NCBI RefSeq assembly: GCF_026013615.1
Contig: NZ_JAPDPI010000010.1
Coordinates: 1 to 64,000 of the forward strand
Direction of reading: 5' to 3'
Origin: Plebeiibacterium marinum
Lineage (GTDB): Bacteria > Bacteroidota > Bacteroidia > Bacteroidales > Marinilabiliaceae
Length of the DNA: 64,000 bases
Positions 1 to 64,000 of this stretch are shown here, piece after piece. The stretch's first letter is position 1; each line of letters opens with the position of its first letter. The notes under the pieces are model-generated. The model saw nothing but the letters and a program-made list of their open reading frames with translations. It did no database searches and had not been told where the DNA came from. The position numbers and the translations under genes were made by a program.

Positions 1-4
1 TCCT

Positions 5-145
5 GCAAGAAAACTCATGATTCCTACGCTCACCCCTTTGATTCCCCTAAAGGGGAAAACTCCAACGCACTGTGCGGAAGCAACTTCCCCTTTAGGGGAC
101 TGAGGGGTGTGGGTGGGCTAACAAAAATTTTAGCAGTTTTCTTGC
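5..145. repeat. Long imperfect palindrome with 11-bp terminal inverted repeats (MITE/REP-like)
   Basis: Positions 5-15 (gcaagaaaact) are the exact reverse complement of 135-145. Inside lies a second inverted repeat: a block containing cccctaaaggggaa near 44-57 mirrors ttcccctttagggg near 91-104, and both are flanked by acccct/aggggt. The element fills the gap after the last gene of PUL 1 and contains no ORF of note. It may be a non-autonomous mobile element or a repeated terminator-like element. No target-site duplication could be defined because the left edge is at the window boundary. Confidence 0.6.
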
Positions 146-150
146 CAACA

Positions 151-2010
151 CTAATTACTAAAAACATTTAATGCATATATATTCTGCACCAAATCATTGA
201 TTCTGATATCATGAATCTCCATGTTATTTAAAGGAATAACCTGATCGATTGCCCCATTGATATAAGTTTTCAATTCATTATCCGAATATCGGATCATTAA
301 GCTTATATTCTTGTATGGAGCCACATCCCACCAAATACCACCTGTCGATCTTGGTTTTAATTTCCACACATCGGAATTTCCAAGAACATTAGTACTTAAA
401 TAAAGGTTCTGATCCTGCAATTTCACATAGGGTTTCATTGAATTTTTATCAATCCCATACGAAAAACTTGCATTACTAAGAATATCGCCAAAAAAGTTTG
501 ATGTATCCAGGGTTGCTTCCAACTGAATCGTAAATTTATGTAAGGTTTCAAAGGAAAACTTTCTTTCTACTTCATCTTTCTGAACATCATCATAATGTAA
601 TACAACAGCACCGTTGCTACTGATTTCTCTTTTCACATCATAATCGGCACGTATACTGGTACAAAAAGCAAGCGGACGTACATTACTTACAATCCAATCG
701 TAATAATTACCATACATCCAACTCAATTTTAAAGGGGAGTTTCCTCTTTTTGAAACTATATAAGGTCGAACGTTATTTAACTCCGAGTCCTTAGTAATTG
801 TATCGGTTAAACTTACTTCCCCAGCATTGTCCAATACATATCTTACTATTTCGTAAACCTTACCGTGTTTACCATTTACCGGAACCGAACAATATACTTC
901 ATTTAATTTTTGATCATCAATAGCCATTCCTCCACTGTAGCATTTTTCAATATTTGGCGATTGATGAAAATGTCCACCTGCATTTGACAAAAAAGTTTTT
1001 TGCCAGCTTTGGCCACTCCATTTTGCATAGTAATAATCATGCAAAGATTTATCTTCGTTAATGGTTACCATGGCTATAGCCGGATTTTCGTTTTCATCAA
1101 GAACAACCTGCCACAACCAATTTCGCATGCTGCCGGCATCAACAACTGCATCCGGAAATGATTGCTGATAATCAGGAGTAGCGGCAACATGATACAATTC
1201 TTCTCCTATTTTTGATAATACTTTGCCTTTGATATCTTTTAGCTCTAAAGTATTAACATCGATATAATTATAATACAAATAGTTTGGCATAGTAGGATCG
1301 GGATGCCCGGTTGTATAGGCCATTACAATTTTATCCTTTCCGTTTGATGCATATTTGGCATAAGGACGGGAAGCGGTTGACTGAACCATTTGATATGGCC
1401 CCCATACACAGCTTGTTTTATCATCGGATGAAGGAATGGTAAATTTTGCTATGGTAGGATGCCAGCTAATACCCCGCCAACAGATATAAAAATGCGATGG
1501 ATCATCGGATAAAATAAATGGCGATGGGTAGGTGGTATTATACTTAGTCGGAATTTTCATCTCTTGTCCTAAAGAAGTGATATCACCTGCTTTAGTCGAA
1601 ATTCTATAATAAAAACAGGGCTCATCAGTATGCCTGGAATAGAATATCATTACCCTGTTATCCGGTAAAATTAAAAAGGTTGGGTTATTATGGTCATCAG
1701 GCTGAAAATAAGATCTAATCAAAACTTCCTGTGATTTGCCTGAATTAAAATCGTGTTGTGTAGCTTTAATATTGCCATGAATATCAATATATCCAATATA
1801 CGATTTGTTAATGCTCCCATCTTCATTTTGATGATGAATAGCTCTTGGATCAGCAAACCAACACCAGGCTCCCTGATTGGTAACTTCGTAAGGTGTTACT
1901 TCAGTTTTTTGAGTTTGTTGTTGATTGGTGCAATTCATAAAAGTTGCTGCCAATAAAAACAGACAACTTATTAATTGTATGTGATGAATACTCTTGGATT
2001 GACTCTTCAC
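151..2010 (-). CDS. BNR_4-type beta-propeller protein, possible rhamnosyl-glucuronate-cap enzyme
   Basis: 619 aa with a short N-terminal hydrophobic export segment ending near FMNC, an atypical lipobox, so lipoprotein status is uncertain. Residues about 40-440 look like a BNR_4-type propeller (GAWCWFADPRAI near the start, NNPTFLILPDNRVMIFYSR). The last 150 residues resemble a concanavalin/LamG-like beta-sandwich. Related propeller families in Bacteroides AGP loci include GH145 alpha-L-rhamnosidases and rhamnose-glucuronate lyases. That assignment here is inference from fold and context. The start is a GTG at 2010: the first internal ATG falls after the export signal. It is the last gene of the PUL 1 minus-strand operon and is separated from its upstream neighbour by 320 bp of REP-like repeats, so it may be expressed at a lower level. 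Confidence 0.6.
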   Translation of the reverse strand: MKSQSKSIHHIQLISCLFLLAATFMNCTNQQQTQKTEVTPYEVTNQGAWCWFADPRAIHHQNEDGSINKSYIGYIDIHGNIKATQHDFNSGKSQEVLIRSYFQPDDHNNPTFLILPDNRVMIFYSRHTDEPCFYYRISTKAGDITSLGQEMKIPTKYNTTYPSPFILSDDPSHFYICWRGISWHPTIAKFTIPSSDDKTSCVWGPYQMVQSTASRPYAKYASNGKDKIVMAYTTGHPDPTMPNYLYYNYIDVNTLELKDIKGKVLSKIGEELYHVAATPDYQQSFPDAVVDAGSMRNWLWQVVLDENENPAIAMVTINEDKSLHDYYYAKWSGQSWQKTFLSNAGGHFHQSPNIEKCYSGGMAIDDQKLNEVYCSVPVNGKHGKVYEIVRYVLDNAGEVSLTDTITKDSELNNVRPYIVSKRGNSPLKLSWMYGNYYDWIVSNVRPLAFCTSIRADYDVKREISSNGAVVLHYDDVQKDEVERKFSFETLHKFTIQLEATLDTSNFFGDILSNASFSYGIDKNSMKPYVKLQDQNLYLSTNVLGNSDVWKLKPRSTGGIWWDVAPYKNISLMIRYSDNELKTYINGAIDQVIPLNNMEIHDIRINDLVQNIYALNVFSN

Positions 2011-2099
2011 TTTTTTTTGATTTAGTTTCTTAATTCTTGATTTTCCAAGCTTTCGCTGCGCTACGCACCGGGCTATTATATATCAGGCCATCAGCCATT

Positions 2100-2163
2100 G
2101 CTACCGCGCGTGTCCTCACGCGTGGAGATTCTCTCAACCACACGTGGAGACACGTGCGGCAGC
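2100..2163. repeat. REP-like palindrome, full copy 1
   Basis: 64-bp hairpin with arms gctaccgcgcgtgtcctc-acgcgtgg and ccacacgtgg-agacacgtgcggcagc around a 12-nt loop (agattctctcaa). Arm differences are mostly transitions, several of which keep G-U pairing in RNA. This suggests that structure is conserved. Confidence 0.8.
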
Positions 2164-2213
2164 TGTGTTCCTTTTACCTTGTCACCCTTAACCCTTCTAC
2201 CTTTTCACCCATT

Positions 2214-2277
2214 GCTACCGCGCGTGTCCTCACGCGTGGAGATTCTCACAACCACACGTGGGGACACGTGCGGCAGC
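2214..2277. repeat. REP-like palindrome, full copy 2
   Basis: Second 64-bp copy, 114 bp downstream of copy 1, with the same arms. The loop differs by one base (agattctcacaa) and a few positions differ in the right arm. Same orientation as copy 1. Confidence 0.8.
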
Positions 2278-2330
2278 AGTGTGCTCTATGCTCCTTTTCC
2301 CTGTTCCCTTAACCCTTCTACCTTTTCACC

Positions 2331-4490
2331 TCACTCTGATAAAGGCTCTATCCCCTTCAAAGTTGGTGTTACCTGGATAATACTTCCATCTTCGTTAAAC
2401 TCTAACTTATCAATACAAACCTCTCTGTTAAAGCCTGCCGGACGTCCCATTTCAATTCCTTTTGGAAGCGTAAACCTGTGATATACCATATACCATTCGT
2501 CTTTTCCCGGCACCTGGATAGTGGAGTTGTGCCCTGTTGCATAAATTCCGTCTTCTGGTTTCTTTTCAATTACAATATTATTTTCAGGGATGTTAAGCTT
2601 GCCCAATGGTGATGTAGCTGTGGCACACCTTACACGGTAATTAGGGCTACGGGTATCGTCCTCACTCCACATAAAATAATAAATGCCATTACGATAAATC
2701 ACATGAGTTCCTTCGCGGAAGGTGTTTCCCGGATTAAATACAGTTAACGTATTCTCTTTTATAGAAACCATATCCTCATTCAACTCAGCACCTACCATAA
2801 AACCATTTCCCCAATACAAATAAAACTTACCTGTTTTTGGATCCTGGAAAACATCCGGGTCAATAATCTGTCCTCGGGTTATACCTTTAGGTTTTTTATC
2901 AATTAAAGCCTTTCCACTATCAACAAACGGACCTGCAGGATCATCAGCAACAGCAACACCAACAGTTTGAGCAGCTGTATAATAATAATAGTATTTATAA
3001 GCTCCATTCACTTCTTTTTCAATGATGCAAGGTGCCCATGCATTTCTGTCGGCCCAGCTAACGTCTTTCAGCAGATCCAGAATTACACCTTCATCAGTCC
3101 AGGTTACTAAATCCTCTGACGAAAATGTCTTAAAATAAGTACCCGACCAGTTATTAAATCCATCGCTGGTTGGATACATATAGTATTTCTTGTTTTTATG
3201 AGAGTAGATAATATCCGGATCGGCATAAAACCCTTCTAATACCGGATTATGATCCTCCGAAACTTCAACTGCATATTTCACAGGATCTTTTCCTTCAATG
3301 GTAAAAGTATATTCAACAGCCCCCTTTGAAAAATCCTGAATACCAGCAGGCTCAACAGTTATTGCTTCAAAGGCATTAAATTGCGGATCAAATTTTGAAA
3401 TATCTGTTCCCACCTTTACAGGGATATGAATTTTACCAGATTCTCCATTAAAACTAATGTTTTGCTTTTTGACAAAGGCAGACTCCACCTTAACAAAATC
3501 ATCTCCAATATTTCCCCACTTTGCCATTAAACGATTCAATTCTTTTTGAGTAATAGGCATAACGCATCCATGACGAGGGTGGAAATTCATGCTTATTTCA
3601 TGATCCACCACTTCAAAATGCTTTAAGTCGGAGCTTTTTGTAAACTGATACTCTCCTTTTGTATAAACATCATACATTAAAATATACTCATCGCTATTAT
3701 TCAGCTTAAAAGTACCTGAACCTTCTACCTTAAACTCTGAGCAATCAATACGATTTGTATGAGGCATTTTATACCCTTCTGTTAGTTTATCGGAAATGGC
3801 CAGTTTAATACCCGGTTCGCCGGTTTCTGATTTCATGAAAAAATAAAACTTACCATCCTTTTTTATAATATCCCCATCAATGCAGGCATTGTTTGTCGGA
3901 CTGTAATACAATTGCTTAGGAGCCTCTTCCAAAGCAGTAAAATCCTCATTGGCATAAGCATAGTATATGATATCAGGATTTGCGCCCTGCTTCATGGAGA
4001 AGTATATCATATATTTTTTTGCCACATCATCGTAAATAGTTTGTGGTGCCCAAACCCTGTCAACATCACCAAAGGTATCAGGGAATGTTTCGGGAATATT
4101 GATAATGCTATGTTCCCAATTCATTAAATCGGTTGACTTCATCAAAATCATAGCAACATTATTCCACCCCTGGTCTGTAACATACAAATCGGTAATCACC
4201 ATATAAAATGTTTTTCCATCTTCTGCCCTCAAGATATGAGGATCCCGGACACCGCCAGAAGAACTAATGCTTTTGGAATCAATAATGGCCTCATTATTAT
4301 TTAAAGCGATGTAGTTATATCCATCGGTACTTACCGCATAATGAATTGATTCTTCACCAGGACCATTGCCCACAAAATATGTAAACAAATAAGCCGAGTA
4401 ATTATTCTGATCGCATGAACAACCTGGTAATAAGATTGCTAAAAATGCAAATACCATTGCCACCGTTGATAGTAAATAAGTTTTCTTCAT
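2331..4490 (-). CDS. Tandem double GH43 glycosidase lipoprotein (arabinofuranosidase/galactosidase-like)
   Basis: 719 aa with a lipoprotein signal (LLPGC). It contains two five-bladed GH43-like domains. The N-terminal domain (about 30-330) shows RDPHIL, CIDGDII and KVEGSGTF, giving Asp, Asp and Glu in the spacing expected of the GH43 triad. An Ig-like linker follows (about 335-415). The C-terminal domain (about 420-715) shows FYADPDII, IIDPDVF and FREGTH, a second full triad. Both modules therefore look active, unlike many duplications where one decays. Context with GH2, GH105 and BNR_4 proteins suggests removal of arabinose or galactose decorations from type II arabinogalactan. The subfamily was not determined. 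It lies 156 bp downstream of the 429-aa BNR_4 gene in the same operon. Confidence 0.82.
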   Translation of the reverse strand: MKKTYLLSTVAMVFAFLAILLPGCSCDQNNYSAYLFTYFVGNGPGEESIHYAVSTDGYNYIALNNNEAIIDSKSISSSGGVRDPHILRAEDGKTFYMVITDLYVTDQGWNNVAMILMKSTDLMNWEHSIINIPETFPDTFGDVDRVWAPQTIYDDVAKKYMIYFSMKQGANPDIIYYAYANEDFTALEEAPKQLYYSPTNNACIDGDIIKKDGKFYFFMKSETGEPGIKLAISDKLTEGYKMPHTNRIDCSEFKVEGSGTFKLNNSDEYILMYDVYTKGEYQFTKSSDLKHFEVVDHEISMNFHPRHGCVMPITQKELNRLMAKWGNIGDDFVKVESAFVKKQNISFNGESGKIHIPVKVGTDISKFDPQFNAFEAITVEPAGIQDFSKGAVEYTFTIEGKDPVKYAVEVSEDHNPVLEGFYADPDIIYSHKNKKYYMYPTSDGFNNWSGTYFKTFSSEDLVTWTDEGVILDLLKDVSWADRNAWAPCIIEKEVNGAYKYYYYYTAAQTVGVAVADDPAGPFVDSGKALIDKKPKGITRGQIIDPDVFQDPKTGKFYLYWGNGFMVGAELNEDMVSIKENTLTVFNPGNTFREGTHVIYRNGIYYFMWSEDDTRSPNYRVRCATATSPLGKLNIPENNIVIEKKPEDGIYATGHNSTIQVPGKDEWYMVYHRFTLPKGIEMGRPAGFNREVCIDKLEFNEDGSIIQVTPTLKGIEPLSE

Positions 4491-4540
4491 ATTTTTAGTT
4501 TCTATGTTTCAGAATATAGTTCTAATATCTTTTGTTTTGA

Positions 4541-4573
4541 CTCTCAACCACACGTGGGGACACGTGCGGTAGC
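4541..4573. repeat. REP-like palindrome, right half only (truncated copy 3)
   Basis: ctctcaaccacacgtgg plus gacacgtgcggtagc matches the loop and right arm of the full copies at 2100 and 2214. The left arm is missing; it is replaced by ordinary AT-rich sequence. It lies in the gap between the 429-aa BNR_4 gene and the double GH43 gene. Confidence 0.75.
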
Positions 4574-4646
4574 GTTTGGGTCAAGTTTCTGTTTTCTAAT
4601 AATTGCTTTTTGTGTTGCTTTTCTTCTTTTCACCAACGAAAGAGCG

Positions 4647-5936
4647 TTATTTCACTTCGAGTACATAAACCATCTGAGGTTCAAAATTAGCAGTTCCTTC
4701 TGCATCTACCTGTTCCACCCTTTGTACAAATATCTGCAGCAGTCCTTTGTCTTTCCACAATTCAGTATCAAAAGAAGGTTCCCATGATCCCACTGTAAAA
4801 TCAGTTAAATCTGATATTTTACATTTTCCGGAATCCTTCAATTCTGCTATAGAAACTTTAGCCCCACGCTCTTCATCACGGAATATTAAATAATATATAT
4901 TTCCTTTTTTTGTGGATTTAGCTACTATTTGGGGACGGGAAATCGGGATTCGTTTTGTTCCTCCCCCAGAAAGGGAAAACGCCTGTTTTCTAAATCCTAA
5001 ATCTTTTACAATCCACTTTCCATCAACCAAACTGATGATGTGATATTGTGGAATATCAGAACCTTGTTCTCTCCAATAACTCGCTATCACTGGCTCCCCT
5101 GCATCATTTGTTGTCATAGAGGTTTGGTTAATCAACTCACTCTTTTGAGGGATTTTTGCAGCATATTCAGCACTAGCGGCATTGATTGGCAAATGATATT
5201 GCTCTCCTTTTGAATTTTCCCAGCTAACACCTCCGTCTTTTGAACGTGCGTAACACATATCATGGTTAGTTGACACATCCCAGGTTTCGCGCCATACCCA
5301 GGAAACATGAATGACGCCCTTATTATCTAAACAAGCCTGCCAGTATGCATTCCTTTTACCCTCACCATCAATCAGGTTACTCTGTATCTGACTCCATTTT
5401 TGAGTTTTAATATCGTATTTGTTCATTACTAAGTTGCCCTTACCCGACTGTCCATCGCGAAACATAAAAACAAGGTTTCCATCAGGCATTTTAAAAAATT
5501 GCGGATAGGTAACATTGCTTTCATTCTGACCAGTCATTTCAGTTTTAGGTCCAAGTTCCAATGAATAAGGGGCAATGCTCCTGGCATATCGAAGCGGATG
5601 CCCGTGATGATCCCATGACACATGTATATAACCATCCCCATCAAGCATAATACTGATACAGTTGTGGGCATCTTTTACATTTCCATCGTATTTTGATTCG
5701 TTAATAAGGAAAGAATCACCATTAATATGACGTTTACCCAGTGCAAGTTTACCTTCAGTTGTATAAAAGGCAACAATTTGGGTATCGGACCGGGTAACCA
5801 ACGAGTTTTGTCGGAACACAACTGCATTTACCGAATTATTTGACCAGCCTTTGGATACCGGAATCAATTTTTGAGCACAAGCAGTAGTTATAAATATGGT
5901 AAGTAATAATATGGATAAAAGAAACTTATTGTTCAT
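4647..5936 (-). CDS. BNR_4 beta-propeller enzyme, GH145/rhamnose-glucuronate-lyase-like
   Basis: 429 aa with a signal peptide ending near TTACAQ (signal peptidase I after ACA, or a weak lipobox). The rest is one seven-bladed-type propeller: HVSWDHHGHPLRYARS at about 105-120, IHVSWVWRETWD, and one Asp-box (SKDGGVSW). The DHHGHPL segment is typical of BNR_4 enzymes that act on Rha-GlcA caps, where a histidine is catalytic. It sits directly downstream of a GH105 gene, the same pairing as GH145 plus GH105 in Bacteroides AGP loci. Proposed role: remove or cleave terminal L-rhamnose-(1,4)-glucuronate. Hydrolase versus lyase cannot be decided from sequence alone. Confidence 0.7.
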   Translation of the reverse strand: MNNKFLLSILLLTIFITTACAQKLIPVSKGWSNNSVNAVVFRQNSLVTRSDTQIVAFYTTEGKLALGKRHINGDSFLINESKYDGNVKDAHNCISIMLDGDGYIHVSWDHHGHPLRYARSIAPYSLELGPKTEMTGQNESNVTYPQFFKMPDGNLVFMFRDGQSGKGNLVMNKYDIKTQKWSQIQSNLIDGEGKRNAYWQACLDNKGVIHVSWVWRETWDVSTNHDMCYARSKDGGVSWENSKGEQYHLPINAASAEYAAKIPQKSELINQTSMTTNDAGEPVIASYWREQGSDIPQYHIISLVDGKWIVKDLGFRKQAFSLSGGGTKRIPISRPQIVAKSTKKGNIYYLIFRDEERGAKVSIAELKDSGKCKISDLTDFTVGSWEPSFDTELWKDKGLLQIFVQRVEQVDAEGTANFEPQMVYVLEVK

Positions 5937-6163
5937 TTCATATTCTTTTATAGTTAACTATTTTAAGCAAAAAAAATTTAATGAACCTGTATAATTGATT
6001 CAGGGTCATTAAATTTCCATGCTTTTTAATATAAATTTATCGTAATTAAAACCATTGCTCACATTATAATTCTAAAGTTAATGTTTTTAATAACCTGAGT
6101 TCGACATAAAATTTTGTCTTCAAGCCATACAGACTTTGCTAATCAGTACAAACATCAAGAAAC

Positions 6164-6209
6164 AAAAAAATGCATTACTCTCTAAAAATATGCTTTAGAG
6201 AATAATGCA
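6164..6209 (-). terminator. Intrinsic terminator or attenuator after GH105
   Basis: A 16-bp stem with one mismatch pairs 6171-6186 with 6194-6209 around a 7-nt loop. On the minus strand it is followed by a run of seven T (6164-6170). It begins 9 bp after the GH105 stop and would reduce read-through into the BNR_4 and GH43 genes. Confidence 0.8.
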
Positions 6210-6217
6210 GTACACAA

Positions 6218-7378
6218 TTATTTTTCAAGAAACTTCACCATTTCTGTAGCTGCCAATAAAAAGGCACCTACACCAAAATTAGAAGTAGAGTTTTCATCAA
6301 CAGTTTGCCCCGGGATTGCTCTTTCGCCAATAGGCTGAACATAGCCTATTTTCCCATTCTCTTGCAATGCCACTGTTGTTAAATACGTCCATGCTTTATC
6401 AACAACAGTTGTATATTCTTCTTTAGCTAATAATCCATTGTTCATTCCCCAAAGGTACCCGTAAGTAAAAAATGCGGTTCCGCTTGTTTCCGGTCCGGGA
6501 GCATGTTCCGGATCCATCATACTGCGGGTCCAGTAGCCTTCTTTTTGCTGAATATTTTTTAATGTAACAGCCATTTTCTTATATATCTCAACAAATTCTG
6601 CTTTGTGGGCATAGTCATCCGGGAAATCCTGAATGATTTTTGCCAATCCGGCAAATACCCATCCATCTCCCCTTGCCCAAAAGTCTTTTTTACCATTTAC
6701 AGACTTGTGTTTTGGATAAACATATTTGGCATCCCTGTAAAACAAACCAGTTTCCTGATCATACATAATGCTTTGAGCATACTTAAAGTACTCATACAAT
6801 TTAGTAAGGTACAGATCATTTCCGGTTACTTTATACAATTTTGTCATTACAGGCATCACCATATACAAACCATCTGCCCACCACCAATAATCATTTGCAT
6901 CCGTACTCATTTCATATTCCATCACTTCGATGGCACGGGCTATTTTTGCAGAATCTTTAACTTCATCCAGGTTAAAAAGATCAACATAAGTTTGAAAACA
7001 AATTTGCCAATCGCCAAACAGCACATGGTTATCGTTTTCACCATAGTGGTATTTCCAGGTTGCTTTATCATCAGACTTAGCACCTTTCCACTCATTTTTT
7101 ATAGCCCAGGCTTCTGAATATGCTTTATACTTTTCATTTTTAGTAATAGCATAAGCTGCCATATTTCCTGTATGATAAGCAGCATTGTCCCAAAAAGCCC
7201 TTCCGTGTTCAGGATTTGTACTCTGCCAATAATCGTTTACTTTATTAATGGTTGAAATAACATCCTGTTTGTTTATCGCAGATAAGCATAATGTATTGTC
7301 TTTACTCTTTTTACCGGCTGGTGCACAGGCAACAAACAATAATATATGCAACCCAATCGCTATGTTTTTAAAATTCAT
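6218..7378 (-). CDS. GH105 unsaturated glucuronyl/galacturonyl hydrolase
   Basis: 386 aa with an export signal (LLFVACAPAG, probable lipobox). An (alpha/alpha)6 barrel of the GH88/GH105 type is indicated by WDNAAYHTGNMAAY (about 62-75), WWWADGLYMVMPVM (about 163-176, Asp as general acid) and FWARGDGWVFAGLAKI (about 235-250). Family members hydrolyse the 4,5-unsaturated uronate left by polysaccharide lyases. Next to a possible Rha-GlcA lyase, the likely substrate is unsaturated glucuronate on arabinogalactan rather than rhamnogalacturonan backbone. It lies 69 bp after the GH2 gene, in the same operon. Confidence 0.88.
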   Translation of the reverse strand: MNFKNIAIGLHILLFVACAPAGKKSKDNTLCLSAINKQDVISTINKVNDYWQSTNPEHGRAFWDNAAYHTGNMAAYAITKNEKYKAYSEAWAIKNEWKGAKSDDKATWKYHYGENDNHVLFGDWQICFQTYVDLFNLDEVKDSAKIARAIEVMEYEMSTDANDYWWWADGLYMVMPVMTKLYKVTGNDLYLTKLYEYFKYAQSIMYDQETGLFYRDAKYVYPKHKSVNGKKDFWARGDGWVFAGLAKIIQDFPDDYAHKAEFVEIYKKMAVTLKNIQQKEGYWTRSMMDPEHAPGPETSGTAFFTYGYLWGMNNGLLAKEEYTTVVDKAWTYLTTVALQENGKIGYVQPIGERAIPGQTVDENSTSNFGVGAFLLAATEMVKFLEK

Positions 7379-7447
7379 CTTCTCCTTGGTTTATCGTTTC
7401 AAATAAATAAACTTTTGTGCTATTAAACAAAACCTTATTATCTAATT

Positions 7448-10874
<3,427 letters not shown>

Positions 10875-12575
10875 TTATTCGTAGCCTGGGTTTTGTACCC
10901 ATTCAACATCTTTATTTAATTGAATTTCACTTAATGGAATTGGAAGTAATAAAATATGATCATCCAATCCGGTAATAGCTCCATGTATAGTAACATCAGT
11001 ATTTAATTGTGCACGTTCCACCAATGTACCTGTACGCATAAGAGTCATACGGCGGTTTTCTTCGGCAAACAACTCACGAGCTCTTTCATCCAGTATAAAG
11101 TCAAGATCAATATCTGATGCATTCACCACTCCTAACGAGCTGTTTCCACTCTCTTCTCTTGCTGATTTAAATGCACGATCCCTTAATACATTAATATCAT
11201 CGGCAGCACCAGAGGTTTTTCCCTGACCTAAACGAGCTTCAGCACGAAGCAAATAAGTTTCTCCCAAACGCATCATTGGGAAATCCTTGATACAGGTCCA
11301 TCCCCAGGTATCATCAGGATCAAATGAATCCCACTTTCTTGTGTAAGGGAACATTGAAGAAATTGAGTCACCTTTTGCACGTACTACAGGATCACCTGTT
11401 TGCACTGTCATTGTAGAAACAGCTTCCTCAGAATCTGCTGCTACACGAAATCCTTCAGCATCAATACCTATTGTTGCAGAATAATCCGGAGCGTTATAAT
11501 AGAAATTGCGAGTGATATTATTTTCTGAATTACGAATATCACCTGTTTCATATAATTGGTACTTCACCCAATTACTGGTAACCATACGACCGTTACCACG
11601 ACCACCGTAATTTGTGATATGTTGATTCTCTTCAGCACTCCAAACAGCATATGCCATTCCAGGAACCGTATGATATCCAGGAACCCAAACCCTACGATGT
11701 TGAGGAGCATTGGTAAATCCACCGGATACATTTTTTCTGTACTCTAATTCAAAAGTCCAGATTGCTTCAGTATTTCCCTGAGAACGACGTTGGTTTCCAT
11801 ATTTAAACATATCACTATAGTAATCACCTTCTTTACCAAGTAAAACACCATAGCGATCTTGAATAAGAGAAAAGTCTCCACTTTCAATAATACTTGTTAA
11901 TACCGTTTCTGCCTTTGCAGGTTCTCCAATACGCAAATAAACTTCACCTAAACACTGCATAGCCATATGTTTATTGGCTCTACTTTCTGAAACTGCATCA
12001 TCAATACCTGGAAGATTAGCTGCTGCAAATTCCAGATCTTCCACTATTTGGGCATTCACTTCAGACACTGGCGTTCGCACATAATCGGTACGCGCCGTAG
12101 AGGTTGCTTCAGTTAAAAGAGGCACATCACCATAAAGAGTGGCTAAGTGATTATACATATATGCCCTAAAGAACTTAGCTTCACCCATTTTAGCTGGATC
12201 TCCATCTTCACCAATAGCAGCAAGTGCATTATTGGCATTATTAATCACAAGATAACACTGTGACCACATATAACTAACTGCTCCATTTTCAGGAGTTAAT
12301 TCATCATATTTAAAAAATGGAATTTCTACTCCTTCAACTCCTCCAGGAGAGAAAACATCTGTTCCAACCTGCCAACAGCTTAACCATCCCTGACGACCAC
12401 TATAAGTCCAAAGTTGGCCAAATCTATAATGCAGACCTTTCAACAAAGCTTCAACACCATCATCATCATTTAATGTTTCTGCAGCATAGGATGAATACGG
12501 TGTTTCATCCAAAAAATCTTCACTACAAGATATTGTAGTTAAAGTTATTATCAGTATATATAATAGTTTTTTCAT
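10875..12575 (-). CDS. SusD-like outer-membrane glycan-binding lipoprotein (PUL 1)
   Basis: 566 aa. The ATG at 12575 is preferred over an in-frame TTG six bases upstream, giving a lipoprotein signal ending in TTISC. SusD/RagB family features: the SEDFLDETPYS entry after the cysteine, alpha-helical TPR-like regions with FFRAYMYNHLATLYGDVPLL (about 130-150, shown in part), and the C-terminal module with FPMMRLGETYLLRAEA and LDERARELFAEE. It partners the SusC just upstream, 19 bp away. Together they form a pedal-bin type importer in which SusD is the lid that captures oligosaccharide. By context the ligand is an arabinogalactan fragment. Confidence 0.93.
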   Translation of the reverse strand: MKKLLYILIITLTTISCSEDFLDETPYSSYAAETLNDDDGVEALLKGLHYRFGQLWTYSGRQGWLSCWQVGTDVFSPGGVEGVEIPFFKYDELTPENGAVSYMWSQCYLVINNANNALAAIGEDGDPAKMGEAKFFRAYMYNHLATLYGDVPLLTEATSTARTDYVRTPVSEVNAQIVEDLEFAAANLPGIDDAVSESRANKHMAMQCLGEVYLRIGEPAKAETVLTSIIESGDFSLIQDRYGVLLGKEGDYYSDMFKYGNQRRSQGNTEAIWTFELEYRKNVSGGFTNAPQHRRVWVPGYHTVPGMAYAVWSAEENQHITNYGGRGNGRMVTSNWVKYQLYETGDIRNSENNITRNFYYNAPDYSATIGIDAEGFRVAADSEEAVSTMTVQTGDPVVRAKGDSISSMFPYTRKWDSFDPDDTWGWTCIKDFPMMRLGETYLLRAEARLGQGKTSGAADDINVLRDRAFKSAREESGNSSLGVVNASDIDLDFILDERARELFAEENRRMTLMRTGTLVERAQLNTDVTIHGAITGLDDHILLLPIPLSEIQLNKDVEWVQNPGYE

Positions 12576-12594
12576 TTTCAATACATTTAGTTGA

Positions 12595-15500
12595 TTATAA
12601 AGTCAGGTTAACTCCAAATACAATTGTTTTTACACTTGGATAGTTAATATCCCAGTTGTTTGAACCTCTTGTAATTTCTCTTTCTTCAGGGTCCCAACCA
12701 ATCCAATCTGTAAATGTGTAAAGATTACGTCCGCTCACATATATGCTTAATGCATCAACACCTACCTTTTGTAATAAACTCTTTGAAAAGTTATAATTTA
12801 GCGTAACATCCTTGATTCGTGTATAGTTGTTTTTATAATTAAAACCATAGCCATGTTTATTTGAATTATTACTTAATGATCTCCATTTATTACTTTCATT
12901 TTCAGGAGTCCAGTAACCAATTTCAGCAAAACTGTTTCTGCGTTGAAGTTCATCTGAAGCCATACCAATATGAGCATTTCTCTTCATTCCTCCTTGTACT
13001 GTTTGAATAAAGATATTCAACGATAAATTTTTATAGGTAAATGTATTGGTTAAACCTCCGGTCCATTTTGGAGATCTTTGGCCAACAATATGACGGTCCT
13101 CATCATCAATTTCTCCACTATCATCAAGGTCAGCAAGTTTTACATCTCCAGCATCTGCAACAGGATCCCATCCATTCTGGTTCCCGGCATTAATATCATC
13201 TACCTGCCATATACCAACCATATCGTAATCACGAACAGCATCAATTGCCTCTCCTAAATACCAGCCATTACCTCTATCATCCTCTCCATCACCATATAGC
13301 TCAACGATTTCAGATTTATTAGCTGTAAATACAACTGTACTGCTCCATTTGAAATCATTTTTAACCATATTAACAGAGTTTAAAGTAAGTTCAATACCTT
13401 TTCCTTCTGTTTGTCCAATATTAGAGTAAACATTTCCAAACCCAGAAGCAGCAGGTAAGTTTCTTCTAAGTAATAAGTCGGTATTTTTTGTTTTATAAAC
13501 ATCCAGTGTACCATTAATCCTGTTATTTAACAATCCAAAGTCAACACCGATGTTTAAACTTTCCTTAGTTTCCCAACTTAAATCTGAATTACCTAACTGA
13601 CTTGCAACCATTGCGATATTTGTTGATCCGGCCAAAGCAATTTGTACATCAGAAGTTGTTGTAAATGTTCTGTAAGGATTAAGAGCCTCATTACCTGAAG
13701 TACCATAAGATAATCTCAGTTTTAAATTATTTACAGCATCTAAACCTGCAAAGAAACTTTCTTTATGAATGTTCCAACCTAAAGCAACAGAAGGGAACGT
13801 ACCATATTTTTTACCATCGGCAAAAACAGAAGAACCATCCCTGCGAACAGTTGCCGTAAACAAATAACGGCTATCGTAAGAGTAATTTAAACGTCCCATT
13901 TGAGAGTTAGCCGCATAACGATCGGTAAATGAAGTTACAGAAGAGCTAGAACCAGCCTGCATTCTATTCCACTCCAGTTCATCATTTACAAATCCCTGAG
14001 CCTGGGCTCTGTTTTCTGTATACATTCTCTCCTGAGCTGAATACACTCCGGTTAAATCAATATGGTGCTTAGCAAAATCGCGAGAATACTTTAAGATATT
14101 TTCAATAGTATATGCCTGTGTTTCGTAGTGATGTATCACTGCTGTACCTAACTGGTCATTAACAGAAGCACCCGTATAAGAACTATTTCTAACTGGTTTG
14201 TAAGAAAATCCGGCATTTAATTCATATGATAAACCCTCTAATTTTTTTGTAATCTTACCAAAATCAAGATCCGCAAATCCATTTAGGTTAATATTATACT
14301 GACGACGTTCAGGATCTGTTGTTGTAGGCAATAATGGGTTTGCCCATAATGTTTCACTATACATTGGATAAATAGTATAAGAACCATCTTCTTCATACAT
14401 TCTTCCATAAGGAGACATAGCCTCAGCATTTAATAAGTTTGCACGACCACCATCTCTGTTGTGATGAATAATTGCAGACGACGTACCAATTTTTAAATAA
14501 TCAGTTACCTGAGCATCGATGTTTGTACGAATAGAATAACGCTTGTAGTTATATCCTTTAATAACCCCTTTTTGATCGATGTAATCTGCAGAAACATAAT
14601 AATTCAATTTTTCTGTTCCTCCAGAAATACTTACGTTGTGATTTTGTTGAATACCTGTTTGAGAAACGGCGTCAATCCAGTCTATTGTACGTCCATTCTC
14701 ATAATTTTCCACCTCATATTCATATTTAAGAGGTGCTGCATACAACGCTGATCCATTAATTCTGTTACCTTCTGCATAGCGCGCTAATAACTCATCAGTA
14801 GAACACATTTCCGGAACATGTGCAAAATCATCTACTCCTATATAAGCAGAATAACGAACTGTTGGAGTCTCTGTTTTACCTCGTTTTGTAGTAATTAATA
14901 TTACCCCATTGGCTCCATTCATACCATAAATAGCCACAGCAGAAGCATCCTTTAAAATCTCAATAGATTTAATATCATTAGGGTTAATATCATTCATACT
15001 TCCCCCCATCTTAGTAATTGGCACTCCATCTACAACAACATAAGGTGCTGTTGAAGCTGTTAAAGAACCTCCTCCCCTGATCAACACAGAAGGTGCTTCT
15101 CCGGGAATTGATGAAACCTGACTAATATTCATGCCTGACACAGCTCCCTGAACAGCCTGCATCACATTTGTCACAGGAATATTCTCCAAACGGTCGGCAG
15201 GAACCGAAGTTACAGATCCGGTGATATCCGATTTCTTTTGGGTACCATAACCTACTACCACCACTTCATCCATACCAATTGCATCGTTCTCCATCTGAAG
15301 GTCAATCTTTGTTTTTCCTGCAATAAGAACTTCCTGGGTTTTCAAACCCACAAAAGAAAAAACCAGTGTGGCATCTTCAGAAATATCAGTTAAAGAGTAA
15401 TTTCCATCAATATCTGTAATTGTACCCAAGGTAGTACCTTTAACCAAAACAGATACCCCCGGTATTGATTCTCCTGTTGAATCCGTAACTTTTCCTGAAA

Positions 15501-15639
15501 CACTAACTTTGTTTTGGGCAAATGTGCTTACCGAAAAAAGCGCAAACATTACAAAGAAGGACAATATAGAAACACATCTTTGTTTATATGTGTCCAGATA
15601 CTTCCTTTGACAATTAAAACTTGATAACTTTTTTTTCAT
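12595..15639 (-). CDS. SusC-like TonB-dependent oligosaccharide importer (PUL 1)
   Basis: 1014 aa. Signal peptide ending FSVSTFAQ, then a carboxypeptidase-regulatory-like domain (about 45-120, VSGKVTDSTGESIPGVSV), plug domain (MDEVVVVGYGTQKK, PYVVVDGVPI, SIEILKDASAVAIYGMNGANG) and a 22-strand barrel ending in an aromatic-rich C-terminus. It is the first gene of the PUL 1 operon and is divergent from the HTCS. It imports oligosaccharides across the outer membrane using TonB energy. No N-terminal STN domain, so no anti-sigma signalling is expected, which agrees with control by the HTCS. Confidence 0.95.
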   Translation of the reverse strand: MKKKLSSFNCQRKYLDTYKQRCVSILSFFVMFALFSVSTFAQNKVSVSGKVTDSTGESIPGVSVLVKGTTLGTITDIDGNYSLTDISEDATLVFSFVGLKTQEVLIAGKTKIDLQMENDAIGMDEVVVVGYGTQKKSDITGSVTSVPADRLENIPVTNVMQAVQGAVSGMNISQVSSIPGEAPSVLIRGGGSLTASTAPYVVVDGVPITKMGGSMNDINPNDIKSIEILKDASAVAIYGMNGANGVILITTKRGKTETPTVRYSAYIGVDDFAHVPEMCSTDELLARYAEGNRINGSALYAAPLKYEYEVENYENGRTIDWIDAVSQTGIQQNHNVSISGGTEKLNYYVSADYIDQKGVIKGYNYKRYSIRTNIDAQVTDYLKIGTSSAIIHHNRDGGRANLLNAEAMSPYGRMYEEDGSYTIYPMYSETLWANPLLPTTTDPERRQYNINLNGFADLDFGKITKKLEGLSYELNAGFSYKPVRNSSYTGASVNDQLGTAVIHHYETQAYTIENILKYSRDFAKHHIDLTGVYSAQERMYTENRAQAQGFVNDELEWNRMQAGSSSSVTSFTDRYAANSQMGRLNYSYDSRYLFTATVRRDGSSVFADGKKYGTFPSVALGWNIHKESFFAGLDAVNNLKLRLSYGTSGNEALNPYRTFTTTSDVQIALAGSTNIAMVASQLGNSDLSWETKESLNIGVDFGLLNNRINGTLDVYKTKNTDLLLRRNLPAASGFGNVYSNIGQTEGKGIELTLNSVNMVKNDFKWSSTVVFTANKSEIVELYGDGEDDRGNGWYLGEAIDAVRDYDMVGIWQVDDINAGNQNGWDPVADAGDVKLADLDDSGEIDDEDRHIVGQRSPKWTGGLTNTFTYKNLSLNIFIQTVQGGMKRNAHIGMASDELQRRNSFAEIGYWTPENESNKWRSLSNNSNKHGYGFNYKNNYTRIKDVTLNYNFSKSLLQKVGVDALSIYVSGRNLYTFTDWIGWDPEEREITRGSNNWDINYPSVKTIVFGVNLTL

Positions 15640-16032
15640 AGTTGATTTTTAAAAATTAAGGATTATTAATATGTAATCTCTTCAATAAAATCCACAGATA
15701 CATTTTAGCATCTGTTAACATTACAAATATCATATTATAGTTTTTTTATTTAGTGGAAGAATCATTCGGATAGGATTAGATTTCCTTCATACCCCGCAAA
15801 CAAGGGGATTCAGGCTGTAAGTGATTGATTTTTCTCCACTATTGAATGAATATTCTCCCTTAAAAATTTTGGCATTGCACATATTCAACACTTAGAAAAA
15901 ACAACCATATATGAGGTTGTCAGGAAGGAATAAGGAGGAAATTAAATTTAAATAAAGTTAAAAAGCAGCTGGTATACTGCTTACTTTTATATAATATTAA
16001 CATAGTAACGTGATACACATTAAAAATACACT
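15640..16032. promoter_or_regulatory. Divergent control region between SusC operon and HTCS 1
   Basis: 393 bp without a gene. It must hold the SusC operon promoter and the HTCS promoter. A short inverted repeat ccccgcaaacaagggg lies at about 15792-15807. On the plus strand TACTTTTA (15982-15989) is one base off the Bacteroidota -7 consensus. No exact TAnnTTTG was found on the SusC side, as is common for promoters that need an HTCS activator. Confidence 0.45.
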
Positions 16033-19000
16033 ATGAAATTCAGGCTTCAGGTTTTACTATCGCTTTTTGTAATTCTAATATTTATCCCAATTAAAATTGG
16101 ATCTCAGAACACAAGAGTGATACAACTCCCCATAATGGATCAGCTACCTTCTAATTCTGTATTCCGTGTATATCAGGATAAAGAAGGTTACATGTGGTTT
16201 GGCACGCAAGATGGCATTTGCAGATACGATGGATACCGAACCAAAATTTTTCGTTCAGACCTGCATAATCCTTCTTTGTTGAGCAGTAATGAAATTTCCT
16301 CCATTGCTGAAGATAATAATGAAAATATTTGGGTTGGAACATATGAAGGGTTAAATATAATCGACAAACAAACCTACTCCATACAACCCCATCCTGATTC
16401 TTTGCTTAAAAATGTAACTATATTTAGTATTGTAAATGCAAGCGACAGTAGCCTATGGGTAGGATATGACAACGGATTAAGAAGGTACAATAAAGATTTT
16501 TCGCTAAAAAAAGACTACAGCAATGGCATAAACGGCCACAATTCAATTCCAAACACAAGTATTAACCATATTTTTGAAGATTCTTACCAAAACATATGGG
16601 TTGCTATGTGGAACAATGGGTTATACAAGTACAATAAAGAATCAGACCATTTTATAAAATACCCCAAAATAGGCAATAACGATAATCCATTCAGGATTTT
16701 TCAGGATGCAAGAAACAATTACTGGATAGGAACATGGAATGAAGGAGTCTTTCTTTTTAATCCAAATACATTTTCAAAAGACACCTATAAAGAGATTATT
16801 TTACCCCCATGGAAAAACAAAAGCACAGACAACCGTTTTTTTAGTTTTGTTCAGGATGAGCAAAGCAATTATATCTGGGCCATGTCTTTATCTGGTATAA
16901 CAACATTTAAATACAACAACAATGGAGAAATAGAACCTACAGATACCCGAAATCTATTTAAAAACACAAACAATATATTTAGTGAAATAATTAAGGATAA
17001 AGATGGAAACTTATGGATTGGTGCTTTTAGCGAAGGAGCCTTCAAAATAGATTTCAACAAGCCCGGGATTGAGAACTTTCCCATTCATCTGCTCCAGAAC
17101 AAGAGCAACATTGCCCCTTCGTTCACCACAATATGTGAGGACGGAGATGGGGAAATATGGTTTAACCAAAATAGGTTAGGCCCTTTTATTTTTAATCCGG
17201 AAACAAATTCTCTGAAATACTATGAAGATATCAGCGAAATTAAAAACAAAGATAATCTTCATACCACTGCCTTCATAACTTACATATCGGGACTGAAAGA
17301 AATTTGGATAACCACCAGGGCTAACTCACGGGTTATAAGAATAAAAAAAGAAGGAGGAAATATTAAACATATCCACGAATCGCCATTAAATTCACAAGAG
17401 GACATGGGACATGCTACAATTGTATTCGAAGATTCGCAATCGAATGTATGGTTAGCCAATAACAAAGCCTTATTTGTGAAACCTTTTGATCACGACAACA
17501 TCATAACAGCCCATAAAAACTTAGGATCTATCACTTCTATAACCCAAGACTATAACAATGCACTTTGGGTAAGTACAGATACCAATGGAATTTATAAACT
17601 TCATATACCTAATAAACTAACTCAAAACAATGCCGGCAACCTACCTATTGAAAACATTAACAATATGCATACCGGGGTTCACATCCAAACCTTAGCAAGC
17701 GACTTAAGCGGCACCGTTTGGATCGGGAAAAAAGACGGCAGCTTAATTGCCTATAACACTACAAACAAAACCTTTACAAACAGAACTTATGATTGTGGAT
17801 TAAAGGGAGAAGCCATTTTAGATGTCATTACTGATAAATTCAATAACCTATGGATTACAACATATAAAAAGGTAATTGAATATAATCCCAAAAACAATGC
17901 TTCCATATCCTATTCTGCAATGGATGGGATGCAGATCAATTCACACCTGAAAAACTCTTTATTCAGATCGCGAAACTCCAAATACATTTATATAGGGGGG
18001 AATAGAGGGTATTCGCGTTTTTCACCTTCTGAACACCTGCTTTCTCCACCTCAGGAAACCAATGTAAAAATTACAGATATTAAAATTCAGAATGAATCGA
18101 TTTTAAATCCGGAAGAAATATATCGGTATAAAAAATCGACCAGCACATTAACCTTATCCCCTCAGGATAAAAACATTGAAATTTCGTTCTCTGCATTAGA
18201 TTACAGCAACCCCGACCAAATAAGGTATGCATATAAACTGGATGGTATCGATGATGACTGGGTACAAGTTAAAGAAGGCAGGCAATATGCCGTATATAGT
18301 CAGCTCAAGAAAGGCAAATACAAATTCCATGTAAAATCCACCGATACCCACAACCTGTGGAGTAACGAAATCACCACTCTTCACATCATCAGGCAGCCTG
18401 CTTTTTACGAAACCAATACCGCCTTTGCATTTTATATCATCATCATTTCCTGCGCACTGGCAATACTTATATATATAATGATGAACAGGGTAAAGCTGAA
18501 AAACAAAATAAAAATGGCACAATTCGAGAAAAATAAAACCGAAGAACTGACCCAGACTAAACTAAAATACTTTACTAACATTTCACACGATTTATTAACC
18601 CCTTTAACTATCATTTCTTGTTTGATCGATGATATTGAAACAACCTTACCAAAAAAAATATCGCAATTATCCTTAATGAGATCCAACGTAACAAGACTAA
18701 AACGTTTACTCCAACAGATCTTGGATTTTAGAAGAGTTGAAAACGGAAAAATGCAATTGACAATTACAAACTCCGATATTGCCTCTTTTATAAAGGACAT
18801 CTGCTACAATCATTTTCTTCCGGTTTTCCATAAAAAACATATCAACTTTTCATTTCATTCTACACAAAAAGAAATAAAAGCCTATTTTGATGCAGATAAA
18901 ATTGACAAAGTACTTTTCAACCTGTTATCAAACGCCTTTAAATACACCCCGGAAAAGGGAAACATATCCGTTGCGCTGCAAACTTATACCGAAGACATCC

Positions 19001-20124
19001 ATAAGTACTTAACCATAGATGTTAGTGATACCGGAATGGGAATAGCCCCCGAAGATATTGATAATATTTTTACCCGTTTTTACACTAACCGGACACAAAT
19101 GGCAAGTGGTACGCATGGCATAGGACTATCCTTGAGCAAAGATCTTATCGAACTCCACCACGGCTGGATAACTGTTAACAGCAAAATTGAAGAAGGAACT
19201 ACATTCTCCATTCATATCCCCATTAACAAAGAAAGCTATTCGGTAAACGAAATAACTGCAGTTGACATTCCCATCATTAGCCATAATGAAGAACCAGAAG
19301 CTGACATAACAGACGTAGAAGATCCCGGACAAAACAATTTGCCCACTACAAAAAAATTATCGAACGTAAGTATTTTACTCGTAGACGACAATCAGGACCT
19401 GCTGGAATTGATGAAACAAATATTATCACGAACCTATCATGTATTAACCGCAACCAATGGAGTTGAAGCACTTGAAAAAGTTAAATCAGCTGATATTGAT
19501 GTAATTGTAAGCGATGTTATGATGCCTGAAATGGATGGCATTGAATTATGCAAAACATTAAAAGGGGATATTGAAACCAGTCATATATCAATTATATTAT
19601 TAACAGCTAAAAACAGTATTAACGACAGGATTGATTGTTACAATGCCGGCTCCGATGCCTATATTTCAAAGCCATTTGAAATGGGAGTACTCAATGCACG
19701 CATCAACAACTTTATTGCTCACAAAAGAACAAAACAGGAAGAGTTTAAATCAAATGTTGAACTTAACATTTCTACATTGGAAAACCACTCCATGGATGAA
19801 CAGTTTTTAAACCATGCCATCAAGATCATAGAAAAATATTTATCCGAAGCAGAATTTGACATCAACACATTTGCTGATGAGCTGAGCTTGTCTAAATCAT
19901 CTTTATATAGAAAGATAAAAACTACTACAGGCTTATCTCCTATTGAATTTATCAGAAACATAAAACTGAAGCATGCCTCTGAAATGCTAAAGAACAATAC
20001 AATATCCATAGCTGAGGTAGCCTATGCCGTAGGCTTTTCTGATCCGAAATACTTTTCTTCCTGCTTTAAAACTGAATTTAATATTACACCCAGCGAATAT
20101 CAAAAGCAATTCTTAAAACCATAG
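16033..20124 (+). CDS. Hybrid two-component system regulator HTCS 1 (PUL 1)
   Basis: 1363 aa. Signal peptide, then a periplasmic double propeller made of Reg_prop repeats (repeated W-G-T/WxGT motifs, about 35-690), a Y_Y_Y domain (about 695-785), one membrane helix (about 796-818), HisKA with phospho-acceptor His852, HATPase (N-box NLLSNAFKYTPEKG about 960), receiver with phospho-Asp1161 in DVIVSDVMMPEMDG, and a C-terminal AraC-type HTH (about 1265-1360). The H-box reads SHDLLTPL instead of the usual SHEFRTPL. It senses an oligosaccharide in the periplasm and activates the divergent SusC operon, by family precedent. Confidence 0.93.
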   Translation: MKFRLQVLLSLFVILIFIPIKIGSQNTRVIQLPIMDQLPSNSVFRVYQDKEGYMWFGTQDGICRYDGYRTKIFRSDLHNPSLLSSNEISSIAEDNNENIWVGTYEGLNIIDKQTYSIQPHPDSLLKNVTIFSIVNASDSSLWVGYDNGLRRYNKDFSLKKDYSNGINGHNSIPNTSINHIFEDSYQNIWVAMWNNGLYKYNKESDHFIKYPKIGNNDNPFRIFQDARNNYWIGTWNEGVFLFNPNTFSKDTYKEIILPPWKNKSTDNRFFSFVQDEQSNYIWAMSLSGITTFKYNNNGEIEPTDTRNLFKNTNNIFSEIIKDKDGNLWIGAFSEGAFKIDFNKPGIENFPIHLLQNKSNIAPSFTTICEDGDGEIWFNQNRLGPFIFNPETNSLKYYEDISEIKNKDNLHTTAFITYISGLKEIWITTRANSRVIRIKKEGGNIKHIHESPLNSQEDMGHATIVFEDSQSNVWLANNKALFVKPFDHDNIITAHKNLGSITSITQDYNNALWVSTDTNGIYKLHIPNKLTQNNAGNLPIENINNMHTGVHIQTLASDLSGTVWIGKKDGSLIAYNTTNKTFTNRTYDCGLKGEAILDVITDKFNNLWITTYKKVIEYNPKNNASISYSAMDGMQINSHLKNSLFRSRNSKYIYIGGNRGYSRFSPSEHLLSPPQETNVKITDIKIQNESILNPEEIYRYKKSTSTLTLSPQDKNIEISFSALDYSNPDQIRYAYKLDGIDDDWVQVKEGRQYAVYSQLKKGKYKFHVKSTDTHNLWSNEITTLHIIRQPAFYETNTAFAFYIIIISCALAILIYIMMNRVKLKNKIKMAQFEKNKTEELTQTKLKYFTNISHDLLTPLTIISCLIDDIETTLPKKISQLSLMRSNVTRLKRLLQQILDFRRVENGKMQLTITNSDIASFIKDICYNHFLPVFHKKHINFSFHSTQKEIKAYFDADKIDKVLFNLLSNAFKYTPEKGNISVALQTYTEDIHKYLTIDVSDTGMGIAPEDIDNIFTRFYTNRTQMASGTHGIGLSLSKDLIELHHGWITVNSKIEEGTTFSIHIPINKESYSVNEITAVDIPIISHNEEPEADITDVEDPGQNNLPTTKKLSNVSILLVDDNQDLLELMKQILSRTYHVLTATNGVEALEKVKSADIDVIVSDVMMPEMDGIELCKTLKGDIETSHISIILLTAKNSINDRIDCYNAGSDAYISKPFEMGVLNARINNFIAHKRTKQEEFKSNVELNISTLENHSMDEQFLNHAIKIIEKYLSEAEFDINTFADELSLSKSSLYRKIKTTTGLSPIEFIRNIKLKHASEMLKNNTISIAEVAYAVGFSDPKYFSSCFKTEFNITPSEYQKQFLKP

Positions 20125-20155
20125 CAAAAAAATAGGAAGGCAAAAGCCTTCCTAT
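20125..20155 (-). terminator. Intrinsic terminator of the arabinan minus-strand operon
   Basis: A 10-bp perfect stem ataggaaggc/gccttcctat pairs 20132-20141 with 20146-20155 around a 4-nt loop. A T-run on the minus strand (20125-20132) follows. It lies between the converging HTCS 1 and GH43 genes; its polarity suits the minus strand, and it lacks a T-run on the plus side. Confidence 0.82.
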
Positions 20156-20228
20156 ATACAAACCTCTAAGGTTCAAAATATAACATTTATTGTGTTTTTT
20201 CCTTTCAATATTTTATAGTGCTATATTA

Positions 20229-21239
20229 TTAATCATCCTCATTTTGTCTAAAATCAGGAAACCCTTCTTCAGTCCATTTAATGGTACGCGCCCTGGTATG
20301 CCTGTTCGGGTCACTTAGTGGACTACCCTGAAGCTCTTTATAATCACGGGCATGGTAAATCATAACATCTGTTTTACCATCCTCGGCAACTGTAAAGGAG
20401 TTATGCCCCGGACCATATCTTTTTATGGCCTCATTGGTATAAAACACGGGCTTTTCAGATTTATTCCATGAATCGGGGTTCATCAGATCTGCATCTTCAT
20501 CAGCCCACAACAAACCAACACAATAGTTATGGTCGGTTGCACTAGCCGAATATGTTACAAATATCTTTCCGTTCTTTTTTAGTACAGCCGGCCCTTCATT
20601 CACATTATAACCAGTTCTTTCCCAATCGTATTCCGGATCACAAATAACTACTTCCTCACCCTTTAGCTTGATGGGTGTTTCCATTTCCGAAATTAGTAAG
20701 GAAGTATTCTCACCTTCACGAACATGCTGCGCCCATATATAATACAGTTTACCTTTATGCTCAAATGTTGTGGCATCTAACGAAAATGATTCATTATCGG
20801 TATAAATCCGCCCCTCTTCTTTCCACTCTCCGGTTGTGGGGTCTTCAGAATCGTTTGACAGGGCATACATCCTGATATTCCAAACATGCTCAGCTTCGCC
20901 TGCTGCAAAATAAATATACCATTTGCCATTAGTCCTGTGAAGCTCTGGTGCCCATATGTGATGCCCCATAACGCCTGTGGTATGCTTTGTCCAGATCACC
21001 TTTGCCTCAGCGTTGGTAAGACCATTAATGGTAGCTGATTTTCTTATTTCAATCCTGTCATATTCCGGTGCTGTAGCAACGTAATAATACATATCATTAT
21101 CTCCCTTTATCACCCAGGGATCAGCTCTTTGTTCTACAATAGGATTGGAATATTCAATTTTTGTCTGACAACCAGAAAATCCCATAGCAAGAACAAACAA
21201 TAGTAAGCCTGCACAGGCCATTTTACAGAAATATTTCAT
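20229..21239 (-). CDS. GH43 exo-alpha-1,5-L-arabinofuranosidase (GH43_26-like), lipoprotein
   Basis: 336 aa. The ATG at 21239 is chosen: it gives a clean lipoprotein signal (LAMGFSGC) and leaves room for a promoter at 21271-21278. The five-bladed propeller shows RADPWVIKGDNDMYYYVATA (catalytic Asp), VMGHHIWAPELH, FSLDATTFEHKGKLYYIW (second Asp) and NEGPAVLKKNGKIF (Glu). The combination YNPI/VEQRADPW with PEYDRIEIRKS is characteristic of exo-1,5-arabinofuranosidases related to GH43_26. It would trim linear arabino-oligosaccharides produced by the endo-arabinanases in this locus. It is the last gene of the minus-strand arm. Confidence 0.85.
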   Translation of the reverse strand: MKYFCKMACAGLLLFVLAMGFSGCQTKIEYSNPIVEQRADPWVIKGDNDMYYYVATAPEYDRIEIRKSATINGLTNAEAKVIWTKHTTGVMGHHIWAPELHRTNGKWYIYFAAGEAEHVWNIRMYALSNDSEDPTTGEWKEEGRIYTDNESFSLDATTFEHKGKLYYIWAQHVREGENTSLLISEMETPIKLKGEEVVICDPEYDWERTGYNVNEGPAVLKKNGKIFVTYSASATDHNYCVGLLWADEDADLMNPDSWNKSEKPVFYTNEAIKRYGPGHNSFTVAEDGKTDVMIYHARDYKELQGSPLSDPNRHTRARTIKWTEEGFPDFRQNEDD

Positions 21240-21270
21240 TTGTAACATTTTATTATTAAGTAGTGAACGC

Positions 21271-21278
21271 CAAAGATA
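21271..21278 (-). promoter_or_regulatory. Candidate -7 promoter element for the GH43_26-like gene
   Basis: TATCTTTG on the minus strand fits the Bacteroidota -7 consensus TAnnTTTG. It lies 32 bp before the chosen ATG and directly after a terminator-like hairpin, so this gene may have its own promoter. The -33 position is only T-rich. Confidence 0.45.
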
Positions 21279-21334
21279 CAAAAACAAACATCAAGAGTAA
21301 AATACCAGACAATTTTAAGTATTTACTCTTGATG
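21278..21334 (-). terminator. Terminator-like hairpin between GH51 and GH43_26-like genes
   Basis: A 16-bp stem with one bulge pairs catcaagagtaaaatac (21289-21305) with gtatttactcttgatg (21319-21334). On the minus strand it runs into TTTGTTTTTG. It begins 73 bp after the GH51 stop. Confidence 0.65.
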
Positions 21335-21406
21335 TATATATCCTAACCCGGAAGAGTCAAAACGAAACATTTTTTAGATCGTCCAGGTTGTTGCAGCCAG
21401 CTATAT

Positions 21407-22939
21407 TTATTTACTTAAAGAAATTAAAACAACTGATTTAGCTGGAATTTTAACTTTCATTTTACCATGCTTTGGTTTGTTTACTTCAAACCCTTTAAGC
21501 GTAACGGACTCAGGCTTACCAAAATCATTCATTGAATTTATTTTAGATCCGGTAATAATCTGTCCGCTTGCGTTTGAATACGTATCACCGGTTACGGTAT
21601 ATTCAAATTCAATATCTTTATTTGGATTAAGGTTACAAACCGTTAAGTTCATTTCTCCATCCTTAACTGAAGCAGAAGCATTTAATGCTGGAATTTTCTT
21701 TCCATCAACTTCATACATTTCTGACTCAAGGTTTACAGGAACCAATGTGGCATCATGGTGTACGCTGTACATTTTAAACACATAATAAGTAGGTGTTAAA
21801 AGCATTTGCTCATCTTTTGTAAGAATAACAGCCTGCAATACATTTACCATTTGTGCTATGTTGGCCATACGAACACGGTCGGCATGGTTATTAAAAATAT
21901 TTAAATGAACTCCTGCACTGATGGCATCCCTTAATGTATTTTGCTGATATAGGAATCCCGGGTTGGTTCCCGGCTCTACATCATACCATTGCCCCCACTC
22001 GTCAACTATCAAAGCTATTTTCTTTGCAGGATCATACTTATCCATAATAGTAGAGTGACGATTTACCAATTCTTCCATGCGCAAAGCCTTCTGTAATGTT
22101 TCATAATACATAGGCTCTCCAAACTTAGTTGCTGATTGCTTATGGCTCCATCCTCCAGGAATAGTATAATAATGAAGGGATAAACCATCAACCAAAAACT
22201 GGTGGCGTGATAACTTCTTCATTAAAACCTCTGTCCAGTTGTAATCGTCAACATTGGCACCTCCGGCAATTTTAAAATCTGCACCATGACAATAAGTTGC
22301 GTAATTACGATAAAGATCAGCATAATATTCAGGTGTCATATGACCACCACAACCCCAGTTCTCATTACCAATACCCCAGTATTTTACTTTCCACGGCTCT
22401 TCTCTTCCATTCTTCTTACGAAGTTCAGTCATTGGACTCTTGTTGGAGGAAGTCATATACTCAACCCACTCTTTGGCTTCGCGAACTGATCCTGAACCTA
22501 CATTTAAGTTTACATAAGCTTCTGCACCAATCAATTCACAAAAATCCATAAATTCATGTGTCCCGAAACTATTATCCTCTGTTACTCCGCCCCAGTGCAC
22601 ATTTACAATGGAAGGACGATCGCTCTTAGGACCTATCCCGTCTTTCCAGTTGTAAGTATCTGCAAAACATCCTCCGGGCCATCTTAACAAAGGAATCTGC
22701 ATTTCTTTCAAGGCATTGATCACATCCAGTCTAAAGCCTTTTACATTTTCAATAGCCGATTCCTCACCAACATAAAACCCGCCATAAATACAGCGCCCAA
22801 GGTGTTCGGCAAAATGGCCGTATATATCTTTATCAATTACCGTTTTGGCTTGGTCGGTATGAGCGATAATTTTATTTTGTGCTATTGCAACCGATCCAAC
22901 AAAAACAAAAGCAGCTAAAAGAATCTTTTTAATCTTCAT
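21407..22939 (-). CDS. GH51 alpha-L-arabinofuranosidase
   Basis: 510 aa, with a signal peptide ending VAIAQ, so periplasmic. GH51 TIM barrel with acid/base Glu193 in [12 protein letters not shown] and nucleophile Glu314 in [11 protein letters not shown], followed by the usual C-terminal beta-sandwich. The N-terminal [16 protein letters not shown] and [13 protein letters not shown] are family signatures. It removes terminal alpha-L-arabinofuranose, including side branches, from arabino-oligosaccharides. The stop-to-start gap to the upstream GH43 gene is only 9 bp, indicating co-transcription. Confidence 0.94.
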
Positions 22940-22948
22940 GATTTCAAT

Positions 22949-24454
22949 TTATTTTGTTTGAATTTTAACTTTTTTCCCCCAGACTCCATGCCCGTTTGGC
23001 ATAATACCTGAGAATAATATGGTTTCACATTTATTTTCCCAATCCCAGCCTGCATATAACTTACATTCTACAGTCTGTCCATTTTCATCAATAAATTCAA
23101 CTGAATCATCCACCACATTAAAACCTTTAAAAATCAAATCTGCAGCTTTAATTACTTCCCCCTCTTTTATTTCCATCAATGATGATCGGTTAAATGCCCT
23201 GGAAGTATATTTCCAACCTCCCGGAGGCAACTGCCCTTGCCATAACTCAACCACTTCTTCAATATCCTTAAGCTCAATAATCTCCCAATTACCATTTAAA
23301 GCATCCGCACCAAAACGTTGGTCATCATCAATTGAATTATATCTTTCGGGTGATACTACCGGCCAACCATTTTTTAACCATTTTACTTCACGAACCATCA
23401 ACTGTAACATCAAATTTGCAGGCGCCAACCGTCCCTGATGCATTACAAAAGACCTTTTACCTTCCTGCAAAACAGCACAATGACCATTACCCGACCAACC
23501 CATATGATTGTTAAACATATAGCTATGCGTAAGAATTGGGTAATTATTGGCAGTATCTTTTAAATCTTTACCAAAATAATCCAGGAAAGGACCTTCCGGT
23601 GAAGAAGATCGTCCTACCCTAATATTATAAAAAGTAAATAACGGATCGTAAGATATAAAAAGATAATACATATCCTGTTCTGAATTATAAATAATTTCGG
23701 GTGCCTCAATAATTCTGTCGCCTCCTTCTGCTCTTCGGGCCACGCACTTACCCAAATCTCCCTGCCTCAAGGACTTTCCTGTAGCCGGGTTTAATTCAAG
23801 GCAATACAATCCCCCGAAATAAGAACCATAAATCATCCAATCCCGCCCTGTTTTTGAATCTGTGATAACTGTTGGATCAATGGCATTCATGTTATCATCA
23901 TCGGTAGTTTTAACTACAATACCCTTATCAGTCCATGGCCCCATTGGAGAAGAAGATATTGCCAGGCCTATACATGACCCTTTGGATCCAAATGATGACA
24001 CTGAATAATATAACCTGTATTGCCCTGCCACCTCCCTGATAAAAGGAGCCCAAATATTATCGGGTGACTTTCCGTTGTTTGATTCTTTTACGTGTTGAAA
24101 AGCCTTGTGCGGGATTGAGTCAAAAACCCACCCTTCAAAATTCCAGTGCACTAAATCCTTAGAACTTCGAACCGGTATATATCCCATTGAAACCAAAGAG
24201 TCATCCTTAAAGTTGATATTTGGAGGAATATAATAAGCATCTGTAGAATATAAATAATAGGTATCATTTACTTTTATACATGTTGGATCATGTACATTAG
24301 CACCATTCCATTGATTTCGATTCTTTAGCGAAGCAATTTTTGTATAATCGTCCTTGTATGGATTTTGAGAAACTTGTTGTGCAGCATCATGGCATCCCGT
24401 AATATAAAATACAAGGATACCCATTAAAAAAAACCGGGCAACATATTTTTTCAT
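22949..24454 (-). CDS. GH43 endo-alpha-1,5-L-arabinanase-like lipoprotein (GH43_4/5-type)
   Basis: 501 aa with a lipobox YITGC. The propeller spans about 40-360: NVHDPTCIKVNDTYYLYSTD (Asp base), WAPFIREVAGQYRLYYS, MNAIDPTVIT (Asp), IIEAPEIIYNSEQDMYYLF (Glu acid). A C-terminal lipocalin-like module (about 390-500) is typical of Bacteroidota endo-arabinanases. It is a paralogue of the protein at 39992-41620, and both are probably surface exposed. The reaction is internal cleavage of 1,5-linked arabinan. It sits between HTCS 2 and GH51. Confidence 0.86.
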   Translation of the reverse strand: MKKYVARFFLMGILVFYITGCHDAAQQVSQNPYKDDYTKIASLKNRNQWNGANVHDPTCIKVNDTYYLYSTDAYYIPPNINFKDDSLVSMGYIPVRSSKDLVHWNFEGWVFDSIPHKAFQHVKESNNGKSPDNIWAPFIREVAGQYRLYYSVSSFGSKGSCIGLAISSSPMGPWTDKGIVVKTTDDDNMNAIDPTVITDSKTGRDWMIYGSYFGGLYCLELNPATGKSLRQGDLGKCVARRAEGGDRIIEAPEIIYNSEQDMYYLFISYDPLFTFYNIRVGRSSSPEGPFLDYFGKDLKDTANNYPILTHSYMFNNHMGWSGNGHCAVLQEGKRSFVMHQGRLAPANLMLQLMVREVKWLKNGWPVVSPERYNSIDDDQRFGADALNGNWEIIELKDIEEVVELWQGQLPPGGWKYTSRAFNRSSLMEIKEGEVIKAADLIFKGFNVVDDSVEFIDENGQTVECKLYAGWDWENKCETILFSGIMPNGHGVWGKKVKIQTK

Positions 24455-24478
24455 AGACTTTTTGCTTTTTTACATTAA

Positions 24479-24486
24479 CAAATGTA
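24479..24486 (-). promoter_or_regulatory. Candidate -7 promoter element for the GH43-GH51 transcript
   Basis: TACATTTG on the minus strand matches TAnnTTTG, 24 bp before the GH43 ATG. The same octamer occurs upstream of the divergent plus-strand GH43 (31839-31846). No clear -33 element is visible. Confidence 0.4.
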
Positions 24487-24676
24487 ATGCGCGACAGCAA
24501 ATTCTATGGGGACAAAAATCTTTATGAGGTGGATAGATAAATAATATATAGCCAACCACACATATCTGCCTGTTATGATGGCTATTATACAAACATTTAT
24601 TTACAAATGAACAAATAATGCTTTTTTACATCCACCCGTACTATATTACATATATCCGGTATCTTTTCACATGCAT

Positions 24677-27600
24677 TTACTCTAAATAAGCAGAAGGAGA
24701 ACAATTAAAAAACTTTTTAAACACCCTGCTAAAGTACTTTGGATCATTAAACCCTACCATAAAAGCCACTTCCGAAATTTGGTATTGTTTGCTTTTTAAC
24801 AGCTGGGTTGATTTTTTTAACCTGTATATATTAATGTATTCAATTGGAGATACATCGGTCAACGCTTTTAATTTTTTATATAAAAGACTCCGGCTCACAT
24901 ACATTTTGGAAGAAAAGGCCTCTATATCAAATGCCGGATCTGTATAATTACTTTCAATAACCTGGTTGATTTTTCCCATAAACTCCTCGTCCAATGAAGT
25001 AGTTGGTATATCTGCCGGAATTTCACCCACTGCTGTTTCTGCTTTATGGTAAAATTTCCTGAGCTTTTTCCTGTTTTCTATCAAACTATTAATCCTGGCC
25101 TGCAAAATTCCCAGATTAAATGGTTTAGAAACATAATCATCAGCCCCTAATTCCAAGCCCTCAACAAAGTCTTCTTCCTGTCCTTTTGCCGTTAGGAGTA
25201 TGATTGGCAAATGACTGGTATGTATATTATTTTTTAACCTCTTGCACAATTCCAAACCATCTACTTTGGGCATCATCACATCACTAACCACCAAATCATA
25301 ATCTTTTTCAAGAGCCTTGCCATACCCCTCTTCTCCATCTTTTGCTGTAGTAACAGCATAGGTGTCGCTCAACGATTCGGCAAGAAACTCACGCAAATCT
25401 ACATTATCATCAACAACAAGAATTTTTGTTTTTGATTCACCTATACTATCAATCTCTCCATCGCCTGTACTGGCATGTTTATTATCCTCATTAGTAACCA
25501 ACAGATCAATCCTTTCTTTTAACTGCACCTGACCGTACGACATACCCGATTGTACTTCATGTTCAGGGAAATCCTGTTTTTCTATTGGTAATATCACCTT
25601 AAACGAAGATCCCTTATTTTCTTCACTATCCAAACTAATGGTTCCATTTAGCACCTCTACCATCTGTTTGGCCAATGCCAATCCAATACCAGTTCCATAA
25701 CCTTTATTACCACCTCCTGAAATATCTCTGTAAAACCTCTCAAACACCTTATCCTGATACTCTTTCTTAATACCAATCCCATTATCCTGAATATTTAATA
25801 GCAAATGAGGTTGTTCTGCTTCATTCTTAATTTTAGTAACCGAAATACTAACTTTTCCCTCCTCATTAGTATATTTTATCGCATTCGAAATCAGGTTAAA
25901 TAGTATATTCTCCAGTTTTGCCTGGTCGTACCAGGTATCTTCAAGGTTATAATCAACAGACACACTATATCTGATACTTTTGTTCTCGGCTAATTCCCTG
26001 AATGACTCAGCAATTTCTGAAATAAAATCACCCACATTCCCATTGGTCAACACCACTTTCATTTTTCCGGCTTCAAATTTTCTGAAGGTGGTAATTTCAT
26101 TGGTAAGCAATAACAAACGTTCTGCATTTCTTTTTACGTAGCTCACTGTTTTTTGCACATTTTCCTTTGAGAATGCAAAAGTTTCGCTAAGCATTTTTTC
26201 AATTGGCGATATAATCAAAGTCAGAGGCGTTCTGAACTCATGCGAAATATTGGTAAAAAACTCCATCCTTTTTTGGTGGATAGACTCAATCTCTTTATTC
26301 AGTGTTATCAACTGGTCGCGCTGAGATATAATTTCAGTATTTTGCTGCTCCAGCTGCTCTTTTTGCTTTTCTATCTCTTCTTGCCGGTGTGCCAATTGTG
26401 TATTATTGACCTGCAACTCTTTGGCATTTATTTCGAGCAACTCATTTTTCTCCTTGATTTCCTGCGTTCTTTCCTTAACCAGTTTTTCCAATCGCTTTTT
26501 TTGCTGCGAAATTCTTATGGAACGGTATCGTATATATCCTGATCCTATTAAAAATATGAGAACTACCAAAACAAACTTAAACCATGAGGTTTTCCACATG
26601 GGTGGTTTAATAATTACCAGAGCACTGGTAATATTATCCATCCATGCCCCATCCAGGTCAGTTGACCTGACCTGAAAAAGGTATTCGCCTCCATCTAAAT
26701 TGGTATAGGATGCCACACGCCTGTCTGCATCCACAAAAACCCAATCTTTATCAACTCCATTTAATTTATAGGCATACTTTATTTTTGATGACAGATAATA
26801 AGGCAAAGCTGAAAACTCAAAGCTAAAAACATTGTCTTTATAAGACAAATGGATTGAGTCAGAATAAAAGGCCGAATTTTTAATGGCAACTTTTCCATGC
26901 AGCTCTTCTCCAGGCATAACATCAGAGTTATACACCTTTAACTTAGTGATATATGTATTGGGTTTATACGGATAGCTTTTTATGCTGTCGGGATGAAAAA
27001 AGTTTAACCCATTTAACCCTCCAAAATACAGGTAACCATCCTCTGCCTTGCATGCTGCCGACCAATAATACTGATCATTCTTTAATCCATCCCTATGATA
27101 ATAACTAACAAATGTTTCATCTTCGGGATTAAACTTTGAAAGCCCATTTTCTGTACTAATCCAAATGTTATTGTTTTTGTCTGTCAGCAATTCATAAACA
27201 ACATTATTTGCTAAACCATCCCGCTCCTGAAATGCATCAAACCTAAATGAACCATCCTGACCAGGCACACACTTGGCTACCCCTTTACCATAAGTCCCAA
27301 TCCACACATGGCCCTGTTTGTCCATATCCAGACAAGTGATATAATTATCAGGCAAACTACCGGCCTCATTTGACTCCTTAAACGTTACAATATCGTACCG
27401 GACTAACTGTTGATCATTTTGAGGATATATCAAGCTTGCTTTAAACCTGTACAATCCATTGGTGGTACCAATCCACAAATACCCATCCCTGTCTTCCTGT
27501 ATACAACCCACCTGCCAAACCTTACCATGAACATCATGTTTTACAGGTACTGGTATAAACATATCGTTACGTTTATCATACACAGATAATCCCCCCTGAG

Positions 27601-29017
27601 TACAGACTACCATCAGATTATTACTGCAGGCATAAATACAAGAAACAAAATCATTAGATAAACCCTGGTTGATGTTGTAAGTTGTAAAGCTATTTTTATC
27701 AGCACTGCTCAATTTCTGTATACCCATACCCCAGGTACCAACCCATATCTGACCATCATTATCTTCAAAAACACAGGTGATAAAGTCACTTTGAATTGAA
27801 CCCGGAATTCCTCCACCTGTTTTAAAATGTTTTATCTTATCTTTTAAAAAATTGTATTGAAGCAACCCATCACCGGCTGTTCCAACCCACAAAACATCCT
27901 TTGAACGGTATATAGAGTTCACAATATTTTCATTGAAAGGCTTAAAACGTGCCTCATTGGGCAGAGCATTAAACTGCTTATGGTAATTGTATAAGTGTAC
28001 TAACCCGGTTTTTTCAGTTCCTACCCATACGTTTCCCAACGAATCTGCATATAAAGACCTTATAAACACATCCCTGTTGCTATTTTTTGACGAAGGGAAT
28101 AAATTAATATAGGTAAAGGAATCTTTTTGAGGATTATAACTACAAAGTCCCCCTAAAGTACCCACTAAAATATCTCCAAATCCATTGGTCCCTATACATG
28201 TAATATTCCAATGAGGGATAGTTGTTTCAACTGATGGATCATGAATATACTGCACCGTAGCTGAATTCCTTTTTGAATATCGGTATAAGCCGTTTGGTGT
28301 TCCTATCCAAAGATCCTCTCCGTCATCAAATAATGTTTGCACATCAACTCCGGAGATATCAACACCCAAACCTTTCAATTTATCAAATTTGTCAGTTGAA
28401 GGATTATTAACATAAACACCTTCCGATGTTCCCAAATAAACCACATTGTCCTTATCTTTTTCAATAAAACTTACCTCCGGTAAACTACCATCCATAAAGT
28501 ACTGCTTTACAATACTGAATTGTTCTGCCTTTTCACCAACATTTAATTTATATACCCCTTTATTTTGTGTAGCAACCCATACTGTACGCCCCATTGGCTT
28601 TATATGTGAAATGTTTTCTGCAAACAATTCTTTTAAGGCATTATCTTTAACCTTTTCAAACTTACTGGTTAGCGTATTAAATAACTGAAGACCATTTGGA
28701 GTAATGATCCATAAAAAAAGACTGCCATCAGAGATTACATCAACAATCCTGTCATCCCATAATCCTTCTTCATTTTTTTTACTGTTATAATAATCAAAAT
28801 CATACCCATCAAACCTGCACAGACCATTATCAGTACCAAACCACATAAATCCAAAATGGTCTTTTTCTATGCTTTGAACCGTATTTTGAGGTAGTCCGTT
28901 TGCTACAGTAATATAATTAATAGATGCAGGGGCATAATAGACATTGTTAGAATAAGAAAATGTATAGTTTAAAACAATACAACATAAAAATAATATTACC
29001 TGATATTTAGTTCTCAT
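24677..29017 (-). CDS. Hybrid two-component system regulator HTCS 2 (arabinan PUL)
   Basis: 1446 aa from the ATG at 29017, preferred over an in-frame TTG 21 bases upstream because the signal peptide (VILFLCCIVLNYTFS) then starts normally. Layout: two Reg_prop propellers (about 30-700), Y_Y_Y domain, membrane helix (about 809-830), a long coiled coil of about 80 residues rich in E, K and Q, HisKA with His926 in NISHEFRTPL, HATPase with GYGTGIGLALAKQ, receiver Asp1246 in SDVMMPKVDG, and AraC HTH. Placed inside the arabinan cluster between GH127 and GH43, it probably senses arabino-oligosaccharides. The linker coiled coil is longer than in the other two HTCS of this window. Confidence 0.93.
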   Translation of the reverse strand: MRTKYQVILFLCCIVLNYTFSYSNNVYYAPASINYITVANGLPQNTVQSIEKDHFGFMWFGTDNGLCRFDGYDFDYYNSKKNEEGLWDDRIVDVISDGSLFLWIITPNGLQLFNTLTSKFEKVKDNALKELFAENISHIKPMGRTVWVATQNKGVYKLNVGEKAEQFSIVKQYFMDGSLPEVSFIEKDKDNVVYLGTSEGVYVNNPSTDKFDKLKGLGVDISGVDVQTLFDDGEDLWIGTPNGLYRYSKRNSATVQYIHDPSVETTIPHWNITCIGTNGFGDILVGTLGGLCSYNPQKDSFTYINLFPSSKNSNRDVFIRSLYADSLGNVWVGTEKTGLVHLYNYHKQFNALPNEARFKPFNENIVNSIYRSKDVLWVGTAGDGLLQYNFLKDKIKHFKTGGGIPGSIQSDFITCVFEDNDGQIWVGTWGMGIQKLSSADKNSFTTYNINQGLSNDFVSCIYACSNNLMVVCTQGGLSVYDKRNDMFIPVPVKHDVHGKVWQVGCIQEDRDGYLWIGTTNGLYRFKASLIYPQNDQQLVRYDIVTFKESNEAGSLPDNYITCLDMDKQGHVWIGTYGKGVAKCVPGQDGSFRFDAFQERDGLANNVVYELLTDKNNNIWISTENGLSKFNPEDETFVSYYHRDGLKNDQYYWSAACKAEDGYLYFGGLNGLNFFHPDSIKSYPYKPNTYITKLKVYNSDVMPGEELHGKVAIKNSAFYSDSIHLSYKDNVFSFEFSALPYYLSSKIKYAYKLNGVDKDWVFVDADRRVASYTNLDGGEYLFQVRSTDLDGAWMDNITSALVIIKPPMWKTSWFKFVLVVLIFLIGSGYIRYRSIRISQQKKRLEKLVKERTQEIKEKNELLEINAKELQVNNTQLAHRQEEIEKQKEQLEQQNTEIISQRDQLITLNKEIESIHQKRMEFFTNISHEFRTPLTLIISPIEKMLSETFAFSKENVQKTVSYVKRNAERLLLLTNEITTFRKFEAGKMKVVLTNGNVGDFISEIAESFRELAENKSIRYSVSVDYNLEDTWYDQAKLENILFNLISNAIKYTNEEGKVSISVTKIKNEAEQPHLLLNIQDNGIGIKKEYQDKVFERFYRDISGGGNKGYGTGIGLALAKQMVEVLNGTISLDSEENKGSSFKVILPIEKQDFPEHEVQSGMSYGQVQLKERIDLLVTNEDNKHASTGDGEIDSIGESKTKILVVDDNVDLREFLAESLSDTYAVTTAKDGEEGYGKALEKDYDLVVSDVMMPKVDGLELCKRLKNNIHTSHLPIILLTAKGQEEDFVEGLELGADDYVSKPFNLGILQARINSLIENRKKLRKFYHKAETAVGEIPADIPTTSLDEEFMGKINQVIESNYTDPAFDIEAFSSKMYVSRSLLYKKLKALTDVSPIEYINIYRLKKSTQLLKSKQYQISEVAFMVGFNDPKYFSRVFKKFFNCSPSAYLE

Positions 29018-29085
29018 ATTATATGATAATGAATGCAAAGTAAAATATAATGAAAATAATTACAATAGATCATTATATAAACGAC

Positions 29086-29133
29086 AAAAGCAGGAAAATT
29101 GGTTTTAAATATTAAACCTCATTCCCGCTTTTT
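29086..29133 (-). terminator. Hairpin after GH127
   Basis: aaaagcagg (29086-29094 region) pairs with cccgctttt (about 29125-29133), with an inner ggttt/aaacc pairing. It lies between the GH127 stop and the HTCS 2 start. T-rich sequence is found on both flanks, so partial termination on the minus strand is plausible. Confidence 0.5.
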
Positions 29134-29174
29134 TGTTCTAACCCCCGGATGTTATTCCGGTCTGGATTTTTATT

Positions 29175-31532
29175 CTATTTCAGCAGCCTGACATGATAAA
29201 TTCCACCAGCTGTAGAGTTTTTCTTTGCTATAAATTTCAACACATGCTTTCCGTTTTTTGAGAGAGCCTTAATTTTGTCACTTACAACATAGTCAACCGT
29301 ATAAAACCGGTCTCCCTTATCTCCTTTTAAACTAACCGTAGCAAGCAATACACCGTTCATTTCAATATCAAATTCCCTTCCTGCATCCAGTCCAAAATAT
29401 TCAATACGCAACACCTTAGCTTTATTGTCTTTATCATTTAACAGATAGCTGAACCAACCTGTAGCATCTCTCCAAAAATTGTTTTGATGAATTCCTGAAC
29501 GTGTTTTATTCCCCTTAAAAAAATGATCAGATTCAGGCTGCTGTTCACCTGGCGCAACTTCATCAATAGTTTTCTCTTTTAAAGCAAGCCTTTGCCTTTC
29601 TATTTTTTCCAGTTCATTTTTTCTTGCCACCAGTTCTTCTTTAGTATAAACGGGCCAATAAATCATATAACGTGCATCATGCAAAGAGTAAAATGGCTGC
29701 AGGACCAGGCTATCCAAGCCATTACTATTTATTACAAACTGAAGTTTTTCAATCTCTAAAGGTTTCACCAAAGCTGAAAAATCTTTTTGATCAGAAACTA
29801 TAGTTGGAGCTTTATCTAAAGCATATTGTTTTCCCTGAGCCACGTGTCCCATCCTGCTATCGTCACTAAACAAACCTTGTAAATTAACAGTATCGGTTTT
29901 AGCTGCCAACACTATAGGACCATAAGATATACATGCATAATTAGACTGGTCAGGCAAATTATCCACATGAATCCCCATTGGAAACTGCATTTTTACCTCA
30001 TCCCCATTTTTCCATTTATTCGATATTTCCACATATCCGTTTTGTATTGCAACATTCCTTTGTTTTTGGTTTACCCAAATTTTTACAGAATCAGGATTGG
30101 TCCAATCAGGAACCCTAACCTTTAAAACAAAATCAGCATCTGTTACCGATTCAATATGAATAGAACTTATATCTGAATACGGAAATTTTGTATGTTGTTC
30201 CAATACTACTCCCTTTTCTTTCCAGTTAAGCCTGGATGGAATAAAAAGATTCACCAGCAATTCATTTTGTGCATGTGCGTAGATCATCTCCCCATATTTA
30301 CCATGATTTTCAAGTCCTGACCCTACACAACACCAAAAACAATTTTGAGCTGTGGAGTATACCCTGTAATGTTGCGGTCGCATGGGTGTAAAATAAACGA
30401 ACCCACCCTTATGAGGATGCTGTGAGGACAAAATATGGTTGTACAATGCCCTTTCGTAATAATCTATGTATTTTACATCTGCATCACTTTGAAACAATAA
30501 CCTGGTTAGTTTCAACATATTATAGGTATTACAACTTTCAGGCCCCTGTTCTGATTCAATCATTGATGAAAAATCATCGGTGGGATGAAAATGTTCCCGA
30601 ACACTGTTTCCCCCAATTGCCACACTCATATCGTTAACTACGGTATTCCAGAAATAATGAACGGCCCCATTCCAAAGTGTATCGTTAGCAACATCTGCGT
30701 ACCTCTTATAACCAATTACTTTTGGAATTTGTGTGTTTGCATGCATCCCGGGGAGTTTGTTCTCTTTTTTAGTCAGCGGGGCCAATAGTGACATATCGGA
30801 AAACCTTTTGGCAAATTCAAGAAACTTTGTCTCTTTAGTGATCTCAAACACATCGACAAACACTTCGTTCATTCCTCCATGTTCGCTTATCAATATTTGT
30901 TGCAATTGCTTATCGCTAAGGTGAGCTGTTGATTTGTAAAACCAATTACTCAATTTTATCAATACATTTTTAGCTGTTTCTGAATTTGCATATATCCAGG
31001 CATCCCTTAACCCTGCAAATATTTTATGAATATTATATAAAGGCACCCATTTACCATTCAAAGAAAAAGTACCCTCACGGATATCTCCTTTTGCAATTTC
31101 CTCCCACATCTTTTGGCCACCCGGTATGCCACCTACATAACCATTGCTATTTGCATCCTGGCACTTTTTAATCCAGTTGACAAAATAATCCACTTTAGAT
31201 AACATTACGGTATCACCTGTTGCGGCATACATCAAGGCACAAGCGGTAAGATAATGACCTCCCACATGGCCATCCAATCCTGTATTTTCCCAATTTCCAT
31301 AACTTTCTTTTAAAGGATTGAGTCCTGCTTCTCTTAAATAGGGAGCCAGCAATCTATCCGCATCTAATTTTAAGATGTATGCCTTATCCATTTGCTGGGC
31401 ATCATAAAACATGGAGGGTAACAATTTTACCGAGCTCAAATCAAAATACTCACAACCTCTATCCGTAGGCTGCTGACAGGAAAATAAGGCCACGCTAAGT
31501 AGCAAAACAAAACAACTTCTCACTCTATTCAT
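29175..31532 (-). CDS. GH127 beta-L-arabinofuranosidase
   Basis: 785 aa with a lipoprotein signal (SVALFSC). The (alpha/alpha)6 barrel (about 25-440) contains GPESCNTYNMLKL and CFWCCVGSGLENHGKYGE; Glu and Cys of ESC and the cysteine pair Cys401/Cys402 correspond to the zinc-binding and nucleophile residues of characterised GH127 enzymes. Beta-sandwich domains follow, and a C-terminal module resembling DUF6805 (about 640-785). Enzymes of this family release beta-L-arabinofuranose, for example from RG-II, arabinan or hydroxyproline-linked glycans. It is the first gene of the minus arm and is divergent from the plus-strand GH43. Confidence 0.88.
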   Translation of the reverse strand: MNRVRSCFVLLLSVALFSCQQPTDRGCEYFDLSSVKLLPSMFYDAQQMDKAYILKLDADRLLAPYLREAGLNPLKESYGNWENTGLDGHVGGHYLTACALMYAATGDTVMLSKVDYFVNWIKKCQDANSNGYVGGIPGGQKMWEEIAKGDIREGTFSLNGKWVPLYNIHKIFAGLRDAWIYANSETAKNVLIKLSNWFYKSTAHLSDKQLQQILISEHGGMNEVFVDVFEITKETKFLEFAKRFSDMSLLAPLTKKENKLPGMHANTQIPKVIGYKRYADVANDTLWNGAVHYFWNTVVNDMSVAIGGNSVREHFHPTDDFSSMIESEQGPESCNTYNMLKLTRLLFQSDADVKYIDYYERALYNHILSSQHPHKGGFVYFTPMRPQHYRVYSTAQNCFWCCVGSGLENHGKYGEMIYAHAQNELLVNLFIPSRLNWKEKGVVLEQHTKFPYSDISSIHIESVTDADFVLKVRVPDWTNPDSVKIWVNQKQRNVAIQNGYVEISNKWKNGDEVKMQFPMGIHVDNLPDQSNYACISYGPIVLAAKTDTVNLQGLFSDDSRMGHVAQGKQYALDKAPTIVSDQKDFSALVKPLEIEKLQFVINSNGLDSLVLQPFYSLHDARYMIYWPVYTKEELVARKNELEKIERQRLALKEKTIDEVAPGEQQPESDHFFKGNKTRSGIHQNNFWRDATGWFSYLLNDKDNKAKVLRIEYFGLDAGREFDIEMNGVLLATVSLKGDKGDRFYTVDYVVSDKIKALSKNGKHVLKFIAKKNSTAGGIYHVRLLK

Positions 31533-31908
31533 AATACTATCAATGCTTTTAATTCAGTATTTCAAAATTAACTAAATATCATATAATAAATTTGCAGCAA
31601 GGTGGACATTTTATTCATATAGGTGGATTTTTAAATAATAGCATGCCAACAAGTCGTTACACCTCCCTGTAATAAATGTATAAAAGTGTTTAACACTCAC
31701 CTTAACCCAAGGCCTGAACCACTCCTGCACAAACCATTCAAAACAGCCTTTTAGTATATAAATATTAACACCTTACAGGTTTACAAATCCATCCTCCTCA
31801 TAAAAGTTATCGTCCACCTCTCCATGGAAAACACATCCTACATTTGTTAAATAGTTTTAATAAATGTATTCAGATCATATTACAATTAAGGATTTAAAAT
31901 ACAACAAG
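31533..31908. promoter_or_regulatory. Divergent control region of the arabinan PUL
   Basis: 376 bp, no gene. The minus side carries TAATTTTG (31563-31570), 31 bp before GH127, and the plus side carries TACATTTG (31839-31846), 63 bp before the GH43 ATG. Both fit TAnnTTTG. The motif rich in gtggac/gtggat (31600-31630) and its inverse gtccacc (31812-31818) form a candidate inverted pair, atctccacct-like, that could be an HTCS site; this is inference. Confidence 0.45.
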
Positions 31909-32865
31909 ATGAAAAAGAAAATAATGTATTTAGCTCTGTGTATTGTTGTTATCTCAATAAAACTTCATGCACAAAGCATTATCGTTCACGACCCTGTCAT
32001 GATCCAGGAAACCGATACCTACTACCTGTTTTGTACTGGCCCGGGAATCAGCGCCTGGACTTCGTCTGATATGAAAAACTGGAAGCAAAACGCCCCGGTA
32101 TTTGAAGAATCTCCTGTATGGGCAAAAGAAACAGTTGCTGAATTTAACGGCCATATCTGGGCTCCGGATATTGCTTATTATAACAACCAATATTACTTGT
32201 ATTATTCCATCTCCTCATTTGGAAAAAACAATTCATGTATTGGACTGGCCACCAACAAAACACTCAACCCAGAGGATCCTGAATTCAAATGGGTAGACCA
32301 TGGGATTGTAATTCAATCTTTTCCCGGCGAAACCTATTGGAATGCCATTGATCCCAACTTAATTATATCAGAAGACGGCACTCCTTATTTAAGTTATGGC
32401 TCATTTTGGGGTGGTTTAAAAATGGTTCAGCTCACTAAAGATGCCCAAAAAGTAGTTGGCGATAAAGATGATATACTAACTATTGCTTCCCGCAACACCA
32501 AAGAAAATGCTATTGAAGCACCATTCATATTCAAGAAAGACAATTATTATTACCTTTTTGCTTCCATCGATTTTTGCTGCAGGGGAAAAGACAGCACTTA
32601 CAAAATGATTGTGGGACGCTCCAACAAAATCCAAGGCCCATTTCTGGATAAGAACGGGATAGACCTGGCCAACGGTGGCGGATCAATCCTTTTAAAAGGA
32701 AATGAAAAGTGGCATGGTGTAGGACATAATTCTGCCTACACATTTAACAATACCGACTATCTGGTATTTCACGGATACGATGCCAATGACCAGGGAAAAC
32801 CTAAACTGATCATCAAGCAAATACAATGGGACGACAATGGATGGCCTGTAGTTAATAATGACTAA
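31909..32865 (+). CDS. Compact GH43 arabinanase-like enzyme (GH43_5-type), exported
   Basis: 318 aa. The ATG at 31909 is chosen because it starts a normal signal peptide (KKKIMYLALCIVVIS, cleavage after LHAQ); 31864 would add 15 residues. A single propeller: IIVHDPVMIQETDTYYLF (Asp), HIWAPDIAYYNNQYYLYYS, NAIDPNLI (Asp), AIEAPFIFKKDNYYYLF (Glu), and HGVGHNSAYTF late in the domain. There is no accessory module and no lipobox, so it is probably a periplasmic arabinanase or arabinosidase acting on imported oligosaccharides. It is the first gene of the plus arm. Confidence 0.85.
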   Translation: MKKKIMYLALCIVVISIKLHAQSIIVHDPVMIQETDTYYLFCTGPGISAWTSSDMKNWKQNAPVFEESPVWAKETVAEFNGHIWAPDIAYYNNQYYLYYSISSFGKNNSCIGLATNKTLNPEDPEFKWVDHGIVIQSFPGETYWNAIDPNLIISEDGTPYLSYGSFWGGLKMVQLTKDAQKVVGDKDDILTIASRNTKENAIEAPFIFKKDNYYYLFASIDFCCRGKDSTYKMIVGRSNKIQGPFLDKNGIDLANGGGSILLKGNEKWHGVGHNSAYTFNNTDYLVFHGYDANDQGKPKLIIKQIQWDDNGWPVVNND

Positions 32866-32952
32866 CAGGACAAAAATCGCTTTGTATTGCAGATATAATT
32901 AAAAGTCCACCCCAAAAAGATTATTGTGAACTCTTTATCTGACAAAGCAACA

Positions 32953-32960
32953 TAAATTTG
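32953..32960 (+). promoter_or_regulatory. Candidate -7 promoter element for the SGBP-SusC-SusD operon
   Basis: TAAATTTG matches TAnnTTTG, 167 bp upstream of the binding-protein ATG. This would leave a leader of about 160 nt that includes the two palindromes at 33049-33075. Confidence 0.3.
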
Positions 32961-33048
32961 TTTTAACATTTCAAAACACTTTTATCGCTGAATTGAAATA
33001 TTTCTTAAAATTCTAAAATTATACATAAATGAAAAGGGGATCTTAAAA

Positions 33049-33075
33049 TTCGAAGCTTCGAACACTTTTAAAAGT
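33049..33075. promoter_or_regulatory. Pair of adjacent perfect palindromes
   Basis: ttcgaagcttcgaa (33049-33062, 14 bp) is followed by acttttaaaagt (33064-33075, 12 bp), one base apart and 52 bp before the binding-protein ATG. They may be operator half-sites or a leader RNA structure. Confidence 0.4.
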
Positions 33076-33126
33076 AAAAATTATAAACATATGAAATTAC
33101 ATAATGATTAATTGTTAACAAAGACT

Positions 33127-34878
33127 ATGAAAATGAAAATAACAAACAAATTGATGAAGTGGGCTTTGTGCATAGCATTTTTGGCAGCACTTGGCCTGGT
33201 TGGGTGTGAAAAAACGGATATTTATTCGATTGATTCACCTGCTGACCTGCAGAGCAAGATTGACTCAATTGCAACTGCAAAAGCAAATATAGATACCGGT
33301 GATACTACGTATATTGATATTGCAACTGCGATAGTAGGCCCGGAAGACAACAGTGCTGGCTGGTGGTCAGCATTCTCTGATTACTTCACCATACCTACAA
33401 ACAAACTATTGCATTTAGAGTTTGTGAACCACAATGGTGGCAGCGCAAACAACTGGAACAACTGGAACCTTGCTATTACCAACGAAGTTGCAGACCGTGA
33501 TGGTGAGGGCTATAAGGAATACTTTGTTCTACGCTCTGATGCATTCGGCTGGGGAGGCGGTATGGGAGACGAGGGCTATGTATATGATGGCAATATGATC
33601 TCTCAAAACTATCCAGACACCGATGGTGATGGTGATATCTGGAACGATTTCCGCACTACCATGGATGGTGCTACCGTTACCCTGGATATTGACCACTCAG
33701 CTACGGGAAATGTATATGTAACTGCAACTGCAGTAGGCACAAATGGTACTGAGCTTGTTCAAACATACCAACAGCCAGTTTCTGCAACAGCTGATATTGT
33801 GGCATTTTTAATTTGTGATGCCAGTTATTTTGAAATGCAAAATGCATACCTTATACCTTCAAAGGTTACAGTGGTAGAAGACGTTGATCCGGTTTCAATC
33901 ACCATAGAAAACAGCCCTTCCTTTGTAGAAATTGGCGACGAGGATTTTTGGGGTGATGCAATTGCTACGGTAACTTTTGCAGATGGTTCTTCAGAGCAGG
34001 TTGATACTGCTGATATTGCATTTAGCGTAATTCCTGACATGACCACACTTGGAGAAAAAACTGTTATTGTAGCCTATAACAAAACTAAGCAAGGAGAATT
34101 CTGCGAAGCTGTAACAACCCTTTATACACTAGAGGTAACAAATTCAGTTTCTAGTCTGGAAGTTACTACCTTGCCTTTAATCAGCACTTACTATTTCTTC
34201 AGTGCCGATCCTATTTTATTCAACCCTACAGGTATTGAGGTAACAGCTACATATTCCGACGGAACAACCGGGGTATTGGAAACAGAGTCGCTTCAGTTTG
34301 GCAGTATTACTGCTGCTGCAGGTTCGCAAACGGCTGAGGTCTCATACACAGGTGCCACAAGTACCGTAACCACAACTTGTCCGCTAACCCTTGTACAAGG
34401 AGTAAGCCAGGTTGGTGCTAATGATTTCTCAACACCTTGGGCAACGTACTCTGAAGAATATCCTGTGGCATCCGGTTCGAGCACAACAATTTCAATGTAC
34501 TGCTACTCCGATAATGCTGCAAACTGGCACACACCATGTTTGGTAGTTGGTAATGCAGGCAATATGAATGTTGACGTAGCTGCTGCCGATGGCGCTGATG
34601 CAGTTGTTCGTATGGATAGCTGGGGATGGGGCGATGGATACGCCACTGCAACAGCAACTTCCGACTGGAATTGGGAAGCATTTGCATCAAACATAAGTGG
34701 TTCTCAAATAGTCATCACTGTTACAAACAATGGCGACAATACGGCTAATATTCGTTACGATGTTACTTACGCTACCGGTGAAACACATTTCCAACTATAT
34801 GAAGGAGTAACGGTAGACAGTGCTGATTTGAGTTGTGCACTCGCAATAGAGGGAGCTTACGTTGTAATCGTTGAATAA
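33127..34878 (+). CDS. Surface glycan-binding-type lipoprotein with duplicated uncharacterised beta-rich module
   Basis: 583 aa from the ATG at 33127 (a TTG at 33112 is possible). Lipobox GLVGC at residue 27. Two homologous modules flank two Ig-like domains (about 255-337 and 341-425). Module N (about 70-246) and module C (about 429-583) share VGxxD start, a central NW, then RxDxxGWG (RSDAFGWG and RMDSWGWG), a Trp-Phe pair and a closing beta region (AYLI, AYVV). Both are rich in Trp, Asn and Gly, like carbohydrate-binding modules. I do not recognise the module as a named family. Position directly before SusC and SusD of the arabinan PUL suggests an arabinan-binding surface protein; here it precedes rather than follows SusD, which is unusual. 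Confidence 0.75.
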   Translation: MKMKITNKLMKWALCIAFLAALGLVGCEKTDIYSIDSPADLQSKIDSIATAKANIDTGDTTYIDIATAIVGPEDNSAGWWSAFSDYFTIPTNKLLHLEFVNHNGGSANNWNNWNLAITNEVADRDGEGYKEYFVLRSDAFGWGGGMGDEGYVYDGNMISQNYPDTDGDGDIWNDFRTTMDGATVTLDIDHSATGNVYVTATAVGTNGTELVQTYQQPVSATADIVAFLICDASYFEMQNAYLIPSKVTVVEDVDPVSITIENSPSFVEIGDEDFWGDAIATVTFADGSSEQVDTADIAFSVIPDMTTLGEKTVIVAYNKTKQGEFCEAVTTLYTLEVTNSVSSLEVTTLPLISTYYFFSADPILFNPTGIEVTATYSDGTTGVLETESLQFGSITAAAGSQTAEVSYTGATSTVTTTCPLTLVQGVSQVGANDFSTPWATYSEEYPVASGSSTTISMYCYSDNAANWHTPCLVVGNAGNMNVDVAAADGADAVVRMDSWGWGDGYATATATSDWNWEAFASNISGSQIVITVTNNGDNTANIRYDVTYATGETHFQLYEGVTVDSADLSCALAIEGAYVVIVE

Positions 34879-34902
34879 TCACTAAAATAACAATATTAAA
34901 TT

Positions 34903-37900
34903 ATGAAATATATATATTTAATCCTGTTGGGGCTACTGGTTTTTTCACCAGTAACATTTGCTGAAGGCAACGGTAACACCGACCTGATGTCAACAATCCA
35001 GGCAGACAACATAACAGTACATGGTAAAATTGTTGACGAATTTGGAGAACCGCTTACGGGCGCAACTGTAATTCAAAAAGGTTCAACCAATGGTATCATC
35101 ACCGATATTGATGGTAATTTCTCTCTTACAGTTCCTTCAAATGCTACACTTGTTGTAACATTTATCGGATTCAAAAACCTTGAAATAAACGTAGAAGGAA
35201 AAATTGACCTTGGCAGCATCACACTGACATCAGATACTCAAGAAATTGACCAGGTGGTGGTAATAGGCTACGGTACTCAGCGAAAAGTGGACCTTACGGG
35301 TTCTGTTGCCGTTGTTGATACTGAAGAAATGCAGAAAGTATCCAACTCAAACATTTCAACCATGCTTCAAGGTAGGGCATCGGGAGTTCAGATTACTACC
35401 GATGGGCAACCCGGGGCTGATCCTACAGTACGTATCCGCGGTATCGGTTCTTTCGGTAACACTGCACCTTTATATGTAGTGGATGGAGTACCAATGGGAA
35501 CTACCATTCGTGACTTCTCACCAAATGATATTGAGACTCTTCAGGTACTAAAAGATGCTTCTGCAGCTGCCATATACGGAGCCCGTGCTGCCAATGGTGT
35601 AGTTATCATCACCACAAAACAAGGTAAGAAAAACCAGCCAATGAAGATCAACTACAGGGGTTATATGGGTTTTGACCAGGTGGAAGAAGGCGTATATGAT
35701 GTAATGGATTCATACCAATATTCTGAATACCTTTCAATGCTTTATAATAATAGTGATTTGGATTTACCTTCTGGTTACGATCCTACAAGTCCCAACTATA
35801 TTGACCCTAACGATCCTGAAAAATGGGTCAATACCAACTGGTACGATGAAGCTTTTAAAACTGGAGTTCGCCATAATCACAACATCAACTTCTCAGGAGG
35901 TGGTGAAAACAACACTTACAACGTAGCTCTTGACTACTATAGTCAAAAAGGAACCATGGAAGGTGCCGGTCCAAACTTTGACCGTTACACTGCACGTATT
36001 AACAATACAATGGATGTTAAGTTTATCAAATTTAAAACAAGCATTGTATATAGCCACAGCGATCAGGACAACATGGCATTGAGTAATGCAAATGAGTATG
36101 TACAAGGTTTATATGGACAACAATTCCCGGTAATGGCTTCTGTACTGCTTTTACCTCCTACTATCAGGGCTTACGATGAATCAACCTGGGTACTTGACGA
36201 TAAATTGGCTGCTGCTTCTGAATACCAATATGACTCATACGGTTATGGTACTTATTATACCGACGTTCATGGTGATTTGCGTGTAACCAACGTTTTACTT
36301 ACCAACAACCTGCTGGAAAGAAACACTACAGTTGACCGTATTGTTGGTTCCGGATCTGCAAATGTTGACCTTTTTGATATGGTGGGCCGCAAAAGCAAGA
36401 ACCATAAGTTAAATTACAATCTTAACCTGGCATATAGCAAAACCATTGCCAAGGACTTTACTTTTGTTCCTGCTTTTATTCAGAGTACAGCAAACTACCT
36501 GACAAAAAGCAACGAAACCCTGTCGCAAGCTTATCGCAGCTACAGCAACTCGCTAATTGAAAACACGCTTACTTACGATGGTAAGTTTGGACGAAATAGT
36601 GTAAATGTGCTTGTTGGTCACACTTTTGAACGCAACCGTGAACACAGGCTTGACGGATCAGGCGTGAACATGCCGGAACCATACTACCTTCAAGTAGGTA
36701 ATGCTGCCGACAGAGATGCATCTTCAGCAGAATATGAGGGTAGTTTAGAGTCTTTTATTGGTCGTGTAAACTACAATTTTGATGATAAATACCTTCTTTC
36801 AGCAACCGTACGTCGTGACGGAGCGAGCCGCTTATCTTCAGAAGACCGTTGGGATATTTTCCCTTCTGTTTCGGCAGGATGGCGTATCGAACGCGAAAAC
36901 TTTTTCCCGGTAGACGCTTCTATTATTAACCTTCTTAAACTTCGTGCAAGTTACGGAGAGCTAGGTTCTATTCAGGGATTAGGTTACTACGACTATATGG
37001 GAATTATGCAGAGAGGTGACTATACCTATAGCTTTGGGAACAACAAAGTTACCGGTTCTGCAGTATCAAACTATGTGAACGAATATATTAGATGGGAAAA
37101 GAAGAAAACCATCGATATTGGTCTTGACCTGGCGATGTTCAATAATCAGTTAGAATTCAACTTTGACTATTATGAGGCAACTTCTGAAGATCTTCATTAT
37201 GGTGTTCCTGTTCCTCTTGTGGCTGGAGCTACCAACGCCGATGTTAGAATGAATGCGGCTACCATGATAAACAAAGGTCTTGAGTTTTTGGTTTCTTATC
37301 GTAATCATAACCGTGCTATCAAATATGATATTTCGGCTAACTTATCAACTATTAAAAATGAGGTTACCAAGTTAGGTGTATTAAACACTCCCCGTGTTGA
37401 TGGATATTGCCGTACTGAAGTAGGAAGCGAAGTGGGTCAGTTTTATGGCTACGTTTACGAAGGCATTTTCCAATCGCAAGAACAAATTGACAACCGCGTA
37501 AACTCCGAAGGTGAATATGTAACCCAGTTTGGAGCACAACCGGGCGATGTAGCCTACGCCGACATTAACAACGATGGTGAGATTACTAACGAAGACCAGA
37601 CTATTTTAGGAAGCGGTTTGCCAGATTTTACTTATGGACTAAATGCTCGTGCTGAGTGGAACGGTTTTGACATAAGTGTGGCAACAACCGGAGCTGCAGG
37701 CTTTAAAGCAGTAGATTTTGTAGATCTTACATTGCACAGTTCATACGGAGCACTTAACAAAAGTGTTGATCTATTAGATGCCTGGAGACCGGACAACCCA
37801 AACTCCAATGTACCTCGCGTACAGTATAAGTCAACCGGCTCAATCACTAATGATATGTTCAGCCAGCGTTTTATTCAAAATGCATCATATCTTAAAATTG

Positions 37901-38115
37901 CTAACGTTGAATTGGGATATAACTTCCCTGACAAATGGTTTGCTGGCTATGTTAACAATGTACGTTTGTATGTATCAGGTCAAAATTTATATACCTTCTC
38001 AAAATACAAAGGCTACAACGTAGACTTTGCCGGAGGTACTTTGACCCCGGGTTACAACTATGCTTCGTACCCAACACCACGAACCATCATGTTCGGAGCT
38101 CACTTCTCATTCTAA
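34903..38115 (+). CDS. SusC-like TonB-dependent importer (arabinan PUL)
   Basis: 1070 aa with a signal peptide (VFSPVTFAEG), carboxypeptidase-regulatory-like domain (VHGKIVDEFGEPLTGATV, about 39-115), plug (QVVVIGYGTQRKVDLTG, PLYVVDGVPMG, TLQVLKDASAAAIYGARAANG) and a barrel ending SYPTPRTIMFGAHFSF. It lies 25 bp after the binding-protein gene and 27 bp before SusD, so the three form a compact transcript. Import of arabino-oligosaccharides is inferred from the neighbouring GH43, GH51 and GH127 genes. Confidence 0.95.
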   Translation: MKYIYLILLGLLVFSPVTFAEGNGNTDLMSTIQADNITVHGKIVDEFGEPLTGATVIQKGSTNGIITDIDGNFSLTVPSNATLVVTFIGFKNLEINVEGKIDLGSITLTSDTQEIDQVVVIGYGTQRKVDLTGSVAVVDTEEMQKVSNSNISTMLQGRASGVQITTDGQPGADPTVRIRGIGSFGNTAPLYVVDGVPMGTTIRDFSPNDIETLQVLKDASAAAIYGARAANGVVIITTKQGKKNQPMKINYRGYMGFDQVEEGVYDVMDSYQYSEYLSMLYNNSDLDLPSGYDPTSPNYIDPNDPEKWVNTNWYDEAFKTGVRHNHNINFSGGGENNTYNVALDYYSQKGTMEGAGPNFDRYTARINNTMDVKFIKFKTSIVYSHSDQDNMALSNANEYVQGLYGQQFPVMASVLLLPPTIRAYDESTWVLDDKLAAASEYQYDSYGYGTYYTDVHGDLRVTNVLLTNNLLERNTTVDRIVGSGSANVDLFDMVGRKSKNHKLNYNLNLAYSKTIAKDFTFVPAFIQSTANYLTKSNETLSQAYRSYSNSLIENTLTYDGKFGRNSVNVLVGHTFERNREHRLDGSGVNMPEPYYLQVGNAADRDASSAEYEGSLESFIGRVNYNFDDKYLLSATVRRDGASRLSSEDRWDIFPSVSAGWRIERENFFPVDASIINLLKLRASYGELGSIQGLGYYDYMGIMQRGDYTYSFGNNKVTGSAVSNYVNEYIRWEKKKTIDIGLDLAMFNNQLEFNFDYYEATSEDLHYGVPVPLVAGATNADVRMNAATMINKGLEFLVSYRNHNRAIKYDISANLSTIKNEVTKLGVLNTPRVDGYCRTEVGSEVGQFYGYVYEGIFQSQEQIDNRVNSEGEYVTQFGAQPGDVAYADINNDGEITNEDQTILGSGLPDFTYGLNARAEWNGFDISVATTGAAGFKAVDFVDLTLHSSYGALNKSVDLLDAWRPDNPNSNVPRVQYKSTGSITNDMFSQRFIQNASYLKIANVELGYNFPDKWFAGYVNNVRLYVSGQNLYTFSKYKGYNVDFAGGTLTPGYNYASYPTPRTIMFGAHFSF

Positions 38116-38142
38116 TAGTTTAATAATAAATAGGATATCAAC

Positions 38143-39903
38143 ATGAAAAGTATATATAAAATTTTAACAATACTGGTACTGGTTGGAGGCTTAACAGCCT
38201 GCAACGACCAGCTTGATGTCGTTGACCCAAACAGTCAAACCACATACGATTTCGGGGATTCTGAATCAGAGCTTCAAGAGGCGATTATTGCGTGTTACAA
38301 CCGTATCCGACTTGAAGGTACTTTTGCACGTGTGGGTTATACAATGGATGCTGTTCGCGGCGATGAAGTATGGAACTCTTCGCAACAATGGTATATTACA
38401 TACGATAACCTTAACTCACCGGGTACCATCGGTATTGGTGACGAGTGGATTTATCGCGACTGCTACCATGTAGTAAACCGTACCAACTTTGTATTGTCAA
38501 AAGTGGATGGTGTACAGATGTCTGAAGATTCATATAATGAGATAGCCGGACAGGCTTTATTCCTAAGAGCATTGGCATACCACCAGTTGGCTACTTATTA
38601 CCAGACAGTACCTTTGGTTACTGACTATGCAACCTATGGTAGTCTTAACACCCTGTATGCTTCAAACAATACTCAAGACGAGATTTTTGATCAGGTTGAG
38701 CTTGACCTTACTGCAGCAATGAACATGTTGCCGTCGCGTGATGAAGGTGGAGAATGGGCAAAAGGACGTGCCACATGTGGATCTGCTGCAGGATATTTAG
38801 CCCGTGCATTAATGTTCCGCCATAAATTTAGCGAGGCATATACTGTATTGAAAGACATCATAGCAGGTAAATATGGTCAGTATGAACTTACAGCCGATTA
38901 CGGTGACAACTTCAGAGAAGGTGCAGCCTACGAGAATAACAAAGAGAGCCTTTTTGAAGTACAGTTTATGGATTATGGAACAGGTGGTACCGATGACGAG
39001 TGGACTCCTGTAAATATTAGTTCAGAAGCCAGCCAGGGACAAGCAGTAGAAAGCAATTACGCATCTCACGAATTTGGTAGCTGGGCCGACCTTGCAGGTT
39101 CACCATGGTTATATAACCTTTTCAAAAAAGAGAACTGTACAGACGGTCGTCTTGATCCACGCCTATACTGGACTTTAGTGACTTACGAAGACGAGTACAA
39201 TACCTATACTGACTTAAAAACAGCAGCGTATCCTAACGGAGACCCTCGTAGTAATACTGTTTATCAAACAGAGATAACTGAAACCCCAACATCAAACGGG
39301 GATAACGGAGGTATCTCAATTGCAAAATGGACCAATGCAAGAAACAACATCTACAGTTCTATTACTGTTGGACTACGTTGTGGTGTAAACTTACGCCTAA
39401 TGCGTTATAGCGATGTACTGCTTCGAGCTGCAGAATGTGAAAATGAAATTAATGGCCCAACACAAACTGCTATAGATTACATCAATATTGTACGCAATCG
39501 TGTTGCTCTTGAAGACCTTCAACTTGAGGATTTTCCAACAGCAGATCACCTGTTTGAACAAATTGCCAATGTTGAACGCCCTAAAGAATTCGGCTGTGAA
39601 AACGGACGCGGAATCGACCTATTGCGTTGGGGATTCTTTTATGATGATGGCCGTCTTAACCAGTTGATTGAACATGCATATTACAAGCGTGACGGTACAG
39701 CCTCTACAGAAGAGCTTACTGAAGAAACTGCTGATGATTCATCGTTCAAGTACTACTACAAAGGGCATGAATATTTCCCAATATTTCAAAACACTCTTAA
39801 TGCCAACCCTAATTTAGTGGGTAACTCGGCAAATAAGAATGAAGATAACGGGCCTGCTTTTAGAGAAAAATATTCAATCCACCCGGTTGTAGATTTAGAT
39901 TAG
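38143..39903 (+). CDS. SusD-like glycan-binding lipoprotein (arabinan PUL)
   Basis: 586 aa with a lipobox (GGLTAC). SusD/RagB features: CNDQLDVVDPNS after the cysteine, FLRALAYHQLATYYQTVPLV, RLMRYSDVLLRAAECEN and a closing PIFQNTLNANPNL. It forms the lid of the SusC just upstream. A terminator-like hairpin follows its stop. Confidence 0.93.
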   Translation: MKSIYKILTILVLVGGLTACNDQLDVVDPNSQTTYDFGDSESELQEAIIACYNRIRLEGTFARVGYTMDAVRGDEVWNSSQQWYITYDNLNSPGTIGIGDEWIYRDCYHVVNRTNFVLSKVDGVQMSEDSYNEIAGQALFLRALAYHQLATYYQTVPLVTDYATYGSLNTLYASNNTQDEIFDQVELDLTAAMNMLPSRDEGGEWAKGRATCGSAAGYLARALMFRHKFSEAYTVLKDIIAGKYGQYELTADYGDNFREGAAYENNKESLFEVQFMDYGTGGTDDEWTPVNISSEASQGQAVESNYASHEFGSWADLAGSPWLYNLFKKENCTDGRLDPRLYWTLVTYEDEYNTYTDLKTAAYPNGDPRSNTVYQTEITETPTSNGDNGGISIAKWTNARNNIYSSITVGLRCGVNLRLMRYSDVLLRAAECENEINGPTQTAIDYINIVRNRVALEDLQLEDFPTADHLFEQIANVERPKEFGCENGRGIDLLRWGFFYDDGRLNQLIEHAYYKRDGTASTEELTEETADDSSFKYYYKGHEYFPIFQNTLNANPNLVGNSANKNEDNGPAFREKYSIHPVVDLD

Positions 39904-39925
39904 GATAATTTGTATTAAATAAATG

Positions 39926-39972
39926 CTTCCTTATCGGCGTATATTATTATATATGCTGGTAAGGAAGTTTTT
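39926..39972 (+). terminator. Intrinsic terminator or attenuator after SusD (arabinan PUL)
   Basis: A 17-bp stem pairs 39926-39942 with 39951-39967 around an 8-nt loop, with three positions kept as G-U pairs in the RNA, followed by TTTTT. It lies 23 bp after the SusD stop and 25 bp before the ATG chosen for the following GH43. Confidence 0.85.
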
Positions 39973-39991
39973 GACAAAAATTATATTAGAT

Positions 39992-41620
39992 ATGAAATTA
40001 AGGTACTTACTGATATTAACTATCAGCATAATGGCTCTATCGTTCGTGGGGTGTAACGACGATGATTTAAAACCTACAGGTATCACCACAAAAGATGATT
40101 CTGATGACGATACCAACACCAATACAGAGCATACAATCCCAACCTACAGCGACGACTATTCACCTATAGCATCATGGGCAGATCGCGGCGATTGGAACCT
40201 GGCCAATGTGCATGACCCAAGCGTGGTGTTCGATGGAACATACTATTATATGTACACCACCGACGCATCCTATGGAAACGCTCACGACGGGCATGGCCAT
40301 TTTCTTTATAGAAGATCAAAAGACCTGGTTAACTGGGAATTCAGAGGCCTTGCCATGTCTGAAACTCCTGCATGGGTTAAAGATACCTTAAATAACCTGA
40401 GAGCCGATGTTGGTCTGGACCCTATTGCCAATCCATCCTATGGGCACTGGGCTCCGGTTGTACGTAAAGTCGGTAACAAATACAGGATGTATTATAGCAT
40501 TGTTGTTGACAATTTTATTGGAAATGGACTATTTAATACTTTAGCCAATTTTGACAATACATGGTCAGAACATGCTTTTATCGGATTAATGGAAACCTCC
40601 GACCTGGCATCCAACCAATGGGAAGATAAAGGCATGGTGGTACATTCCGTTTCAGACAAAGGCACAGACTGGTCAAGAACATCTTACGATTCAGACTGGA
40701 ACGGATATTTCTATTTTAATGCTATTGACCCAACATTTCAGGAAACACCAGAAGGGAAACAATATTTGATATATGGTTCATGGCATTCGGGCATTGCCTG
40801 TGTGGAACTGGACCCAACTACAGGAAAACCTTTTACATACAGCGGAGTTGCTGACAAAGGGCAACGCATAGCAACCCGGGTTAAAAGTGGATACTGGAGC
40901 CGTTGGCAGGGATCAGAAGGACCGGAAATCATGTATAATGAAGAAACGGGATATTACTACTTATTTTTGGCATATGATGGGTTAGATGTGCCATACAATA
41001 CGCGTGTTTGTCGTGCCACAAATATTGAGGGACCATATTATGGTATTGATGGAGCCAATGTAACCGAAGGAGCTGACTGTTTTCCTGTGATTACACACCC
41101 ATATAAGTTTAACGACCACACAGGCTGGGTGGGATTTGCCCACAATGCAGTTTTCCAGAACGAGGAAACAGGCGACTGGTTTTATGCCTCACAGGCACGC
41201 TTGCCCAAAGATGTTGCCGGAATTAATGTAAGTAATGCAATAATGATGGGGCACGTACGCAAAATACGCTGGACACAAGATGGCTGGCCTGTTGTTATGC
41301 CGGAACGTTATACAAACGCACCAGATGACCTAATTGAAGCAGAAGATTTGGTTGGTACATGGGAACATATTACATTAAATTATCAATATGCTGTTCAGCA
41401 AGAATCTGTTTCTTTAATATTGAATTCAAGCAACGAAGCATCCGGAGCATTAGCAGGCAACTGGTCATTTGACTCAGATAAGAACATATTAACTATCGGC
41501 TCAACCCAGTTATGCGTTGAACGCGAAGTAGACTGGGAAGCCAATCCTCGAAAAGTTACTTTAATATATTCTGGTTTATCAGATAGTGGCGTATCCCTAT
41601 GGGGTAAAAAAACAAAATAA
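39992..41620 (+). CDS. GH43 endo-arabinanase-like surface lipoprotein
   Basis: 542 aa. The ATG at 39992 is chosen because it starts a lipoprotein signal (LSFVGC) and lies after the terminator hairpin; the ORF could extend to 39923, but that would run through the hairpin. An acidic Asp/Thr-rich linker follows the cysteine, usual for surface-exposed lipoproteins. Propeller: NVHDPSVVFDGTYYYMYTTD, WAPVVRKVGNKYRMYYS, FNAIDPTFQETPEGK, GSEGPEIMYNEETGYYYLF, then HTGWVGFAHNAVF. A C-terminal lipocalin-like module (about 430-540). Paralogue of the protein at 22949-24454, with longer inserts, so probably the second endo-arabinanase. Confidence 0.87.
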   Translation: MKLRYLLILTISIMALSFVGCNDDDLKPTGITTKDDSDDDTNTNTEHTIPTYSDDYSPIASWADRGDWNLANVHDPSVVFDGTYYYMYTTDASYGNAHDGHGHFLYRRSKDLVNWEFRGLAMSETPAWVKDTLNNLRADVGLDPIANPSYGHWAPVVRKVGNKYRMYYSIVVDNFIGNGLFNTLANFDNTWSEHAFIGLMETSDLASNQWEDKGMVVHSVSDKGTDWSRTSYDSDWNGYFYFNAIDPTFQETPEGKQYLIYGSWHSGIACVELDPTTGKPFTYSGVADKGQRIATRVKSGYWSRWQGSEGPEIMYNEETGYYYLFLAYDGLDVPYNTRVCRATNIEGPYYGIDGANVTEGADCFPVITHPYKFNDHTGWVGFAHNAVFQNEETGDWFYASQARLPKDVAGINVSNAIMMGHVRKIRWTQDGWPVVMPERYTNAPDDLIEAEDLVGTWEHITLNYQYAVQQESVSLILNSSNEASGALAGNWSFDSDKNILTIGSTQLCVEREVDWEANPRKVTLIYSGLSDSGVSLWGKKTK

Positions 41621-41774
41621 AGTAAATTTTATATCGTGCTGAAATACAACTGATGATGCAAAAAAGGAGTAAAAAAAAGTAAGAAACATAGCTTTATAGT
41701 ACAAAATACTATTATTTTTACATTCATAATAAGTTTAATACACATACATAAAACTAATTGAAACAAAAACTTTT

Positions 41775-42905
41775 ATGACAATGAAAAATCTATATTATTA
41801 CATTTTCATCTGCTTTGTTGCATTCAGTTGTACTGCTCCCAGCTCAAATATCAAATTATTAAACAAGGAAGCTTTTGCCAAAGAAGTAGACGGTAAAAAA
41901 GTTGAGTTATTCACCTTAAAAAACACAAATGGCTTAGTTTCAGAAATCACCAACTATGGCGGACGCGTTGTATCGCTTTGGGTTCCTGGAAAAAACGGTG
42001 AATTTGCTGACGTAAGTATTGGTTATAATAAAATTGATGGATACCTGAACAATCCGGAAAGCTACTATGGAGCATTAATCGGGCGCTATGGAAACCGTAT
42101 TTGTAAAGGTCAATTTGTTATTGATGGGGATACTTCTAAATTAATCATCAACAACGGAGAAAACTCTTTACACGGAGGTACCATTGGTTTTCACGATCGC
42201 GTATGGGATGCAAAGCCTGTAGGAGAAAACAAGCTTGAATTAACTTATACTTCTGTTGATGGAGAAGAAGGTTACCCTGGTAAATTAGACGTAAAAGTGG
42301 TTTATGAATTAACAGATGCCAACGAACTGAAAATAGAGTATTTTGCATCTACTGATAAGCCAACTCACGTAAACCTTACCAATCATACTTACTTCAACCT
42401 TGGAGGAGAAGCTTCCGGTACCATCAACAACCATGTTTTGATGCTTAACGCTGATGCATACACACCTGTTGATGCTGGTTTAATCCCAACAGGAGAGATT
42501 GCTTCAGTTGAAGGTACTCCATTCGATTTTAAAAAACCAACTGCTATTGGTGCCCGTGTTGATGAAGACAACGAACAGTTAAAGATGGGTGGTGGTTACG
42601 ACCACAACTGGGTATTGAACCAGGCAAAAGAAGGCTTAACTTTAGCTGCTGTTTTAACTGAGCCGGTTTCAGGAAGAACTATGGAAGTTTTAACTAATGA
42701 ACCAGGTATTCAGTTTTATGGTGGTAATTTTATAACTGGCGAGTACGAAGGCAAATATGGAAAAAAATTAAACTATCGCGAAGCACTTTGTTTAGAAACA
42801 CAGCACTTCCCAGATAGTCCTAACCAACCAGAGTTTCCTTCAACTCTTTTAAATCCGGGAGAAGATTATTATTCTGTTTGTATTTATAAATTTAAGGCCG
42901 AATAA
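41775..42905 (+). CDS. Aldose 1-epimerase (mutarotase), exported
   Basis: 376 aa (ATG at 41781 equally possible). Export signal with a possible lipobox (VAFSC). GalM fold: NYGGRVVSLWVPG, GRYGNRICKGQF, NSLHGGTIGFHD (His), HVNLTNHTYFNL (His), GYDHNWVL (Asp) and ALCLETQHFPDSPNQPEF (Glu), which together supply the known catalytic residues. It interconverts anomers of released aldoses, here probably arabinose or galactose in the periplasm, before uptake. Its own upstream gap of 154 bp has no clear promoter. Confidence 0.92.
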   Translation: MTMKNLYYYIFICFVAFSCTAPSSNIKLLNKEAFAKEVDGKKVELFTLKNTNGLVSEITNYGGRVVSLWVPGKNGEFADVSIGYNKIDGYLNNPESYYGALIGRYGNRICKGQFVIDGDTSKLIINNGENSLHGGTIGFHDRVWDAKPVGENKLELTYTSVDGEEGYPGKLDVKVVYELTDANELKIEYFASTDKPTHVNLTNHTYFNLGGEASGTINNHVLMLNADAYTPVDAGLIPTGEIASVEGTPFDFKKPTAIGARVDEDNEQLKMGGGYDHNWVLNQAKEGLTLAAVLTEPVSGRTMEVLTNEPGIQFYGGNFITGEYEGKYGKKLNYREALCLETQHFPDSPNQPEFPSTLLNPGEDYYSVCIYKFKAE

Positions 42906-42930
42906 TTTTTTTAATTATTGATAAGACACT

Positions 42931-42972
42931 AAAAAATGCACTTGAAACATTACATTCAAGTGCATTTTTTTT
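42931..42972 (+). terminator. Bidirectional intrinsic terminator after the epimerase
   Basis: A perfect 16-bp stem pairs aaaaaatgcacttgaa (42931-42946) with ttcaagtgcatttttt (42955-42970), with an 8-nt loop and a T-run. It is 25 bp after the epimerase stop and separates it from the T9SS GH51 gene. Confidence 0.9.
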
Positions 42973-43065
42973 AGCTTTACCCTAACCTGAACAAACTACT
43001 ACCTATCAGTTTTTATTACCTGTCCGGCTTTGCTGTTAATGTTGATCGTATAACACCAATTTAAA

Positions 43066-45789
43066 ATGAAAATCTATCTACTTCCCGCATTATTACTGCT
43101 ACACTTTAGTATTCTATCTCAAGTAACTCTTCAAACCAACATTACTGAACAAGGGAAAACTATAAGTCCTGATTTAATTGGAGTATTTTTTGAGGACATT
43201 AATTATGCTGCCGACGGAGGCCTTTATGCCGAACTTATACAAAACCGCTCATTTGAATACTACCTTGTAGAGGGCTATGTAGATCTGGAGCCACTACATG
43301 CATGGACCCTGGTGCAGGAAGGGGGAGCAGAGGCCTCAATGGTAATTGAAAATACAAACCCACTAAACAGCTCCAATACAAAATACCTGGCTCTGAACAT
43401 TACCAACAAGGGAACAAGGGCCGGAATTAAAAACAGTGGTTTCGATGGCTTACCTGTCGCACTCGGTGAGTCCTATAAATACTCGGTATACCTGAGAAGT
43501 CAGACTGATTTTAACAACCCTGTAGTTGTGAAAATAAAGAGCTCTGTAGGGTTAGTTATTGGAACAGACACCATTAAAAACATTAGCAGCAACTGGGTAA
43601 AATATTCGGGAGAGATCACATGTACTAACACCTCCGATAAGGCCACTTTTTCAATCGAAACCGATGGTACAGGAACTATTTATATCGATATGGTATCCTT
43701 ATTTCCCCAAAACACATATAAAAACAGGGAAAACGGTTTACGTAAAGATTTGGCAGAGGCCATTGCTGATCTGAAACCCCGGTTTCTAAGATTTCCGGGA
43801 GGGTGCATATCGCATGGCAGGGGTATTAGCAACGCCTACCGCTGGAAAGAAACCATAGGGGATGTGGCTGAACGGGCACCCAATTGGAACTTATGGGGAT
43901 ATCATCAAACATATGGTTTAGGGTTTTACGAATATTTTTTGTTCTGTGAAGATATTGATGCCATCCCCCTACCTGTAATTCCGGTAGGTGTATCCTGCCA
44001 ATTCCGCAACCGGGAAATTGTCCCTATCTCTGAAATGGGTCCCTGGGTTGAAGATGCTTTAGATTTAGTTGAATTTGCCAATGGGGATATCTCAACAACA
44101 TGGGGAAGTAAACGAGCCGAAATGGGGCATCCGGAGCCCTTTAACATGGAATATTTATGCCTGGGAAACGAAGAAGACGATATACCGGAATTCAGGGTTA
44201 GGTTTAAAATGATTGCTGACTCACTTAAAAAATATCATCCCGAAATCAAGATTATCGGCACATCAGGAACTTCTCATTCAGGAACCAATTACGATGGGCT
44301 ATGGCAATTTAGTACACAGGAACAGTTAAGTGCCGTAGACGAGCATTTTTATGTTCAACCGGAGTGGTTACTGAACAACAACCACCGATATGATAATTTT
44401 GACAGAAATGGACCTAAAGTATTTGTGGGCGAGTATGCTTCCTGGGATGACCTGATGAAAAATGCTATTGCAGAAGCCTCTTTCCTGACAGGGATAGAGC
44501 GCAATGCAGATGTTGTTCAATTCACTTGCTATGCCCCTCTCCTATGTAACGAAAATCACCAGCAATGGCATCCCGACCTGATCAGGTTTAACCATTCAAA
44601 CGTCATAAAAACAGCCAACTATTATATACAACAGCTTTTTAGTCATTATACCGGCGATATGTATTTTGAGAGTAATTTGACCTATGAAGAAAATAGCAAT
44701 CCTTTAGAATCTACCTATTTTGGTAAGATTGGTGTTGCCACCTGGAATACCCAGGCTCAATTTGATGATGTTAAGGTGATAAATGGCGATGAAACATTAG
44801 TGGAGATGGATTTTTCATCCAGTGCTTCTAATTGGTCTGCACTTAGTGGTTCATTTTCTATTTCGAACGGCAGCTATGTTCAAAGCTCTGCTAATGAACC
44901 AGCATGGAGTATTTATTCGTTACCCATAGAAAGTAAATCATATACATATACCTTGCGGGCAAAAAAAACAAGCGGAGCCGAAGGGTTTCTGATTCCATTT
45001 GGATTTGCTGACTCAAATAATTATTACTGGCTTAATCTGGGAGGATGGAATAACACCAGGCATGCCGTTGAAAAAGCTGTTAATGGCAGTAAATCAACCT
45101 TAGTATCCGTAAATGGTTCGATAGAAACCGGAATTTGGAATGACATTAAAATAGAGATCAACAACAATGTAGCCAATATCTATTTAAATGATAGTTTCCT
45201 TTTCACCATTCCAAACCAGGAAGGTCCCATTTCATCATCAATAGTCAAAAACAGCTCATCCAAAGAAATCATAATAAAAGTAGTGAATTCTGGCAACCAG
45301 GATTATGATGTTTCCTTTGATATACAAGGAATAGATATACTGAATACTGGTACTATGATTTCCTTAACCGGAGAACCAGAACAACGTAATACCATTTCTG
45401 ATCCATCGGCTATTGCACCTGTTGAAACCATAATTACTGCAGCAAACCAGATGATGCAAACTATATCAGCCAATTCCTTTAATGTTATCGTTCTTAATTA
45501 TGATACAACGGCTTCCTATTCTGAGGGTATCCAGGATGGATATAAAGGAAGTGGCATTAGCGTATCTCCTAATCCGGCAGAAAATTCATGTTTCCTATAC
45601 TTAAATAATATAAACAGCACAAAGGGAACCATCCGGATTTATACCTTATCGGGTATTATGATTTGGGAAAAAGAAAATACAAATCCCAAAGTTGCAGAAA
45701 TAAACTGCAACCAGTTCAAACCAGGCACCTATCTTGTTCAGTATGAATCAAACGGGATTATTTATAGTACTAAATTGCTCTGCCTGTAA
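43066..45789 (+). CDS. Multidomain GH51 alpha-L-arabinofuranosidase with T9SS sorting domain
   Basis: 907 aa. Signal peptide (HFSILSQ), N-terminal region of the GH51 fold (about 25-70), a CBM4_9-like carbohydrate-binding insert (about 75-215), catalytic barrel with RFLRFPGGCISHGR, acid/base Glu369 in CLGNEEDD and nucleophile Glu456 in VFVGEYASWDD. A LamG/DUF1080-like beta-sandwich is inserted at about 545-715. The end, from GISVSPNPAENS to TYLVQYESNGIIYSTKLLCL, is a T9SS type A sorting domain, the only one in the window. It is therefore exported across the outer membrane by a different route from the lipoprotein enzymes. Likely removes arabinose branches outside the cell. Confidence 0.9.
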   Translation: MKIYLLPALLLLHFSILSQVTLQTNITEQGKTISPDLIGVFFEDINYAADGGLYAELIQNRSFEYYLVEGYVDLEPLHAWTLVQEGGAEASMVIENTNPLNSSNTKYLALNITNKGTRAGIKNSGFDGLPVALGESYKYSVYLRSQTDFNNPVVVKIKSSVGLVIGTDTIKNISSNWVKYSGEITCTNTSDKATFSIETDGTGTIYIDMVSLFPQNTYKNRENGLRKDLAEAIADLKPRFLRFPGGCISHGRGISNAYRWKETIGDVAERAPNWNLWGYHQTYGLGFYEYFLFCEDIDAIPLPVIPVGVSCQFRNREIVPISEMGPWVEDALDLVEFANGDISTTWGSKRAEMGHPEPFNMEYLCLGNEEDDIPEFRVRFKMIADSLKKYHPEIKIIGTSGTSHSGTNYDGLWQFSTQEQLSAVDEHFYVQPEWLLNNNHRYDNFDRNGPKVFVGEYASWDDLMKNAIAEASFLTGIERNADVVQFTCYAPLLCNENHQQWHPDLIRFNHSNVIKTANYYIQQLFSHYTGDMYFESNLTYEENSNPLESTYFGKIGVATWNTQAQFDDVKVINGDETLVEMDFSSSASNWSALSGSFSISNGSYVQSSANEPAWSIYSLPIESKSYTYTLRAKKTSGAEGFLIPFGFADSNNYYWLNLGGWNNTRHAVEKAVNGSKSTLVSVNGSIETGIWNDIKIEINNNVANIYLNDSFLFTIPNQEGPISSSIVKNSSSKEIIIKVVNSGNQDYDVSFDIQGIDILNTGTMISLTGEPEQRNTISDPSAIAPVETIITAANQMMQTISANSFNVIVLNYDTTASYSEGIQDGYKGSGISVSPNPAENSCFLYLNNINSTKGTIRIYTLSGIMIWEKENTNPKVAEINCNQFKPGTYLVQYESNGIIYSTKLLCL

Positions 45790-45799
45790 CTATACAAAC

Positions 45800-45849
45800 A
45801 AGGGGCAGTGCCTCCGTAGAGTAGCTATGGAGCTCGCGGATCGCCCCTT
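45800..45849 (+). other. Nested hairpin after the T9SS GH51 gene
   Basis: Outer stem aaggggc (45800-45806) with gcccctt (45843-45849) and inner stem ctccgtag (45812-45819) with ctatggag (45825-45832). There is no T-run, so it is not a classic terminator; it may end or protect the GH51 mRNA. Confidence 0.55.
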
Positions 45850-45971
45850 GAGAATACCAGGCTGTAAAGGGGAAATCCTTATCCCTGTTCCCTTCATATA
45901 AAACTGGTCGGTCAGTAATCATATTTTATACCAACATTGTAAAGTGCAGTAGCAATCTTTTAAAAAATATG

Positions 45972-46260
45972 GCTGATCTTATAAACTTTAAGTCCAATAT
46001 TTTGGGTTAAAATGCTATTCTTATAATATATAAAGCCAATATTTTAAATTAAAATGACATTCTTATAGAAAATAATGCCAATATTATAAGTTATAATGAC
46101 ATCCTTATAAAAAATAATGGCAATTTTATAAGCCAGAGAGTTAATCTTATAGAGTTTTATGCTAATATTTTGATTTTCGTGGCAAGCTTATAACTCATGA
46201 AGCCGATATTTAAGCAATAACCCCGATATTTAGGGGTAATACCCGATATTTAGGGACATG
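45972..46260. repeat. Degenerate tandem array of 21-bp units (about 14)
   Basis: From 45972 the sequence divides into 21-bp units, the first ten exactly 21 bp, the last few 19-21 bp. Units alternate between two types, giving a 42-bp higher order: one like gacattcttatagaaaataat, the other like gccaatattttaaattaaaat, both limited to A/T-rich cores. Similarity decays to the right, ending in three copies of ccgatattta. The period equals two DNA helical turns. Translation gives heptads of the type ANIL/NDILI but with stop codons, so it is not an intact gene. Confidence 0.75.
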
Positions 46261-46463
46261 CAGAAGGTTTTGGGCGGTTGTGTTTTGATAAAATAAGTCA
46301 AGAAACATAGCCCGTCCCAATTTAACACAGCCTCACCCCACAGATAGAGAGGCTTTCCCTTCAGGGGCCATACCCTTTATATACAATTATCATATGGCCC
46401 TAGCATGGCCCCGCCGGAATGGATTGTTAACGATGTGTGCGCAAACATTTTGATGAAAATGTA

Positions 46464-46471
46464 TATATTTG
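46464..46471 (+). promoter_or_regulatory. Candidate -7 promoter element for the DUF4861 gene
   Basis: TATATTTG fits TAnnTTTG and lies 20 bp before the chosen ATG at 46492, within the longer ORF that begins at 46405, which supports the shorter start. Confidence 0.35.
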
Positions 46472-46491
46472 CTGTACTAAAACTTATAAAC

Positions 46492-47367
46492 ATGAAGTCG
46501 ATTATTTTATTTCTTTCAATTATTACGCTTGGCACGCTATCGGTGTCATCTCAAAACAAAACAGAAGCCAGCTTATTTTATCGCAGCGATTCGGTATATG
46601 TAGACGAAATAAAAGATGCATCAGGTGATTTGTACCAGAAAGTTGGCCATCATGGACCTGCCATAGAAAACGAATGGATGGCATTACGATTGTATTTTAA
46701 CAATAAAGCCTGTGCCATTGATGTTTACAACAAACAAAAGAAAGGACTTGAGTTAAAAACTGCCAAATGGTATCCTACTGAAAAAGAACAAAAAAAAGGT
46801 TTAGGAGCTGATTATTATAAAGCAGGTTCAACTATGGGATTAGGCGGCATTCGCCTTTGGGATGGTGAAAAGGTTGTTCCCCTGGCACCGATTTCGATGC
46901 GTACAGCCAAAGTGAAAAAATGCGGAAGCATATCGCAAATGGAAATGCTTTCGGAAAATGTTCCTTACAAAGGGAAAGAAGTAGACATTTTAGTCAGAGT
47001 AACTGCATTCTCGGGCATTAGGGAAATGAGAGTAGAAGCCTTTGCCTTAACTGATGAAGAGGTACAATTTGTGACCGGCATCAACTACCACAAAGGCCAA
47101 GAGGTAAAAAAAGAAGATAACTATGTGATTTCATGGGGATATCACCCTGAAGATGTTGCTGCTGAAAAAATTAAGGTGGGTGCAGCAATTATCATCAATC
47201 CCGAAAATTATTCTGATAAAAAGGATGATGGCAAACAGCAAATGTTTATTTCAAAACCAACAAAATATATCGATCATTGGGTAACTTCAACCATTGAAAA
47301 GGATAAAAAACTGGGTAGTTTAGAAGCCTTTGAAGAATATGTAATCCAGTGTTCAAAAGACATATAG
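46492..47367 (+). CDS. DUF4861-family exported protein
   Basis: 291 aa from the ATG at 46492, which starts a signal peptide (LSIITLGTLSVSSQ); the 46405 start would place 29 unlikely residues before it. The mature protein looks like a DUF4861 beta-sandwich protein: HHGPAIENEWMALRLYFNNKACAIDVY near the start, TMGLGGIRLWDGEKVVPL, a conserved SWGYHPEDVA, and a closing IDHWVTSTIE. Family members recur in pectin-related loci; I know of no firm activity. Isolated gene between the arabinan and galactan PULs, so it may be an accessory for the rhamnogalacturonan-I backbone. Whether it is enzyme or binding protein is unknown. Confidence 0.75.
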   Translation: MKSIILFLSIITLGTLSVSSQNKTEASLFYRSDSVYVDEIKDASGDLYQKVGHHGPAIENEWMALRLYFNNKACAIDVYNKQKKGLELKTAKWYPTEKEQKKGLGADYYKAGSTMGLGGIRLWDGEKVVPLAPISMRTAKVKKCGSISQMEMLSENVPYKGKEVDILVRVTAFSGIREMRVEAFALTDEEVQFVTGINYHKGQEVKKEDNYVISWGYHPEDVAAEKIKVGAAIIINPENYSDKKDDGKQQMFISKPTKYIDHWVTSTIEKDKKLGSLEAFEEYVIQCSKDI

Positions 47368-47368
47368 T

Positions 47369-47452
47369 CCAATTGAATACTACACCTATTCAATTGGCTT
47401 GTTGCCACATAAAAAAAATACAGCGATAATATTACCGCTGTATTTTTTTATG
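47369..47452. terminator. Two consecutive hairpins between convergent genes
   Basis: A perfect 10-bp stem ccaattgaat/attcaattgg (47369-47397) is followed by a second, nearly perfect stem (47408-47425 with 47436-47452) flanked by A and T runs on both sides. The second is a bidirectional terminator for DUF4861 (plus) and GH53 (minus). Confidence 0.9.
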
Positions 47453-47473
47453 TCATAACACCAAAATCATTTA

Positions 47474-48508
47474 CTACTCAAATGCATCCATGGCTTTTGT
47501 AGGATATCCGGTCTCATCAAAAGCACCTTTGGTATACTGCTTCCATCCTCCATAGCTCTGGGGTTCCCAATAGAAAACACCAAGGCATTTATCAATAGTT
47601 TCTGTTCTGCTTATTAAATCTGAGAGAAAATCATAAGCATCGTCCTCTTCATCCCAGTTCATCCCAACTTCGCAAATAACAATATCGCTTCCATATCTCG
47701 ATATCATATCGTTAACATTGGAAATTAAGTTATCGTTCATCGTTTGCCAGGTATCCGGTTCCGGATACAACGACATACCAATTGCATCCCACTTGCCTCC
47801 GTTGTTTTTTAATCCATCAAATATCCAACGGAACTTATTGTTTTTATCTCCCTCCTGAATATGGACAATAACCTTAGCATCAGGAAAAACTGCCTTAACC
47901 GCATCATAGCCATAATTGTTTAAAGTAGCATACTGAGCCATATTTGTATCTGCTTTGCCATCATCCCAAAGCATTCCGTTTCCTGTTTCATTACCTACCT
48001 GAACCCATTCCGGGGTGATATCCCAGTTTTTAAGGGCTGTTAGTACTTCTGTTGTATGCTCCGCAACTGCAAGGCACAAGTCATCAAAGGAAAGATCTTC
48101 CCAGGCAGCCGGCTTGTTTTGTTTTGCAGGATCAGCCCATGAATCACTATAATGAAAATCTACCATCACCCTCATGCCTAAATCATTTGCCCGCTTGGCT
48201 TTGACCAACAAATCCGTTTTATTGCACCATCCATCCACAGGATTTACCCAAACACGCAGCCTGATTGAGTTCATGCCCATACTCTTTAACAAGCTCATGC
48301 ATTCCATTTCCTCACCCGCACTGTTATAAAACGGCACATTTTCGGCTTCCATCTCAGTCAACCAACTCACATCCGCCCCTTTTGCAAAACCACTCATATC
48401 TTCTATTGGCGGTTCTTCTTTTTTTATAGGCTCCTTATCGTCACTGTCGTTACACGAAATAATAACAATGGAAAAGAAAATCAGAAATAATATTTTTTGA
48501 ATTTTCAT
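47474..48508 (-). CDS. GH53 endo-beta-1,4-galactanase lipoprotein (copy 1)
   Basis: 344 aa. The ATG at 48508 starts the lipoprotein signal (FSIVIISC), with an acidic Lys/Glu-rich linker after the cysteine; the longer ORF reading is rejected. GH53 barrel with KGADVSWLTEMEAE at the start, acid/base Glu174 in VQVGNETGNGMLW and nucleophile Glu280 in VICEVGMNWD. Cuts 1,4-linked galactan internally, probably at the cell surface. Last gene of the galactan operon, downstream of a hairpin. The second GH53 at 57735 shares the fold but not the same loops. Confidence 0.92.
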   Translation of the reverse strand: MKIQKILFLIFFSIVIISCNDSDDKEPIKKEEPPIEDMSGFAKGADVSWLTEMEAENVPFYNSAGEEMECMSLLKSMGMNSIRLRVWVNPVDGWCNKTDLLVKAKRANDLGMRVMVDFHYSDSWADPAKQNKPAAWEDLSFDDLCLAVAEHTTEVLTALKNWDITPEWVQVGNETGNGMLWDDGKADTNMAQYATLNNYGYDAVKAVFPDAKVIVHIQEGDKNNKFRWIFDGLKNNGGKWDAIGMSLYPEPDTWQTMNDNLISNVNDMISRYGSDIVICEVGMNWDEEDDAYDFLSDLISRTETIDKCLGVFYWEPQSYGGWKQYTKGAFDETGYPTKAMDAFE

Positions 48509-48546
48509 ACTTATCTTTTTGTAATAAACTAAGTTCAACATTAAAT

Positions 48547-48592
48547 GGACTGTGCATACATAAGCTTCCCTGGCAAAATGTATACACAGTCC
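48547..48592 (-). other. Hairpin between SusE/F-like gene and GH53
   Basis: A 15-bp stem with one mismatch (G-U in the minus-strand RNA) pairs 48547-48561 with 48578-48592. There is no T-run, so it may mark RNA processing or stability rather than termination. Confidence 0.6.
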
Positions 48593-48610
48593 CTGTCCTA
48601 CCAATGAACT

Positions 48611-50581
48611 TTATTGTGCTTCAAATACTACGGTATTATTAATAAAATCAACTGTTATATCATATGCTCCATAAGCCAGATCCTTAACGTCGTTAATGTT
48701 TTCACCCAAATAACCTATGGAACTAAACGAACCACCATAATACCTGTTCCACGACTGGTCAAGGTGAATAACCATTCCATATGGAGAATCGGCACTAATG
48801 GATACAGACCCGCTATACACACCGGTTGATACTTTTGACAATACTACCGAAGTAAAATTCCATACATCATTTATACCTACGATATAAACCTCATCGCCCA
48901 ACAAGGTGTAAGTTTGATTTTTAACATCCGCAACCATATCGTAGTTTCCTGCGGCAATACTAGCATCATCGGTAATACCATCACCACCAAAATACAATTT
49001 ACCCTCTGCTCCTCCAAAGAAATAATCCCACTCTCCATTCAGATAGAGTTTGGCACCCCACTCTGAAGCTGCATTTATGGTAACGGAACTGGTATACACA
49101 CCCTCAACCGAAGACGCATCCATAGCCACCATTGCCCAGTCACCATTAAAACCTGCATACGACAAGCCAGTTACCTCAGAATGAGAATAAGTAAGATTTT
49201 TCAAATCGGCCTGAATTAAATACATACCTGCATCCGGAGCTGTTATGTTGTTTTCTCCGTTTACTAAAAGAGTCCCCTCTGAATCACCCAGTTTGTAATG
49301 GTTATCCCAGTTACCTTCTTCAAGCGACATGGTATAACCCCATTCTGAATTCACCGAAACAATACCGGCAAAAGTAGAATCGTCTTCACTTAACAACCTT
49401 AAATAATTATCAAAAGTCCATGCCCCCGAAGTTAGATCATCAACACCCGGTAAATATAAGAATTCGCTAATTGGGTCTTCAACCACTGTTTTTCCTTCCG
49501 TTATTTCGTAATACCAATTGGCAGGATCAGCCAAGTAGAAAGTAAGCGTGTAATCGCCCGCTGTTCCAAAGGCTATATCCGTAGCCGAGGCAACAGACAT
49601 ATCAAAACTTAAAGCCCCGCTTGCATCAGCAATAAAACCTAACTCCTTACTTATGGCAGCATCATCATCTGTTGATGTGGATAGGTTATACAGGCTTGCA
49701 TTGTCACAGCTCACCTGAACAGTTGCATTATCCACAGTTGTAGTTACCGATATAAACCACTTTACTTCTGTTTTATCGAAAACCATTTCGCCGGTAACAT
49801 CTCCGCTAATATTTAATGCAGGAATATAAGTAGCCGTCCACTCCTTACCTGAGGTACTCAAGGTAGTATAGTAACACCCGCCTAATCCAGGATACCAGAA
49901 GTTCCACATCGTTGCTTCATCAGATGACAATAAAAATGCAGAACCATCTACACCATCATTACCCCATGTTGTTCCGTCGCCTTCCTGCATATACCAATTT
50001 CCCCAGGCAGATGTCCCTGTGAATCCAAAATATTCACCATCACTATCAGGTGAGTATAGTACAAACCCGGTTTCTTCCTTATCCGCATTTAAGATAAAGC
50101 CTTTGGACATATCAATGGTATAACTGGTAATGTTTACAGCCAACACATTGCTATAATAAGGCTCTGTATTTACCCCATAGGCTGTATTCACCCTAAAGTA
50201 CATAGGGGTACTTTCGCCGGGCGTAAAACCAAAATTCTTTGCCAATGTATTTAATTGCCCCCCTGTAAAAGAGTAAATATGAGTTTCCGGTTCAATATAC
50301 TGGATATCTTCAAAGGTCTCCTTATCCGATATTTCTATCATCACATTAGGTATATCTTCCGGGATACTCATGGACTCGTTACTGATAACAAGTTCACTTT
50401 CATTCCAGGAGAATGCCAGCATGGGAGCATCTTTATTTTCTTTCGATAAAACAATACCCGATTCACTTGTAACCAGTGCTGACGACTCCAAACCTGATAC
50501 TGTAATAAATTCCCCATCCTTATCGCAACCTGTTACAATGGCTGCAAGACAGATAACTATATATAGAAATATTTTCTTCAT
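48611..50581 (-). CDS. SusE/SusF-like surface galactan-binding lipoprotein
   Basis: 656 aa with a lipobox (AIVTGC). Residues about 20-155 form a SusE-type N-terminal region (APMLAFSWNESELV, PMYFRVNTAYG). The rest is Trp- and Gly-rich. At least three homologous modules lie at about 370-470, 475-560 and 560-656, each with a pattern of Trp, Gly-rich turn and closing TYxxxG/VVFEA strands. SusE/F-type binding modules are arranged this way. In the comparable Bacteroides galactan locus the gene after SusD is a galactan-binding protein. It follows SusD by 12 bp. Confidence 0.82.
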   Translation of the reverse strand: MKKIFLYIVICLAAIVTGCDKDGEFITVSGLESSALVTSESGIVLSKENKDAPMLAFSWNESELVISNESMSIPEDIPNVMIEISDKETFEDIQYIEPETHIYSFTGGQLNTLAKNFGFTPGESTPMYFRVNTAYGVNTEPYYSNVLAVNITSYTIDMSKGFILNADKEETGFVLYSPDSDGEYFGFTGTSAWGNWYMQEGDGTTWGNDGVDGSAFLLSSDEATMWNFWYPGLGGCYYTTLSTSGKEWTATYIPALNISGDVTGEMVFDKTEVKWFISVTTTVDNATVQVSCDNASLYNLSTSTDDDAAISKELGFIADASGALSFDMSVASATDIAFGTAGDYTLTFYLADPANWYYEITEGKTVVEDPISEFLYLPGVDDLTSGAWTFDNYLRLLSEDDSTFAGIVSVNSEWGYTMSLEEGNWDNHYKLGDSEGTLLVNGENNITAPDAGMYLIQADLKNLTYSHSEVTGLSYAGFNGDWAMVAMDASSVEGVYTSSVTINAASEWGAKLYLNGEWDYFFGGAEGKLYFGGDGITDDASIAAGNYDMVADVKNQTYTLLGDEVYIVGINDVWNFTSVVLSKVSTGVYSGSVSISADSPYGMVIHLDQSWNRYYGGSFSSIGYLGENINDVKDLAYGAYDITVDFINNTVVFEAQ

Positions 50582-50593
50582 AACGTTCTGATT

Positions 50594-52183
50594 TTAATAA
50601 TTATCATTCGATAGATTTGGGTTGGCTGAAAGTTCTGCACTTGGGATAGGATAAATATTGTATTTATCATCAACCTCCTTACCATCTTTTACTCCACCTT
50701 TCCACTGCCATATGTATTTGTTTCCTGTAAAACAGTCGAAACGTACCAAATCAGTACGGCGCACACATTCCCAGTACAATTCCCGGGCTCTCTCATCAAG
50801 GAAAAACTTATACCGGATGCCATCAGTCGTGGCCAGCAGCTCACTTTCATTCACGGTTGCTGCATTTCTACTTCCCCTTAGTTCATTTACATACCCCAAA
50901 GCTGTACCCATATTTGAATTGCTGCGGGCTGCAGCCTCGGCATACATCAAATAAGCATCAGCCAAACGGAACATTGGGTAATCGGTGTTCACCCCGTCAC
51001 TGGTGGTATTGGTTGCAGCTTCCCCTGCATCATTTAAATTACTCCACTTTTGCACAAAGTATCCACCCGTTCTATCATCCACCCCATTATCCATATATTG
51101 ATTCTGTCCATCGGTATAAAACATGGCACGATCATCATTATCCATATCAAACAATGCCGGCACTTCACCCCTGATCCGAAACATACTCCAGGCACTGGCA
51201 CAACCTACTGTTTCTGCCAATGGGCCATAATCTGTATCTACAGAACCACATACCATGTACGTTGTTGCACCCCATGACAATACATGAGTGGCATCTACCA
51301 CCAACGGGAAAATAATTTCATTGCCCCTTCCTACTCTTAAGTGGTTATCCGCATTAAATAATTGAGCATATTCCGATTCCAGTACATATCCCTCATCCAT
51401 TACTTTTTGGGTGTACACCATACAAGAATCGTATTTAGCACCTACTTCGTAAACTTCGGCATTTAAATAAAGACGTGACAAAAGCATCCAGGCTGCTGCC
51501 CTTGGTGCACGGCCATACTCACATGCATCAATATCCAGCATGTTTTCGCTACAGCTTTTCAATTCTGTTGTCAGAAAGTTAAAAATCGCAGGTGCTTCCT
51601 TTTTCACGGGCAAATTTGAGCTACCTATTACCGACTCATCGGCAAAAGGAATATCATGAAATAAATCCATGGCATGATAGTAAGCCATCGCCCTTAAAAA
51701 ACGGGCTTCTTCGCGGTATAACCTGATTTCTTCCTGCTCTTGCTGTGTAAAACCTGAAATGCTTGCATCTGTAGCATTCTTTAAAAACTCATTACATAAC
51801 GAAATGGAATAGTAACACCTGTAATACATATCTGCTACCCATGGGTCATTGGCATCCCAGGTTAAAAAGGTTAAATTGCCAATATTGTCACCTTCTATCC
51901 ATGTTGAACCCAACTCATCGGTTCCTGCCTCCTGAACATTAAAGTAGCATCGCATATAATCGTAACCATTATTGCTGGCCAAATCCGCATCTCCACCTCC
52001 TTTTTCCTGACCTGCCGTTACAAAAGAAGCATAACATTTGGCCAATGCCGAAACATAGTTCTCCGGTTTTGAAAAGACTGACTGAGCTGTTTCTTCTACA
52101 TTTGGAAACTGATCCAAATCATCGGTACATGCTGATAGCAATAACACTACTGCAGCAAAGTATATATAAATTATCTGTTTCAT
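50594..52183 (-). CDS. SusD-like glycan-binding lipoprotein (galactan PUL)
   Basis: 529 aa from the ATG at 52183, which gives the lipoprotein signal (VLLLSAC); the ORF extends 24 codons further upstream without a plausible signal. SusD/RagB features: CTDDLDQFPNVEET, FLRAMAYYHAMDLFHDIPFA, MFRLADAYLMYAEAAARSN, LDERARELYWECVRRTDLVRF in part, and a C-terminal IYPIPSAELSANPNLS. Partner of the SusC 80 bp upstream. Confidence 0.93.
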   Translation of the reverse strand: MKQIIYIYFAAVVLLLSACTDDLDQFPNVEETAQSVFSKPENYVSALAKCYASFVTAGQEKGGGDADLASNNGYDYMRCYFNVQEAGTDELGSTWIEGDNIGNLTFLTWDANDPWVADMYYRCYYSISLCNEFLKNATDASISGFTQQEQEEIRLYREEARFLRAMAYYHAMDLFHDIPFADESVIGSSNLPVKKEAPAIFNFLTTELKSCSENMLDIDACEYGRAPRAAAWMLLSRLYLNAEVYEVGAKYDSCMVYTQKVMDEGYVLESEYAQLFNADNHLRVGRGNEIIFPLVVDATHVLSWGATTYMVCGSVDTDYGPLAETVGCASAWSMFRIRGEVPALFDMDNDDRAMFYTDGQNQYMDNGVDDRTGGYFVQKWSNLNDAGEAATNTTSDGVNTDYPMFRLADAYLMYAEAAARSNSNMGTALGYVNELRGSRNAATVNESELLATTDGIRYKFFLDERARELYWECVRRTDLVRFDCFTGNKYIWQWKGGVKDGKEVDDKYNIYPIPSAELSANPNLSNDNY

Positions 52184-52263
52184 TTTTTTTAGTATAAAGA
52201 TTAAAGTATCATGGCATAAATGCATTTCCAAATTATGACATATCACTAAAACCATGTTTGTTA

Positions 52264-55203
52264 TTAAAAATCAACACCTACACTTAAAGAAAAGATTCTC
52301 GGACGCGGATAGAAAGAACGGTCTACCCCGTTAGATATTTCCGGATCTACGCCTGAATAGTTGGTAATGGTAAACACATTTTGAACCATTGCCGTAAGAT
52401 TCAGGTTAAACATATCCTTTACCCTGCCAAAATTGTAACTCAATGAAAGGTTGTCCATCTTTATAAAACTAGCATTCTCTACATAATAATCAGACAAATA
52501 CTGTCGGCTTTGGAAACCCGTTTCAAGATAACTTTTATGCAGATTATTTAACTGATAGGCGTTGTACGACATGGTTCCAAAAGTACCGGCATTCATTGCC
52601 ATACCGTTATACACATAATTATCGATATACGAACGCAAGCTGGTACTCAAACTCCAGTCTTTATAACGAACAGATGTACTAAAACCCAAAATATACTCCG
52701 GTGCAGGTGAGTGATAACGATATAAATCTGCCGAATTGATCGCCCCATCATTATTAACATCTGCATAAGCCCCTTCTATTGGTCTTCCGGATTCATCATA
52801 TAGCTGATGATACACATAAAACATATAAGGAGAATACCCTTCTGTCAGCACCTGGAAATAATAACTATCTATTGTTGGACCGGCAGGTGTATTGGTAATT
52901 TCGGTACCTGGTATTATAGACAAGTTTTTAATGGTTTGTTTTTGCCATGTGGCATTGAAACTGAAATCCCATGTCCAGTTTGTATTGTCAATTGGTGTAG
53001 CATTAAGGCTCAGTTCAACACCCTCACTATCCACATTACCCACATTGGTTAATATCTGCTTATCGAAGTTGGTTCCGGCAGGCGAAGGAACTGTAGCCAG
53101 CAAATCTTTTGTTTTTCTGGTATAATACTCAACCGATCCCGACAAACGGTTATTAAAGAAACCAAAATCCACGCCATAGTTAAATGCCTCGGTAGACTCC
53201 CATTTTAAATCAGACACATAAGCTTCAGGGCGATAGGTATTAACCGCTGTGTTACCAAAAATATATTGTGCACCTTCCTGACTAATAGTATAAACCGGCA
53301 AATAATTATAGTTTCCAATACCCTCCTGCTGACCGGTTATACCAAAGCTTGCCCTTAGTTTCAGGTTCGAAAGTATATCGATACCTGCAAGCCAGGACTC
53401 TTCGGAAAGACGCCATGCCAATGCCACAGAAGGAAAAGTTCCCCAACGGTTATCAGAGTTAAACCTTGATGTTCCATCCTGACGAACAGTAGCAGTTACC
53501 ATGTAACGCGACAGGAGGTTATAGTTCAACCTTCCATAATATGACAGTAGGGTATGACGCTGGTCATCAGCTGCTATAGAACTTTGAGATACTTCAAGTG
53601 TATTATACTCATTGTATGCAGATGTGGTATTTTTCCAATATTGATAATCATACCCCAGTGTAACATCAACACTGTTATTTTCATTCAGATTCTTTTTATA
53701 GTTCAAATAGGTGGTCAGCAACCTGTTTTCTTTTTTTTGCGGACCATAAGTATAATCACGGCCGTCAGTTAAAAAGTATTGAGCTGCTGAAGCCGGAACA
53801 TAGATCTCGCCTTCACCCTCTGCATAATCATAGCCAATTGTAGCATGCAACTTTAATTCCGGTAAAAAAGGAAGCTTATAATCAACATCTAAATTTCCTA
53901 TAATCCTGTTCACATCACTTTTTGAAGAGTACTGCTTCAACAGTCCCAAAGGATTGAGTACTGCCGATGTCACCGGTTTCCCCTCTCCGTCTATAGCTTC
54001 AGTATAGCCTCCAAAATCACTACTCCCGGAGTAAACAGGGATAGTAGGGTTATATGTTGCAGCACCCCAGATGGCACCAGTATCTGCAAAACGGTTTTTA
54101 TTAAACGAAGTTTTTACCCCAGCATTTACCTTTAAGTGATCCTTAAAAAAAGATGGTGAAACACTTAGGTTAGTTGTAGCCCTTTGTGAATTATCCGTTT
54201 TTAGAATCCCATCCTGGTTAAAATAACCTGCCGAAAAACGGAATGGGACATCTTTATATGCTCCTGATATACTCACATTGTTATCAGTACCAAAGGCCAG
54301 CTGAAATACCTCATCATTCCAGTCGCTGTTTGCTGTACCCAACAAAGCCACCTGTGCATCACTCCCTTCAGCATTAACCACCTGCTTAAATTGCGATGTG
54401 GATAACATATCCGCTAGCTTTGTTTTAACCTGAACAGAGTTTGTTGAATTAACATTGACCCTGATTTTATCTTTGGATCCCTTTTTAGTAGTTATGATGA
54501 TAACTCCGTTAGAAGCCCGCGAACCGTATATTGCAGTAGACGAAGCATCCTTTAGTACTGTCATGCTTTCAATATCATTAGGGTTAATCAAACTCAAAAA
54601 GTTGTTACTGTTACCACTGATACCGCCAGCTTCGAGAGGTACCCCATCAAGCACAATCAAGGGATCGTTGCTGGCATTTAAGGATGCCCCTCCCCTGATA
54701 CGGATGGTACTACCTGCCGTTGGAGAACCACTGCCACTGGTAATCTGAACCCCGGACACTTTACCATTAATTAATTGAGCCGGGGAACTGATATTTCCCT
54801 GGTTAAAATCTTTAGCAGAAACATTGGCCACCGATCCGGTTAAATCTCCTTTCTTTTGTTCTCCATAGCCAACAACCACTACCTCATCCATATTAACCAC
54901 ATCTGATTTTAACAGGATGTTATAGCTTGCATCAGGACTTACGGTCACTTCCTGAGGTTCATACCCAATAAACGAAAAAACAATAATTTCGCCCTTTGCT
55001 GCTTCAATGGTAAACGATCCGTCAACCGATGTAATCAATCCTCTTTGAGTACCTTTTACCACTACCGTTACACCCGGTATAGGCTCACCTGATTGGGCAT
55101 CTGCCACAACTCCGGTTATTTGAGTCTGTTGGGCAAACAGCCCCATACTGATACTCAAAAACATGATTAATGAAGCCCAACGTATTTTTATACTATTCTT
55201 CAT
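52264..55203 (-). CDS. SusC-like TonB-dependent importer (galactan PUL)
   Basis: 979 aa, ATG at 55203 chosen to start the signal peptide (SMGLFAQQ) instead of the ten residues upstream. Carboxypeptidase-regulatory-like domain (TGVVADAQSGEPIPGVTV), plug (MDEVVVVGYGEQKKGDL, PLIVLDGVPLEAGG, SMTVLKDASSTAIYGSRASNG) and a barrel ending SFYPRPRIFSLSVGVDF. Imports galacto-oligosaccharides by context with two GH53 and a GH2. It lies 130 bp after the GH2 gene. Confidence 0.95.
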   Translation of the reverse strand: MKNSIKIRWASLIMFLSISMGLFAQQTQITGVVADAQSGEPIPGVTVVVKGTQRGLITSVDGSFTIEAAKGEIIVFSFIGYEPQEVTVSPDASYNILLKSDVVNMDEVVVVGYGEQKKGDLTGSVANVSAKDFNQGNISSPAQLINGKVSGVQITSGSGSPTAGSTIRIRGGASLNASNDPLIVLDGVPLEAGGISGNSNNFLSLINPNDIESMTVLKDASSTAIYGSRASNGVIIITTKKGSKDKIRVNVNSTNSVQVKTKLADMLSTSQFKQVVNAEGSDAQVALLGTANSDWNDEVFQLAFGTDNNVSISGAYKDVPFRFSAGYFNQDGILKTDNSQRATTNLSVSPSFFKDHLKVNAGVKTSFNKNRFADTGAIWGAATYNPTIPVYSGSSDFGGYTEAIDGEGKPVTSAVLNPLGLLKQYSSKSDVNRIIGNLDVDYKLPFLPELKLHATIGYDYAEGEGEIYVPASAAQYFLTDGRDYTYGPQKKENRLLTTYLNYKKNLNENNSVDVTLGYDYQYWKNTTSAYNEYNTLEVSQSSIAADDQRHTLLSYYGRLNYNLLSRYMVTATVRQDGTSRFNSDNRWGTFPSVALAWRLSEESWLAGIDILSNLKLRASFGITGQQEGIGNYNYLPVYTISQEGAQYIFGNTAVNTYRPEAYVSDLKWESTEAFNYGVDFGFFNNRLSGSVEYYTRKTKDLLATVPSPAGTNFDKQILTNVGNVDSEGVELSLNATPIDNTNWTWDFSFNATWQKQTIKNLSIIPGTEITNTPAGPTIDSYYFQVLTEGYSPYMFYVYHQLYDESGRPIEGAYADVNNDGAINSADLYRYHSPAPEYILGFSTSVRYKDWSLSTSLRSYIDNYVYNGMAMNAGTFGTMSYNAYQLNNLHKSYLETGFQSRQYLSDYYVENASFIKMDNLSLSYNFGRVKDMFNLNLTAMVQNVFTITNYSGVDPEISNGVDRSFYPRPRIFSLSVGVDF

Positions 55204-55253
55204 ATTAAAATAATTAACTATAAAATTTAACAATACTGATCCGATTTACATTC

Positions 55254-55271
55254 TTGCTTTTTCCAAAGCAA
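55254..55271 (-). other. Small perfect hairpin between GH2 and SusC
   Basis: ttgcttt-ttcc-aaagcaa, a 7-bp stem with a 4-nt loop, 51 bp before the SusC ATG. It could be a leader element; no T-run follows. Confidence 0.3.
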
Positions 55272-55333
55272 CACTTTCATTTTCATAGTATTTAAACTAC
55301 AGCACCCACTCTATCATTTTCTTTATTTAGTTT

Positions 55334-57715
55334 TTATTGAACCCTGATTTTTAATAAACCGTTTTCCAATCCTTCCGACGAAGCAGATAATGTTATATCG
55401 CCCGGATTTTCACCTGCCTTTAACAAAACGGTGGCTATACCTGCCTCTGCATTAATGGGGTTTGCACCAATAAGCGAAGCATCCCCGCTAACGGAAAAAC
55501 TCACGCTGTTTTTAGCCATTGGCAATATGGTTCCTTCCGAATCCACTATAGCTGCATAAGCAAAAACAATATCATTACAACCACTTTCTAATTTCTTACC
55601 ACTCTCATCAATCCATAATTTCAGTCCTGTGCCATGGCCTGGTGTTCTTTGAATGGCCTCTGCCACAACTTTACCATTAACATATCCTTTAGCAACTAAC
55701 TCACCCGGTGTAAATGCAGGGAGATTAAAGGTAAAGGGTGGATTGCTAATATGAGTACTGTTTGCATCCCTATCCGGCTTTTGTTTACCAATACTTTTTC
55801 CGTTTACCCAAAGCTCAACTTCCTGGCAGTTACTGTATACTTTTACATCAAGATAAGAAGGGTCGTTATAGTAGTTTGCTATTGCTATCATAGGTTTTGA
55901 AAACGCATCAATAACTGATTCTCCAATACCTGCCTGACTTTTATAAAAATAATAGGCGAACTTTGGTAAGCGAAAGATGTCCATGATACCTGAAGACTCA
56001 ATATCCGGCGCATATCCCCTGTTATAATCAAACATCAACCAATTGGCATCTCCTATGGCATTTCCCTGCAAGTTGCTATTGTGAGACTCCTGATAGTTAA
56101 GAGCTTGCTGACCAAGCCTTTTCTGTCCATACCCTCTCAACTGGCGAGAATTTCTCTCTTCATCGGAAAGATCCTGATAGGCCTTTTGGTTGAACCCTGC
56201 ATTTTGGGCATAATATTCCCAGTCTCCATATTCTGCAATAAACAAAGGTTTATCCTTTTTATATTGATTCCAATAATGTGGCGGCTTACCATGCTGACGT
56301 GCAGGAATAAACACATCATACGCATAATCAATCCACCCACAAGTATACACTTCCTCTCCCGGATACTCCATATGCAACACCCTGTGGGCTTCCTCCATAA
56401 ATTCCTTACTCATTGCAGACTCATTTAACGAAGCCTCCCACAATATAATGGACGGGTGATTGCGGTCAACACGCACCATCTTTCTAATATCCTTGATAGC
56501 ATTCTGCTGAAATTCATCATTTCCAAAAAACTGCCAACCCGGTATAGCATCCATCACTAAAATCCCCAATTCATCGCAAGCATTTAAAAACGATTGACTC
56601 TGCGGATAGTGTGACAGCCTGACAAAGTTAAAACCAGCCTCCTTTATTTTCCAGGCATCACGAAAATTAGCATTATCTGAAATTGCGTAACCTACATAAG
56701 GATATTCCTGATGCCTGTTGGTGCCGCGCAACTTTAATGGCTTTCCGTTTATCACAAAACCATCTTTAGCTGTCATTTCTATGGTTCTGATTCCCACTCT
56801 TAAATCCCTGGAATCTACCACTTCGCCACCCTTATTAACCTTTACATTCAAGGTGTATAAATAAGGAGAAGAAGGCGACCAAAGCTTTGGATTGGTTACT
56901 TGTAATTGTGTATTGATCACCACAGTTGAGTTTCCTGTAGCCAAAGCTGTTTCAGAAGTAGTGCTTGCTATTACTTCATTGTTATCAAGCAAAATTACTT
57001 CAACCCCTACTTTTTCGTTAGTTGCATTTTGGTTCCTGATATCAACCTTTACATTTACTTCTGAATGTTTATCAGAAACATTGCTGTAAGAAACAAACAC
57101 TCCACCTGCAGCCTCGTGATCAACCTCCAGTTCATGGGTAATATGCACAGGATCTTTTACAGTAAGCCATACGTTTCGGTATATACCACTATAAATATTA
57201 AAATCCAATACATCAAGGGCTTTTCCTGGCGCAACAAGAGGATTATCCTCATTGTTTAGTTTCACAACCAGGGTATTATCTCCCCCAAACCTGACCGCCT
57301 GGCTTATTTCCACATAAAACGGCAGGTATCCACCTAAGTTAGTATGTAAAAGCTGTCCGTTTAAATAGACTTCGGCCACTTGCATAGCACCTTCAAGAAG
57401 CAATCCCAAGTGTTTCCCCGACAAGCTTTTGGGAATCCGGAAATTCTTTTTGTAAACACAATCACCCTGCCACTGGTCACCTTTAATTACCAAGGGTTCA
57501 ATACTTGCAGAATGCGGCAAAGAAACCCCTTCCCATAATAATTTTTCGTTGGAAACTATTTCGCCAACCGGCAAATCAACATCTTTAACAAATTCCCAGC
57601 CTTTGTTAAAAAGATTGTCACCCTTTACATATTCCTCACCCGACTTTTTGCCACAAGCCCCAACAAAAAACAAGGCAAACAGAACAACTCCAATTTGTAA
57701 AAACGATTTTATCAT
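55334..57715 (-). CDS. GH2 beta-galactosidase lipoprotein (galactan PUL)
   Basis: 793 aa from the ATG at 57715, which gives a lipobox (FFVGAC). GH2 domains: sugar-binding jelly roll, Ig-like, TIM barrel with FVRLSHYPQSQSFLNACDEL, acid/base Glu432 in SLNESAMS and nucleophile Glu495 in FIAEYGDWEYY, then further C-terminal Ig-like domains (DUF4982-like and one Big-like). Shorter than the LacZ-type enzyme at 7448 and without its C-terminal domain. Located between GH53 and SusC, it probably removes galactose from galacto-oligosaccharides. 19 bp from the upstream GH53 gene. Confidence 0.9.
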   Translation of the reverse strand: MIKSFLQIGVVLFALFFVGACGKKSGEEYVKGDNLFNKGWEFVKDVDLPVGEIVSNEKLLWEGVSLPHSASIEPLVIKGDQWQGDCVYKKNFRIPKSLSGKHLGLLLEGAMQVAEVYLNGQLLHTNLGGYLPFYVEISQAVRFGGDNTLVVKLNNEDNPLVAPGKALDVLDFNIYSGIYRNVWLTVKDPVHITHELEVDHEAAGGVFVSYSNVSDKHSEVNVKVDIRNQNATNEKVGVEVILLDNNEVIASTTSETALATGNSTVVINTQLQVTNPKLWSPSSPYLYTLNVKVNKGGEVVDSRDLRVGIRTIEMTAKDGFVINGKPLKLRGTNRHQEYPYVGYAISDNANFRDAWKIKEAGFNFVRLSHYPQSQSFLNACDELGILVMDAIPGWQFFGNDEFQQNAIKDIRKMVRVDRNHPSIILWEASLNESAMSKEFMEEAHRVLHMEYPGEEVYTCGWIDYAYDVFIPARQHGKPPHYWNQYKKDKPLFIAEYGDWEYYAQNAGFNQKAYQDLSDEERNSRQLRGYGQKRLGQQALNYQESHNSNLQGNAIGDANWLMFDYNRGYAPDIESSGIMDIFRLPKFAYYFYKSQAGIGESVIDAFSKPMIAIANYYNDPSYLDVKVYSNCQEVELWVNGKSIGKQKPDRDANSTHISNPPFTFNLPAFTPGELVAKGYVNGKVVAEAIQRTPGHGTGLKLWIDESGKKLESGCNDIVFAYAAIVDSEGTILPMAKNSVSFSVSGDASLIGANPINAEAGIATVLLKAGENPGDITLSASSEGLENGLLKIRVQ

Positions 57716-57734
57716 AACTACTTTTGTAATACTA

Positions 57735-58943
57735 TTATTTTGTTGATGTATAAGTATATCCCAGGTAATCTGCTGCAGTAGTGATATTGCCTGTAAAGTC
57801 GAACAAGGCAGCATTATCCCATCCGGATCCCTGACCCCACAAGTCTTTCATACCCGATGTAATCCATGCCGGTTCCCAATACATAACACCTTTTGCCCCT
57901 GCATCTATCATATTTTGTGTTAAGTCGATTAAAAAAGAGCGCTGTCCCTCAATAGAAATAGGATAACCATCAATAGCACTATCCTTTCCAAAAATATTAG
58001 GATAGGCATCCGCATTATCTAAAGTATAGGGATATGCGGTTTCCAGAATCATCACCTCCTTATTGATAGCCGCCTTTAAACGTTTTACAGCCAATGGCAA
58101 TTCCTGAAAAGAAATTTCTGTATGCCAGTGAGGATAGTATGAAAATCCTGCTACATCAAAATTAGTAACACCCCCTTTTTCAATTACATCTTTAAACCAC
58201 CAATCCAGGTTTTTAGGGTCGGCAACATGCAGGGCTACCACTGTTTTTGCTCCCGCTTTTTTATCAATAGCCCTAACTGCAGCTATTCCGGCATTTATAA
58301 CCTTTCCAAATCCGGCCCAATTACCCTCACAAACACTTAATGCAGGGAAAGTTTCAGGGGTTTCTGTATGCATCATGCCGCAATTTGATTCATTACCTAT
58401 CTGTACCATTTCCGGCAATAGCCCTTCCTTATTCAATTCATCCAGTACAGCGTAAGTATAATTATATACCGAATCGCACAAAACCTGAATTTCTGTAATA
58501 TCTTTCCAGGCCTCCGGAACTGTTTGGTGCTCCGGGTCTGCCCACACATCAGAATAATGAAAATCAAGATTTACAGCCATCCCCTGTTCTTTTGATCGCC
58601 GGATGGATTTTTTTACATCGGCAAACGCACTGTACAATACAGCCCCCTCTCCATACACTTCTTTTGTCCACAAAGGATTATGCCATAGACGCAACCTTAC
58701 CAGATTGGCCCCTTTATTTTTAAACAACTTATATACATCAGTTACCTGTCCTGACTCTTTATAAACCCCACCATAATCCTCAACCTGGTTTATATAAGAA
58801 AGGTCAACCCCCATAACAAATCCATCAAGTATATTAACATCTGCTTTTTGCTGACCAGAACCAGTCTCCCCGGAAGAACATGAATAATTAAATACGACTA
58901 ATGCCAAAACGATTAATCCTGTAATAAAATTCCTGTAATGCAT
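57735..58943 (-). CDS. GH53 endo-beta-1,4-galactanase lipoprotein (copy 2)
   Basis: 402 aa, lipoprotein signal (VFNYSC). GH53 barrel: FVMGVDLSYINQVEDYGG at the start, LVRLRLWHNP, LDFHYSDVWADPEHQ, acid/base Glu185 in VQIGNESNCGMM and nucleophile Glu301 in VMILETAYPYT. Longer than copy 1 by about 60 residues. First gene of the galactan operon and divergent from HTCS 3. Two GH53 with different loops suggest different positions along the galactan chain or different branch tolerance. Confidence 0.93.
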   Translation of the reverse strand: MHYRNFITGLIVLALVVFNYSCSSGETGSGQQKADVNILDGFVMGVDLSYINQVEDYGGVYKESGQVTDVYKLFKNKGANLVRLRLWHNPLWTKEVYGEGAVLYSAFADVKKSIRRSKEQGMAVNLDFHYSDVWADPEHQTVPEAWKDITEIQVLCDSVYNYTYAVLDELNKEGLLPEMVQIGNESNCGMMHTETPETFPALSVCEGNWAGFGKVINAGIAAVRAIDKKAGAKTVVALHVADPKNLDWWFKDVIEKGGVTNFDVAGFSYYPHWHTEISFQELPLAVKRLKAAINKEVMILETAYPYTLDNADAYPNIFGKDSAIDGYPISIEGQRSFLIDLTQNMIDAGAKGVMYWEPAWITSGMKDLWGQGSGWDNAALFDFTGNITTAADYLGYTYTSTK

Positions 58944-58983
58944 ATTGTATAGTTTTATTTTGTTTTTTTTAACAAGTACATAT

Positions 58984-58991
58984 CAAAAGTA
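58984..58991 (-). promoter_or_regulatory. Candidate -7 promoter element for the galactan operon
   Basis: TACTTTTG on the minus strand fits TAnnTTTG and lies 40 bp before the GH53 ATG. No good -33 match. The 271-bp divergent gap (58944-59214) contains no gene; on the plus side TATCTTTA (59173-59180) is one base off the consensus for HTCS 3. Confidence 0.4.
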
Positions 58992-59214
58992 AACAAGTGT
59001 TAACAATACATATTGGCAACAGCTTACCGATACTTGTTCAAATCATACATTTCAGCACCCAATACACAAAAACCTCCTGCATCGCCTGGTATATAAGGAT
59101 TCTGGAATTTGTTCATTTCTTACCAATATTGATTTAAATCGTACATAAGGCCTATCCTTAACATTTTTTCAATATCTTTATTTTAAGAATTAACTTCGTT
59201 TTAAACATTGATGA

Positions 59215-62200
59215 ATGTTCGCAAAGAAGAGTGCAGAAAGAAAAAGGATCAGGCAATATTATAAGTCTGCAAACACTAGTTTTATCAGATTATTTTTTAC
59301 CCCAAATGTTTTCAACCCAAAACTGAAAACAATCCTTCTTTGTATTTTTCTATATTCAATGCCGAATCTGTTGGCCGACAATGCCGGATCTTCGTTATAC
59401 TTTACAAACCTCAGACAGGAAGAAGGCCTTCCTTCAAATGTTACCAACTCCATAGTTCAGGATAACATGGGTTTTATCTGGATAGGAACCGGGAATGGCC
59501 TATGCAGATATGATGGATACAACACCCTGATTTTCCAAAATGACGGCACACAGCATTCAATACCAACAAACAACACAAGCTGCCTGATGCTGGAAGGAGA
59601 TACGCTCTGGGTTGGCACTTGGGAAGGGTTAAGCTACATCAACACGAAGAATTTCGAGGTAAAAAGATTAAACCTTGGCGCTACAAATTCAATCCGCTGC
59701 TTATATAAAACCAAAGACAATAAAATATGGATTGGCACATCAAAGGGCTTGCTCAGATACGACAAAGCACTAAACAAGTTTGAATACTTTGATACACAAA
59801 ACAGCAATATTAGCCATGCAACCATTCGATGTTTTTATGAAACACCCGACAGCACCCTCTGGATAGGAACCTACGATAAGCTCAATTCCTATAAAGCAGG
59901 AGAATTTGCCTCCTACAATTTGAAAGGGGATTACAAACCGTTTTTGAAAAACAACCTGATCCTTGACATCTCCTCATATCAAAACAAAAATGATTCATTG
60001 CTAATTATTGGTACCGAAACAGGACTTTCCCTGTTCAATATCAAAACAAAAAAATCAACTTTATACAACATCGCCAATACAGGGATGAGCAACGAAGTGA
60101 TTAAATGCATTGAAAACGTTGAAGGCAATATTTGGCTGGGAACTGATTTTGGAATGTCGGTTTTTAACCTTAATACAAAACATATTGACAACTATTTCCA
60201 CAACCCTATTATTAACCACAGCATTGCCAACAATGTAATCTGGAATATTTTTACCGATAGGGATGGTGTGTTATGGCTACTTACTTCCAATGGGATCAGT
60301 ATGCACCATAAAGAGAACAGCCTGTTTACCCTTCACGAAGAATTTTACACGATTGATAACCAACTGGCAGGAAACCAGATCAGGGACATCCACGTTGCCA
60401 AAAACGGCACTCTATACCTGGCTACAATCCATGGAATTATTGCCAAAAATCCCATATCAGGGGCAAAAACCAACTTTACTGCCAATGCAAAAGGTAATTA
60501 CAGGATACTTCTTGACAACACCTATGCTGTAGCTGAAGATCCGTATGGCAGAATATGGATTGGCTCTGCTGGTGGCATAAACATATGGGATCCTTCAACA
60601 CACACCATGCATTCAGTTAGTTCAAACCAGGAAAACGGTTTAACATCAAACTACATCAGCAGCTTTGCCTTTACACCAAACGGAACACTATGGGTGAGTG
60701 CCTGGGAAGGAGGAATTTACAAACTATCCAACTCAGGTAAATCGCTAAGTAAATTACGTTTTATTAAAGTAGATGATGCTTCACCTGATAGAATATATGC
60801 CTGTGGTGAAGATATTTACTATTCCACCCAGGGACAACTACATAAAATTGACCATAACAACCTTACTTCAAGCCCGGTTCTTCAGGTAAACAAAGAGCTT
60901 AATAATCAAAAGCTAAAATGCTTCAATGTTTCTAAAGATGGGGCTATATGGATTATAACTGAAAAAGGGATACTGAAATATATACCACGGGATCAATCAC
61001 TTCAACCCTACCCGCTTAATAATCCGGTAATCAACAATCCAATGAGTATTGAGGTTATTGAAAATAATATCTGGATGTCGTCGCGCAATGCCATAATTCA
61101 ATATAATATCCACGACAACAGTATTGCCTCCATGCCTTTAAATCCTAACTACCCATTAAAGAATTTTTATGCCGGCTGTTGTGCTGTTTTTGAAAACAAA
61201 AGGGTATACTTTGGTGGGGATAACGGATATATTGAAGCCAGCGTTGTATCAGAACCCTTTCAGCCTGTTATACCAAGAGCTGTAATATCGGGCATCAGCA
61301 TCAATAACAAACTGATAGATCATAAAAGTTTAAAGAACTATTTAATGCAAGATATTGCATACACCCCTTCAATTGATCTTAACTATACCAACAATTCGCT
61401 TTCATTCCACTTATCATCACTCAACTACTGGTTGCCTGAGAAAAGCTATTTCAGATATCGCTTGCAAAATTTTGATGATACCTGGTACAACACTCATGAT
61501 GTAAATTTTATTACCTATTCAAACCTAAATCCCGGTGAATATGTATTGGAGTTTGAGGCTATAAACTACCTGGGAATTAAAAGTGACCAAACTGCCTCCT
61601 TACAAATAAAAATATTACCTCCCCTATTGTTAAGCAAACCTTTTATTGCTCTTTATATATTTGCTTTGCTGGCACTTATATACCTTATATTCAGAATTTA
61701 CACCAAAAGACAAAAGTTAAACAACCAGCTAAGACTGGCTCATCTTGAAAAAAACCATTCAGAAGAACTACTGAATGCAAAACAACAGTTCTTTACCAAT
61801 ATCTCACATGAATTCAGAACTCCCCTAAGCTTGATTACACCACCAATACAACAGGTTTTAAATTCAGGGGTACTGCAGGGTAAAAACCTGGAAATGTTAA
61901 AACTGGCGGAGAAAAACTCAAAACGCCTATTAAAACTGGTTAATCAAATACTTGATTTCAGAAAACTGGAAAACCAGACTATCCCACTTTTCAGAACCAA
62001 TACTGATTTGGTTCTTCTTTGTAGCGAGGTTTATGATTCCTTTAAAGACATGGCGTCACGGAATGAGGTAAACTACCTTTTTAATAGCAATAACAATCAC
62101 TTTTTCTCAGCACTTGATAAAGAAAAAATTGAAGCAGTACTGTACAACTTACTGAGCAATGCCTTCAAATACACACCATCCGGCGGTGTTATAAAAATGG

Positions 62201-63300
62201 AGGTCACTACTCCTTCGAGCACTATGAATCAGGAAATAAAAGTGAGCATTTCAGACTCAGGTGCTGGAATTGGAACCAACGATCTGGAAAAGATTTTTGA
62301 TCGTTTTTACCAGTCGGGCAAACAAAATTTGAAACATGGAACAGGCATAGGACTAGCCATGGCGCAACAATATGCCCTCTTACACCAGGGGAATATATCT
62401 GTAAACAGCCAATTAGGCCAAGGGAGTATATTCACCCTAACATTCCCTGCAGTACAAGAAGAAAACATATTAACAGAAACGCAGCAGCCCAAAGCGAATA
62501 CAAAAACAGAGTCCCCCATTGACAACATATCCAATCCGCAACAAAAACATTTGCTAATTATAGATGACAACCCGGATATCCTGGATTATGTTGAAATGAA
62601 CTTGCAAACCGAATTCAATATCAGTAAAGCAACAAACGGGGAAACAGGATATGAGCTTGCCCAAAAAGAAAAACCTGATATTATAGTATCTGATATAATG
62701 ATGCCTGTTATGGATGGCATTGAAATGTGCACAAAAATAAAGCACAATGAAACGCTTCAGCGGATTCCTGTGATATTGCTAACGGCAAAAAGTCTTGATG
62801 TGCAAAAAACAGAAGGGATTCAAAGCGGCGCCAACATGTACATTACCAAACCTTTTGATATCAACTATTTAAAAGCCTGTATCTACAACCTATTAAATAG
62901 TGAAGAACAGCTATACAATTATATCCGCAAAGAACTGCTCGTTGCTCCCAAAGAACCTACCGACCAGAAAAACAACCAGGATGAGCAGTTTATAAAAAGA
63001 GTAATGGAAATAATTTCAGAAAACATTAGCAACCCGGAATTATCGGTTGATATGATCAGTGCCCAAATGGGTATGAGTTCCACCCATCTTTACCGGAAAA
63101 CCAAGGCTATTACAAATCAATCCACAAAGGATATACTTAAAAACTACCGGCTACAAAAAGCTGCCCAGATGATTAAAAACAAAGAAGGAAATATAACAGA
63201 AATCATGTACCATGTTGGCTTTAACAGCCTGTCCAGCTTTTCGAAGAGTTTTAAAGCGGTGTTTGGTGTTTCGCCAAGTGAGTATGGAAAGGAAGGCTGA
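59215..63300 (+). CDS. Hybrid two-component system regulator HTCS 3 (galactan PUL)
   Basis: 1361 aa. Unusual N-terminus: about 37 mostly basic residues precede the hydrophobic export segment (TILLCIFLYSMPNLLA), so the true start may be later at a non-ATG codon; no ATG lies between. Then Reg_prop propellers (about 60-690), Y_Y_Y domain, membrane helix (about 806-828), HisKA with His865 in NISHEFRTPL, HATPase (NLLSNAFKYTPSGG), receiver with Asp1160 in IVSDIMMPVMDG and AraC HTH (about 1260-1360). By position it regulates the galactan operon in response to galacto-oligosaccharides. Confidence 0.92.
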   Translation: MFAKKSAERKRIRQYYKSANTSFIRLFFTPNVFNPKLKTILLCIFLYSMPNLLADNAGSSLYFTNLRQEEGLPSNVTNSIVQDNMGFIWIGTGNGLCRYDGYNTLIFQNDGTQHSIPTNNTSCLMLEGDTLWVGTWEGLSYINTKNFEVKRLNLGATNSIRCLYKTKDNKIWIGTSKGLLRYDKALNKFEYFDTQNSNISHATIRCFYETPDSTLWIGTYDKLNSYKAGEFASYNLKGDYKPFLKNNLILDISSYQNKNDSLLIIGTETGLSLFNIKTKKSTLYNIANTGMSNEVIKCIENVEGNIWLGTDFGMSVFNLNTKHIDNYFHNPIINHSIANNVIWNIFTDRDGVLWLLTSNGISMHHKENSLFTLHEEFYTIDNQLAGNQIRDIHVAKNGTLYLATIHGIIAKNPISGAKTNFTANAKGNYRILLDNTYAVAEDPYGRIWIGSAGGINIWDPSTHTMHSVSSNQENGLTSNYISSFAFTPNGTLWVSAWEGGIYKLSNSGKSLSKLRFIKVDDASPDRIYACGEDIYYSTQGQLHKIDHNNLTSSPVLQVNKELNNQKLKCFNVSKDGAIWIITEKGILKYIPRDQSLQPYPLNNPVINNPMSIEVIENNIWMSSRNAIIQYNIHDNSIASMPLNPNYPLKNFYAGCCAVFENKRVYFGGDNGYIEASVVSEPFQPVIPRAVISGISINNKLIDHKSLKNYLMQDIAYTPSIDLNYTNNSLSFHLSSLNYWLPEKSYFRYRLQNFDDTWYNTHDVNFITYSNLNPGEYVLEFEAINYLGIKSDQTASLQIKILPPLLLSKPFIALYIFALLALIYLIFRIYTKRQKLNNQLRLAHLEKNHSEELLNAKQQFFTNISHEFRTPLSLITPPIQQVLNSGVLQGKNLEMLKLAEKNSKRLLKLVNQILDFRKLENQTIPLFRTNTDLVLLCSEVYDSFKDMASRNEVNYLFNSNNNHFFSALDKEKIEAVLYNLLSNAFKYTPSGGVIKMEVTTPSSTMNQEIKVSISDSGAGIGTNDLEKIFDRFYQSGKQNLKHGTGIGLAMAQQYALLHQGNISVNSQLGQGSIFTLTFPAVQEENILTETQQPKANTKTESPIDNISNPQQKHLLIIDDNPDILDYVEMNLQTEFNISKATNGETGYELAQKEKPDIIVSDIMMPVMDGIEMCTKIKHNETLQRIPVILLTAKSLDVQKTEGIQSGANMYITKPFDINYLKACIYNLLNSEEQLYNYIRKELLVAPKEPTDQKNNQDEQFIKRVMEIISENISNPELSVDMISAQMGMSSTHLYRKTKAITNQSTKDILKNYRLQKAAQMIKNKEGNITEIMYHVGFNSLSSFSKSFKAVFGVSPSEYGKEG

Positions 63301-63380
63301 TACATAATTTAACCAGGATAACCAGGAAGAAGTACAATGACACTGGTATCAAGTAAGGTTTTTTGTACTTTTTGTGCAAT

Positions 63381-63443
63381 TTCTTCGCATATGCTATACA
63401 TTTCTTCGCACCGTCTTCGCATTTCTTCGCAAAACCTATGCAT
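63381..63443. repeat. Three 21-bp direct repeats with ttcttcgca core
   Basis: Units at 63381, 63402 and 63423 each begin with ttcttcgca and end with cat; a half-unit tcttcgca occurs in the middle of the second. On the minus strand they read as heptads such as CIAYAKK, CEDGAKK and CIGFAKK. More degenerate 10-11-bp steps (tatgga, tatggg, tatgaa) continue to about 63510. Confidence 0.7.
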
Positions 63444-63537
63444 ACCGTATGCATTTTAATGCTTCTGCTTTGGGTTTGCTATGGAACATCTATGGGCCTT
63501 CTATGAACCACGTTGGCCTTTTTACACAGAGGCAACA

Positions 63538-63592
63538 CAGGTTAATCGCAAGTTTTTCGCCCTAAGAGTGTGAAGAACTTGCGTATAACCTG
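63538..63592. repeat. 55-bp imperfect inverted repeat (REP-like)
   Basis: caggttaatcgcaag and tttttc pair with gaagaacttgcg plus tataacctg: a 21-bp stem with about three mismatches and a 13-nt loop. Unrelated in sequence to the palindromes at 2100 and 2214. Confidence 0.6.
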
Positions 63593-63666
63593 CGATCACC
63601 CCGTGGTGAATTGAAAACTTGTATAAAGGCAGGGTAAAAGAAGGGTAAAGGGAGGTATATCCGGAT

Positions 63667-64000
63667 TTATAACACATCGAATTCAAACTCCCCTGATTTC
63701 AAAGTATACACGACTCTTCCTTTTTCCTTTCTTAAAAACATTAAACTCTTATTTTTAAGTAATTTTTTATTAAAAAGTACTTTTTGATTATCTCCAACTG
63801 GAATATATAACCTAGCCGTTGTATTGGCTGGCACCACAAAACGATAATGACAGGTATCATTTTCATTTTTCCAACTACTCTCTATTCGTCCATACATAGA
63901 ATCATAATATCCTTTTGCATAAGTCATCTCTCCTGTAGGATCTGGCTCTGGTTGCAAAATAAAATGCTTGAATCCTGGATAATCTTCATCTCTAATAATT
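63667..64000 (-). CDS. GH78 alpha-L-rhamnosidase, C-terminal fragment cut by window edge
   Basis: The minus-strand frame stays open from 63667 to the right edge, giving about 110 residues of a larger protein. It begins IIRDEDYPGFKHFIL, contains EMTYAKGYYDSMYGRIESSW and PANTTARLYIP, and ends FEFDVL. This is the typical C-terminal beta-sandwich of bacterial alpha-L-rhamnosidases. It would release L-rhamnose from rhamnogalacturonan or from arabinogalactan caps. The frame reads past the TTG at 63957, so that is not the start; the catalytic domain lies outside the window. Confidence 0.85.
   Translation of the reverse strand, partial: IIRDEDYPGFKHFILQPEPDPTGEMTYAKGYYDSMYGRIESSWKNENDTCHYRFVVPANTTARLYIPVGDNQKVLFNKKLLKNKSLMFLRKEKGRVVYTLKSGEFEFDVL

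Follow-up and report, generated by a model that had tools for sequence, protein, structure and literature searches.

The arabinan locus of Plebeiibacterium marinum

The window analysed here is a 64,000-nucleotide stretch of Plebeiibacterium marinum DNA. A run of genes on its plus strand encodes, in this order, a GH43 enzyme whose nearest family is the arabinanase AbnA (31864..32865; NF053747, 332 bits, under the cut-off of 480), a 583-aa lipoprotein (33127..34878), a SusC/RagA TonB-dependent transporter (34903..38115; TIGR04056, 860.9 bits), a SusD-like protein (38143..39903; PF07980), a GH43 endo-arabinanase matching the BT0360 equivalog (39923..41620; NF049889, 704.6 bits, cut-off 600), the aldose 1-epimerase GalM (41775..42905) and an alpha-L-arabinofuranosidase domain protein with a T9SS tail (43066..45789), which we take to be of the GH51 type. 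The genes of a GH127 beta-L-arabinofuranosidase family protein (29175..31532) and a hybrid two-component regulator (24677..29038) lie on the minus strand. This set, with two GH43 enzymes, a GH127 enzyme, an arabinofuranosidase and GalM, supports the presence of an arabinan locus. The first-pass annotation had placed the lipoprotein gene directly before SusC and SusD in such a locus, and the family matches of the neighbours bear this out. By its open reading frame, lipobox, domains and SusC/SusD neighbours, the lipoprotein is a candidate arabinan SGBP. It is the sole match in its own genome, where SusD and GH43 gave 51 matches each (matches, not genes).

Close to where the arabinan gene run ends, a DUF4861 protein is encoded (46405-47367). 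Beyond it, the minus strand carries a GH53 galactanase-family gene (47474-50581), which has as its neighbour a SusE-type protein containing DUF5111 and DUF5114, so that the arabinan locus seems to border on one of the galactan type.

Domain organisation and internal duplication of the lipoprotein

The 583-aa open reading frame has a lipoprotein-type start (...LGLVGC27EKTD), in which the signal peptide with its lipobox (33127..33207, plus strand) ends at Cys27 (LVGC). This cysteine is invariant in 19 aligned homologues; the lipobox, and the acidic residue that follows Cys27 in the window protein, were read by eye. These features suggest that the protein may be displayed on the cell surface. A lipoprotein encoded beside a SusC/SusD pair, as an SGBP is expected to be, is thus what the window holds, with the lipobox judged by eye.

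Two modules, A (residues ~62-247; 33310..33867) and B (residues ~422-583; 34390..34875), flank a linker of two Ig-like, Big_3-like domains (33868..34389; PF07523), all on the plus strand. The boundaries proposed at first, 70-246 and 429-583, were close to these. The proposed pair of Ig-like domains was recovered as two Big_3 stretches at E <= 1 (whole protein 22.3 bits, cut-off 21.2). The modules had been described as Trp-rich, and they hold 6 Trp in 186 residues (A) and 6 in 162 (B), against 1 in the 174 residues between them.

The homology proposed for the two halves was confirmed in three ways. In a single-pair BLASTP, residues 60-252 and 421-583 aligned with 20% identity (38.5 bits, E 9e-9). 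The Smith-Waterman score of A against B was 93, which none of 1000 shuffles equalled (mean 37.4, z 8.5), and separate profiles of A and B matched each other over 152 columns with a probability of 99.9% (E 3.7e-34). Judged on these alignments, the duplication is real and well beyond chance. Moreover, a module profile recovered 11 module copies in 5 held-out homologues, with E from 3.3e-19 to 1.6e-48.

An unnamed sequence family with a probable lectin-like fold

The claim that the module is an unrecognised one held up, since nothing named matched by sequence in Pfam, NCBIfam or the PDB chains. The search for an existing named CBM or SGBP family gave none in Pfam or NCBIfam, including the CBM families there. 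When 39 modules were compared with Pfam, the best E was 0.015 for one member, module A of the window matched 0 families, and LamG (PF13385) was absent from the matches. The whole window protein reached at best 10.1 bits in NCBIfam (cut-off 24). Viral contigs gave no match to the module, and among the papers listed on arabinan-binding families none names it. A single PDB sequence match (3fym, E 0.56) was taken as chance, as were two weak class-level matches (G272, E 3e-4; G365, E 6e-4) once their sequences had been read.

After removal of short, low-scoring and >85%-identical copies, 142 non-redundant modules were kept. One alignment (A6) contained 109 modules and the window's two, and another (A7) 72 and the window's two. 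AlphaFold2 models reached a pLDDT of 89.1 and a pTM of 0.87 for module A (111 alignment rows), and 91.0 and 0.87 for module B (74 rows). The main strands run in the same order in both models and the helix lies in the same place, B having one extra short helix. Foldseek matched neither module at E <= 0.001. With VIA-align, in which a Z near 8 can reflect a common arrangement alone, module A matched 2k2s (Z 10.6; 3.0 A, 123 residues) and the C-terminal sandwich of BT1760 (8aa2_E; Z 9.8; 3.1 A, 134), and module B the same BT1760 sandwich (Z 8.6; 3.3 A, 124) and galectin-13 (6kjy; Z 8.3; 3.2 A, 120). Identities in the rows shown were 3-13%, and in these comparisons the galectins and lectins were not clearly surpassed by any CBM.

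Both modules are confidently modelled as beta-sandwiches, which resemble galectins, legume lectins and the concanavalin-like fold. The two halves are alike in predicted structure, with the same strand order and nearest folds in common, as the first-pass annotation would have it. The novelty proposed there does not extend to the fold: the sequence family is unnamed, and the predicted fold is probably a known one. A shared fold by itself shows no function.

Distribution and gene order in relatives

A match to the window protein was found in 32 of 149 genomes, its own included, and in 0 of 8 genomes of the same genus; the latter absence fits an accessory locus. In the loci fetched from relatives, the order SGBP-SusC-SusD occurred in 20 of 29, with a BT0360-like GH43 next in 19 of these 20, while SusC-SusD-SGBP occurred in 4. 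The 29 include three loci without a usable SusC/SusD order (L063, L067 and L066, the last with no hit to the module) and two in which SusC follows the SGBP and no subsequent SusD was matched (L045, L065). The first-pass annotation had SGBPs normally coming after SusD. The position before SusC is nevertheless not unusual: 20 of the 29 loci share the order, and Bacteroides loci of BT0360-0369 layout likewise have the SGBP between the regulator and SusC.

A scan of a genome collection found the module encoded in 424 stretches, the best 80 of which lean towards the subfamily of the query. These 80 carry Bacteroidales titles, except one titled Rickettsiales (L113), and the module recurs across gut and rumen Bacteroidales. 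In L113, the module protein is followed by two GH43 genes; this is probably a mis-binned Bacteroidales contig. Of the best 80 loci, 73 have SusD immediately upstream of the module protein. The 82 non-enzyme module ORFs of the 80 comprise 50 with three copies, 29 with two and 3 with one, the two- and one-copy groups including cut or split ORFs; the usual three-copy architecture is A-Ig-B-B. The 215 module stretches likewise include some whose ORFs are cut or split (L096, L100, L113, L154). One locus (L157) encodes, besides a normal three-module SGBP, a 587-aa protein of three modules without Ig domains, the C-terminal tail of which resembles a secretion signal (15802-17565).

Association with GH43 enzymes

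The tie to arabinan loci claimed from the window alone is strengthened by the relatives, through both neighbouring and fused GH43 enzymes. GH43 was detected in 75 of the best 80 of the 424 stretches. In 71 of these 75 it lies on the same strand and was recognised by its likeness to the enzymes of the window or because it carries a module itself; the others are L085, on the other strand, and L083, L155 and L160, by Pfam. No GH43 was found in five stretches (L084, L107, L110, L124 of 3.4 kb, and L140); among these, Pfam was run on a single neighbour in L107, which has leucine-rich repeats, and on one in L084, which matched no family.

In 7 of the best 80 loci, the module is C-terminal to a GH43 domain, and the fusions are of two kinds. 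One consists of a BT0360-like enzyme and then the module; the enzyme of L086 scores 825.9 against the BT0360 endo-arabinanase cut-off of 600. The other consists of another GH43, an aBig_2 domain and then the module. The module is hence appended to enzymes in relatives, as is asked of a CBM, in the GH43 fusions of L086, L087, L096, L097, L098, L103, L114 and L071, and it is also fused to GH53 in L206.

In a table of 301 genomes of one family, 20 have the module and a BT0367-type GH43, 9 the module only, 25 the enzyme only and 247 neither. The co-occurrence has a Fisher P of 1.8e-12, uncorrected for shared descent. The table joins two like-run searches of the 301 genomes through the handles that their listed genomes share, and the BT0367-type enzyme was called at E <= 1e-50. 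As to expression, PUL12 and PUL27 of Phocaeicola vulgatus respond to arabinan according to PMC7939548, and one module locus (L095) is from Phocaeicola vulgatus.

Exchange with LamG domains

Thirty genomes supplied a BT0367-type locus for comparison. In 8 of them, a protein of ~606-658 aa with two tandem modules lies between the regulator and SusC (L166, L178, L181, L182, L185, L195-L197), and in 9 an A-Ig-Ig-B protein follows SusD (L168, L169, L183, L186-L190, L192). The module was not seen in the other 13 fetched stretches, so it is not required for an arabinan locus. Two of these 13 stretches, L193 and L194, are short; in the genome of the latter, a separate contig (L207) encodes a tandem-module protein. 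In five of them, a 739-789-aa protein occupies the place of the SGBP (L170, L179, L184, L191, L199).

The L199 protein, at the BT0365 position, has LamG (PF13385) in three stretches and lacks the module. Its genome (G958) contains a 196-residue, 100% match to PDB 4a2l, which we take to be a Bacteroides thetaiotaomicron protein, and this match ties G958 to that species. The L166 protein retains LamG1 of the L199 protein (E 4e-36) and has two modules in the place of LamG2-3. In L032, module A and an Ig domain are followed by a LamG domain that resembles LamG3 and LamG2 (E 7e-30 and 3e-26) and replaces the second module; the E-values for L166 and L032 come from a four-sequence set. Mutual replacement prompted a comparison of the module with LamG profiles in hhalign, and no homology was found (probability 0.1%). 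Two sequence-unrelated families thus fill equivalent slots in one kind of protein. The review PMC8002723 reports that BT0365 binds arabinan, and because of this reported binding the exchange gives the strongest indirect indication of what the module does.

Conserved residues and the state of module B

Three residues of module A (R136, D138 and W142) never vary across 111 modules, and six more (E131, Y132, N112, W80, G71 and D74) hardly do. Module B of the window retains R495, D497, W501, G502, W438, G430 and D433. It has M457, T469 and P470 where F (107), N (108) and an aromatic residue (107 of 111) are found, and A490 and D491 where E (110) and Y (109 of 111) are found; one of the two N-terminal aromatics is missing as well. 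A frame shift behind the odd stretch 470-491 was considered and rejected, as stops interrupt both alternative frames and neither shows a conserved motif. These substitutions argue for a changed or lost site, and module B of the window may differ in its binding or have lost it. The two equal binding sites first proposed are accordingly doubtful.

It is a serious possibility, though it falls short of being probable, that only module A binds glycan and that module B of the window is a decayed or structural copy. In favour of such decay, the residues lost are ones that 107-110 of the 111 modules share; against it, module B keeps R495, D497, W501 and G502, is predicted as confidently as A, and has its E-Y pair intact in most aligned relatives.

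Ligand breadth

The module also occurs outside arabinan-type settings. A GH53-family protein of 1335 aa (L206:7353-11360, minus strand) carries two modules with a LamG between them, which suggests that the module is used beyond arabinan. Six large proteins (L200-L205; 959-1999 aa) carry one module each. Pfam found no catalytic domain in them, and some match DUF4859 or InlB-type repeats. The gene next to that of L200 encodes DUF6055 and DUF4859. In 6 of the 29 module-bearing genomes of the one family, the module is found in large proteins and a BT0367-type match is absent at E <= 1e-50.

Through the GH53-family protein and these six genomes, the module could be seen as binding pectic side chains or other plant glycans in general, with arabinan SGBPs as one use. 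We consider this rather unlikely, as SGBP and GH43 settings prevail among the 80 loci, although these are the best of 424 and favour the subfamily of the query. The proposal of an arabinan-binding family therefore stands in its tie to arabinan-type loci and has to be widened for the GH53 protein and the six large proteins. Most likely, the module is plant-glycan-binding, and its SGBP branch binds arabinan. A structural or docking role within the SusC/SusD complex, with no binding of glycan, is very improbable: the module protein adjoins SusC/SusD in most loci read, but the module is also joined to GH43 and GH53 enzymes and replaces lectin-like LamG domains.

Proposed role and significance

In our reading, the window protein is very probably the SusE-position SGBP of an arabinan locus, with two lectin-like modules of one unnamed family that hold arabinan. 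We infer arabinan as the ligand and binding by both copies. The lipid-anchored protein would carry both lectin-like modules on a stalk of two Ig-like domains, and at the cell surface the modules would capture arabinan by its alpha-1,5-L-arabinofuranose chains or the branches of these. The GH43 endo-arabinanase would cut the arabinan held there, and SusC/SusD would import the resulting fragments. Of the earlier reading as a whole, the unnamed module and the arabinan setting are largely upheld, and the unusual gene order and the two equal sites less so. Beyond the window, we lean towards a new carbohydrate-binding family in Bacteroidales: an arabinofuranose-adapted galectin-like sandwich used as one to three exchangeable units on capture lipoproteins and endo-arabinanases, and swapped slot for slot with LamG.

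Family libraries often lack the binding modules of SGBPs, which is why these proteins are poorly annotated within polysaccharide utilisation loci. A module that marks arabinan loci in Prevotella, Segatella, Phocaeicola and Bacteroides would help to predict the use of pectin side chains. It would also provide a tractable case of two sequence-unrelated lectin-like families exchanged slot for slot in one task.

Comparison with known systems

By fold, the galectin/concanavalin A-like domains of galectin-13, the galectin-like domain of MIC1 and the C-terminal sandwich of BT1760 are nearest to the predicted modules. Among SGBPs, one for dextran is treated in PMC10936149. For arabinan, a close case by gene order is Segatella copri DSM18205, in which growth on pectic arabinan induces a SusC-SusD-SGBP-B-GH43_4 cluster (NQ544_10425-10440), according to PMC11784079. 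A locus of S. copri strain Indica (L120) has the same order and a two-module protein in the SGBP-B place. By its place in this order, that protein is probably the counterpart of SGBP-B in DSM18205.

Another close counterpart is BT0365 of B. thetaiotaomicron, which shares its position between the regulator and SusC with module proteins of other Bacteroides. It has the same presumed ligand, arabinan, and several lectin-like domains, and its relatives exchange domains with the module. The difference lies in the domains themselves: in the B. thetaiotaomicron-like genome, where the L199 protein stands in for BT0365, the position is filled by three LamG domains and no module.
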